From: a virus | Reading direction: 5' to 3' (one strand) | IMG/VR virus record: IMGVR_UViG_3300025828_000047 | Span: 1 to 42,246 of that record | DNA: 42,246 nucleotides | In this document: piece after piece, positions 1 through 42,246 of the stretch | How positions within the stretch are numbered: the stretch's first letter is position 1 | Layout of the letters: each line of letters opens with the position of its first letter | The notes under the pieces: model-generated | The model's input: the letters and a program-made list of their open reading frames with translations, nothing else | Database searches by the model: none | Told to the model about the DNA's origin: nothing | Translations under genes and position numbers: made by a program

Positions 1-1492
1 TGCCACCCGCAAGCGCACCAGCGGCTTGCTGACCAGCAGCTTCACCAACTGCGTTAAGCTCAGCCTCATACTTACGGTCGTGGTAAATCTCTCTCTTGTT
101 ACGAATAAATTCTTCCTCAGACATTCCAAAGAGATTTTCTGCGACCCAACGCTTAGAGAAGAAGCCATCAGTAGCGTTTGTTGCGACAGAGAACTTCTGA
201 TTCCAATGCTCAAGCTCTTGGATTTCTGCAATCTTAGATGGATTGTTAAGGGCAAGAGTAAAGCTGATTAGGTCTTCACCACGGAACCCTAGTGTATGTA
301 GGTGAACAATACCAATCTTTTCTAGCTCGGATAGGAGTGGACGCTGAAGTCTTTGCACTGTTCTCGCAAAACGGATATCTTTCTGTGCGAGAGTAGTTTT
401 GTCTTCAGAGCCCCCCTCACCTTGGGTGAGGTAAGCAGCAGGGATCTTTAGAGCAGAGAACAACTTGTCTCTCAGATATTTGACATCATCAATATCATGG
501 TTTCTCTCTTGGCCCCCAACGCTTTCAATAGAAGCAAACTTTGTTCCACCACGAACAGGAATGTAATAGTCCTCTTCGATGCTCATTGGATTGTAGCGAA
601 GATCAACACGGCCAGTGTTCTGGTTGACTACTTGATTTCTCTTCATTGCAGTGATGACTCTCTGCATGTACTGCTCGACATCTTGAGGTGGAATGTTGCC
701 GACATCAACATAGAAAGCCTTTCTGGCTGGTGCCCTAACAATACGGTATGCCATCATGGCATCTTCCATTAGTGTAAGCTGACGCCAAATACGGCGGGCT
801 GGCTCTAGGACTGATGTTCCGTATGGGTGGTATTTATCATTCCCTAGGATACGGAAGTGAGCCATCTGCCAGTTTTCAAATGTCATGCCTGCAGCGTTCC
901 ACTGGAACTGGATATAGTTTGGATTTGTCTTGTCTTCGCCCTCTAGCCTCTCAATCTCGTTTGGGGGGAGGCCGATTGCATGACGAACACCATATGTTTC
1001 GTCAACATCCAAGTAAAGGAAAAAGTCTCCATACTTGCACATTGTACGAGCCCAACCAAAAAGATTAAACTTAACATTTAGAACGTCATTATAGAGACTG
1101 TCGAGAATGGCCCTAATCTCTTCGTTGGGACACTTGATCTGTAGCATTTCTGCTAGGGGAGAAGAGGTTGTCATTTCATCTGCATAAATATCAAGAGCCG
1201 ATGCAATCTCTGGCATGTATTCCATTTGGTCAGAGTCTACATATCTTTCCGTTCTATTCTGGTTCGCCATATAGTTTGAGTTCATAGACTCAAATGGATT
1301 ATAATGTGACCTTTTGAATTCCTGCCCAGAGGCAGACTTAAACATATGTCCGTACTTATCAAGCTGTTGCTTGCGTATTCTGCGGCCTGTTTGTGTTCTA
1401 CGGCTGACAATAGGGCCAGAGAATAACTTTGTTAGCCTCTTGTATATATCAGATGCAGGATTTCTAGGATTTCCACTATTTTCGTCAGCCAT
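1..1492 (-). CDS. Portal protein, T4 gp20-like (3' end cut by window edge)
   Basis: Forms the dodecameric portal ring at one capsid vertex, through which TerL pumps DNA and to which the neck attaches. About 497 codons are visible before the left edge; T4 gp20 is 524 residues, so only a short C-terminal piece is probably missing. The start is an ATG at 1492-1490 (MADENSGNPR) with an AAGGGG Shine-Dalgarno 6 nt upstream, lying inside the last codons of the terminase gene. A characteristic portal segment ALDIYADEMTT lies at residues 99-109, followed by the mixed alpha/beta wing region (YGDFFLYLDVDETYG, EDYYIPVRGG) and then a Gln-rich stretch (TVQRLQRP) before the last visible residues QQAAGALAGG. 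The gene lies directly after TerL, the usual packaging order. Assignment is by recognised motifs and context; confidence is high. Confidence 0.93.
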   Translation of the reverse strand, partial: MADENSGNPRNPASDIYKRLTKLFSGPIVSRRTQTGRRIRKQQLDKYGHMFKSASGQEFKRSHYNPFESMNSNYMANQNRTERYVDSDQMEYMPEIASALDIYADEMTTSSPLAEMLQIKCPNEEIRAILDSLYNDVLNVKFNLFGWARTMCKYGDFFLYLDVDETYGVRHAIGLPPNEIERLEGEDKTNPNYIQFQWNAAGMTFENWQMAHFRILGNDKYHPYGTSVLEPARRIWRQLTLMEDAMMAYRIVRAPARKAFYVDVGNIPPQDVEQYMQRVITAMKRNQVVNQNTGRVDLRYNPMSIEEDYYIPVRGGTKFASIESVGGQERNHDIDDVKYLRDKLFSALKIPAAYLTQGEGGSEDKTTLAQKDIRFARTVQRLQRPLLSELEKIGIVHLHTLGFRGEDLISFTLALNNPSKIAEIQELEHWNQKFSVATNATDGFFSKRWVAENLFGMSEEEFIRNKREIYHDRKYEAELNAVGEAAGQQAAGALAGG

Positions 1493-1495
1493 TTA

Positions 1496-3076
1496 TTACC
1501 CCTTCATTAGCCAGATGAATTGTTCTTGTTGCTCTAGTGCTGTTTTCTTTTTATTATCAAAGCTATTATGCCCTAACATGCCAGGTATGGTTGTGTCAAG
1601 TTTTTTATTTGTAGCAATCAAAGAACTAAAGAAAGCTTCTCTATATTCCATTTCCCTCTTATTTGCAGTCAATGCAGTATCTCTTACCCAACAAGAAATT
1701 GCCAAAGACATGATAAGGTCATCGTTGTAGCCTCTCATGGCCTGTGGCTTTCCATTATTCCAAATAAAAGTCTCCATTTCGTTACATAAGCGATTCGAAT
1801 GTATAATAACTAGTTTATTTCTGATAAACTCTTCCATTTTAGCAACAACTAAGGGCCTCGTCTTAGTTGTTGTGGAGAAACCCGGAACTGAACTAGCATT
1901 AGTGTACGCCACTTCTTGCTCTATGTATTCGTGGGTTCCTTTCAACGAATAATATATATTAGAGTATCCAAGCAATTCAAGCTTCTCTAGAACAGAAATA
2001 CCAATACCAATATTCTCAACAACTAAGAGGGCATTACCATACTCTTTCCCAACTTGGTCTAGGATACTAGCGTACATGTCAAGGCTTGGTTTGCCCTGAT
2101 ATTCTGCTACCTGCTCCATCGTAGAGACTTTGAATACGTGAAAAGCAGAACTATCTTTACCGTCACCTCTAGCAACATCTGCCACAAGTAAATAATTCTC
2201 TCCAGTTACATATCTTTCCCAGATCCAATAATTTCTATCAAAGCCTGTTCTGTAACTTGGCTCCTTGACAGTTTGTTTTATGAAAGCAATATCGTCAGGG
2301 TGTACCACAGTTTCGCCGGATGTATTGAAGTTACACTCAAGCTCCTGTGCAATCTGGCGTCTTGACATATTTCTTGTTTCTTTCTCAAACCATTTAAGAT
2401 CTCGCTCGGGATGAACATCCCATGGGAGGTTGGAGGGAAAGAAATCGTTCTCTCCTGCTTCTGCATCGACATACGTTTTGTGAAACCAGTTACCAATACC
2501 GTTTGGCGTGCTTAGGGCGATACAACGCCCACCAGTTGACAGTGTAGGGTACAGGCCCGTCCAAAGTTCCTCTAAGCCTTCGATGTGGGCAGCCTCGTCT
2601 AGAACCAAAAGTGAAAGGGCCTCCGAACGACCAGCGTCTCCAGAAGTGGATGCTGCTTTAATCTGCGACCCGTTGCTCAATTCAAAAGAAGACCGGTTGT
2701 CAATATTAATATCAGCAATACGAATCCACTCTGGTAGATTCTTCATAATGCTTTTTACTTTCTTTACCAAGTTTGTTGCAGTCGCAAACTTAGTTGCCAT
2801 AACTAATACATTTTTGTCTCGATGAAAGAGCAGAAGCCAGACAACATAGGCTGCAACAATTGTTGACAAACCAAGCTGTCTAGCTTTCAAGATAATGTTG
2901 AAACGATGATCGTTGAAGTTAACCAACATATCATCTTGATATGGGAAAGTAGTAAAGGGTATTAGACCCTCAAGGGGGTGAGAAATCCTACAGTAGTTAT
3001 TGATAAAGTAAGCTGGGTCTTTGCCAGACTTTACAACCTCTTTTAAGATTTCTTTTTTTGTTAGCTGGTAAGCCAT
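1496..3076 (-). CDS. Terminase large subunit, T4 gp17-like
   Basis: ATP-driven DNA packaging motor and headful nuclease, acting at the portal vertex of the prohead. At 526 residues it is somewhat shorter than T4 gp17 (610). The N-terminal ATPase has a Walker A-like KARQLGLST (residues 64-72), a Walker B LLVLDE (156-161) and the coupling motif LSTPNG (188-193). The C-terminal RNase H-fold nuclease has the expected acidic residues: D300 (VADVARGDGKDSS), E354 (LLVVENIGIG) and D452/D453 (YNDDLIMSLAI). The start is ATG with AGG 5 nt upstream. It begins 6 nt after the preceding 182-residue gene and ends 3 nt before the portal start, so the genes are translated together. All catalytic residues look intact. 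Confidence 0.96.
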   Translation of the reverse strand: MAYQLTKKEILKEVVKSGKDPAYFINNYCRISHPLEGLIPFTTFPYQDDMLVNFNDHRFNIILKARQLGLSTIVAAYVVWLLLFHRDKNVLVMATKFATATNLVKKVKSIMKNLPEWIRIADINIDNRSSFELSNGSQIKAASTSGDAGRSEALSLLVLDEAAHIEGLEELWTGLYPTLSTGGRCIALSTPNGIGNWFHKTYVDAEAGENDFFPSNLPWDVHPERDLKWFEKETRNMSRRQIAQELECNFNTSGETVVHPDDIAFIKQTVKEPSYRTGFDRNYWIWERYVTGENYLLVADVARGDGKDSSAFHVFKVSTMEQVAEYQGKPSLDMYASILDQVGKEYGNALLVVENIGIGISVLEKLELLGYSNIYYSLKGTHEYIEQEVAYTNASSVPGFSTTTKTRPLVVAKMEEFIRNKLVIIHSNRLCNEMETFIWNNGKPQAMRGYNDDLIMSLAISCWVRDTALTANKREMEYREAFFSSLIATNKKLDTTIPGMLGHNSFDNKKKTALEQQEQFIWLMKG

Positions 3077-3082
3077 GCTGGC

Positions 3083-3631
3083 CTACTCTTTCTTTCTAGA
3101 ATCGTTCTCTGGTCTCTTGCCCGCGAAGCCACCTTGGTCCAAGAAAGTCCTAAATTTAACATCCATACGATCCTCGGATGGGGCCTTGACTTCCTCTACT
3201 TCATTTAGTGTACCAATATTGTACATTCTGTGCGCTTGACACCATGTGCGAACTCTTGAAGTGTTCTGAACAATGACGTTTACATCACCGTCTGCGGTAA
3301 GCGTGAGAGAATCGCCTGTGATTGCTTTGTACTCTTTCTTTAGGAACGTAGCAATATCATTGATCATAGACTCGACATTAGACTCAAAAGGAGTAGAATA
3401 AATCTCTTTAAGCATCACTTCAGAATGGTATGAGATTTTTAACTTCGGACCATGGAAAGAAACGCCAAAGCCATCCATAACACGTTTGTCTATCAGAGGA
3501 TTCCCCTCTTCACGCTTGAGTCCAACTTTTCTTGCCTTGCCGTCAGACGCATACTCTTCCATGTGAGCCCCGTCGTAAGCGTTGGCTGCTGCTTGCGAGA
3601 TCCCTCTGATGATTTCTAAAGTGGTTGCCAT
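3083..3631 (-). CDS. Conserved phage protein of unknown function in the small-terminase position
   Basis: 182 residues beginning MATTLEIIRGISQAAANA. I chose the ATG at 3631-3629 over a longer in-frame start at 3670, because it overlaps the upstream stop as TAATG and has GGGAGA 6 nt upstream. The body is soluble alpha/beta, with a predicted helical segment in the middle (VESMINDIATFLKKEYKAI) and a charged C-terminus rich in Asp, Lys and Arg (PENDSRKKE). There is no signal peptide, membrane helix or recognisable catalytic motif. In T4 the gene just before the large terminase encodes gp16, the small terminase, which makes that role possible, but I see no clear helix-turn-helix and the sequence reads more like a virion or neck protein. 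Function is left open. Confidence 0.8.
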   Translation of the reverse strand: MATTLEIIRGISQAAANAYDGAHMEEYASDGKARKVGLKREEGNPLIDKRVMDGFGVSFHGPKLKISYHSEVMLKEIYSTPFESNVESMINDIATFLKKEYKAITGDSLTLTADGDVNVIVQNTSRVRTWCQAHRMYNIGTLNEVEEVKAPSEDRMDVKFRTFLDQGGFAGKRPENDSRKKE

Positions 3632-4017
3632 TATTTGTCTCCCTTTTCTGGACGCCAGCCTGTTAGCCATCTTTCTTCTCTGCCTTCAACCCACTGAACG
3701 TAACAATTATAACAACAATCATACTTGCTCATGTAGGCATCATCTTTTATACTGAAAGAAAAAGTTTCACAAACGGGGCAGTCTCTCCTTACGAATTCTT
3801 TATTAATTAGTTTTTTAGAAACTAAAATGCCATTGACTTCGTATTTCTCTTCGCTTTCTTGGAAAGATCGTTCTTTTTCTGCCAGGATTTTCAATTGTTC
3901 TTTATAACATTCTTCCTTTTCATCGTTCCAATACTTTCTTGGGTTTTCAATTGCCTCTGTACCGTATTTCTGGGCAATAGCTTTTTCTATCCTTGCAATT
4001 CTATTTGGGTCCTTCAC
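3631..4017 (-). CDS. Small zinc-ribbon protein, unknown function
   Basis: 128 residues. The start is GTG at 4017-4015, overlapping the upstream TAG as TAGTG and preceded by a strong GGAGG, so the non-ATG start is well supported. The N-terminal half is a charged helix (Lys/Glu-rich, residues 1-60). The C-terminal half carries two cysteine knuckles, CPVC at 80-83 and CYNC at 102-105, the spacing of a zinc ribbon; an extra Cys sits at 101. It ends with a Trp/Arg-rich segment (VEGREERWLTGWRPEKG). No catalytic domain is visible. It lies between the membrane-protein cluster and the packaging genes and is coupled to both. A nucleic-acid or protein-binding role in late gene expression or packaging is only a guess. 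Confidence 0.82.
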   Translation of the reverse strand: MKDPNRIARIEKAIAQKYGTEAIENPRKYWNDEKEECYKEQLKILAEKERSFQESEEKYEVNGILVSKKLINKEFVRRDCPVCETFSFSIKDDAYMSKYDCCYNCYVQWVEGREERWLTGWRPEKGDK

Positions 4018-4217
4018 TATGCCTCCATTTTTTCTTTGATAAGGGATACTAAATTTGATGCATCATGTTCAAAAAGGAAAGGGAAAAACGCATGTACTAA
4101 ACAAATACAAGATGCGTATAGTAGCAACAGACAAAAGCCTATAGCTCTTAGCATGTGCCCCAAATAAGACATCCCAATAGAGTTTGGATGTTCACGGAAT
4201 AGCTCTATCAATCGCAT
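4017..4217 (-). CDS. Small membrane protein, DUF6356-like
   Basis: 66 residues starting at ATG 4217-4215 (MRLIELFREHPNSIGMSYL), with GGGA about 6 nt upstream. A TTG four codons earlier is a weaker alternative. The pattern L-F-x-x-H-P-x-S-x-x-x-x-Y-L-x-H-M, then a hydrophobic stretch (residues about 25-46) and an H-A-x-x-P-F-L-F-E motif, matches my memory of DUF6356, a small uncharacterised membrane family of Proteobacteria. The hydrophobic part is long enough for one transmembrane helix, perhaps a hairpin. The gene overlaps the preceding coiled-coil gene by 26 nt and its stop is shared with the next gene's GTG. Because it sits with two spanin-like genes, a holin-like or lysis-regulating role is conceivable, but nothing in the sequence proves it. 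Confidence 0.8.
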   Translation of the reverse strand: MRLIELFREHPNSIGMSYLGHMLRAIGFCLLLLYASCICLVHAFFPFLFEHDASNLVSLIKEKMEA

Positions 4218-4635
4218 ATGCAGTCCCAATCCCTAATGCTATACCAGCCACCACACTTCCAGCTATAACTAGCGGAAGGTTGACCTTCCTGTCCTTTTTA
4301 ATTAGTTCTCGTAATGACTCTATTTCTTCGTCTCTAAGAGAAATCTTTTCTTCATATCTAAAAGTTCTCTCTTCTAGCTTAATGTTTAGAGTTTCTATGT
4401 CTAGAATGTACTTTTCTCTTTGTAGGCTTAATTCAAAATTCAATCTATTTTCAAACTCTCTTTCTTGGAATTCTCTCCAAGTTAGAAGTTTAGCAGTAGC
4501 AATATCGTCAAAGCATGTAGCTTGAAATGGTACACGACCACCGCTTGGCACCAATGTGAAGCTGCCGTCTTGTGCCATCGCCGGGTTACACAAGACTAAA
4601 CTTATACTTAATATTTGTGCAATCTTACTTAACAT
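4192..4635 (-). CDS. Secreted coiled-coil protein with C-terminal membrane helix; possible spanin partner
   Basis: 147 residues from ATG 4635-4633 (MLSKIAQILSISLVLC), chosen over an in-frame TTG at 4647. Three parts are visible. First comes a signal peptide with an A-M-A site before QDG (residues about 1-21). Next is a long charged Glu/Lys/Arg helix with heptad character (about 50-115) that should form a coiled coil. Last is a glycine/alanine-rich hydrophobic helix (LVIAGSVVAGIALGIGTAYA, about 121-140) near the C-terminus. This predicts a periplasmic coiled coil anchored in the inner membrane by its C-terminal end, opposite to a classical i-spanin. The cysteine in SLVLC does not fit a lipobox well, so a lipoprotein is not favoured. 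It overlaps the upstream spanin-like gene by 11 nt, as spanin pairs often do. The lysis role is inferred. Confidence 0.8.
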   Translation of the reverse strand: MLSKIAQILSISLVLCNPAMAQDGSFTLVPSGGRVPFQATCFDDIATAKLLTWREFQEREFENRLNFELSLQREKYILDIETLNIKLEERTFRYEEKISLRDEEIESLRELIKKDRKVNLPLVIAGSVVAGIALGIGTAYAIDRAIP

Positions 4636-5002
4636 AATCAAAACCAAATGCTTGTTCTATCTGTTCTGCTAGTAGTTCTGGGTTGTCTCTCCGCAATGTG
4701 ACAACCTCTTCTGTCCTAGAGTCTCTAGCAGCCTCTATGTCACGCTGCACCGTCTCAAAGATGGTCTCTAGCTCTTTTATTCTATCTTGGTACTGCTGTA
4801 TGACTTGTTTCTGAAGCTCTGCCTCGCGGGCATGACTTTTCCTAATCACAGCAAGTTCTTTTTCGTACCTCTCAGTGGCACTGTCGAAGCTCTGTATTAG
4901 AGAAGAACGGTCATAATACCATGAAGCAGAAACGGTTAAAAGCAATAATCCAATTAATATTTCTTTCCAGTATTTGATCAAAAGTGTTCCTAATGGATTC
5001 AC
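4625..5002 (-). CDS. N-terminally anchored coiled-coil protein, i-spanin (Rz)-like
   Basis: 125 residues. The start is GTG at 5002-5000 with GGAG 5 nt upstream; no in-frame ATG precedes it. Residues about 13-29 (KEILIGLLLLTVSASWYY) form one transmembrane helix. They are followed by a long charged helix rich in Glu, Gln and Lys (residues about 33-105) with coiled-coil character, and a short tail ending FGFDYVK. Size and layout match inner-membrane spanins of the lambda Rz type, which link inner and outer membranes in the last step of lysis of Gram-negative hosts. No sequence signature fixes that identity, because spanins are recognised mainly by architecture. The gene overlaps the next coiled-coil membrane gene, which supports a functional pair. 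Gene 29 nt upstream is the SbcDC-like fusion. Confidence 0.8.
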   Translation of the reverse strand: MNPLGTLLIKYWKEILIGLLLLTVSASWYYDRSSLIQSFDSATERYEKELAVIRKSHAREAELQKQVIQQYQDRIKELETIFETVQRDIEAARDSRTEEVVTLRRDNPELLAEQIEQAFGFDYVK

Positions 5003-5031
5003 TGTAACTCCACATGTATAATATAATTAGT

Positions 5032-8000
5032 TTAACATTCAACAAAAGCATGACCCTCTTTTTGTTCGATAGATATCTGCATATCGACACAATCCTTTAG
5101 AGCCTCAAGGTGAGAGATCAAAAGAACGGTCTTGAAATGACTCTTAATCATGTCTAACATTCTTGTAAAGCCTTCCATGTTTTCTTCATCGAGTGCTGTG
5201 CCTGGCTCATCAAGGATAAACACATCACCTTTGGGTAGGTTTGAAACTGAAAGCATAGCAAGTCTAATTGCCATGGCAGCAATTGTTTTCTCAGCACCTG
5301 ACCCCATCTCAAGAGGTCGTGACTCCTGGCCTGGGTGTTGGATATGGATATTCAATCTCTTGCCATCATCCTCAAAGTAAACGTCAAAGTCAACGATATT
5401 CATCAAGAACTTAGAGATTTCTTCATTGATTACGGGAAGCTTACTTTTAATAATATCATAGGCTATGCCATTGCTGTGCATGCACTTGAGGTAAAGGTCG
5501 TATGCAGAATACTCCTCTTGTAGTCTGACAAGTTCTGCCTGCTGATCTCTTAGGTTCTCTATCTTCTGCTCTAAGGAGCCAAGCTTTTTGTACAAGAATT
5601 TTGCTTGATTGTCGAAGTTCTTCTTCTTTGTTTGAGCATTGGCCAGAGCAACCTCAAGGGCTCTCTTATTAGCCATGAGAGTATTTAACCCATCGATAGC
5701 TTCCTTATTAATATTATATTGTTGCTGCTTCTCCTCTAAACCTTCTATCTCAGTAATCAAATTAGAAATGATCGCTTTATTCTTGTCGATTGTGAGCACA
5801 GCCCTATCCAAAGCTGTTTCGTATTGCGAACGCTTTGACAGCATCTTCTGATGCTTATCAAGTTGCTCCTGTGCCTCTGTGGGGTCAAGGGCATCTCGCT
5901 TCTCTTGTAATTGAGCCTTATGAGAGTCTAGCTCAGAAAGCTGGTGCTCGTTTGTAGGAATATTAGCTTTTGCGACATAAGCATCTTTAATAAACTTACA
6001 AGTGGGGAAAGAAGAACCACAAGGGATACCCTCTAGCGTTGTTGCTTGTCTTTCATTTTGCCTCTTCTCTTTTGCTATCTCGCTGATCTTTTGATTTAGT
6101 TCTTGCATAAAATCATCAATCTTAGAGCACTTATCTACTCTATTCTCATATGTCTTCGCATCAAAGTCATCGATATAGTCGGTGAATGTTTTGATAATCT
6201 CTGTATATCTAATCACCTTTTGCTCTAATTCAGTTTGCTGGTCTTGAACGGACACTAATTGGTTTCTTTTATCTTGCAGCCGCCTTGTCAAGTCAGCGAT
6301 GTCGATAAGCTCAGTGGGCGTTGAATCAATCTTCACCTGAAGCAGAGCTATATCTTTGCGATACCCTTCGATCTTTTCTGCTATTGCTTTAAGCTCACCT
6401 TGCTTAGTCTTATGATCTTCGATGCATTCTTCTAGGTCGTACAGAGCTTGGTCGATATCTGCGGCATACTCTTTTCCCTCAAGTCTCTTGAGTGCTCCAC
6501 GCAGATCAGATGCTTCGACTTTTGCAAACTTGTACTTTCGATCAAACAGTTCTAGGTCTAGGAACTTAGCAAAGATTTCTTTACGCTTCGTTGAGCCTTC
6601 ACGAATAAAAGAAAGAGAATCCAGCTGAGAGGACATTGAGGTTAGAAGAAAATCGTCAACTGTTCCAAAAACCTTTCTAATCTCCTTATCCGTATCGTTT
6701 CTGGTAAGGCCATTGCGCTCTGACTTAAAGCCATCAATCGACACAGACGTAAAGTTAACATCTGTCTTAGCCTCTGTTATTTGCTGGCCCTTTGACTTCT
6801 TTGTGTATTTGTCAGACTGTCGAGTAATATTCCACACTGTTCCGTCTTCTGTGAGGATTTCTAGCACACCACGAGCATACTCTTTATCAAAGTTAATTAC
6901 ATTTAGGTTTTTTCTTTCGTTCTTTGATGTGGTGTTGAACATCGTAAACAGTAAGCTATCGATAATGCTAGACTTACCAGAGAAGTTCTTTCCAAAGATG
7001 CCTACGATCCCATTCAACTTTGCAAAGTCAATGTGATTATCTTCGCCATAGTTGAACAAGTTGTCGAAAGTTAGGCTACGAATAGCCCAATTGACATTTC
7101 TTAAGACTTCCTCTTTCTCTTCGGCCATAAGGTTATACTTGTCATTCAGTTGGAGAATCTTGTTCATGACAGAATCACTAAGATTGTAATCCGACAAAAA
7201 CTCCTTAATAAGTCTTCTTTGTACCACAATATCTCGTAAATCGTCGTGACGAATATGATCTACGGTGCCAACGTCAAGGCTATTCTGGCTAATGTTTCTA
7301 TTGAGAAACGTGATGCTCTCTGGCTGGTATTGGTGCTTTGCCACGTCAACAGCTTTCTTCATCTCTTCTAGAGAAATGCTCTCATTTGAGACCAACCTAA
7401 TGCGAGCCCCTTTATCAACTTGATACGTCGGAACCTTGCCGCTCTGTAGTTCTAGAGTAACGAAGGGCTTTGGATTCTTAAACGTAACGCGCTTGACAGT
7501 GAAGCTATCCCTATCTTGGATGTCCCAAATGAGCATACCCTTATCTTCAGACTCTCCAAAGCCTTGCTGAACGGTTGAACCTGCATAGCGGATCTTACCC
7601 TTCTTATCCATTGCCTGAGCTTTGTGGATGTCTCCCAAGAAGCCATAATCAAACTCTTCAAAGATTGTCACATCATGCTCACCCTTTTCCATAGTCCAGC
7701 CACTGTCCGTTTGGCAGTTAGAGATAGAGCCATGATACAAAGCAATATTAACATTATCGTAGTTTGATGGATCTTGCCAGTTGTCCTCATCGAATACAGA
7801 CAGGACAGACAGCGAAAAACCATCCCTTAGATAGACCTCTTGTGAATCCTTAAGCAAGTGTAGCTTGGGGTGCTCAAGTGCTTCCACAATGGGCGTTAAG
7901 GCGTCGAGACGGCCTGTATTCTTGAGGTTGCCATCGTGATTACCAAGGATCACATATGTCGGAGCAATGTCAGCTAGTCTGCTTAGAAAAGCGGAACACA

Positions 8001-8175
8001 TATCGACAAACTCTGGTGATATTTGTGTCTTTGTGTGAGCTATATCACCACAATGAATAATGTAATCTACATCTTCTTCAAGGATCGCAGCGTAAAGCTG
8101 TTCAAATACATCATTATATTCTTTGTGATACTTAAGATTCCTAATATGAGTATCAGCTATGTGCGCAAACTTCAA
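5032..8175 (-). CDS. SbcD-SbcC (Mre11-Rad50) fusion nuclease/ATPase, T4 gp47-gp46 equivalent
   Basis: A single 1047-residue chain carrying both halves of the SbcCD/Mre11-Rad50 DNA end-processing nuclease, which T4 makes as gp47 and gp46 for recombination and host DNA breakdown. The N-terminal metallophosphatase part (1 to about 345) has D8-x-H10, D44 (CGDIAH), N79-H80-D81 (GNHD), H148 (YHGS) and H184 (GDIHKAQ). The SMC-like ATPase follows: Walker A GKNFSGKS (395-402), long coiled coils, a hook at C719 and C726 (CGSSFPTC), signature SGAEK (about 959), Walker B VFILDEP with D989/E990, and an H-loop (SH, about 1020). The start is TTG, the only initiator after an in-frame stop at 8197, with AAGGGGGAG 3-7 nt upstream. 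No frameshift or internal stop is seen, so both activities should be intact. Confidence 0.95.
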   Translation of the reverse strand: MKFAHIADTHIRNLKYHKEYNDVFEQLYAAILEEDVDYIIHCGDIAHTKTQISPEFVDMCSAFLSRLADIAPTYVILGNHDGNLKNTGRLDALTPIVEALEHPKLHLLKDSQEVYLRDGFSLSVLSVFDEDNWQDPSNYDNVNIALYHGSISNCQTDSGWTMEKGEHDVTIFEEFDYGFLGDIHKAQAMDKKGKIRYAGSTVQQGFGESEDKGMLIWDIQDRDSFTVKRVTFKNPKPFVTLELQSGKVPTYQVDKGARIRLVSNESISLEEMKKAVDVAKHQYQPESITFLNRNISQNSLDVGTVDHIRHDDLRDIVVQRRLIKEFLSDYNLSDSVMNKILQLNDKYNLMAEEKEEVLRNVNWAIRSLTFDNLFNYGEDNHIDFAKLNGIVGIFGKNFSGKSSIIDSLLFTMFNTTSKNERKNLNVINFDKEYARGVLEILTEDGTVWNITRQSDKYTKKSKGQQITEAKTDVNFTSVSIDGFKSERNGLTRNDTDKEIRKVFGTVDDFLLTSMSSQLDSLSFIREGSTKRKEIFAKFLDLELFDRKYKFAKVEASDLRGALKRLEGKEYAADIDQALYDLEECIEDHKTKQGELKAIAEKIEGYRKDIALLQVKIDSTPTELIDIADLTRRLQDKRNQLVSVQDQQTELEQKVIRYTEIIKTFTDYIDDFDAKTYENRVDKCSKIDDFMQELNQKISEIAKEKRQNERQATTLEGIPCGSSFPTCKFIKDAYVAKANIPTNEHQLSELDSHKAQLQEKRDALDPTEAQEQLDKHQKMLSKRSQYETALDRAVLTIDKNKAIISNLITEIEGLEEKQQQYNINKEAIDGLNTLMANKRALEVALANAQTKKKNFDNQAKFLYKKLGSLEQKIENLRDQQAELVRLQEEYSAYDLYLKCMHSNGIAYDIIKSKLPVINEEISKFLMNIVDFDVYFEDDGKRLNIHIQHPGQESRPLEMGSGAEKTIAAMAIRLAMLSVSNLPKGDVFILDEPGTALDEENMEGFTRMLDMIKSHFKTVLLISHLEALKDCVDMQISIEQKEGHAFVEC

Positions 8176-8210
8176 GTCTCCCCCTTTGCTTATGGTTTAA
8201 AATAAACATA

Positions 8211-9152
8211 CTACAAGCTCTTTATTTTTTGCAATAAGTAGTTCTCCGCACTCATTACGGTGGCTTGTTCTTTTCTCTCTCTAAGAACGTTTTCTGGCAT
8301 TTCTGCCACGTCTTCCCAGCCCTCTACGCTGATTAAGTGAGTTTCTACGCCGTATCTCATCAAACAATCTGCTATGGATGATGTCTTTTTCTTATCCATC
8401 TCTGTGTTTTCATCCAAAGCAAGGTACACTTTTGGATCATGGCGCACAAGGTTCTGGAACAGTTTTGAATTAATTCGGAGAGTTGAGCCAACTAGAGGTA
8501 TGGCAGTACCTACAGTTGAGGCTCGGATCGCATCAAAAACTCCCTCTACTAGAATGACATCTCTATCCCAATCAACATAAAGTTCGTTAAATACAATATC
8601 CCTGTTTACTCTTGGATTCTTATATCTCATCCAATCTCCGTCATACGAGCGAGCTATAAAGAAATTGGCTTTGCCTGTCATACTAAAAGATGGAATAATA
8701 ATTCTACCTCTGTACTCTCCTTCATCGCAGAAACCGATCTTCCAGCGTAAAATATCTTTTCTCGTCACGCCACGACCAATCAAATAGTTCATAGCATTCT
8801 GAGCAGAGATCGTATTTGTATTAGCAAGGGAGCGAAACTCTTTTGGAAGCTCAACTACTTCTTCTGGCTTTTCTTCCTCTTCTTCAAAGATATTGTCAAA
8901 GCCACCTAATTCTACCCTGTTGGTTAGGGCTCTCCATTCTTGGACGTGCGAGAAAGAACCGTACCTACGGATAACTTGGTAAACATCGCTGCTTCTCTTG
9001 TCACAAACCCAGCACTTGTACACGTTCTTGTCCACATTGACAGAGAACTTTCTCTTGTGATGGTTGCAATAAGGGCATATAAAAAGATGCTCTTGACCAG
9101 AAATACGAGACCGACCAAGAACATCTTTCAGGATTTGAAGCTTTTCTCTCAT
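8211..9152 (-). CDS. DNA primase, DnaG-type with zinc finger and TOPRIM
   Basis: 313 residues. It synthesises RNA primers for lagging-strand replication, equivalent in role to T4 gp61. The N-terminal zinc-binding domain has C26-x2-C29 (CPYC) and C47-x2-C50 (CWVC). A Glu-rich linker follows (residues 89-102), then the catalytic core with the TOPRIM motif VILVEGVFDA (E203, D207) and a second acidic patch YLALDENTE (D247). It is much shorter than bacterial DnaG and lacks an obvious C-terminal helicase-binding domain, as is usual in phages; no helicase is encoded in this window. The start is ATG with only a weak ribosome site (CUAGAG), and the start codon lies in the 3' arm of a perfect hairpin (9143-9176), suggesting translational control. 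It ends 35 nt before the TTG of the SbcDC fusion. Confidence 0.92.
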   Translation of the reverse strand: MREKLQILKDVLGRSRISGQEHLFICPYCNHHKRKFSVNVDKNVYKCWVCDKRSSDVYQVIRRYGSFSHVQEWRALTNRVELGGFDNIFEEEEEKPEEVVELPKEFRSLANTNTISAQNAMNYLIGRGVTRKDILRWKIGFCDEGEYRGRIIIPSFSMTGKANFFIARSYDGDWMRYKNPRVNRDIVFNELYVDWDRDVILVEGVFDAIRASTVGTAIPLVGSTLRINSKLFQNLVRHDPKVYLALDENTEMDKKKTSSIADCLMRYGVETHLISVEGWEDVAEMPENVLRERKEQATVMSAENYLLQKIKSL

Positions 9153-9176
9153 GCTCTAGGTGTAGCATGAGAGAAA
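9143..9176 (-). promoter_or_regulatory. 13-bp perfect hairpin enclosing the primase start codon
   Basis: The plus-strand arm 9143-9155 (TTTCTCTCATGCT) is the exact reverse complement of 9164-9176 (AGCATGAGAGAAA), with an 8-nt loop (9156-9163). On the minus-strand transcript the primase AUG (9152-9150) lies inside the 3' arm. The weak ribosome site falls in the loop, and the 5' arm starts about 15 nt after the stop codon of the preceding gene. There is no U-run after the stem in the transcript, so it does not look like an intrinsic terminator. Sequestering the start codon would lower primase translation unless a protein or a ribosome opens the stem. The hairpin itself is seen directly; the regulatory role is inferred. 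Confidence 0.75.
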
Positions 9177-9191
9177 CCAGCAGTCAAGGAA

Positions 9192-11873
9192 TTAACCCTT
9201 GATTAATTTTTGCCAGCGATTGTAGATAGATTCATCCAACTCTCCACGAGCTTGTGCTGCCGCGAACTCTCTTTCAAATTCATCAGGCTCTGTGTTTCTG
9301 TCGTAAAATCCACTTTCAATCTTTTCCATTTCTATTTTAATCTCTTCAGCAGTCATTTTTATTTCTTCGTTCTGCTGGATACTAACGTCTTCACCTTGTG
9401 CGATTACATCTTTTAACAATGCTAACATTGTAATCGTTTTCCCAATCAAACTAATCGCTCTTTTTCTATTGCCTAGAGGGCCTTTGGCAAACGTCATCTT
9501 ACCGAAATCAGCGATATCTCCCGGCAAGAACTCATCCACTTTACTAAAATCGTAAGTAACAGTCTTAGTCGGCCCTTTCTTGGCCTTGAGACGCTTCTCG
9601 ATGTTTCTTAAATCCTGAACTGCTTGTTCAATCGCAGGTGCTGCAGACGTCATAGCAACTACACTGCCACCTGTAGCGGCAGCAGGTGATGCCGCCTGGC
9701 CTATTGAGAGGCTACTTGACTGCGTGGCGCTCGGGAGAGTACCAGTAAATTCTTTCTTTGAGCGCTTAATTAATTCAATTGCTTCTGATGGCCCGAATTG
9801 ACGTTTAAGCTCGGCGGCAGTTGCTTGATACCACTTTTGGAAAGCACTATAGGAACTGTCTTTTGGCAATACAGCTTCTTTCAAATTATCTCCAGTGGTC
9901 GCCGCAATCCACACTCTAGCCATTTCAGCATGTTTTGGACTCACTGAAGCAAACTTACGCCAGTCAGCAGGAATACCGGAAAGATCAACTGCTGAACTTG
10001 ACTGTTGTGATGGCTTGGATACTTGAGTTGGCATCTTCTGCCTTAGTTGGGTATACATCGGACTGACAGCATTCTTGAAGCCACCTTCAGCCGGTGGTTC
10101 AACCACTAAAGGCTCTGCTAGTAAGCCGAGAATCTTATCATTTCGTTGTAATTCTTCATAAGATTTTGGTGGAGCAGCAAATACATCGCTCATAGTTTTA
10201 AAGATCCTACTTGCTACTTGTATCCTATCCTGATCCGTGCTTCCCCAGCTGTTCCATGAACCATTGCTTTGCAAATATTGTAAAATACTGTCTGCACTAG
10301 ATAGGTTTGCTGATGCCTGCTCAGCCAGAACAGTTTTAACTTCTTGGATAACCATTTCCTCTAATTGCTTGCTTGTGAGTTTCATCTTCTTTGATCTCCT
10401 TTGTTGTCTTTCAATTCTTTTAGCTAACCTGACCTGTAAATTATTTTTTGCTCTCTCGATCCTGGCTTTAAGCTTTTCACTGTTTTTTGCTTTTGGCAAT
10501 AAACTTTCTAATCTTTCAATCTTCTTTACTAAAGCTGGAAATGGCAACGAATTGTCCGAGCCACGCTCAGTTTGCTGTCCAAATTGTTTTGGGTTTATTG
10601 GCAATAACTCACCAGATTCTGCATTATTTAATTCCTGTTCGACTGAACGTTCAATTAACTCTTCCATAGTTTCTTTGTCAACTCGACCAGTCGCTTCTAG
10701 GCGATTTCTTTTTTGAAAATCAATTACTGCTTTTTCTGTTCTAGGGCCAAAATACCCATCTATTCCAATTCTGATACCTGCTGTTTGTAGCAGCCCTTGT
10801 AGAACCCTAACTATTCCTTCTCCTTGCGCACCAGAAGGCAAGGATCTATCAAATTTTTTCAAGACTCCTTTATTATTTAGGATATCTTCTTGTGTGAGGT
10901 TAGTCACTTGATATGTTGGTCTAACATTTGTACTGACCGCTGTCTGAGCCTGTTTTCGTGCTTCCTCTGGAGTGTCCCCACCTTTCTCAACCTCGGCAGC
11001 TACTTGTTTCTCTGTTTCGGCAACTCCACTTAATACAATTTTATTAGCGTTAACAGCAGAAGATACCACTCTATCAACAAGCTTTAAAAGTGCTGTTTCT
11101 GCCGCATCCTCACTCTTAATACGAAAACGATCTTCTGTGCCACGATCTCTAGCATACTGCCATTCAGAAGCGATCATCTTCTTAACCAAACTGGTCAATG
11201 AATCCTTCATAAATGCTTGTTTTATTGGAGTCGGGCTAATTGGACTGTTTGCTACTGTTATCTCATTAGCTTGCTCAATAAACGCCTGCCTTCGACCAAT
11301 CGCTTCCGTGCTTGGGTTATTGGGAGTATAATCTATGGTTGCTGTCGGAGCGTAATCAGCGCCGGACATGACCCTATCTAGACCCAAAGAGGGAACCCAA
11401 TATTCCTTAAACCTGCTATAAAAATCTGTTGCGTTAAAGATGTAGCTACAGCATTCTGCTAAGAAGTTTGCATACTCTTGTGAGTATGCAACCATTGAGT
11501 CACTAAGTGGCTCAGAAGCATCATCTGGTATTAACTTAAGTATTTTTTCTGTGTCGGGGTTTGAGCTACTTTGCTGCACCCAGGCTTGGAAAATATTAGC
11601 TAAATATGCAGAGGTTGGGGCACCGACGAGAGCAGTTTGTCTTAGGCTAAACTGCCCTCCTGACGTAAACATTGCTTTGCCAAGACTTTTAAGTACCGGC
11701 CCTAAAACTTTAGTGCCAAGGAAACTAAGTGCTGAGCCTGCCATCGGTGCTGCTGCTCTAAGACCTAAAGCTCCGAAACCCACTTCATCCAACTGCCGCT
11801 GCTCTTTCATAGCAGACTTAGCTTCTTCAATAATAATTTGATTTATTTCAAATTCGGTCAACTTATGTGCCAT
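9192..11873 (-). CDS. Large modular protein with peptidoglycan-binding domain and two copies of an N-terminal helix motif
   Basis: 893 residues from ATG 11873-11871 (MAHKLTEF), with GGAGA 8 nt upstream; a TTG at 11888 is less likely. Module 1 begins with the helix KLTEFEINQIIIEEAKSAMK, then a Gly/Ala-rich hydrophobic stretch (about 38-75). It also carries a peptidoglycan-binding-type domain (about 349-405, with IDGYFGPRTEKAVIDFQKRN and TGRVDKETMEELI) and a very basic linker (about 460-496). Module 2 restarts with MKLTSKQLEEMVIQEVKTVL (497 onward) and runs through Ser/Ala-rich segments to a conserved-looking acidic end (NRWQKLIKG). No catalytic muralytic domain is recognised. It could be a virion protein that contacts cell wall during entry, or part of lysis. 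It overlaps the RuvC-like gene by 11 nt. Function uncertain. Confidence 0.85.
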   Translation of the reverse strand: MAHKLTEFEINQIIIEEAKSAMKEQRQLDEVGFGALGLRAAAPMAGSALSFLGTKVLGPVLKSLGKAMFTSGGQFSLRQTALVGAPTSAYLANIFQAWVQQSSSNPDTEKILKLIPDDASEPLSDSMVAYSQEYANFLAECCSYIFNATDFYSRFKEYWVPSLGLDRVMSGADYAPTATIDYTPNNPSTEAIGRRQAFIEQANEITVANSPISPTPIKQAFMKDSLTSLVKKMIASEWQYARDRGTEDRFRIKSEDAAETALLKLVDRVVSSAVNANKIVLSGVAETEKQVAAEVEKGGDTPEEARKQAQTAVSTNVRPTYQVTNLTQEDILNNKGVLKKFDRSLPSGAQGEGIVRVLQGLLQTAGIRIGIDGYFGPRTEKAVIDFQKRNRLEATGRVDKETMEELIERSVEQELNNAESGELLPINPKQFGQQTERGSDNSLPFPALVKKIERLESLLPKAKNSEKLKARIERAKNNLQVRLAKRIERQQRRSKKMKLTSKQLEEMVIQEVKTVLAEQASANLSSADSILQYLQSNGSWNSWGSTDQDRIQVASRIFKTMSDVFAAPPKSYEELQRNDKILGLLAEPLVVEPPAEGGFKNAVSPMYTQLRQKMPTQVSKPSQQSSSAVDLSGIPADWRKFASVSPKHAEMARVWIAATTGDNLKEAVLPKDSSYSAFQKWYQATAAELKRQFGPSEAIELIKRSKKEFTGTLPSATQSSSLSIGQAASPAAATGGSVVAMTSAAPAIEQAVQDLRNIEKRLKAKKGPTKTVTYDFSKVDEFLPGDIADFGKMTFAKGPLGNRKRAISLIGKTITMLALLKDVIAQGEDVSIQQNEEIKMTAEEIKIEMEKIESGFYDRNTEPDEFEREFAAAQARGELDESIYNRWQKLIKG
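10383..10400 (-). promoter_or_regulatory. Strong internal ribosome site and ATG inside the peptidoglycan-binding gene
   Basis: Reading the minus strand, AAAGGAGATC is followed 10 nt after GGAG by an in-frame ATG (10385-10383) that begins MKLTSKQLEEM. This resembles the anti-Shine-Dalgarno complement better than most true starts in this window. Initiation here would give a separate 397-residue product (9192-10385) identical to the C-terminal module of the 893-residue protein. The site may be functional (two products from one gene) or a relic of a fusion between two adjacent genes. Confidence 0.55.
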
Positions 11874-12402
11874 TCTTTGCGTCTCCAATTAGCTTGATAG
11901 CTGCTCTTGCTATGATTAAACTGTCTGCTCTATCATAAGATACTGGCTTGGGGTTCCCTCTGCTAGTATATTCTATAGTGAAAGACTCTTCATTCTTCAA
12001 TAAATAGTCCAAAACAACATCTTTTGCCTTTTGGCCTCTGGAAACTTTAATGCCACTTAACTTTCTCGCTTGGGCTGGAGATATATGAACTGGTCTATAT
12101 CCAAACGTGTCATGACACAGCCAAGAAACAATACCATTAAAGGCTTGAAGTTTCGCCATTGTCTTGGCTGTTGAGCCACCTGATTTAAAGAAAACAAAAG
12201 GTTCCTCAATATAGACATGTTTTATATTGTAGTAAAGATTTATTTCCTTAAGTTTTTCTTTAATAAACGATCCTTTATTATAGAGATCTGAAAATAAACG
12301 TTTGTTTCTTAAGTCCCATGCTTCACAAATTATTATTTTTGCTTCCTCGTCTAGAATCGTATATCCTGTAACTGAGGTGCTTATATCTAATCCCAATATC
12401 AT
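11863..12402 (-). CDS. RuvC-like Holliday junction resolvase
   Basis: 179 residues with an RNase H fold. It begins MILGLDISTSVTGYTIL, with the first catalytic Asp at D6. The second acidic site is VYIEEP (E66/E67), and the last pair is D157 and D160 in YDRADSLIIARAA, matching the RuvC set of four acidic residues. It should cut four-way DNA junctions; in T4 that job belongs to the unrelated endonuclease VII (gp49), needed to debranch DNA for packaging. The ATG overlaps the stop of the preceding structural gene as ATGA, so it is translated together with late-type genes, and it overlaps the following gene by 11 nt. A more general RuvC-family nuclease is possible, but the motifs are complete. Confidence 0.9.
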   Translation of the reverse strand: MILGLDISTSVTGYTILDEEAKIIICEAWDLRNKRLFSDLYNKGSFIKEKLKEINLYYNIKHVYIEEPFVFFKSGGSTAKTMAKLQAFNGIVSWLCHDTFGYRPVHISPAQARKLSGIKVSRGQKAKDVVLDYLLKNEESFTIEYTSRGNPKPVSYDRADSLIIARAAIKLIGDAKNGT

Positions 12403-13814
12403 ATATCTAACTTAACTTTAAATGTAAATTCCCTGTCTTCTGTTTTCTTAACAGGTTTTGCAACAGTTGTCACGCCAATTAAGTTTTTATCTTTGTCATA
12501 TATTCCAATTTTTGATACATAGGTTTCCTTAGCGAAGCTACCAGTTGGTGTATCGTAGGAAGAACTTACAATATTTACTGTGTCTAGTTCTGGCTCTGAA
12601 TACAAAACAGAGCTTGTTATACTTGAATAATAATCTGTGGCTGTACTACGACTTAAGAAAGTTGGGTTATTTGAGTAGTTTAACTCGCCCTTTGGAGCAT
12701 GAGCAAGCATAGTCATAACAGGGACTTGATTTGATCCAGAGAACTGCATAGAATAGCTTGCAGAAGCTCTAGTATCTGCACTGTGCCCGTCGTTTGGTAT
12801 ACCATCATTCGCCCCTACACCAAAGTAAAGCCATGAAGAAGTTACTGCTGTCCCAGTGTTTTTATAGTTTAATTCTGCATCAGCTGATGGGCCAGTAGTT
12901 TGCAAATTCCAACTTCCTGTTAAAATGACAAAGCCCTGCTTGTATAGAGCTATACCAGCTACACTACCAGACCCTGTGCTGCCTTCAGGCCCTACTTGTA
13001 TAAGTTCGCCATTTCTATTTTCATCTTTAAGTTGTCCGATAAGAGTACCAGTTAGATAATACTTTATATCTAATGTTCCTCTCTCAATTCCACCTCCGTA
13101 AAATATACTTGGAATACTTATAAGGTTAACGGGCACTTCATCTAAATCTCTAGAGTATCCATCCGAGAACGAAGCAGAATACCTAAAATGTGGACTCATG
13201 AAAGAACTGGCATTTATTGTATTTTTCAAGCTGTTTATATGAGAAGAGGAAAGTAAAGTTTTAAGTCTCTCATATCTCTGTAGGCTGTTCCTTGCGACTG
13301 TTGATAAGCTTGTTACAACATTATTCGTGTCGTATGCAGGAAGCCCACTGTCCGTTGTGTCGCCATCTTCAAGTTTAAGTGGTATACCTAAGTGCTCCAC
13401 CCTCTCGTCATTGATGACTGTTTCGTTATTCGTCCTCATTGTTGAAAAATGATTATCGTCAAAAAACTCTCTGACTATTGAAGACGATAGAGGGTAAGCT
13501 GAACCACTGATAGTAGACCCGTACTCAAGTGAATAAAAATCAGTTGTGGAAACCGTCTTAAATGTTGTAAGAGAACTATCTTTTGTGATAAAAGCGTAGA
13601 TAAGACCCGTATCACTCTCGGTCCTATCTACGTTCATTTCATATAAGCTGATGTGTCCCGATGGAACACCAGGGACACTAGAAGCAAATTCTCCTGCTAA
13701 CTCACCCCTATTGTTGTAGAATACTTGTGAATTGTAGATATCAAACTTGCAAGAAGGATTTGTTTCAAGAAAGTTTACAAATAAATCGTTATTTGTAAAT
13801 TTGTAATAAGACAT
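12399..13814 (-). CDS. Virion structural protein, paralogue of the gene at 13823-14983
   Basis: 471 residues, Ser/Thr/Gly/Tyr-rich and beta-strand-rich, with no signal peptide, membrane segment or catalytic motif, typical of tail or baseplate proteins. The C-terminal third matches that of its upstream neighbour: LNYSNNPTFLS against FNYSANPTYLS, then SKIGIYDKDKNLIGVTTVAK against TTVGLYSADNELMAVAKLSE, then KPVKK against EPIKK, ending FKVKLDI against LRVRLDY. The N-terminal region is longer than in the paralogue and different. The start is ATG with AGGGGG upstream, 8 nt after the neighbour's stop, and the end overlaps the resolvase by 4 nt. Position after the baseplate block suggests a peripheral baseplate or fibre component; exact role unknown. 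Confidence 0.88.
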   Translation of the reverse strand: MSYYKFTNNDLFVNFLETNPSCKFDIYNSQVFYNNRGELAGEFASSVPGVPSGHISLYEMNVDRTESDTGLIYAFITKDSSLTTFKTVSTTDFYSLEYGSTISGSAYPLSSSIVREFFDDNHFSTMRTNNETVINDERVEHLGIPLKLEDGDTTDSGLPAYDTNNVVTSLSTVARNSLQRYERLKTLLSSSHINSLKNTINASSFMSPHFRYSASFSDGYSRDLDEVPVNLISIPSIFYGGGIERGTLDIKYYLTGTLIGQLKDENRNGELIQVGPEGSTGSGSVAGIALYKQGFVILTGSWNLQTTGPSADAELNYKNTGTAVTSSWLYFGVGANDGIPNDGHSADTRASASYSMQFSGSNQVPVMTMLAHAPKGELNYSNNPTFLSRSTATDYYSSITSSVLYSEPELDTVNIVSSSYDTPTGSFAKETYVSKIGIYDKDKNLIGVTTVAKPVKKTEDREFTFKVKLDI

Positions 13815-13822
13815 AAGTCCCC

Positions 13823-14983
13823 CTAGTAATCTAAGCGGACTCTTAGTGTTAACTCATTCGATGGGTCTTTCTTGATTGGCTCTGACAACTTAGCAACAGC
13901 CATTAGCTCATTGTCCGCAGAATAGAGTCCGACTGTCGTAATGTATGAATGTGGGTCTGACGCAACAGAACCATCTTTAATAACAATCTCACTTGGGCCA
14001 CCAGCCGAAGTGGATAGATATGTTGGGTTAGCGCTGTAATTGAATTCAGAGTTGTTGACACGACAGAAGTAAATTGTTGAATTTAGCTCTGTGGTGTTAT
14101 TGAATTGGAGGTTGTACACTCTATTCCTAAGCTCGTCTGCCATAACTTGGATGGTAGAAGCAGTAACAGCGTTGAAACCTGTTGTGCCTCCAGTAGACAC
14201 AATTTGCAAAGTGCCCGGTGCCGTGTTGGACAGGATGCCTCCATCGGCAGCGTCGTTAAATACAGAGCCAGAGACAACAGCGACACCTGCTTGATAAAAT
14301 ATAAGTCCACAAGCTGGATTTGTTGTAGCATCGCCAAGAGTTTCCCCTTGGATATTAGCTGCCGAATCAATTGCTGAAGAAGAAGCAAAGAGGACGCCGT
14401 ACTCTCCAGCCGGTGAGTTTACAAAATATCCGTCCGACCCCGATGTATCAGTTAGCTTAATTCTCTTATCAAAAGCTGTTCCGTCCTGGGATCTGGAGCC
14501 CGATACACCCAACTCAAGCTCAAAAGTCCCTTTCTTAATTTCGTCCTTTGTAAGAAGTCTTGAGAAGTTAACAAAGTAACACTCCTTGAGCTTTGTGCCG
14601 CCAGCGATGATATCACCGTCTTCATCGAAAAGACGAACAGAACCAGTCTCGTCGTAGCCCATAAGAACCTGCGCCATCTGATTGTAGATATTGATCTTCT
14701 TTGAAGTCTGTGATGTTGTTGAGGAACTAAGAGCACTTGAGTCAGCTATGCCCGCAGTGATATCAAAGATATGGTTTGCAGAAGAACTTAGATAAGGATA
14801 ATCGTAGACACTCTCAAACATTCCATGTGAGTACGTCTTGATATGGGTCTCAGACCCTAATGCGACCGAATCGCCACCGTAAGTACCAGACACAATGCTT
14901 CCAGTAATTGGAATGGACTCATGCAGTAGAGTTCTCGTAGATGTTGAATCGCCAGAGGCTAGAGACTTATAAGTTGATGCCAT
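13823..14983 (-). CDS. Virion structural protein, paralogue of the gene at 12399-13814
   Basis: 386 residues, rich in Ser, Gly and Thr, beginning MASTYKSLASGDSTSTRTLL. The N-terminal half contains a compact region around SSANHIFDITAGIADSSAL and YNQMAQVLMGYDETGSVRLF that reads like a folded head domain. The C-terminal domain (about 290-386) is shared with the next gene. The start is ATG with AAGGAAGG upstream (AGG 5 nt from the ATG), and the gene begins 15 nt after the stop of the 296-residue structural gene. The ending LTLRVRLDY and the preceding repeat of N-Y-S-x-N-P-T-x-L-S define the shared domain. Likely a baseplate or tail-associated protein; no family name is assigned. Confidence 0.88.
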   Translation of the reverse strand: MASTYKSLASGDSTSTRTLLHESIPITGSIVSGTYGGDSVALGSETHIKTYSHGMFESVYDYPYLSSSANHIFDITAGIADSSALSSSTTSQTSKKINIYNQMAQVLMGYDETGSVRLFDEDGDIIAGGTKLKECYFVNFSRLLTKDEIKKGTFELELGVSGSRSQDGTAFDKRIKLTDTSGSDGYFVNSPAGEYGVLFASSSAIDSAANIQGETLGDATTNPACGLIFYQAGVAVVSGSVFNDAADGGILSNTAPGTLQIVSTGGTTGFNAVTASTIQVMADELRNRVYNLQFNNTTELNSTIYFCRVNNSEFNYSANPTYLSTSAGGPSEIVIKDGSVASDPHSYITTVGLYSADNELMAVAKLSEPIKKDPSNELTLRVRLDY

Positions 14984-14998
14984 AATTACCTTCCTTTA

Positions 14999-15889
14999 TC
15001 AAACCTTGATGTATCTTACTGGAATATCGATGCTGTAGCCCGTTGAAACTCCAGTGACCTTCACTGTTGAATCAATGTGCTTAACGCTTGTTGACCCAAC
15101 AGTAGAGGTGCCACCAAGCCTAGTAAATAGGGTGTCGCTACCATTAATGTCGAGAGTAGCACTAATTCTAAACTCGACTCTAGTACCCCTACGGCCATTG
15201 ATCGATGAGCCGTCTGCTGTCAAATCATTGATTAGGGACACTGTTGAGCCAGCGCCGCCTTGAGAAATAAAATATGTTGCGACATTATCCTCATCAACGA
15301 AGCTAGCTGGGATAGATGCGCCAGAACGGCTGACTAGCGTACCGAATCTGTTATCCATCTTAATCTCGTATTGGGTCTCTAGTAGATCGCCTGTGAGTGC
15401 TGCAACTGCTAGATTTCCATTTGCATCTACACCTTGATCAATACGAATTGTTGTGGAGTTTGTTGAATTACTGTTCTCGCCGTAGATTACTCCGTCTCTC
15501 GTGGAGATATCGGAGCTTGTTTCGGTTGATTGATTAACAGCAACTAAGAAGGCATTCGTTGTCGAATCTCTTGTTGTGCCCTTCGTCTCAAAAAGCTCCA
15601 GAATAGGTAGATAGAGGAAATCATTCCGGCTCAGAGTAACAAGCTTATGATGCAGCTGGGAGCCTGGGCTGGTGAAGGCTTCAAGAACTGGCGTCTGTAG
15701 GATCTCTAGATCATAATAAGCAGAACCGCTTGTATGAGCCGGATCATATAGTCTATAATTAATCTCATCATCGCCGAGGGCAAACTTTGAAATATTGAAA
15801 GTTCCGTCTCCTCTAGCTAATCTACGTCTTCCTGCATCGGTAAGGACAGCATCTAGAATGATGTCGCCACTGTTATCCAAAAAAGCCAT
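14999..15889 (-). CDS. Virion structural protein with FLD/VLT N-terminal module
   Basis: 296 residues. The first 55 residues (FLDNSGDIILDAVLTDAGRR ... FALGDDEINYRLYD) form a module that recurs in the protein at 22753-23889 and, from memory, at the start of structural proteins of other marine myophages. The remainder is beta-rich with Ser/Thr/Asp/Gly, ending VTGVSTGYSIDIPVRYIKV. The start is ATG with GAGAGGAA about 7 nt upstream. A 50-nt gap upstream is the largest non-coding stretch in the window and holds a possible late promoter. The conserved module probably mediates assembly on a common partner in the tail or baseplate; this is inferred from its reuse. Confidence 0.87.
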   Translation of the reverse strand: MAFLDNSGDIILDAVLTDAGRRRLARGDGTFNISKFALGDDEINYRLYDPAHTSGSAYYDLEILQTPVLEAFTSPGSQLHHKLVTLSRNDFLYLPILELFETKGTTRDSTTNAFLVAVNQSTETSSDISTRDGVIYGENSNSTNSTTIRIDQGVDANGNLAVAALTGDLLETQYEIKMDNRFGTLVSRSGASIPASFVDEDNVATYFISQGGAGSTVSLINDLTADGSSINGRRGTRVEFRISATLDINGSDTLFTRLGGTSTVGSTSVKHIDSTVKVTGVSTGYSIDIPVRYIKV

Positions 15890-15936
15890 TTTCGTTCCTC
15901 TCTAAAATTTAAATAGTTCGCTATATGAATAGTTTC

Positions 15937-15944
15937 TATTTATG
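15937..15944 (-). promoter_or_regulatory. Possible T4-type late promoter
   Basis: The minus strand reads CATAAATA, 7 of 8 positions of the T4 late promoter TATAAATA. It lies at the border of the largest intergenic gap (15890-15939), about 47 nt upstream of the ATG of the 296-residue gene. Exact TATAAATA matches also occur inside coding regions near 21460 and 41615, so chance is a serious alternative. No matching late sigma factor gene is in this window. Confidence 0.25.
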
Positions 15945-18900
15945 AAGTTGGTTTTCTCAAATCTTCTTTGTTAAATGTTAGATTAAAGTCTATCTTTTTT
16001 CCTGTCTTTTTTGAGGTAAGACGTATCTTAAATGTCTTATCCCATATTCTATCTTCTTCCTCTATATAGTCTGCCCCCAACTGAACGTCGGGGATATCAC
16101 TTGGGTCGGTAAAGTCAGTATTGGATGAAACATCTGCCGTAACCTGATCTAGTGTTGGTATGATTTCCATAAACTTCATTAGATCAACGGAAGATACTTC
16201 ATTATTAATGTAAGGAAACTCATGAGGTTTAACGAGAAGATAAACAGCGCCGCCATCGTCTACTAGCTCAACTTCATAAACAATTGTTGGATTAGAGAAG
16301 TTTCCGTGGTAGTCAACAGACCTAAATGTATACCAGTATTTAACATTTGGCTGTAGCTTCTCTTGGTGTGCTATAGACGTTGCTCTAACAATCTTATTGT
16401 TTGCTGGTATCCTTGTTGACACCGTGTTACGTAGTTTTCCTGCGAAGTCGGAGTAACTTGTAGGCGGGCTGTCTGTTCTGAATATCTGGAAGAAAGAAGT
16501 CGCATCATCTTGTGAAAATTCGATTGCTTCTCCAGCGGATTTGCCTTGAGCCTCCACATGCCTATTAAACAGTTGCGCTTCTCCCTCTTCAATTGGTATC
16601 GGAACCTGCTCGACCGTTATGTTTGTAGATGCAAAACTAAACAACAATGTATCGTTAATTGCCCTATAGGGCGTAATTGTGACCTCTGGTGGAGGTGGAG
16701 GCTTTGAAAGAACAGAGGTTGTTGTAGTCATATACGGAACCTCTACAATCTCAACTACTGGTGTCATAACAATTTCATACTCTGCCTCGTAACCGTTCAG
16801 TTCTACAGTGCTTGCACCGGCTCCAGGCTCGACCTTTTCAATAGAGCTTCCATAATATATAATATTATCATTTCCAGCTGCTTCTTGATCCATGAGGTTA
16901 TCCGGCGAATAGGATGATAGTTGCTCGAAACCAGTAATAGGAGTCCCGTAAATGCTGTATGAATTTACGCCAGCCCAATCAGGTGTCAAAAGGGGGCCAT
17001 AGTTATTAACAAGGAAGACATGATGAGATGGAGGAAAACCTTGAACAGCGCCAAAAATGACAAGAGGATTATCACTACTCGTAGGCGCTCTAAATCTAAA
17101 TATTTTATTATCAAATGCACCAAACCATAACTTTAGCCAATCTCTAACAGTAAAGTCTGATGGGTCTAGCGTTGGTAGCGAGATGGGGTTTCCTGTAAGA
17201 CGCGCAGCCAATAAAAACGCGGAGGCGACTGAGGAATCCACAGGCGTGTCGGAAGTAACTCTATAATCATCCGACCAAGGAATATTACCAAACAGTTCTC
17301 TCCATGAAGGTACACCACCATTAGCTGGCGAATGGTCTCCAAGAAAGGTATTCACCACGAGCGGCTGACCGGTGGCAGGCTTCAAGTTCCATGAAGTTTC
17401 CAATATTTCATTTAGTCTTCCAATTGATAGAAAATATGCGTTCTCAGAACTAAACCCTGGAGCATCTTCAACCGAGTCTCCTAGGGTGTAGTTGTACGTT
17501 GGATCGTACAGATTTGCGTATACCGCCCAAGCAGGGTCACTAGTTAATGGTATCTCTGCTATGGCTTTTTCCCAATCTTCAAATAGATTAGCAAATCCTG
17601 CCCATTTAACGATGTATCCAATAATGATTCCGTCCGCATCTAAAACAGTTTCAACAATTGATGCTTTTGGCTCGCCACCATCGGATTGCTCATACTTGTA
17701 CTTTAAACCAAATACATACTTAAAAGCGCTAACCTTATAAGTGTATTCCTGCCCGTACTTCACTTGGGAATCAACATAATTGATTTTTGATGCTGGGGAT
17801 CCAATCCCTTGTGCCGGAATCCATATGTCTTGGATTGGGTCTACGTTTGTATTTCTACCAACATATTTTGCAACCCTGTACATAACAGTTTCATTGTGTG
17901 CTGTTTTGCCATCTTCAAAAGATTCCTTATACAATCTACCAAAATAGTTTCCACCCTCTGTCGTGTTGAAAGAAAGATTAGCTTGGCTTGAAAGACCCTC
18001 TGGTCCTCCCACCCCATACTCACTAGGTGAAAGTATGCCAGGCTCGTAGGAAAGCTGTGTGGTTTGTAATATTGAATTATCTATCAAGACCGCTTCAAGA
18101 AAGTTTGGCCCGTCTACAGTTGGGTCTTCTTTAAGGGCTAGAGCCAATCTCGTTTGCCCAGAAGAGAGCACAGAAGAATTAAAATCGACAAAAAGCTTTT
18201 TCGTATCATCAAAAGTATCTTGAGGGCTATCCTTTGGAACACCATTTGCTGAATCTCTGTGATAGGTTATGGCAGCATTAAATGAATTAAAACTACCATT
18301 CTCAAAACCAGTTGAAGAAAGTAAGTAATTGTGCAAAGGCGGAGAAACAGATAACCTCTCTTGTTGTGCGTTTGCAGAGTCAAAGAATGTTTTCTCTTCA
18401 AAAGCATACCGAGGATCACCATTTGTCGCAATCGCTGGGTCTACATAATCTTTGTCGTATACTCCAGCTATGTGTGAACCAAAAGAAGCATATAAAAGAT
18501 TGGTTGCCAATTCGCCCGCAATTGGCCTTACTAGCCGTCCGTCTAATGTAACAAATTCTGGATAAGTCTCCGTTTGAAAATATACAGAGTTGTAAAATGG
18601 AATCTTATTTTCTGTTGGGAATATATCTATAATTTCTGGGCTGCTTAATAAAACAGATGTCTGAAAAGAGAAAATAATATTCTTTGCTTTTGTTTCAAGA
18701 GAACTTTGTTCTTCGGACTCCAAATCAATATAGATTTCTGGCCACTGCTTATAATAATTTGTATATTTAATGTCTAATGTTTTGTCCAGATCTGAAAGTA
18801 AAAACTCTTCCAAGCTCAGGCCAGATGTATCAAATTCATCTTGCAGATATGAATCAGAAAACAATCCTTGTTTTATGATAACATCTTCTTCAATTCCGCC

Positions 18901-19617
18901 ATAAAGTAAGGTATGATCTTTCATATCTTGGTACACTTCGTATGTTCCAAGCCCCGCCGACCCGATTGAAATACTAGGTAAATAAGTTGGTGTAGTAAAC
19001 TGAGGGCTTCCAGACGCATCTTCGAAGGTAGCCTCATCGCCAAGCCTTTCGATTAAAGAAATATTATAATAGTTTGGAAGTATTTCTTCCCTAACATTAG
19101 TTATCGAACCCTCATATTCTTCAATTAAATAATTATATGATGAAGAAGATTCATTATCCGAGCCAAGCTCAGGCATCTCGTATTGAAAAGTTCTATCATA
19201 AAAGCGTCCATCACCATCTGTGGGGTTTTGAAAAATGTATTCAATATCTGATTTAAAGACATTAATTGATGAATAATTAATGCTATCACCAGTCACCTTT
19301 AGTTTTAACTTTGCAATTCCAGTGGAAGCATCCCTAGATAAACCCATAAACAATTCTGGATTTTGAGGAACAGTCTCCGTGCTTTCTTTTCTCTTAACGA
19401 CTACAGATCTAGCTGATTCTCCGGGGCTTCTCGGTGGTAAATTTAATTCTGTAGGATCTGCATAACGGACTCCAGGCGAAGTAGGGTCAAAAGTTAATCT
19501 CTTTGCTTCGGGATTCCAATTCCCGTCGATAAGATAGTGTTGGCCCATCAATAATCTAAAGTTATCCCTAATCGTAGTTGGGTAAACATCTGGGCTGATG
19601 TATTTTTTAGTAGCCAC
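15940..19617 (-). CDS. Large structural protein with fibronectin III-like segments
   Basis: 1225 residues. The start is GTG at 19617-19615 with a strong AGAGGAGG 5-6 nt upstream, overlapping the previous gene by 11 nt. The protein is acidic and beta-rich. Two stretches resemble fibronectin type III strands: VKYGQEYTYKVSAFKYVFG (about 612-632) and QPNVKYWYTFRSVDYHGNFS (about 1087-1106). A proline tract (PPPPP, about residue 970) looks like a hinge before the last 250 residues. The C-terminus is more basic (FKIRLTSKKTGKKIDFNLTF). There is no enzymatic motif. Size and place within the baseplate block suggest a baseplate-peripheral or fibre-like protein. It may bind partner proteins or host glycans through the FN3-like parts. 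Confidence 0.85.
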   Translation of the reverse strand: MATKKYISPDVYPTTIRDNFRLLMGQHYLIDGNWNPEAKRLTFDPTSPGVRYADPTELNLPPRSPGESARSVVVKRKESTETVPQNPELFMGLSRDASTGIAKLKLKVTGDSINYSSINVFKSDIEYIFQNPTDGDGRFYDRTFQYEMPELGSDNESSSSYNYLIEEYEGSITNVREEILPNYYNISLIERLGDEATFEDASGSPQFTTPTYLPSISIGSAGLGTYEVYQDMKDHTLLYGGIEEDVIIKQGLFSDSYLQDEFDTSGLSLEEFLLSDLDKTLDIKYTNYYKQWPEIYIDLESEEQSSLETKAKNIIFSFQTSVLLSSPEIIDIFPTENKIPFYNSVYFQTETYPEFVTLDGRLVRPIAGELATNLLYASFGSHIAGVYDKDYVDPAIATNGDPRYAFEEKTFFDSANAQQERLSVSPPLHNYLLSSTGFENGSFNSFNAAITYHRDSANGVPKDSPQDTFDDTKKLFVDFNSSVLSSGQTRLALALKEDPTVDGPNFLEAVLIDNSILQTTQLSYEPGILSPSEYGVGGPEGLSSQANLSFNTTEGGNYFGRLYKESFEDGKTAHNETVMYRVAKYVGRNTNVDPIQDIWIPAQGIGSPASKINYVDSQVKYGQEYTYKVSAFKYVFGLKYKYEQSDGGEPKASIVETVLDADGIIIGYIVKWAGFANLFEDWEKAIAEIPLTSDPAWAVYANLYDPTYNYTLGDSVEDAPGFSSENAYFLSIGRLNEILETSWNLKPATGQPLVVNTFLGDHSPANGGVPSWRELFGNIPWSDDYRVTSDTPVDSSVASAFLLAARLTGNPISLPTLDPSDFTVRDWLKLWFGAFDNKIFRFRAPTSSDNPLVIFGAVQGFPPSHHVFLVNNYGPLLTPDWAGVNSYSIYGTPITGFEQLSSYSPDNLMDQEAAGNDNIIYYGSSIEKVEPGAGASTVELNGYEAEYEIVMTPVVEIVEVPYMTTTTSVLSKPPPPPEVTITPYRAINDTLLFSFASTNITVEQVPIPIEEGEAQLFNRHVEAQGKSAGEAIEFSQDDATSFFQIFRTDSPPTSYSDFAGKLRNTVSTRIPANNKIVRATSIAHQEKLQPNVKYWYTFRSVDYHGNFSNPTIVYEVELVDDGGAVYLLVKPHEFPYINNEVSSVDLMKFMEIIPTLDQVTADVSSNTDFTDPSDIPDVQLGADYIEEEDRIWDKTFKIRLTSKKTGKKIDFNLTFNKEDLRKPTS

Positions 19618-22600
19618 TTGAGCCTCCTCTAGTTAAAGTAGTCGCTTGTGAATTACTTTGTACCGTTTCCGTGGAATTAGATTCTGGCAAATCCCTTCTG
19701 CGTATAAAATAACCCTGCTGTTGTTCGGAAGTTGGGACAGGAGTAGCCTCAACAGTAACAGTTGGCAATGCTTCTGGTGTCGGCACAACAGGCTTTGGAG
19801 GAATAATTTCATCCGTTATGACAGTCTGCGGCTCTGGCTCTACATCCAACACCGGAGGGTCTTTCGTGTCTTGTGGATCTGGGGCTGGAATTTCAATATC
19901 TTCACATTCACCAGTTTCTGAGTTATATCTTTGACCTTCGCCACATGGGTCTTCTGTGACTACTGGCTTGTCTGGGATAGTTTCTTGCGGAATCTCCCTA
20001 TCATCACAAGGGTCATCTTCCTTAAGTTTTTCTTCTGGGACTGTCTCGCCACTCGTTTCGATAATTCCCAAAGAATCACTAATCTGTTGATTATCTGGTG
20101 TAGTGCCGCCTGCTGTTTCTTCCTTTTCTATAACAAAAACAACCTGTTCTGCTGAAACGGGGATCGTCATACTGTAGATTGGCTTCATCCCCTCATCGAA
20201 TCCAGTAATATATTTTACAGAAGCAATTGTTTTTTCTAACACTTCTTCTTCTTTTATTTCTATTTCTTCAAGCTTCGGGTCTAACTGCTGTTCCTCTTTA
20301 GCTCTAGCCATCCTCATACGACGTCGAATCCTTAAATGTCTCCTTGGTAACGAGTCTTTTCTGTCGATAGGAGGCTCTTCTGTCTGCCGTATTTCTTTGG
20401 ACAGCAGCTTATCTTTAAGCTCTTGCTCTTTAGGGTCTTCTACACTATATGCTTCTTCGGTCTTTTCTCCACCAGTCTTAGTTTGGAAATTTCTTCCTTC
20501 TCCAAAATACTTTGCAGAGTCACCAGACTGTTCTTTCTTCTTTCTTCTCAGCCTTCTGTTCTGGATCCTAACACCCATACCCGCCAAAACATCATCAACC
20601 GTGCCATCGCTATACTCCGTTGATACCTCATCTGTCCTTAGTGCGCTAAGAGCTTTCTCGTAAGAGCCTGCTAGCGCTCTAGATAACACTATATCTTCTT
20701 CTTTAGTCTCAACAACAGTTGGCGTTAGTGAAGAATTATAGACTTTTCTAAAACCTTTTAAATCTTCATTAGTTATTTGCCTTTCATTCTTGCCTACGAT
20801 TTCTGGGAAGAACTTATTAGCTTCTATGTTGAACCGGTTAACTAAACTATTTCTATTGATTCTAGGAAGCCTGCCGGGACTCTTAGTTAGTGCGCCCCTC
20901 ATATAGCTCAAGTATACCTTGCTCCTAGAGTGCTTTGAAGCCCTCCACGGCTTCTCGGCGAAGTCCCTACTACTTCTTAGTCTATCGCTCTTCTGAGGCT
21001 TGTTCCTGCCCCCAGAAGACCTAGAGGTGTTCTCTGCTACAGATACTTCATGCTTGCTCAAGGATGTGATGAGGGCGTCTAGAAGTTCAATATATTTTTC
21101 AACTCCTGCCAAGTTACCAGTTGAAGGATAAAGCGTTTTTTGTAGTTGCTTCTTTTGTCTTCTAGGTATCTTGCGACCAAGCAATTCCTCTAAAGCACTA
21201 AAATATAACATAGGAGAAGTTCTCCATGGTAAATTTGCAGCTTTGTTTGCGTTGCCTTTTGTTTTTATATCCAGATTGTAAATCTTTTTTAGGTATGAAA
21301 GATATTCATGACTGAACTGGCCTGTCTGGGAATTAAAGTTAGATGGACTCTTTGCTTCTTCATAGTACGACATAATAATTTTTCTCGCTCTACGCAAGGA
21401 GTTAAGTCGCATATTGACAAACTTTTTAGTAGGATCTGTCACATCAATTTCGACACCGTATTTATAAGTGCCGTTTGTTAACTCCGACGCTTCAGCATCT
21501 ACAAAAGAGAAAGCCTTTTTAGTACCAAGGCCAGAAATCCTTAATTGCTCAAAATATCCAATTGTCTTTTCACTTATTTCATCACCGTCTTCATCAATAA
21601 TATTCTTTGCTGTTGCGACATTTCCAGCTTGCAAACTAGAATCAGAACTTGATACAACAACTGTTCTCTCCGGTGCCCTTGATTTTACTATTCTGGACTC
21701 CTTTGAGTAGCCGCCCTCAAAGTCATAAATCTTGTCTCTATAAATTGTTATGTTATTGATCCTTGCGAGGGACATAATTTTTTTTCTGTTTCTCAAGTTC
21801 ATAAGCTGGTTATATTCCGAGTTCTGACGTAAGAAGCTCTCTAGATCAAAGGCAAACATGCCCCTAACGATACCAGTAGAGTCTCCACTAAGGAATATGT
21901 CTGAATATATTTTTGTTGGTGTCTGCTGCGAAGTTAATGCAACCTGCTCTTGCAGTCCCTTCATCCGGCCAAATATTCTAAAATCTCTTACTATGTTTTC
22001 ATGTTCTACGACTGTAAGTTTTCCATGTGGCTGGTCTGTATGTCTGGCCCCTTCCATGAAGCCCAAGGTTGGATGCCTATGCACAGGACCTTTCCATATA
22101 CTTCCATCTCTAGAGTAGAATGTATAAGACGTGAAATTTGTTCTGCCATTTGACATAGCCTTTTGTGATGTTCTCCTACCATATAACCCTAGCGGCTCAA
22201 ACGCAGGGAACACTGTAAAGCCAACAAACTCAGACTCTAGCAGGAAAACTCTTTTTAGTTTTATCGTACAAAGGGTATCATTGTGTTCGGATAGCTGCCT
22301 AACAGCATAATCTTTAAGTAACTTATTTGTTGGGAATGAGAGCGTTTTCTCTTTTATATGCTTTTTAAATCTTTTTGGGATAGATTTGATCGACGTAACA
22401 TTTGAACTTTTTATGTAATCAAATGCTGCACTAGAAGTTGCGCACAGCACCTTGACAGTTAGGGAAGCTAGAATAGGTGGGTTGTACCAATGTGGATTTG
22501 CGAGCAAGTCATTCAAGGAAACTGTAATTGTTGCGGCTACAGCTTCCTTTTCGTTAGCATCTAATCTTCTGGTGCCGCTAGACAATCTGTTGTTTCCATA

Positions 22601-22753
22601 TACATTTTTTACAAATTCTGGTCTGTCAACATCATTTGTGAGTAAATCCTCGCTTCGTAAAGAAGTGGGATCACCCAATACAATAGAGTCAATGAAAACA
22701 TAAGGAAGTCTTTCACCAACTAATTTTCTTAAAACTTCGTTTCTTGAAAGCAT
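19607..22753 (-). CDS. Large structural protein with Pro/acidic, cysteine-motif tail
   Basis: 1048 residues beginning MLSRNEVLRKLVGERLPYVF; the ATG shares a nucleotide with the upstream stop (TAATG). The N-terminal 500 residues look folded and mixed alpha/beta. The middle is unusually basic, with RRLRRKKK and RIRRRMRMARAK clusters (about 725-835). From about residue 880 the chain becomes Pro/Glu/Thr-rich and probably disordered. Within this tail are DPCDDREIP (about 909-917) and EDPCGEGQRYNSETGECED (about 933-951), a small Cys-pair motif. No known family is recognised. Between two other structural genes, it is likely a baseplate component whose flexible tail tethers another part; this is inference. 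Confidence 0.85.
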   Translation of the reverse strand: MLSRNEVLRKLVGERLPYVFIDSIVLGDPTSLRSEDLLTNDVDRPEFVKNVYGNNRLSSGTRRLDANEKEAVAATITVSLNDLLANPHWYNPPILASLTVKVLCATSSAAFDYIKSSNVTSIKSIPKRFKKHIKEKTLSFPTNKLLKDYAVRQLSEHNDTLCTIKLKRVFLLESEFVGFTVFPAFEPLGLYGRRTSQKAMSNGRTNFTSYTFYSRDGSIWKGPVHRHPTLGFMEGARHTDQPHGKLTVVEHENIVRDFRIFGRMKGLQEQVALTSQQTPTKIYSDIFLSGDSTGIVRGMFAFDLESFLRQNSEYNQLMNLRNRKKIMSLARINNITIYRDKIYDFEGGYSKESRIVKSRAPERTVVVSSSDSSLQAGNVATAKNIIDEDGDEISEKTIGYFEQLRISGLGTKKAFSFVDAEASELTNGTYKYGVEIDVTDPTKKFVNMRLNSLRRARKIIMSYYEEAKSPSNFNSQTGQFSHEYLSYLKKIYNLDIKTKGNANKAANLPWRTSPMLYFSALEELLGRKIPRRQKKQLQKTLYPSTGNLAGVEKYIELLDALITSLSKHEVSVAENTSRSSGGRNKPQKSDRLRSSRDFAEKPWRASKHSRSKVYLSYMRGALTKSPGRLPRINRNSLVNRFNIEANKFFPEIVGKNERQITNEDLKGFRKVYNSSLTPTVVETKEEDIVLSRALAGSYEKALSALRTDEVSTEYSDGTVDDVLAGMGVRIQNRRLRRKKKEQSGDSAKYFGEGRNFQTKTGGEKTEEAYSVEDPKEQELKDKLLSKEIRQTEEPPIDRKDSLPRRHLRIRRRMRMARAKEEQQLDPKLEEIEIKEEEVLEKTIASVKYITGFDEGMKPIYSMTIPVSAEQVVFVIEKEETAGGTTPDNQQISDSLGIIETSGETVPEEKLKEDDPCDDREIPQETIPDKPVVTEDPCGEGQRYNSETGECEDIEIPAPDPQDTKDPPVLDVEPEPQTVITDEIIPPKPVVPTPEALPTVTVEATPVPTSEQQQGYFIRRRDLPESNSTETVQSNSQATTLTRGGSSGY

Positions 22754-23889
22754 TAATATACGGTTCCAGGCTTATCGCTGCAAGGATCATCCAAGTCTGG
22801 GCAAGGCTCGGATACTGCATCTGTACTGTAAATATCTACCAGTGCAATATTTTTCACATCTTCGCATTCAAAATCAACATTGATGTATCTGCCATCTTTC
22901 TTATTCTCTTCGATTGATGAGCAGATAAGCTGGCTATTAATCTGCTTATCAACATATATGTTGAAATAATATTCAACATTATCAGGTGTTATTGGTTCAT
23001 TTGACGTTATGATTTCATCATCATCTAATAGAATTCCATCTTGAATATTAGATGGTCTTCTCCTAAACTTTAAAGGCTTTAGTCTTTCTACGAGAGAAGC
23101 CTCTAGTCCAGCAACACTTTCCGTAGTTACCTCAAACACTTCAATTTCAAAATTATCTTTGGTAAATTCTGAATTTAATTCTTTAACTTGACAAAGTAAT
23201 ATTTCAGGATCAATATCCAGTATCTCTCCATTCTCAAACTGGATCGCCAGTTCAGTATCCGATATGAAATCTCTGTTTGTTATAGTATCTATTTTGTAGG
23301 TCAGGTCTACATTGATTTGTGGAATATCAAGCGTTGGCCTTGTAGAGCTAGAAAACGTATCTGTAGAGGAAGCTATCTCTCCACGCAGAAGTGTGATTGA
23401 CCAAGCTGGAGCTTTCGTTGTCAGCTTATCAGTTGTGCCAAGCGCATATTGAGGACCATAATAATCTCTGTCAAATGCACTAGTATCTGATAAAGACTTT
23501 AGGTTTTCTTTTGCTTGTTCTATCTCTGCTGGTAGCTCTAAGCTAAGCTTGGGTGACAGCACTGGTCCAGTGTTAGCCCCCCCTGGGGACGGAGAAGTTC
23601 CTGCAACTCTCAACCTAGTCGTCAATAAGCCTGTTTTATGAAAAACATTTCTATCAGAAAAAACTGTTTGTGTTGCAAGTTGCGGAGTATCTTCTTGAAT
23701 TCTGGGTTCTATAGAATTCTGCTCTCTTTCGGGAGACTCGTTTGGTCTACCATACTGACTCTCATAAAGAATATTGTCGTCAAAAAACGCATAGTATTCT
23801 GGCTTTAGTCGCCCTACCGACAATAAGTATTCACCATAAGGAGTTAGGACCGTATCTAAAACTTCTTCTTTTTTATCTAGAAATTTCAT
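22753..23889 (-). CDS. Structural protein with FLD/VLT N-terminal module and Cys-containing tail
   Basis: 378 residues. It starts MKFLDKKEEVLDTVLTPYGE, and residues 1-50 align with the N-terminus of the 296-residue protein at 14999-15889 (FLD, xLDxVLTxxG, FxxxDDxIxY). The middle is mixed, with several acidic stretches, and the last 22 residues carry EPCPDLDDPCSDKPGTVY, echoing the DPC motifs in the tail of the next gene. The ATG overlaps the stop of the giant LamG gene as ATGA, and its own stop overlaps the next ATG as TAATG, so three structural genes are translationally coupled. It probably joins the baseplate or tail through the shared N-terminal module. Confidence 0.87.
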   Translation of the reverse strand: MKFLDKKEEVLDTVLTPYGEYLLSVGRLKPEYYAFFDDNILYESQYGRPNESPEREQNSIEPRIQEDTPQLATQTVFSDRNVFHKTGLLTTRLRVAGTSPSPGGANTGPVLSPKLSLELPAEIEQAKENLKSLSDTSAFDRDYYGPQYALGTTDKLTTKAPAWSITLLRGEIASSTDTFSSSTRPTLDIPQINVDLTYKIDTITNRDFISDTELAIQFENGEILDIDPEILLCQVKELNSEFTKDNFEIEVFEVTTESVAGLEASLVERLKPLKFRRRPSNIQDGILLDDDEIITSNEPITPDNVEYYFNIYVDKQINSQLICSSIEENKKDGRYINVDFECEDVKNIALVDIYSTDAVSEPCPDLDDPCSDKPGTVY

Positions 23890-26800
23890 TCTTGTTCGCT
23901 CCCAATAAGGTCAATTTTGGCGTCTATTTTAACTAGCTCTACCATAGAAAAGAAGTCATAAGGCCAGTTGTAACTATATTCCGTTTCTCTCTTCTTACCA
24001 GCAATCTCAAATTCAAACTTAAATCTCTTATCATCTAGGTTATCTCCAGACTTTGAAGCAACCTTAGAGAAGTAGTTCTTAACTGCCTTTTGTTTGACTT
24101 TGAATACCATCCACTGAAGTTGGTCTGGGACCTCGCTAGAGTTTAACAGCTGATCTTCAAGAACCTTGTGGCTGATTGATGCTTGTTGTTCCTCTACTCT
24201 TTCGATTGATTTTGGAGGTAGATTTTGCCAAATATGAGTTAGGTCGTCTGAATCAAAAGTGTGGCTAAACTCGAAAATGTACATTGCTATTGGCCTAACT
24301 GATGGATTCGTCGCAAAATCAAACTTTGGTGGGAATACATAGTTCTGCATCTTTGAATACATATCTGCAATTGAATTATCTTCTGGTAGCTTCCCAGCCC
24401 TCATTGCTTGGGCTATGGTATCTGGTATTTCAAAGAAGGCTTTTGATGAGCCTCTCTGAACAAATGGAATCGCCACAACGGCTTCTTTTATTTCTTTAGC
24501 TTGTGCTACTTCTCCAAGTCTACGTGGGTCTTGACTAATTCCCAACAAATCAACCAATGACTCAGTATCTGCCCCATCATAGTAGGTTGTTGCATTCGGG
24601 TGCTGTGCTAGCCACTCACTTGGTATATCAGTAGCTTGTAGGAATATTCCCTTCTCTGGGGTATCAGGTGGTAATCCAAACTGGTGCCACATGCCACGCG
24701 GCACTGATTCAGAACCGTAAGTTGGCATCGTTAAATTACTCTCTAGGTCAACAGGAGAGTCAGCAAAGTTAAACATAGGAGTTTCCCACTTTGGCTGTAT
24801 CACCATCGCAACATGATTAGCTGTTGGGTCATCAGAAATCTTTGTTGGTTGACCAGTAACGGGATCATATTCTACTGATTTAATTCTAGCTCTGCCATCA
24901 GTAATCAACACATCGTCTAGGTTAAGTATGTTCTGCCTAAGAGGTCTTTTTCCGGCTACTAGATTTGGATTATAGAATCCCGCGTTATTGCCAATAGTAA
25001 AATTATCATCAAAACGAATGCTGAGTTCTGCGCTGATTGCTCCTAAAATTTCTTCTAGTCTGTACTTCTTTGTCTCTGTCGCGGTAAAAGCAAAATCTAG
25101 CCATGCTTGGCCATGGTAATATGGTGGAGTAGCAGCCCAATTGTATCCGCTATGACTGTCCAGCATTCTCTGTGACAGTGTTCCATCATGATCTGTTTGT
25201 GCAAGAGCGTTTCTACCTGTTATCGGATGGTAAAAAGCAGATGGCCTACTGTACATTGTAAACGTTTCACGTAAATCTGATTGAAGCGGATTGTCTTGTG
25301 GCACTTCATAGCCTAGGCTACCAAATGTTCTAGAAGTGTTCATGCTTCTATACATCTTGACTCTCATCGCATATGTCGTCCCAGATACTGCATTACCGAA
25401 CCCTGGATCACTTTCTGGTAAAGATGTAATCGTAGTCATGTTTCCGTTTGGCAAGAAGAATTCTGGGCACTCTCCAAAGAAGTTGCTTGCCATCATTCTA
25501 TACAATGGATCGCCTTGGCCATTCCAAGACGCTGTAAGATTCATGGATGCACTTGGGTGAGGAGCAGCATCAAGTATCTGAAAACCAGCAAGATACTTCT
25601 CCGGCTCTACTGCCGCCTCAAAATCAATATATCTTAGTAATGCCTCGCCACTTCCACTAATCGCATAGTAACTATCACCTAGAGTTTGCACTTCAAAGCT
25701 GCTTGTCATAACCGGATAAGGAACTCCGATACCACTTTTGACTGAATTATAAACAATGCCGGGTGCGAATACAGGCTCCAAGAATGGCCTTATTTTAGCC
25801 TGCTCGTAAGTAGAATCAGCACCTTCAACTTTAACAAACTGTGCATAGGAAGAAGAAAACTGTGTTGCCATCTGTAGTGTTCTTTCCGCAGGATAGAAGC
25901 CGTTATATGGTAGGAACTTCATGAGAGCTTTACAGGACAAAGTAATCTCTCTATCGGTGGTTACATCTCTATGGTCACTATCTATAATATCAAAGTGCCT
26001 AAGGAAGTCGGAATTTGAGTATACATTATAGAATTGCTCATATGAGCTATCAGTGGGGAAATCAGAAGAAGCTGTCGCCCCGAAGATATCAAATGAAGCA
26101 GTATTCTCTGCTAGGAAATCCCCAGCCATAGTCGATACATAGTATTCCATGTGATCACTAATTCTAAACTCTGGGACCACTGAATAGTCCTTACCATGAT
26201 ACCTTATCTCATTTGCATAATCAGAGTATGTGTTGTAAGCAGGATTGGATCTATCGCTAGAGCCGGTCACAAAGGAACCATTCTTTATCGCTCCTGCAAG
26301 CTCTCCCGTCTGCCACAAAGCGTTACCATTACCAATATCGATGTAACCAAAGATATCTCCACCTGTCCCTGCCGCAGAGCCCGTCTGTGAAATTACAATA
26401 CCAGATGGAGCTACGACAGAAGATGTTGTAGCAGAATAATGCTTGTGAGAGTATAGTGCTGATGCCGTGATGGCTGTCTTTGTACCGTGGTGCGTGTAAG
26501 TTCCAAAGTTCTGTAGCTCTCCTGCTGGATCCGTGGCGTCGTTCTCTGCCTTAATACCAGCTACATCATAGGTAGTAAATGTTGGCTTCGCATCAAGAGC
26601 CCAAATGCTGTAGAGGCTACGACCACCAAGGCTTACCTTATTCGCTTTATTATCATTTCTCGTATCTCTGTCAGAGTGCCAGAAGTTAATTTCATAACCT
26701 TCTCGCTGACGGATTCTGTTATCATAGACGTTTCTTTCAGATGGATACACGGTCTCTTCATACATTAAACCAGCAAATCCATATTCACCGTATAGCCTCT

Positions 26801-29800
26801 TGGTATTATTGTAAGCTTCAGAAGAATTACGTGATAGGTGCTGCCTTTCGTTAAGCTCATAACTTGAGAAGAAACTTAAATTGTTTCCATATGTTGAAAT
26901 AATGTCGTAATCTCCAACCATCTGGACTATTGGCTTGTACCTTGAAATAATCGGAGATTCTCTAAATTGCTTATATGACCCGTATCTCTGTGCTGGGAGC
27001 ACTCTGCCGCCTGGTGAATAAGTTTGCTTGTCTGCACTTAAAGTAGAAATAATATGCGTATCTCTTAGATTTCTTGCAACTGGATGTTCGCCTACCCTGA
27101 TTTGGTTCCATGTATTGAAACCAAAATTATCGCCTCTATGAGATAAAATAACATTTAAAGCGTTTCCTATATTTGAAACGGAACCAAAGTTATTTGTCAG
27201 GTAAGAAACCATTCCTGTGCCAAGTGGGTATCCTAGAGTCTGCTCTGAAGAGCTTATTGGTTCTGAAATAACTGTATTTAACCCTACTGTATCGACAACT
27301 ATGCCTGTGGTGGACACGATATCGCTCTGGCTCAAGAAGGTTATCGCGTTAACATACCCAGCTGAAGTAGAGACCTCAAAGTTAGCTGGGGCATATCCAA
27401 GCATCTTTCTACCACTAGCTCTCGTTCCGCCTGGCTCTGTTGAGACATAAGATGCTGTAAGCCATGTGTATTGTAGGTCACTCTGCGGAATTGGTCTCGT
27501 AACAAACGCATTGTCTCTCACTGATCCCGTGGCCACTGTCCCTAAATCACCAACAAATTCGTTACTGTACTCAATTCTATTCAGTGTGTTTCTATTAATT
27601 TTAAAGTAGTTTGCAACACCAGAGTAATCGTCTTCAGTTGCAGACACTCCGTCTTTAAAACCAAACTGTGCCGATGAAGCTGACAGGAGGACCCTAAATG
27701 GGTTTCTTACTAATAAATTCCTGTACGGCAGAGCGTTATAGACACTAAACTGCGTTGTTGCAGAGTCTAGGGCACCATGGGCGACATCTGGACCTCCAGG
27801 CGAAGAGAACCGTGTCGTCATCATATGAGCAGAGCTAGAAAGGAATTGAACCTCAGTATCTACAATTCCAGTTATAACACTAGATGTAATATTACTTACA
27901 GCTACACCTTCGTTCCTTACAAACTGTGAATCTCCGCTGGCCCTGCCAGCTACTTGCACCACTTCTCTAATATTCGTGTAGTTGCCTAAAGTCTCGCTAC
28001 CAGTGGTTATTTGTAGATTCTCAATATTAACTGGTCTTTTGACTTTTACATTTCTCGTGAATACGGAGTACGGCCTTGTTGCGCGAGGCCATTGGCCTGC
28101 CTCATCCAAGCCTCGGAACCTAAGGGCTGTCGCAGATTGATTGACATAAAAGCTTTCCGCTCTAGTCGAAGCATCGTCAGTGCCATCAGAAATATTCTGG
28201 TGTCTTGATGAAAATCCTCCTACAAACTTTTCAGTAAACGGAGTTTGCATTGGAATCTCTCCACCTAAGTGATAAGATTCAAATGAGTGTATATTGACAG
28301 CCTGAAAATCAGTAAAGGTGGTGTTGTAGCCAGTGTCTAAGTTGCCACTTAGATACCTGAATGGAAGATAGTTTTGTGCTTTTATACCATCAAATACATT
28401 ACCGGCTGAATAGGTAAAGTATTTTTTATGCATAGGATGAATTACGTCGTCTATGTCCTTGATTGAATCACTTTCTCTCGTGGCGGTAGTTACGACGGTA
28501 CCGTAATTTTCTGTGTACTTGTCGATAAAAGCTCCAGGTCTTGTTGTTTGGGGAAGGTTGGTACCACCGTGAATAATCTTCCTACCAGTTCCAAATCTTG
28601 ATATCTTATCCTCGGAGTCTGCCTCAAAAGATATCTTTACGGGTGTCCCTCTTCTCCTCGCCCTATCAGACACTTTACTTTGTATAATTGCTGCCCTTGT
28701 CTGGTTGACACCATCGTCACTTGAAGATAAAACAGGGTGTGTTGCTTCAGCGTATTTCCAATAAACAGTGTTTTCAGATTCCAGATTAGACACAGGAGCG
28801 TGAGCGTGTCTCCAGTTTTCTATGTCTTCAGGTACAAGCTCAAAAATACCTCTAGCTTTACCAGAAACCTCAAGGGCTGTCATCGGAGTTCTTGCCTTAA
28901 GGTCTATAGTTGGGAATTTTGCATGATATTTGGGTCTTTCCAGCACATGGCTTTCAATCATGGTCCGAACATCTTCAGATGTATTGGCAGAAGCAGGAAT
29001 GAACTGTCGCAAGATGATTGATAGCGATGAATCAATCCATCGATAAAAGTCAACGTATTTATCAAGATCAGGAGTATTTTCTACATTTTCGAAAAACAAG
29101 CTTCTTAACTTGCGTAAATCCTTGTACTCCTGGCGGTATCTGTTGACAGGCTCGCCAATTAGGTTATTGAAGCCTATAATTGTAGAGAACATATTAAGCA
29201 TCTCTTCAGAGATTGTTTGATACATACTCTTCTCAATCGCAAAGAAGTGATTTATTGTCCTACTGTCTCTTGTAAACGTCTCGTCATCAAACTCAAGGAC
29301 ATTCGTCATGTCGTAGCTTGTAATGACCTCTGGCGGATTCTGTACGGCTGTTTGTACATACTCTACAGCAATTGAGCCTGTTGCGCTAGCTGGGAAGAAA
29401 AATCCGCGCCCAGTGTATTGGTTAGCAACCGATTGGCCAAAATCACCCGGATATCTATCCCTTTTCTCAATCGAGCCAGAAGAAAAATCGTTAACTAAAA
29501 ACTCTCCGTTAGAGTCAGATTGACTCACATCTTCAAGGTTCCAGTGCAACGCCAGAGTTTCAATCCTGGGGATAATGCTACCCTCTAGATCGGTATCGTA
29601 CACAAACGCACTCTCGTATGGCCTCAGAACACCATGAGCGTTAGTGTTCTTCGCATGAGAAATAATTTCATTGTTATCTAAGAATGTATTCCAATGTCTA
29701 AGGGAAGTTATTTTGAGATCCGATTCATTTATTAAAGAACCGGTAAAGTTTGTCCTGTGTGCTCCGAAGTAGTATCTTCTTGGGTTACTTATGTAACCAT

Positions 29801-32306
29801 TGTTTGTACTACTTTGCGCTGCTGATCCGGTAATGCTAAATTCATTCTTGACAACTCCAAGTTCAACATTTACACCATAAAGCTCAAGAATTATATCTGA
29901 CTCCCCCGAAGTACCAGAAGATCCCGATACCTTCTCTGCGGATTCTTTTTTATCGAGGTAAGTCCTTATGGCAAGGTTCCACTTCGTATCATCATAAATA
30001 TTTTCATACACACTACTTGTGACGAATATTGATTGTGAAGGGTTCTCCATAACAAAATAAGCGTCGTTAGAGCCGGGATACGTTCTGACCGCATACACCT
30101 GCAAGCTTCTGTCTGCTGCTGCAGAATAGCCAGAGTAATCCTGCAGGTCTTTAGAAGTGTTAACGCGGTGATAACCAAAAATAGAAGAACTTAAGAAATT
30201 TGTTGAGAAATAGTTTGCATCACTAGGGCTAAACTTCTTTGGGAAGATAACTTCAATCTCGGCAGTTGAGGGATTTGAAGAGCACGAAATATACGTCACA
30301 TCTAAAGTGTTTGCGTTTGCACTTGAAGTTTGATGAGTAACCGTAGCCTCAAAGCGATCTGGATGATTGAAGTCAGCAAATCTTCTTTTTGTGATAGAGC
30401 TTCTAAAGTTGTCCCGCAGCTTATGTGTGACATTGTTGCCATAAAGGTTAATCTTGATCAATTCATCGTCAACACCATAACAACGAATGATGTTTCTGAA
30501 TGACTTTTCTGTCCCCTTCGACTTGTAAATGTAAACTAGGTTGTTGTATATGTTCTGATATATTAAGTTTTTTACTTCTGTGATGTCTTTCTCATAGAGT
30601 TCAGTTTCACTCTGATCCTTGAACTGCTCTAAGACAGTAGCATCAACAAAGATCTCTGGTGCAAAAAGGCCATTTGATTCCAGTAGACGCCCAGAGAATG
30701 GATAGGGCCTGTGACTAGAGCTTGCATAACTAATATTCTTTAACTTTGGCACCTCAGAAATTTGTGAGTGTAGGGTGTCAAAGTAGCTACCGATGATCTG
30801 CGTTAAGTTTAATAACTCGCCACCTTCCTCTTCTTCCTGCTCAATTATCCAAGATGGCATAGTGTAATATATCGATGAATTATTTTGGTAATCATACGCA
30901 GAGCCACTAAGAGATAGAGCACTTCTCTTCGAAGTCACGTCTGGGTGGTTTGAATGAATGATGGGGTCTTCAACTTCCCTATCAGCAGCACTGGCTGATA
31001 CTATAGCAGATCCTGTGTTTCTGGCATTGCTGCTCGGATACCCAACCCAAGTTCCATTCGTTATACGACCAGAGTAGTCAAGTACGGTCGAATCGGTGGT
31101 GGTATTGGTGGTGATGCCTTCATTAAATTTGAAATAAACGCCCAGTTCTGTATTAGAGATGTCGGTATTTGTCCCACCATCAACATGTCTAAAATAATTC
31201 TTGCTAATCTCCTCATGAGTTCTCTCAACTTTCCAATATCGGAATTCATCTAGGGATGCAGAAAGCTTTCCAGCACCAGCCAGGTCCGTACCATGGAAAG
31301 CATTTCCAGACGGTGCTGTAGTTAATCCGCCAATCCTAGCTCGTAAAGCACCAGTAATTGGTTGTAAGTTGAGAGAGTTAATTGAAGTATTAACCCTTTG
31401 TCCATCAATGTAGGCGTTAAGAGTTACAGAGTCGCTACCACTTACAAAAGTAATTCCATAATGATGCCAGTTTCCATCAGCGACACTACCAGTTGTATAG
31501 TCTCCATTTAACACATTAATATTCTGGAAACCTGTGGTGCCAGACATTATATTAATTCTTAATGGTCCTTCTCCACCCGTCGCTCCAGATAGGTGTACCG
31601 TAATTCTACCATAGGAATCACTACTCGACAACTCACCATTCCAAAGATCAAAAATTGTTTCTCGCTCTGTGAGACTGGTGATGAACTCATCTTTTTTCAT
31701 CCAAAATTCAATCGAAAATCCCTTAGACGTATCAAGTTCTAAGTTGGATCCTCTGCTGCCTTGCTTTCCAAGCGGCAAGACACCTTGTGTGTCATAGATG
31801 TCAGTGTCATAAATGTTTGAAGCGGAAAACTCAGAATGGATTGTTTTATTTTCCATCCCATTAGAGGCTGTGTGTGGTCCACCATAAAATTCAATATATT
31901 CTAAATCTGCAGAAATACCCCAGCCATCTGTCTTACTTACTGTAGTCCCCCAACCGTCAGCAGAAAAGATAGCGTATCCAGTGCTTTTTGGATACTCTTG
32001 GTCGTAAATGTATAAGTCTAGATATGATGAGCTATTAAAGAACTCCTGCTTCTCTGCGCTTGATCCGTCGTAAGGGAATTCATCTCTAATTCTATCAAAT
32101 GCGCTCTCATAGTATTTCTTGGCTGACCCATATACGACAAAGTTAGAGGCAGATGAAAAATCAACATTTGGAATAAACCGATCTTTATCGACACTTTGCG
32201 CCTGTATATTTCTGTAAGACTCCGCATCTAAACCAAGAGTAGCAGGATCTACGGATGAGAGTGTCTTATAAGATTTTCCTTTGTCGAAAAGATTCTTTGT
32301 GCTCAT
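23886..32306 (-). CDS. Giant virion structural protein (2806 residues) with LamG-like domain
   Basis: The largest complete gene here. Residues about 190-410 read as a laminin G/concanavalin A-type jelly roll: KGFSIEFWMKKDE, then DGNWHHYGITFVSGSDSVTL and AYIDGQRV, LSASLDEFRYW, and GVYFKFNEG. The rest is beta-rich with many Ser, Tyr and Asn. A more helical stretch (about 1030-1150) contains IGFNNLIGEPVNRYRQEYKD and FYRWIDSSLSIILRQFIPAS. The C-terminus is charged. It is unlike a tape measure protein: there are no long heptad repeats and it lies within the baseplate genes. LamG domains in phage tails usually bind sugars, so host-surface contact is plausible. Start ATG overlaps the stop of the previous gene by 4 nt. 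Exact assembly role unknown. Confidence 0.88.
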   Translation of the reverse strand: MSTKNLFDKGKSYKTLSSVDPATLGLDAESYRNIQAQSVDKDRFIPNVDFSSASNFVVYGSAKKYYESAFDRIRDEFPYDGSSAEKQEFFNSSSYLDLYIYDQEYPKSTGYAIFSADGWGTTVSKTDGWGISADLEYIEFYGGPHTASNGMENKTIHSEFSASNIYDTDIYDTQGVLPLGKQGSRGSNLELDTSKGFSIEFWMKKDEFITSLTERETIFDLWNGELSSSDSYGRITVHLSGATGGEGPLRINIMSGTTGFQNINVLNGDYTTGSVADGNWHHYGITFVSGSDSVTLNAYIDGQRVNTSINSLNLQPITGALRARIGGLTTAPSGNAFHGTDLAGAGKLSASLDEFRYWKVERTHEEISKNYFRHVDGGTNTDISNTELGVYFKFNEGITTNTTTDSTVLDYSGRITNGTWVGYPSSNARNTGSAIVSASAADREVEDPIIHSNHPDVTSKRSALSLSGSAYDYQNNSSIYYTMPSWIIEQEEEEGGELLNLTQIIGSYFDTLHSQISEVPKLKNISYASSSHRPYPFSGRLLESNGLFAPEIFVDATVLEQFKDQSETELYEKDITEVKNLIYQNIYNNLVYIYKSKGTEKSFRNIIRCYGVDDELIKINLYGNNVTHKLRDNFRSSITKRRFADFNHPDRFEATVTHQTSSANANTLDVTYISCSSNPSTAEIEVIFPKKFSPSDANYFSTNFLSSSIFGYHRVNTSKDLQDYSGYSAAADRSLQVYAVRTYPGSNDAYFVMENPSQSIFVTSSVYENIYDDTKWNLAIRTYLDKKESAEKVSGSSGTSGESDIILELYGVNVELGVVKNEFSITGSAAQSSTNNGYISNPRRYYFGAHRTNFTGSLINESDLKITSLRHWNTFLDNNEIISHAKNTNAHGVLRPYESAFVYDTDLEGSIIPRIETLALHWNLEDVSQSDSNGEFLVNDFSSGSIEKRDRYPGDFGQSVANQYTGRGFFFPASATGSIAVEYVQTAVQNPPEVITSYDMTNVLEFDDETFTRDSRTINHFFAIEKSMYQTISEEMLNMFSTIIGFNNLIGEPVNRYRQEYKDLRKLRSLFFENVENTPDLDKYVDFYRWIDSSLSIILRQFIPASANTSEDVRTMIESHVLERPKYHAKFPTIDLKARTPMTALEVSGKARGIFELVPEDIENWRHAHAPVSNLESENTVYWKYAEATHPVLSSSDDGVNQTRAAIIQSKVSDRARRRGTPVKISFEADSEDKISRFGTGRKIIHGGTNLPQTTRPGAFIDKYTENYGTVVTTATRESDSIKDIDDVIHPMHKKYFTYSAGNVFDGIKAQNYLPFRYLSGNLDTGYNTTFTDFQAVNIHSFESYHLGGEIPMQTPFTEKFVGGFSSRHQNISDGTDDASTRAESFYVNQSATALRFRGLDEAGQWPRATRPYSVFTRNVKVKRPVNIENLQITTGSETLGNYTNIREVVQVAGRASGDSQFVRNEGVAVSNITSSVITGIVDTEVQFLSSSAHMMTTRFSSPGGPDVAHGALDSATTQFSVYNALPYRNLLVRNPFRVLLSASSAQFGFKDGVSATEDDYSGVANYFKINRNTLNRIEYSNEFVGDLGTVATGSVRDNAFVTRPIPQSDLQYTWLTASYVSTEPGGTRASGRKMLGYAPANFEVSTSAGYVNAITFLSQSDIVSTTGIVVDTVGLNTVISEPISSSEQTLGYPLGTGMVSYLTNNFGSVSNIGNALNVILSHRGDNFGFNTWNQIRVGEHPVARNLRDTHIISTLSADKQTYSPGGRVLPAQRYGSYKQFRESPIISRYKPIVQMVGDYDIISTYGNNLSFFSSYELNERQHLSRNSSEAYNNTKRLYGEYGFAGLMYEETVYPSERNVYDNRIRQREGYEINFWHSDRDTRNDNKANKVSLGGRSLYSIWALDAKPTFTTYDVAGIKAENDATDPAGELQNFGTYTHHGTKTAITASALYSHKHYSATTSSVVAPSGIVISQTGSAAGTGGDIFGYIDIGNGNALWQTGELAGAIKNGSFVTGSSDRSNPAYNTYSDYANEIRYHGKDYSVVPEFRISDHMEYYVSTMAGDFLAENTASFDIFGATASSDFPTDSSYEQFYNVYSNSDFLRHFDIIDSDHRDVTTDREITLSCKALMKFLPYNGFYPAERTLQMATQFSSSYAQFVKVEGADSTYEQAKIRPFLEPVFAPGIVYNSVKSGIGVPYPVMTSSFEVQTLGDSYYAISGSGEALLRYIDFEAAVEPEKYLAGFQILDAAPHPSASMNLTASWNGQGDPLYRMMASNFFGECPEFFLPNGNMTTITSLPESDPGFGNAVSGTTYAMRVKMYRSMNTSRTFGSLGYEVPQDNPLQSDLRETFTMYSRPSAFYHPITGRNALAQTDHDGTLSQRMLDSHSGYNWAATPPYYHGQAWLDFAFTATETKKYRLEEILGAISAELSIRFDDNFTIGNNAGFYNPNLVAGKRPLRQNILNLDDVLITDGRARIKSVEYDPVTGQPTKISDDPTANHVAMVIQPKWETPMFNFADSPVDLESNLTMPTYGSESVPRGMWHQFGLPPDTPEKGIFLQATDIPSEWLAQHPNATTYYDGADTESLVDLLGISQDPRRLGEVAQAKEIKEAVVAIPFVQRGSSKAFFEIPDTIAQAMRAGKLPEDNSIADMYSKMQNYVFPPKFDFATNPSVRPIAMYIFEFSHTFDSDDLTHIWQNLPPKSIERVEEQQASISHKVLEDQLLNSSEVPDQLQWMVFKVKQKAVKNYFSKVASKSGDNLDDKRFKFEFEIAGKKRETEYSYNWPYDFFSMVELVKIDAKIDLIGSEQE

Positions 32307-33868
32307 TCTTCAACCCTAAACTTAAATACTTCCGGCTGCTCAACCCAATCATTATTTGAGTTGTTGAAATAGGTGAATCTAATCCCATACATATATCCAG
32401 CTTCTAGCATAGACATATCTAAATCAAAATAGTTACCAGAAAGGTCATAGCTCATTGCAGTGTGCAAATCGCTTCCTGTTCCATAAGGAATTACATCTAA
32501 TTCATCGACTACGCGATACACCTTATAAGACCCACTTTCAATTGGGTAGCTTTCTATCTCTGCAGAAGCCACGTTATAAATAGTAGGAGACCAATTCTTT
32601 TGTCTCGTATATACTCTAAACCTGGCTGTTTCTTTTCTGGAGTATTCTTGTTTAAGGTTTGTAATATTTGTCACATATTCATCAGAGGGAGCAATAGCAT
32701 ATGAATCAAGAGTTTCTGGCTTTATGGTCCCTGTGTGGAATTGCACGGTAGCCGTCGTGGCATCTGCAATAGAATCACCGCCTTGGAACCACACATCGTA
32801 CACGGTCTCTAAGGGGGTTGCAGCAGCAGTTAGGGCCACGCTGGCGGTGTAGATACCTGTAGAGTAGTAAGAGCCCGTCACGACCTTGTTACGGGCTGCG
32901 TCAGTAACGTGAACTCCATCGACCACAAGCTCAAGAGCACCACCAGATGGCGCAGAATCGTCTGACGAACCAGAGAAGAAGCTGACATAGATGTTGCCCG
33001 TACCAACGCCAGGGATGTTTCTCAGTTGACCTCTAAAGTAGTTGTAGAGGTAAATCTTATTTAGATTTTCTTCGGCTGTTGCAAGTGAGCTTGAGTAAAT
33101 AAAATTACCTCGATTATCTAAATCTCTAGAATCCCAGCGTGCTTCAAGGACAGGACGCTTGAAAAAGAATTCTGAGCTTCTTGCAAAGAACTTTTTTGTA
33201 TAAAACGATCTTGGTTCAGATTCATGGCTAGAAGAAAGCATAACCCCAAGACCATAATTATTTTTTCTTCCAAGCGCACCGTTTCCAGTGTCATCCAGCC
33301 ACTGCTCAATCAAAGTTGTCACATCAACTTCTAAGTCTTCAGTTCCATTGTCAAAAACCTGGGTAAAAGATGAAGAAAGGTCTGTGTCTGGGTTAACATA
33401 ATCACCACCCTGGGTTGTCCAAGCTGTTGCTGCTTTTCGATTAACCCAGTTAGAACCTGTTCCACCGACTGTTGAATCGGTGTACCCTTCCATGTCTAGG
33501 CCAAACCCCTCTTCCCATTCACGAGTGCCCGTAGAGCCTGTGACTGCCTTTACTTCCATGGTATAATTTTTGGGTAAAGTCTGGCCATGTTTTGCATTAT
33601 ACATCTTGAGGTAAAAGCTAACACTTCCACTTGCAGGCACGTCACCAGCCGCTCTATCTGCAGCTATATCCGTCGTATCAAACTCAATCAAAACTCTAGA
33701 AAGCTCGGAGCTAAGGCCAGAAGAAGAAGACGCTTGGCCATAAATTGAAAATATTTCTAGTATGTCTGCCTGACCCATGTTAGAGCCAGTGCCCCTAGTT
33801 GTTAAGTTGGACTTAAAGGCATTTGTAATTGTATTGTCTTTTGATGCAAAGTATCTCTTGATTGCCAT
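32303..33868 (-). CDS. Structural protein with DNRLRE-like beta domain
   Basis: 521 residues beginning MAIKRYFASKDNTITNAFKS. The N-terminal 240 residues follow the pattern of DNRLRE-type beta sandwiches: an opening N-x-x-x-x-G-x-N-M-G-x-A-D-I-L-E, then SRVLIEFDTTDI, SGSVSFYLKMYNA and a later segment LEVDVTTLIEQWLDDTGNGA. The C-terminal half is also beta-rich (RFRVYTRQKNWSP; YGIRFTYFNNS). There is no enzyme motif. ATG overlaps the gp6-like stop (TAATG) and the end overlaps the giant LamG gene (ATGA). The placement directly after gp6 suggests a protein that sits on the baseplate wedge. The domain call is moderate; the structural role is likely. Confidence 0.85.
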   Translation of the reverse strand: MAIKRYFASKDNTITNAFKSNLTTRGTGSNMGQADILEIFSIYGQASSSSGLSSELSRVLIEFDTTDIAADRAAGDVPASGSVSFYLKMYNAKHGQTLPKNYTMEVKAVTGSTGTREWEEGFGLDMEGYTDSTVGGTGSNWVNRKAATAWTTQGGDYVNPDTDLSSSFTQVFDNGTEDLEVDVTTLIEQWLDDTGNGALGRKNNYGLGVMLSSSHESEPRSFYTKKFFARSSEFFFKRPVLEARWDSRDLDNRGNFIYSSSLATAEENLNKIYLYNYFRGQLRNIPGVGTGNIYVSFFSGSSDDSAPSGGALELVVDGVHVTDAARNKVVTGSYYSTGIYTASVALTAAATPLETVYDVWFQGGDSIADATTATVQFHTGTIKPETLDSYAIAPSDEYVTNITNLKQEYSRKETARFRVYTRQKNWSPTIYNVASAEIESYPIESGSYKVYRVVDELDVIPYGTGSDLHTAMSYDLSGNYFDLDMSMLEAGYMYGIRFTYFNNSNNDWVEQPEVFKFRVEE

Positions 33869-35661
33869 TATGAAATTGCTCCCTTAATGTCTGTATCTGG
33901 GAATTTTATCTCTATAATTACATTCTGTGGAACTGAAACGTATCTACCATCTGCAGAAATAGCTTCATCGATATTAAATCTAACTGAAGAATAATTTGTT
34001 CCAAGCTTCCTAACTATGTTTACTCGTTTTGCATCAACAACACCCTTTACTTTGTTGAGTGCGCTGTATATGTTAGTTAGATACAATGGCTCCCCAATAT
34101 AAGGAGTAACAGCAAACAAACTCTTAAGAGCCGTATTACAATCTGCAAGAACCTGGAATTTGTTTGATTCTTCATCTACGATTACTTCAAAATCAATGCC
34201 AATATTTACAATCTTAGCATCCAGAATATCAATTGTATCGCTGATCATTTTATTTCTGTTTAGCCATACCTTTACGTTCTCTTTAATGGTCGTGTTGGTC
34301 TGCGTGAGTTTCCCTCTGGAGTCCTCAGAAATTAAATATAAATTTAGGTTTCTACGTAATGAATCAGGATCCCTAATCACTCTGCATCTCTTTACCGATC
34401 CAAACCTTTCTGGCATAGAGTAAACTAGAGCTTCGTAGTCTAGCTGCGTGACCGCACGGTTCTGTGTCGCAAAGTGGTCAATTGTTCTTCTTCGTATCTC
34501 TTCAGAGGTCGGCAAGCGTGTGTCACCAGTAATAGCCTCGTCATTGTAAGCTTCAAAAGAAGAAATAATATCAGCAACCTTAGAATCAGATAACGACGCT
34601 CGATCAGAAAATTGAACAATTGGATTAACAACCTTGGTGACAGAACCAGCAGCTGCATTAACATTTGCAGCTGTGTTTGTTCTATAAGTAATTGTTAAAG
34701 TTGTATTTGCTGGTGCAATGCCGAACTTATCAGTATTAAGTAATTTATAAGGGTCAAAAGACTTATCTGTTACGTAATCTCTTCCGTTAAGCTGCAGAAC
34801 CACATTCTTAGGCTCAGCCACAGAAGGCGCTCTGATCTCTGCTGGGCCTCCGTACCCAAACTGCAAAAATACAGAGTTTTGCTCTCGCTCAATAACAAAT
34901 CTTCGTGGGACGATATAAGGTCTCAAAAGAGAAGGCACAGTGCTCTTGTTGTCTCCCTTGTTCACAACTTCTTTATAAACTGTATTTTGTGATAAGTGCT
35001 CGACTTCCAGATATTCATTCCCCTCAGAATCGACAACTGATACAATTTCAGATACATTATTGGAGTCAAGTTTTATTCTTCTAAACCTCTCAAATGATCC
35101 CACGTTTACAGATTCTACATTAAAAACACCTGACACGATCCTACCGTAAGATCTGACCGCATAGTAGGTTGGAAGCCCAGTCGCACTATCTGTCCTGGCT
35201 GCCACAATCTCATTTGAAGGGTCATCGAAACGAACTTCTTCATCCAGCATGAATGTGTTTCCAGAAGTGGAGGAAAGCTGCGTTCCCTTGCTGAGCAGTG
35301 GTAGGTAAGCCGAATCTGGCCCCAAACCACTAGTGGAGGCTGGTACAATGACGTAAATTGCAACCGAACCATAAGAAGATGGATTAGCTTGGTATTTGTA
35401 ACCCATCTGCCTAGACAGCCTAATCACGTTGTTATATTCGATTGCAGAATCTAGGTAAGACTCATTAACTTGATAGTCCAAGTAGAAAGACAGTATATCG
35501 CCTATATAGGCTACTGTGTCTAACATTAAGGCACCGAAAGAAGCCTCGTTAAAATCTTTAAACGTATCTGGATAATACCTCTTGGCATGCTCTATCAGAT
35601 CGTTCTTTATGCTATCAAATTCTCTACTTGTATACTTAATTGGAGTCTTACGTGCTGGCAT
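33868..35661 (-). CDS. Baseplate wedge protein, T4 gp6-like (baseplate J family)
   Basis: 597 residues, close to the T4 gp6 length (660). It begins MPARKTPIKYTSREFDSIKN and has the typical gp6/baseplate-J start: DFNEASFGALMLDTVAYIGDILSFYLDYQVNESYL (about residues 38-72). The C-terminal half contains TRLPTSEEIRRRTIDHFATQ and QNRAVTQLDYEALVYSMPE, another conserved stretch of the family, where it dimerises to close the wedge ring. gp6 is the core of the contractile-tail baseplate wedge. SD AGGAG lies 7 nt before the ATG. A gp25-like gene is immediately upstream, the conserved gp25-gp6 order of contractile injection machines. Assignment is secure. Confidence 0.94.
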   Translation of the reverse strand: MPARKTPIKYTSREFDSIKNDLIEHAKRYYPDTFKDFNEASFGALMLDTVAYIGDILSFYLDYQVNESYLDSAIEYNNVIRLSRQMGYKYQANPSSYGSVAIYVIVPASTSGLGPDSAYLPLLSKGTQLSSTSGNTFMLDEEVRFDDPSNEIVAARTDSATGLPTYYAVRSYGRIVSGVFNVESVNVGSFERFRRIKLDSNNVSEIVSVVDSEGNEYLEVEHLSQNTVYKEVVNKGDNKSTVPSLLRPYIVPRRFVIEREQNSVFLQFGYGGPAEIRAPSVAEPKNVVLQLNGRDYVTDKSFDPYKLLNTDKFGIAPANTTLTITYRTNTAANVNAAAGSVTKVVNPIVQFSDRASLSDSKVADIISSFEAYNDEAITGDTRLPTSEEIRRRTIDHFATQNRAVTQLDYEALVYSMPERFGSVKRCRVIRDPDSLRRNLNLYLISEDSRGKLTQTNTTIKENVKVWLNRNKMISDTIDILDAKIVNIGIDFEVIVDEESNKFQVLADCNTALKSLFAVTPYIGEPLYLTNIYSALNKVKGVVDAKRVNIVRKLGTNYSSVRFNIDEAISADGRYVSVPQNVIIEIKFPDTDIKGAIS

Positions 35662-35698
35662 TAAACTACTCCTGATCTCTATTAAATAGTATTGTTAT

Positions 35699-36082
35699 TT
35701 AATTTAATGGGATTTCTAGAGAATCGGCAACTGCTAATTTCTTTATGAGGTAAGAGATCCTTACACTAAGAAAGTTTTCAGATATATTTGTATTAGTTTC
35801 GGTATTTCCAAAGCTAATTGCATCTATCTGGACATACGGCAAATACTTTTGTGTCTGCTCTCGGATTCTAGCTTCTATCTGTCCGTATGTGGCTGGCCCA
35901 TTATTCTCAAACAAATAGGAACGAATACCAACTCCAAACTCTGGATCCATCATTCTTTCGCCTGGACTCGTTAAAATTAGATGCTTAAAGTTTTGTTTTG
36001 CTACTTCCTTCAAGCTTTTCGTCAAAGCGTAGCCATCATCTGGATCTAGGCTTAATGGTAGTTTCGGGGAAAACCCTGACAT
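35699..36082 (-). CDS. Baseplate wedge protein, T4 gp25-like
   Basis: 127 residues, nearly the same length as T4 gp25 (132). It matches the GPW/gp25 family: an N-terminal segment LTKSLKEVAKQNFKHLILTS, then the conserved PGERMMDPEFGVGIRSYLFE (residues about 40-59), and a C-terminal strand LSVRISYLIKKLAVADSLEI. gp25 links the wedge to the tail sheath and starts sheath polymerisation, so its presence marks a contractile tail. ATG lies 2 nt from the stop of the giant upstream gene, with GGAG 10 nt upstream. A 37-nt gap separates it from gp6; it holds a 5-bp palindrome and the gp6 ribosome site and nothing else I can support. Confidence 0.94.
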   Translation of the reverse strand: MSGFSPKLPLSLDPDDGYALTKSLKEVAKQNFKHLILTSPGERMMDPEFGVGIRSYLFENNGPATYGQIEARIREQTQKYLPYVQIDAISFGNTETNTNISENFLSVRISYLIKKLAVADSLEIPLN

Positions 36083-36084
36083 TG

Positions 36085-39000
36085 CTAGTCATCTCCATTT
36101 TTACAAGGGGCAGGTCTTAATGAACTCCACTGCCACCATTTGATTCCTGGGTTTAGGTCAGAATTAGAACCTAAATTGTCAACGTAAACCTCAGATGGAC
36201 TCATGTAGTCTTTATCCCTGTAGTCATAACTAGTATAGCAAGCAGCTTCTAATGTCTGTCTAGCTACTAATTTTGTATTTTTGAAGGAGTTCTTCATTCC
36301 TTCGTTACCACGCCAAGTGTGCATCCCTCCATTTTTTCCTGCACCAATCCAGCGACCGCCACCTCTTTTCTTGTTGTTCGCCGTCGCAGCCCAACCATCT
36401 TCAACTCTTGCAAGGGAAGGTACAAATGTGTTGACACAGTAAAGAGCTAGCAGATCCATGTACTTAGGTATCGGATAACAGTGCTCAAATAGAGTCTTAT
36501 AAGCTGGCGTCTCTATCAGTAGGCATACTAGTCGCTGAAGATAGTCGTTGTAAAGCCCAGCCTCATATGCATCAGTTGTTAGCTGTATCTCAGCAGACGC
36601 TATTGGGATTGCGTTTTTGTATAGCGAATTGAAAGCTTTATGTGTGTATCCCGTTTCCTCTGAGACTCCAGCCAATGCGCTACCCATACTATCAGTAAGA
36701 TTAGAAATTCTAGCTGCGCTTGGAATAAAGCTGATCCTTAATCCAAAATAAACTTCATCCTCCGCTAGTACCTCTCCAGTGTGGGCGATTTGAGCATCAA
36801 AAATATTTGATACGAAACCAAACAGCTTAAAAGTATTTGCTGTGTCCGTAGAACCCTTGGAAATAAGATACCTTTCAAGTACAAAGGGAGTATTGGAATT
36901 TGATATTAATATATCTGGACTGTCATATGGGTGTGTTGCACTAACTCCAGCAATAGAAGACTCAAAATAGGCAGCATTTGGTACATCATATGGTCCTGCT
37001 TCTGTCGTGCCTATAGCGCCTCGGATAATTGTGGGACTCTTCAAGATAATATCATTAACATCCTTGAAATTTGGACTCACACCCTCTGAGAAAATTTCTG
37101 TTGTCCTTGCGTATTCGTTACGGATATAGCGCCTAAGTATCGTCTTACAACGTGATATAATCGGAGATTCGACTGTTTCTGGTAAACCAGTAACTGCGTT
37201 TACTCCCACGGTACTTTGGAATATAGTGTCCCAATTCTGCTTCCTACGCTTAGCGAGTCTCCTCGCAGAGTTCAAGCCTGTAATCAACCCAGGGGGAACA
37301 TATACCCAGTTATCCTCAACGAATTGGTTGATAAAGTCTAGAGCTTCTTGCTCCTCTGGTGTAATATCTGTTATAAGTCCTAGATTGACTTTAATTCCAA
37401 AGTTCTGGACAACTTGCTCCAAGAATAACCACCAATAATCTTCATATTTTTCAACAAAGCGTTTGCCACGACCTGCGTCTTTCATGCCCTGTTCCATCTT
37501 GTCTATTACGAATTCAGATAGCATCTCGCCATAGTTAAATTCTGACAGGGCTAGGTATTGCAAAACAGGGAGACCCTTCATTAGAACTTCAACAACATAG
37601 GTCCTTATTGTAGCATATATCGTGCCTTCGATTATGCCAAGAGAAGCTTTTGATAAGTGTCTATCGAAAGGTAACTCTCTCTCTGCACTTACACCCTTGA
37701 CTTTGAGACCGGCTCTTTCGTCCATTGGGACTTTGGCGCTAAACTCAGAGCACACAGATTTCAATGATGAAAAGTCTGGGAATGTAACGACATCGCTACT
37801 ATCTTCACATGGATTAAACTCAGGAATGATTTTTTGTGCTATTCTCAAATAACCTTTATTGTCGGGCTGCTTGAGGTAAAATGGCGGATTACCTTCAGAA
37901 CCACCGTATCTCTCTACAGCTGCACCGATATCTCCATCAAATTCTTCTTCATGGAAATATTTTATAATTGGTGGTTTAGTCGCATCAAATCCATAAACAA
38001 ACGGTGAGTTGTCACTTCCTTCCGCAGCAACTAGCTCTGCTAGGGCTTCTAGAATCCTCTGGCTTATTTTCTCAAACCCAATGACCATAGAGTCTTCAGC
38101 AGAATCATACTCTACATCAAACTGAAGTGATCCAGCAGCATCGCCTCTGGGAGTATCTGGCTGCCCTAGATATTCATATACACTGTGTTCTACAAGTGCT
38201 TGGAAAGTTGAGTCTGGGCTAGATGAGCCACCAATGTAGTAATCACTTAATATATTACTCTTAAAGCCTGCGATAACATCGTCAACGGAAGACTTAATGT
38301 CAAAGTAACTTATCACTTCTTCATATGGGTCTCCGCCTTCATCTTTCCAGTTTTCATTCTTCATGTTTATTCTTAGCCTATGTCCATCCCATGAGTGCTG
38401 TTGTCCGTCAGGTGGGGTGGTCCAATAATCGAAACTAAAAGTAAATTGCATGGTATCTGGATTATCATAATCAAACCAGAATAAGTTAGTGGTGTATCCA
38501 CTCCCTACATTGAAGGGGGTGCTTAAGTTAATTAAACTATCTTGCAAATGTCCTGCGACCTTGTCTGGTAAGCCGCCTAGTGCTGGGGCCTTACCAGAAA
38601 TTTCGTCTCCATTAGAATTGTTACCTGTATTTTCTTCTGTTTCGCCGTCGCCTGTTGAAGATAAAGGGTTAAATAAGAATGGCAGCTTAAATATCTTTGT
38701 ACCTTCTGTGAATTCTCTTGGCCCTGTTACCCAATTATTGTGGTCCTTAGGAGTATTTGCCCCATCTCCCCACTCGTCTCTCGGGGGATAAGCTCTGGTG
38801 CCACGAGAGCCATATATGTTTAGAACGGATGGCCCCAGGACAGAACTCTGGAACCCAAGGTGTTGTCTATAACCTCTGCCCCTAGAATCAGCCAGAACCA
38901 TGTTTAAGAATCCTCTTTTACCAATAATATCCTCAGTAAAAGATAGAGACATTGCATCAAAAATACTGTTATAGATGTTATCTAAAGCAATTGTCTCCAT

Positions 39001-42000
39001 TGGCATTTCGGAAGGCAAAAGACCTGGCTTGTCGCTAGTTGGGTCTTTCATAATGTCTGGTATAACACTATTGAAAATACCAGCCTGTAACAGACTCATA
39101 AGGTCTTCTAAGTCAGCAGCTGTCTGATCTCTTAGGACACATAGCTGTCCCTCGATACAAGCCTCATCAACGCCCTTGGCGCGCAATGCTTCTGCTCTTG
39201 TAGCGCGGAACACATTAAGAAGTCCCATGTTATCGCAGACTTCTCTAGAGACAGGTAGATTTGTTGGATTTTGAATGCAAAGCTGATCAAGATCGACAAA
39301 TATGCCTATTGCCTTAAAGAACTCATGAACCGAGTCTCTGTCGAATAAACACTCTGTTAGAGACGCTGTAACAGGATCAGTTCGGACGATTTCTACGACA
39401 AGGTCATATAGATTATCAGACCCTTCGCCATTGATTAGATCAACTAGTTCACATTGTGTCACCACAGACGCTACGTTGTCCACTAGACGCCCCATCGCAA
39501 CTGCGTCGGTGTAGCACCCCCTGTTGGCTAGAAGATCTGTCAGAGCGCCATCTACAAGCTCAGGATCGATATCCGCATTGCCACATAGATTAGCCTTTAG
39601 GGCATCTCGTAGGTTGAGTGGATCTTGCCCTCTCCTCGTCTTACAAAGCTCTTCTGCTATTATTTCTAATATCTTCTTGAGAACAAGAATAAGAAGGCGG
39701 ATAAGAAGTTCTTCCAGAACCCTCAGGGCATTATCAATAAGAATCTTAGAAATTGTGTTGAATTTTATTTTTGGTATAACAGGAATCGTGATAGAAGCCT
39801 GAAGCTCGCAGAAGTCTAGGTTAACGCCAGGTAGCTTAATAAACTCTTTTAGAGGTGGGTAGAAAAGCGGAGGCGCAATACAGAACTTGTCTATCTTCTG
39901 CAAAATATTAACTGCGATTCCAGCGCCAGGAAGGTTGTTCAAAACATTTAATATTTCGTCTAGATTCAATAAGTCGTTGACAACCAAATCATAAATCACA
40001 TCTTTTAGCTGTCCATAATCTTGTGGCGTTGCTGCTCTCTGCTCCCTACCCAGAGAACCTACCTGGGCTGGTGGATCGCTTAATGTTAATTCAGCTGTTA
40101 CCGTCCCCGGTGTTCTGGTGACTCCGACAAATCCCTGATCCCCAAGAGAGCCCAATGGAATGTCTTTGCTTGTATAGCTATTCTGTCTATCGTAGACTGG
40201 CTCTATGACAGCCCCACCATCATCTAGAATTGTTACTGTTGCAAACCCAGCAAGGAACGGAAGTAATTGTGGAGCGACTTCATTTACGGAAGCTACGATT
40301 ACTTCTTGTGCTTCAGGAGGCAAGCTACTAATAAACTTTCCTACAAATTCATCATCCATGCCCTTCACAGCAGCGCCAACGATTATAGAGATTGCGTCAT
40401 CATAACCAAGAGCGTTTAAGATGCAATCAACTGCAGCCTTGATGAGATCGATTAAGCCACACATTCCTAGATTGTTTAGCATCCCGCCGTACAGATCACC
40501 TAACTCTTTATAGCGCCCCCTTACCAAAAGCTCTGGTAAATCATTGATGAACCTATCACTTGTTAGATATTCCTTTAGCGTCATATCCGTGATTTGGAGA
40601 GCAAAATCCGTCCTACCCTGATGCTCTAGAATCTTTGCATCGACAAGGGCACACGGGTTTGAGCTAAACTGAGACAGTAGCGCTCCCTTAATATCATTGA
40701 TTTGGCTTTCGGCCCATTTCTGTTTTTGAGTCGAGTTCCCAAACAAGTTTGGTTCGAATATGCCACTTGATAAGCCAGAAGCGCAAACCTCTTGTTCTAG
40801 CTGTTTTATAGATTCATTTCCTTCTGTTATTGGCGAAGAATTGTCTAAACCATAGTTCTCTTGAATTGCTGGGAATCGATATTTGCTTAACATGTCATAC
40901 CAAGAGATGGCTTCTCTAATCATCAGATCATTCTTCATGTTAGGCAACTGCGATACATAGGCACAAGTTGTCTTGTCATTCATTGGGGCTCGATTAACAA
41001 ATGAGCTAAATCCCTTCTCTATCTGAATTGGAGAAGAGTTTTGTTTTTGGATCTTTATATATTCGACTGTAAACTCTGGGGTGAACCCTATTTCAACCCA
41101 CTCTAAGCCCCTAATGTCATGCCCTGACTCTCTTAGCAGGAGATCGGTTTCCTTAAAAAAGCTCTCAATCCTCTTAGACTCTGTTGAAAAGTTTAGGCCC
41201 CTTATGATTTTACCTGTGTCGAGGTGCCATTGAGCATAGAACCTATCGTAAAGCCCGAATGCATAACTAACTTTATCAAATATATCTTCCATTTCTAGTG
41301 CCTTAAACACTACAAAGGAGCGTTCCCCAGAAGAATAAACAGGAGTAGGAGTACCCTCTTCAACCTTCGGCTGTCTCTCTGGTATTCTGTTAAACTCCTC
41401 GGCAGATACCGTAATCAAGACTTTTGTTTTCGCTTTTGGTCTAGGTGGAATGTAAAATGTTTTTACTTTTGCAGTACCAACAAAAGCAAGTCCGTCAAGA
41501 TATAAGCCTTCGCTACCATTTGTTAAGGCATCCCTAGAAGACAATACACTTTGAAATCCAGTTGATACGTTTGTAAAATCAACATTAACTTTTTTATTGT
41601 AATAATCAAGTAGCTTATTTATAGCGTCTGGTATAAAAGTATTAAAATATTCTTCGCTACAGTCTGGGGGATCGGCCAACATAACTATGGAATATTCACA
41701 AGTCTTCTGGTTTAAGAATGGCTCGTCTTCTGATTGGTTTAGCCAGTTTGGAACTATAGCATCCGGGTTTGGTATGCAACTCTGATAAGTCTCTACAGTT
41801 AGTGGGCCTTCGTCAAGATCCCTGCATTGCCCAGGATTAGCATTGCCAGGCTCAAGAGTTGGTAATTCCGAATCTAGATTTATTGCCTCACAGCCATAGC
41901 CGTCAGCCCCCCTTAAGAGTATTGCTTCGTTGAGAGCTTCAGTGGACACGGAAACAGAAGTGCTATGAGCCTGAAGAAAAGAATCCCAATATCTGGCTAC

Positions 42001-42246
42001 CGTATCATCCACGATGTCTACAAGAGGGTTTTCATCGAAATAAAGCCTATCTGCCATGGCTCTAAATATTTTTATATTACATTCGTTTGTTGTAAGCTCA
42101 GCATCTGTGAAAGATCCGCCGTAAGGGGCGCTCCCACCACAAGCTCCCGCTGAAGTAGTGGAATAGCCTGCATCAGAAAAAACTCCAGATATAAATTCAC
42201 TTCCATCGACTGGCCCTAAACCCGCAGAGTCTAAAATTTCTAGGGC
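36085..42246 (-). CDS. Giant structural protein, at least 2053 residues (5' end beyond right window edge)
   Basis: The reading frame is open from the stop at 36085 to the right edge with no stop codon. An internal ATG at 42057-42055 (MADRLYFDENP) would give 1990 residues but has no good ribosome site. The 63 codons above it read as protein (for example DSAGLGPVDGSEFISGVFSD, then TTNECNIKIFRA), and the other two frames there have early stops. I therefore take the gene as 5'-truncated. The protein is acidic with scattered Cys. Around residues 775-800 (counted from MADR) is a strikingly Leu/Ile-rich helix pair (LEELLIRLLILVLKKILEII). A C-terminal basic stretch (NNKKRGGGRWIGAGKNGG) precedes the end. 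It is coupled to gp25, so baseplate or tail assembly is likely; no known family recognised. Confidence 0.88.
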   Translation of the reverse strand, partial: ALEILDSAGLGPVDGSEFISGVFSDAGYSTTSAGACGGSAPYGGSFTDAELTTNECNIKIFRAMADRLYFDENPLVDIVDDTVARYWDSFLQAHSTSVSVSTEALNEAILLRGADGYGCEAINLDSELPTLEPGNANPGQCRDLDEGPLTVETYQSCIPNPDAIVPNWLNQSEDEPFLNQKTCEYSIVMLADPPDCSEEYFNTFIPDAINKLLDYYNKKVNVDFTNVSTGFQSVLSSRDALTNGSEGLYLDGLAFVGTAKVKTFYIPPRPKAKTKVLITVSAEEFNRIPERQPKVEEGTPTPVYSSGERSFVVFKALEMEDIFDKVSYAFGLYDRFYAQWHLDTGKIIRGLNFSTESKRIESFFKETDLLLRESGHDIRGLEWVEIGFTPEFTVEYIKIQKQNSSPIQIEKGFSSFVNRAPMNDKTTCAYVSQLPNMKNDLMIREAISWYDMLSKYRFPAIQENYGLDNSSPITEGNESIKQLEQEVCASGLSSGIFEPNLFGNSTQKQKWAESQINDIKGALLSQFSSNPCALVDAKILEHQGRTDFALQITDMTLKEYLTSDRFINDLPELLVRGRYKELGDLYGGMLNNLGMCGLIDLIKAAVDCILNALGYDDAISIIVGAAVKGMDDEFVGKFISSLPPEAQEVIVASVNEVAPQLLPFLAGFATVTILDDGGAVIEPVYDRQNSYTSKDIPLGSLGDQGFVGVTRTPGTVTAELTLSDPPAQVGSLGREQRAATPQDYGQLKDVIYDLVVNDLLNLDEILNVLNNLPGAGIAVNILQKIDKFCIAPPLFYPPLKEFIKLPGVNLDFCELQASITIPVIPKIKFNTISKILIDNALRVLEELLIRLLILVLKKILEIIAEELCKTRRGQDPLNLRDALKANLCGNADIDPELVDGALTDLLANRGCYTDAVAMGRLVDNVASVVTQCELVDLINGEGSDNLYDLVVEIVRTDPVTASLTECLFDRDSVHEFFKAIGIFVDLDQLCIQNPTNLPVSREVCDNMGLLNVFRATRAEALRAKGVDEACIEGQLCVLRDQTAADLEDLMSLLQAGIFNSVIPDIMKDPTSDKPGLLPSEMPMETIALDNIYNSIFDAMSLSFTEDIIGKRGFLNMVLADSRGRGYRQHLGFQSSVLGPSVLNIYGSRGTRAYPPRDEWGDGANTPKDHNNWVTGPREFTEGTKIFKLPFLFNPLSSTGDGETEENTGNNSNGDEISGKAPALGGLPDKVAGHLQDSLINLSTPFNVGSGYTTNLFWFDYDNPDTMQFTFSFDYWTTPPDGQQHSWDGHRLRINMKNENWKDEGGDPYEEVISYFDIKSSVDDVIAGFKSNILSDYYIGGSSSPDSTFQALVEHSVYEYLGQPDTPRGDAAGSLQFDVEYDSAEDSMVIGFEKISQRILEALAELVAAEGSDNSPFVYGFDATKPPIIKYFHEEEFDGDIGAAVERYGGSEGNPPFYLKQPDNKGYLRIAQKIIPEFNPCEDSSDVVTFPDFSSLKSVCSEFSAKVPMDERAGLKVKGVSAERELPFDRHLSKASLGIIEGTIYATIRTYVVEVLMKGLPVLQYLALSEFNYGEMLSEFVIDKMEQGMKDAGRGKRFVEKYEDYWWLFLEQVVQNFGIKVNLGLITDITPEEQEALDFINQFVEDNWVYVPPGLITGLNSARRLAKRRKQNWDTIFQSTVGVNAVTGLPETVESPIISRCKTILRRYIRNEYARTTEIFSEGVSPNFKDVNDIILKSPTIIRGAIGTTEAGPYDVPNAAYFESSIAGVSATHPYDSPDILISNSNTPFVLERYLISKGSTDTANTFKLFGFVSNIFDAQIAHTGEVLAEDEVYFGLRISFIPSAARISNLTDSMGSALAGVSEETGYTHKAFNSLYKNAIPIASAEIQLTTDAYEAGLYNDYLQRLVCLLIETPAYKTLFEHCYPIPKYMDLLALYCVNTFVPSLARVEDGWAATANNKKRGGGRWIGAGKNGGMHTWRGNEGMKNSFKNTKLVARQTLEAACYTSYDYRDKDYMSPSEVYVDNLGSNSDLNPGIKWWQWSSLRPAPCKNGDD

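Follow-up and report, generated by a model that had tools for sequence, protein, structure and literature searches.

A single gene for Mre11 and Rad50

The window, the whole 42,246-nt stretch of viral DNA analysed here, contains at positions 5032–8175 an uninterrupted minus-strand frame of 1,047 codons plus a stop, which opens with TTG and encodes a fused Mre11–Rad50 protein. A GGGGGA Shine–Dalgarno-like run lies immediately 5′ of the frame, and a comparison of starts showed that the start codon occupies a position common to the relatives, in which it is ATG, GTG or TTG. The features of the gene and of its recombination and replication neighbours are as follows (evidence in brackets).

5032–8175, minus strand: fused Mre11–Rad50 (SbcD–SbcC) gene (ORF, Pfam, PHROGs, relatives)
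8176–8187, minus strand: Shine–Dalgarno-like run AAAGGGGGAGAC preceding the TTG start (sequence; relatives compared)
7501–8175, minus strand: Mre11 nuclease domain, residues 1–225, with D8, H10, D44, N79, H80, H148, D182 and H184 (Pfam, invariance, model)
7294–7500, minus strand: Mre11 capping domain, residues 226–294 (model; Foldseek to SbcD nuclease and capping structures)
7249–7293, minus strand: flexible or disordered linker from the capping domain to the helix-loop-helix, residues 295–309, pLDDT <50 (model)
7117–7230, minus strand: Rad50-binding helix-loop-helix, residues 316–353 (model helices 316–326 and 334–353; homology to MR structures)
7093–7116, minus strand: fusion joint, residues 354–361, from the helix-loop-helix to the first Rad50 strand at 362 (model; codon comparison)
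6541–7092, minus strand: Rad50 N-terminal ATPase lobe, residues 362–545, with Walker A GKNFSGKS at 395–402 (Pfam, alignment, model)
6040–6540, minus strand: coiled coil, ascending arm, residues 546–712 (model)
5998–6039, minus strand: apex loop or hook, residues 713–726, with C719 and C726 as Cys-X6-Cys at 5998–6021 (alignment, model)
5479–5997, minus strand: coiled coil, descending arm, residues 727–899 (model)
5035–5478, minus strand: Rad50 C-terminal ATPase lobe, residues 900–1047, with signature GSGAEK, Walker B ILDEP and H-loop H1022 (Pfam, PDB matches, alignment)
8211–9152, minus strand: DnaG-type primase fragment with CHC2 zinc ribbon and TOPRIM region, directly upstream (Pfam, PHROGs)
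11863–12402, minus strand: RuvC-like Holliday junction resolvase, upstream within the same run of genes (PHROG_159, 1e-10)

Database matches divided the protein into two enzymes. Pfam recognized Metallophos (PF00149) in residues 1–184 (6.5e-13), AAA_23 in residues 367–609 and SMC_N in residues 365–1039; PHROGs assigned residues 1–347 to SbcD (4e-31) and residues 210–1041 to SbcC (3e-50), and PDB sequence matches were to Mre11 at the N terminus and to archaeal Rad50 at the C terminus. The first part is a calcineurin-like phosphoesterase domain with its metal ligands, in which the GHxH position reads GDIH, followed by a capping domain and a Rad50-binding helix-loop-helix (HLH), both recognized from AlphaFold2 secondary structure and Foldseek. 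The second part comprises two ABC ATPase halves with all of their motifs, arranged around a long antiparallel coiled coil. As in described Mre11/Rad50 fusions, Mre11 precedes Rad50 in a single ORF, the capping domain and HLH are present, and the linker adds about 9–12 residues. Across 52 aligned relatives, Mre11 residues D8, H10, D44, N79, H80, D81, H148 and H184 are invariant, and so are Walker A K401, Q-loop Q517, signature S959/G960/E962, Walker B D989/E990, D-loop D996 and H-loop H1022. The window protein is, in one frame, a complete Mre11/SbcD nuclease and a complete Rad50/SbcC ATPase, as an initial annotation made from the letters had proposed when it placed all of these nuclease and ATPase motifs in the same frame. 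That annotation had listed H148 and H184 correctly and overlooked the change between them: the GHxH of Pyrococcus furiosus Mre11 (H206, H208) is GDIH here (D182, H184). Asp at the position of P. furiosus H206 also occurs in Mimivirus R555 and T5 D12, and GDxH in T5 D12 and SSP002, whereas T4 has GHFH.

The joint lies at an interface that is docked in unfused complexes

An AlphaFold2 model of the window protein (64 sequences, mean pLDDT 83) reproduced the expected domain order of nuclease, capping domain, linker, HLH and Rad50, with coiled-coil arms of about 170 residues each; its pTM of 0.50 makes the placement of the domains relative to each other unreliable. Foldseek matched the model to MRN and SbcCD structures and, among viral models, to long fused proteins from mimivirus relatives and from the Tenacibaculum phages pT24 and PTm1.

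In unfused complexes, the Rad50-binding HLH of Mre11 is already docked on the root of the Rad50 coiled coil. The joint of the window protein lies between this HLH and the first Rad50 strand, which some 8–12 residues would connect, and so the fusion would fix an interface that is permanent anyway. Covalent 1:1 stoichiometry, anticipated by the initial annotation, follows directly from the fused chain; its further suggestion, that the fusion constrains how a dimer opens and closes, appears doubtful. Since the junction is at the HLH and the flexible linker at residues 295–309 is kept, the nuclease should, judging from known SbcCD structures, still be free to swing.

The fusion is conserved across viral contigs

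Since Mre11 and Rad50 are encoded by two separate genes in T4, T5 and E. coli, a fusion might arouse suspicion, and two adjacent genes might have been joined by a sequencing or assembly error near residue 350. A scan of viral contigs with the window protein returned 306 relatives, from which 80 loci were kept. The fused protein is encoded in a single ORF at 77 of them; two are truncated by the start of the contig, one (L080) is interrupted by an in-frame TGA at codon 199, distant from the joint, and none of the 80 is split at the Mre11/Rad50 joint. Near-identical copies of the window gene were present on three other contigs (L002, L008 and L021), for which sampling sites may be shared. Further, distant fused homologues were found in Microcystis phage Mel-JY01, Rhizobium phage RHph_TM40, uncultured phages of 484 kb and 735 kb and other viral contigs, nearly all of these more distant relatives having one ORF down to 20–30% identity. 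Between the window and L007, the joint codons 348–362 differ by 11 synonymous and no nonsynonymous changes, a pattern that reflects strong purifying selection on the joint. The same frame recurring in many metagenomes, the selection on a joint that has no conserved internal start, and the fused genes of the cultured phages Mel-JY01 and RHph_TM40 reduce the chance of an artefact to next to nothing; an assembly error or hidden stop at the joint is ruled out by the intact loci together with the joint selection. The fusion claimed at the outset is thus a real feature, and the hidden stop or restart near residue 350, or relatives split there, that had been named as grounds for abandoning it were searched for in related loci and not found.

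A fused product could nevertheless work as two proteins if, at the joint, translation started anew or a protease cut the chain. This would suit the ATG found at codon 337 in 30 of the 52 relatives and at codon 350 in 9, but none of the internal start codons at the joint is shared by all 52, no Shine–Dalgarno-like sequence precedes Met350 in the window, and what is conserved in the linker is its sequence and not a start site. We regard such a division of the product as quite improbable. With frames intact, joint differences synonymous only and no internal start conserved, the sequences argue that the fusion is translated and maintained.

In a tree of the sampled sequences, one branch (SH-aLRT 96) separates all fused phage proteins from the rest. 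Similarity to the window was the basis on which the fused set was collected, and several of the branches are long, that of RHph_TM40 above all, so the tree does not establish that the fusion arose only once. A scan of a genome collection found the fused gene at three loci, all in metagenome-assembled genomes (MAGs).

Several relatives are interrupted or oddly placed. In L083 (LR756508.1, a 484-kb phage; positions 4000–8170), Mre11 is interrupted after roughly residue 190: a 305-aa ORF that has zinc-ribbon-like cysteines and weakly matches a TnsA-like endonuclease (Pfam, 5.8e-6) separates the two halves, and the remainder of Mre11 is still fused to Rad50. The nuclease of L104 (3304–6550) is split at residues 192–197 in overlapping frames. 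Both of these genes and that of L080 (TGA at 6598) are interrupted at one spot just past GDIH; a group I intron was considered for the three and rejected, as there was no Rfam match. L106 (CP070664.1, a WOR-3 MAG chromosome record) has a fused gene 56% identical to that of the window; this gene adjoins a masked stretch, its neighbours, a primase among them, are phage-like, and the locus may come from a phage and have been wrongly assembled into the bacterial MAG. The full-length fused genes of L107 (NZCT01000014.1, archaeon MAG ARS1176) and L105 (an Acidiferrobacteraceae MAG), which sit on short contigs, are probably on viral contigs within the bins.

A Cys-X6-Cys loop at the coiled-coil apex

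An apex cysteine hook, named in the initial annotation, is present, and its departure from CXXC had gone unremarked: alignment and model place C719-X6-C726 in the apex loop. The Cys-X-X-Cys zinc hook usual at the apex of Rad50/SbcC is therefore not found in the window protein, which we class as Rad50 on the strength of its complete set of ATPase motifs and of the CXXC-bearing relatives in the same gene family. Among 63 fused proteins, 45 have CX6C and 16 CX2C, and the first cysteine is missing in 2 (L009 and L010); the unfused phages examined have CXXC hooks, except Moorella phage MTATph1 with CX7C. A paper on T4 Rad50 describes the CXXC hook as "absolutely conserved" (PMC13402864). A 71-residue search for the same hook in described phages returned chance-level matches only, and a literature search for CX6C or non-canonical hooks yielded just a paper on the RloC tRNase.

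A tree built without the coiled coil implies roughly five changes of hook type, of which well-supported branches force at least three to four. L013 (CX6C) shares about 80–100% identity with L017 and L026 (CX2C) in the nuclease and ATPase parts and mostly 32–82% through the coiled coil, and the CX2C hooks of L017, L026, L028 and L061 are closest to each other and to the Mel-JY01 group. These patterns suggest exchange of the hook module between close relatives, which the fast evolution of the coiled coil keeps short of proof. We put forward tentatively, as less likely than not, that the Cys-X6-Cys loop (consensus PCGxxxPxCKFIKDA) could be a second kind of Rad50 hook that replaces CXXC and passes as a module between close fused proteins, making the tethering chemistry switchable, perhaps to another metal geometry, to a disulfide or, where the first cysteine is missing, to no metal. 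The mixture of CX6C and normal hooks among close relatives amounts to a natural experiment on the importance of the CXXC geometry.

Genomic setting and proposed function

The phage that carries the gene is of aquatic type, large and tailed, with a T4-type portal. The primase gene is also a neighbour of the fused gene in Mel-JY01, L083 and L106, and the run that includes the window gene also holds, all downstream, a spanin-like gene, a terminase and a T4-type portal. Eleven long relatives (141–203 kb), whose records may be incomplete, each have exactly one Rad50-type ATPase; 10 of the 11 have one metallophosphatase, the L026 genome having an extra small one, and RecA was found in 10 of the 11.

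Other genes of the window were noted in passing. Overlapping genes at 4192–5002 encode an Rz-like inner-membrane spanin (PHROG_1152, 2e-4) and a 151-aa protein with a signal-peptide-like start, possibly the outer spanin. Between the primase and resolvase genes, positions 9192–11888 encode a protein of 898 aa that has a central peptidoglycan-binding domain and in which Pfam recognized no catalytic domain. Very large ORFs lie near baseplate wedge genes, at 23886–32306 (2,806 aa) and at 36085–42246 (at least 1,990 aa, running off the window).

We propose, with a probability of about 0.88, that the gene encodes a single-chain Mre11–Rad50 nuclease–ATPase that would process DNA ends as an M2R2 complex for RecA-type recombination-dependent replication, in which T4 gp46/gp47 acts according to established T4 work (quoted in PMC3175470). 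Two copies of the fused protein would assemble into M2R2; ATP binding would close the Rad50 heads and block the Mre11 sites; on binding of a DNA end and ATP hydrolysis, the nuclease would gain access to this end and resect it, leaving a 3′ single strand that a RecA-type recombinase would take up for recombination-dependent replication of the phage genome. The particle, its nuclease activity and this pathway are the most likely explanation of an intact, conserved fused frame in genomes where no second Rad50 was seen. The protein could instead have a job different from this one, such as breaking down host DNA or countering host nucleases or defence; the annotation of T4 gp46/gp47 gives them a required part in host DNA degradation besides recombination, and the fused gene lies near late-type genes (spanin, terminase). 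As the fused protein is the sole Mre11–Rad50 pair of long relatives that keep RecA, and as its primase and RuvC-like neighbours indicate replication and recombination, we think such a different role unlikely and favour end processing for replication.

Comparison with known systems

The two enzymes are separate chains in E. coli SbcD/SbcC and in archaeal and eukaryotic Mre11/Rad50, which share the domain content and fold of the window protein; the coiled coils are longer in E. coli, where SbcC alone has 1,048 aa. T4 gp47/gp46 are the same two enzymes, with the nuclease before the ATPase and a T4-type portal in the phage, but they come from two genes with small ORFs between them and have a CPTC hook. 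The contrast with two genes in T4 and bacteria drawn by the initial annotation therefore stands, for T4, T5 and E. coli; the novelty that it implied does not. The fused architecture has been known in viruses, including a phage, since 2011, when Yoshida, Claverie and Ogata reported such proteins from Mimivirus, Bacillus phage 0305phi8-36, plasmids and eukaryotes (PMC3175470). Their fused set included Mimivirus R555 and a C. kluyveri plasmid; they remarked on the shortness of the linker, inferred that aquatic viruses, probably phages, are rich in fused homologues, and saw that the aquatic scaffolds concerned also encode primases (PMC3175470).

The window protein resembles those fusions in having Mre11 then Rad50, a kept capping domain and HLH, a linker of about 9–12 residues, Asp for the second metal-ligand histidine (as in R555), aquatic abundance and primase neighbours. 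It differs from R555, which we compared by description and whose relatives were matched by structure only, in length (1,047 versus 1,351 aa), in its Cys-X6-Cys hook and in being carried by a large tailed phage. Rhizobium phage RHph_TM40 likewise has a single 959-aa Mre11–Rad50 chain (QIG71711.1, 'recombination endonuclease protein'), very divergent, with a short linker region, a CYAC hook and an uncertain position in the tree. Mel-JY01 WWT39521.1, annotated 'AAA domain containing protein', is full-length fused at 30.6% identity over 99% of the query and has a primase just upstream; its hook is Cys-X2-Cys (CKHC) and its carrier a fresh-water cyanophage. As a compact, fixed-ratio form of a complex usually purified as two subunits, such proteins would be useful for structural and single-molecule work. 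What is new here is mainly the non-standard cysteine hook and how widespread the fusion is: the 2011 study verified it in just a few long metagenomic scaffolds (PMC3175470), and it now appears, full length in dozens of viral contigs, as a trait stably kept by a large group of tailed phages.

Follow-up and report, generated by a model that had tools for sequence, protein, structure and literature searches.

A two-module gene of a T4-like phage fragment with an N-terminal tag common to unrelated phage proteins and a candidate internal start

The window, that is, the whole stretch of 42,246 nt analysed from IMG/VR record IMGVR_UViG_3300025828_000047, is by its terminase, RuvC and primase genes a fragment of a T4-like phage. 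Gene P0001 begins with the ATG at 11873 and ends with the stop codon at 9192-9194. Its parts and neighbours are listed below in the direction of transcription.

11863-12402, minus strand: upstream neighbour, RuvC-like Holliday junction resolvase (PHROG 159/827, E ~1e-10), overlapping P0001 by 11 nt
9192-11873, minus strand: P0001, two-module gene of 893 aa, between the RuvC-like resolvase and DnaG-like primase genes
11784-11873, minus strand: N-terminal tag, aa 1-30, MAHKLTEFEINQIIIEEAKSAMKEQRQLDE (tag profile, 22.9 bits)
11667-11756, minus strand: hydrophobic Gly/Ala-rich stretch of module A, aa 40-69, seen in the translation
10656-10811, minus strand: PG_binding_1 (peptidoglycan-binding) domain, aa 355-406 (Pfam PF01471, E=2.8e-15)
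10393-10402, minus strand: internal Shine-Dalgarno (SD) sequence AAAGGAGATC, with a gap of 10 nt from AGGAG to ATG
10314-10385, minus strand: internal tag with its own ATG, aa 497-520, MKLTSKQLEEMVIQEVKTVLAEQA (orthologues at aa 471 in relative L006 and aa 502 in relative L033)
9195-10385, minus strand: module B, the predicted second product of 397 aa
9195-9239, minus strand: C-terminal motif LDE-SIYNRWQKLIKG, aa 879-893, a candidate C-terminal propeptide
8211-9152, minus strand: downstream neighbour, DnaG-like primase (PHROG 47, E=1.4e-34)

A near-identical 80-kb contig (G001) includes a copy of P0001 at 100% identity and, in addition, genes for the Gp23 major capsid protein and a gp21-like protease. 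Scans of the P0001 region for promoters and terminators gave no excess over shuffled sequences. Elsewhere in the window, an ORF of 1990 aa (36085-42057) is cut by the window end and reaches 2412 aa in G001 (59480-66718), and the terminase large subunits (window 1496-3076 and relatives) end in short W-containing C-terminal tails (WLMKG, WIFKG, WLLG).

PG_binding_1 was the sole recognised domain of P0001. Its relatives in the PDB are cell-wall hydrolases, phage endolysin gp144 among them; identification of P0001 itself as an endolysin was rejected, with PG_binding_1 present and no catalytic peptidoglycan hydrolase domain found. AlphaFold models were of low confidence (mean pLDDT 45.7 and 56.1) and fold searches with them returned nothing significant; module B was modelled as helical. 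The hydrophobic stretch of module A may have a membrane role, and together with the peptidoglycan-binding domain it suggests that this module acts in ejection.

Searches with the whole protein or with a three-member alignment reached only four contigs, and queries with the primase and RuvC genes on either side, used instead, gave 35 and 29 loci, respectively. Fusion and internal tag (KKM[KN]xT) were both kept in L033 (958 aa) and in L006 (737 aa, 39% identical). In L033, unrelated sequence replaces the part of module B just after the internal tag, after which similarity resumes. The corresponding protein of L087 (1202 aa) has three tags: one N-terminal, one at 413-431 without Met and one at 1010 with ATG and SD. 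Relatives with the modules in separate genes, which the sequence-only reading had proposed looking for, are represented by L088, in which the RuvC-primase slot holds two genes of 414 and 655 aa, each N-terminally tagged, the second ending in VNESILNRWKKIIKG, like the window's LDESIYNRWQKLIKG. The L008 slot contains a tagged gene of 473 aa and an untagged second gene with a weak Peptidase_M15 match, while L010 (contig G005, 2965-6772) has five tandem genes with another tag, M..(L/I)..ENWRxxLxE. One of these tandem genes, of 333 aa, gave a weak protein kinase match (Pfam E=6e-6, below the curated cut-off). On the arrangements in L033, L006, L087, L088, L008 and L010, the slot can be described as holding tagged proteins, separate or fused. 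A possible multi-tag polyprotein was seen in L076 (G007, 2337-5552), where a 1071-aa ORF carries five tags, the four internal ones having no start codon at the tag.

The two separate tagged genes of L088 and the module swap after the internal tag of L033 make it well supported, from sequence comparison, that P0001 combines, end to end, two proteins that were once separate. A recent gene fusion had been suggested for this gene; the fusion stands, and "recent" was rejected as unsupported, because the fusion is common to L006 at 39% identity.

As had been noticed from the letters of the window, the helix at the start of module B is of the same kind as that at the start of module A: LTEFEINQIIIEEAKSAMKE and LTSKQLEEMVIQEVKTVLAE are alike in sequence and both are predicted to be helical (low-confidence model). 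The larger point, missed in that reading, appears to be the nature of the helix as a tag, its wide distribution and its tie to the prohead core. By profile and pattern searches the helix is an N-terminal tag, MK[IL]T..QL..II.EE, on dozens of unrelated marine T4-like phage genes. Among 1048 proteins, a tag profile made solely from 20 N-terminal copies matched 61 times at 8 bits or more, the seed copies included (0-1 in shuffled sets); 42 of the matches start at residues 1-10 and 12 lie beyond residue 60. A DNA pattern scan of IMG/VR yielded 174 distinct tag copies, 156 of which had fewer than 30 open codons upstream, and a few were far inside longer ORFs. A short N-terminal tag common to unrelated proteins was thus found for the phage group, with few tagged genes in the window's contig. 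The P0001 N-terminal tag is also kept in L006, L033 and L008. With the tag model the window's internal tag reached no more than 1.4 bits; it was recognised by alignment with its orthologues in L033 (16.9 bits) and L006 (13.2 bits), not by profile score. A short-query tblastn of the tag against annotated phages found nothing, a method unsuited to a query of 22 aa.

Tagged genes elsewhere include enzymes (NT5C-type nucleotidase, kinase-like proteins). Related 5'-deoxyribonucleotidases in L110 (19857-20456) and L071 (15237-16085) differ in the N-terminal tag that precedes their common core, QIYCDMDGVL, so the tags look exchangeable. In Immutovirus, a cultured phage, gp79 (L110, 24007-26532; 841 aa) has an internal tag-like sequence, SKSELKEIMLEAYIEVLQE, near residue 672, with no ATG at the tag. 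Several genes of Flavobacterium phage immuto_2-6A, a cultured relative, bear tags.

An SD sequence before the in-frame ATG at 10385, inside the 893-aa gene, had been reported for the window; this was borne out, with the strand corrected to minus. The 397 aa from M497 onward begin MKLTSKQLEEMVIQEV. The anti-SD duplex energy at M497, -9.0 kcal/mol, ranked first among the 43 in-frame ATG, GTG and TTG codons inside P0001, and true ATG gene starts in the compared contigs had a median of about -7. Internal ATGs with an SD as strong numbered 3/319 in the 80-kb contig and 24/991 (2.4%) in three related contigs. A chance origin of the SD was judged unlikely, because it ranks first of 43 and so few internal ATGs match it.

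Between the window and L033, which match at 66% of codons overall at identical residues, the longest identical-codon run in the gene is 15 codons (aa 484-498) and spans exactly the SD, linker and ATG. The permutation p was 0.0017 for this stretch and 0.035 for any 15-codon run. Conservation of SD and ATG exceeds that of the surrounding codons, and codon conservation peaks there; recombination at the module border could also have produced the run. L006 keeps the ATG and has a weaker SD, AAAGGAAACC (-5.6), so that conservation of the internal ribosome site is clear in L033 and reduced in L006. In a wider, small and hand-chosen set of nine internal-tag ATGs, the SDs were like those of gene starts and better than those of internal ATGs (Mann-Whitney p 4e-4). 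Given the SD and ATG, conserved in L033 and weakened in L006, the proposal of one gene with two proteins, full-length and 397 aa, is plausible and, on balance, more probable than not. It does not appear to be general, since the second tag of L085/L087, the internal tags of L076 and that of Immutovirus gp79 have no ATG; with tags occurring inside other ORFs in this way, a tag inside an ORF is not by itself a sign of a second start, and the tag can also serve inside a polyprotein.

Peptidase_S77 (gp21 family) was present in 7/7 records first tested, G001 included (E=9.1e-35), and in 15/18 further tag-bearing records, the three misses being records of 98.6 kb and, in two cases, about 41-42 kb. 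This tie between tag and protease is co-occurrence only. T4-like phages carry a prohead protease anyway.

A set of 1354 proteins was searched with three profiles of protein ends. With the N-terminal profile of a small protease-adjacent gene, N-terminal tags were among the best non-self matches (4 N-terminal matches of at least 6 bits, with 0.05 expected from shuffled controls). The slot C-terminal motif had as its best non-self match the C-terminus, SRWQKLAGIIK, of an Immutovirus scaffold candidate (0 in 20 shuffles), scaffold genes being named by position before the Gp23 gene and not by family match. For a third tag type, from Immutovirus, the top non-self match was the gene adjacent to the protease of that phage (0 in 20 shuffles). 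These links come from few, short, low-scoring matches (6-10 bits; shuffled controls 0 to 0.05), by which tag and tail weakly resemble prohead-core gene ends, well above shuffled controls.

P0001 ends in [LI]xE-S..RWQKLIKG. This C-terminal motif, kept in L006, L007, L033 and L088b, resembles scaffold C-termini. It is preceded by [LI]xE-S in the window, L006, L007, L033 and the 840-aa protein of G005, by VNE-S in L088, and by LNE-S or IQE-S in two scaffold candidates. [LI]xE[SAGV] just before the motif was found in 7/19 motif proteins and 35/929 others, these being related sequences and not independent; short motifs, such relatedness and a loose cleavage motif limit the statistics. [LI]xE is present in the tags, as a loose and common motif, at 33% N-terminally compared with 24-29% in the whole protein set, and a general N-terminal excess was dropped as evidence because it is too small. 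The candidate cleavage sites in P0001 are LDE30, IQE511, LAE518 and LDE881. A search of the open literature found no immuto phage proteome and no tandem-tag phage polyprotein.

From the fusion, the tags and their distribution, the conserved internal start and the presence of the protease, we infer that P0001 joins two prohead-targeted internal (ejection) proteins, with the internal start probably in use and trimming by the protease; this is the reading we favour and consider reasonably probable. Two adjacent genes for internal, capsid-packaged and probably ejected proteins would have fused by loss of a stop codon. The amphipathic tag of each module would act like a T4 capsid targeting sequence and take the protein into the prohead core, where the [LI]xE sites of the tags would allow trimming by the gp21-like prohead protease. 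The C-terminal [LI]xE-S..RWQKLIKG may be trimmed as well, as a candidate second propeptide; both ends of P0001 are probably processed, since its C-terminal motif is like those of scaffold proteins. Module A would likely help the genome to cross the cell envelope on entry. In the internal SD and ATG the old start of the second gene would survive, probably still in use, so that an 893-aa precursor would be made alongside a 397-aa module B whose N-terminal tag is free. Cuts by the protease at the internal tag would part the modules of the precursor.

Three other readings were weighed. A polyprotein without a second start, in which the N-terminal tag loads the chain, the protease cuts at the internal tag and the ATG is coincidental, would account for the multi-tag ORFs with ATG-less internal tags (five tags in L076, the second tag in L087), and is in keeping with the prohead protease in the same records and the [LI]xE of the tags; it leaves unexplained an SD and ATG placed exactly at the internal tag, and their conservation, and is rather unlikely. 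Somewhat less likely again is a fusion only, that is, one 893-aa chain in which modules A and B act together and the SD and ATG are relics. The weaker SD of L006 and the internal tags kept without an ATG in L085/L087, L076 and Immutovirus gp79 are what it would predict, but the ATG and SD are kept in the window and L033, the ATG with a partial SD persists in the 39% identical L006, this very site has the peak of codon conservation and the SDs of internal-tag ATGs are like those of gene starts (p 4e-4 against internal ATGs). A role of the tag as a docking helix for some other phage complex, such as replication proteins, with no part for the capsid, is improbable: P0001 does sit between RuvC and primase, and tags occur elsewhere on enzymes (NT5C-type nucleotidase, kinase-like), but the tags and C-terminal motif resemble protease-adjacent proteins and scaffold, and a peptidoglycan-binding domain is ill-suited to a replication protein.

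Extended beyond P0001, the favoured reading of prohead-targeted, fused internal proteins suggests that, across a large group of marine T4-like phages, many unrelated proteins are loaded into the prohead by a short code of tags (helix tags at the N-terminus, W-tags, RWQKL at the C-terminus), some of them as protease-cut multi-tag polyproteins with up to five tags, internal starts being another means of freeing a module; this wider scheme is put forward tentatively, as possible and short of probable. Should the tags prove to be capsid-targeting signals, sequence itself could tell what cargo many uncultured phages package and inject, and numerous genes that now lack a name would acquire a location and a processing site. 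Multi-tag fusions would be a way for tailed phages to load ejection proteins as polyproteins and afterwards separate them.

Among known systems, endolysins with PG_binding_1 (gp144) share the peptidoglycan-binding domain with P0001, whereas P0001 is without a detected catalytic hydrolase domain. The ejection proteins of phiKZ and SPN3US have propeptides trimmed by the prohead protease at several cleavage sites, and gp53 and gp54 have diverged and yet have identical N-termini, which recalls the tags described here (PMC5694885). They differ in that their N-terminal propeptides are mostly far longer (>120 aa), and the passages of that report consulted describe no internal repeated targeting tag (PMC5694885).

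In T4, propeptides of 10-19 residues target internal proteins to the core and are removed by gp21, and Alt is processed at both ends (PMC9026906). The likeness to IPI-III and Alt lies in a short N-terminal tag on otherwise unrelated proteins whose cargo varies between relatives, in candidate [LI]xE sites with a gp21-family protease in the same records, as read from sequence, and, for Alt, in the candidate C-terminal propeptide of P0001. Unlike the T4 capsid targeting sequence, the present tag is longer and different (about 20-25 aa, MKITK..LK.IIKEE), groups have two or more tag families and one polypeptide can carry several tags; T4 head proteins compared with these tags, from a stretch without IP genes, had only layout in common with them. 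Among T4 head and packaging genes, 21 and 17 each have an internal in-frame start from which a C-terminal product is made (PMC9026906). P0001 has a candidate start of this kind, its SD and start codon being conserved beyond coding need, to which recombination may have contributed; the short form of genes 21 and 17 truncates one protein, whereas that of P0001 would be a separate tagged module.
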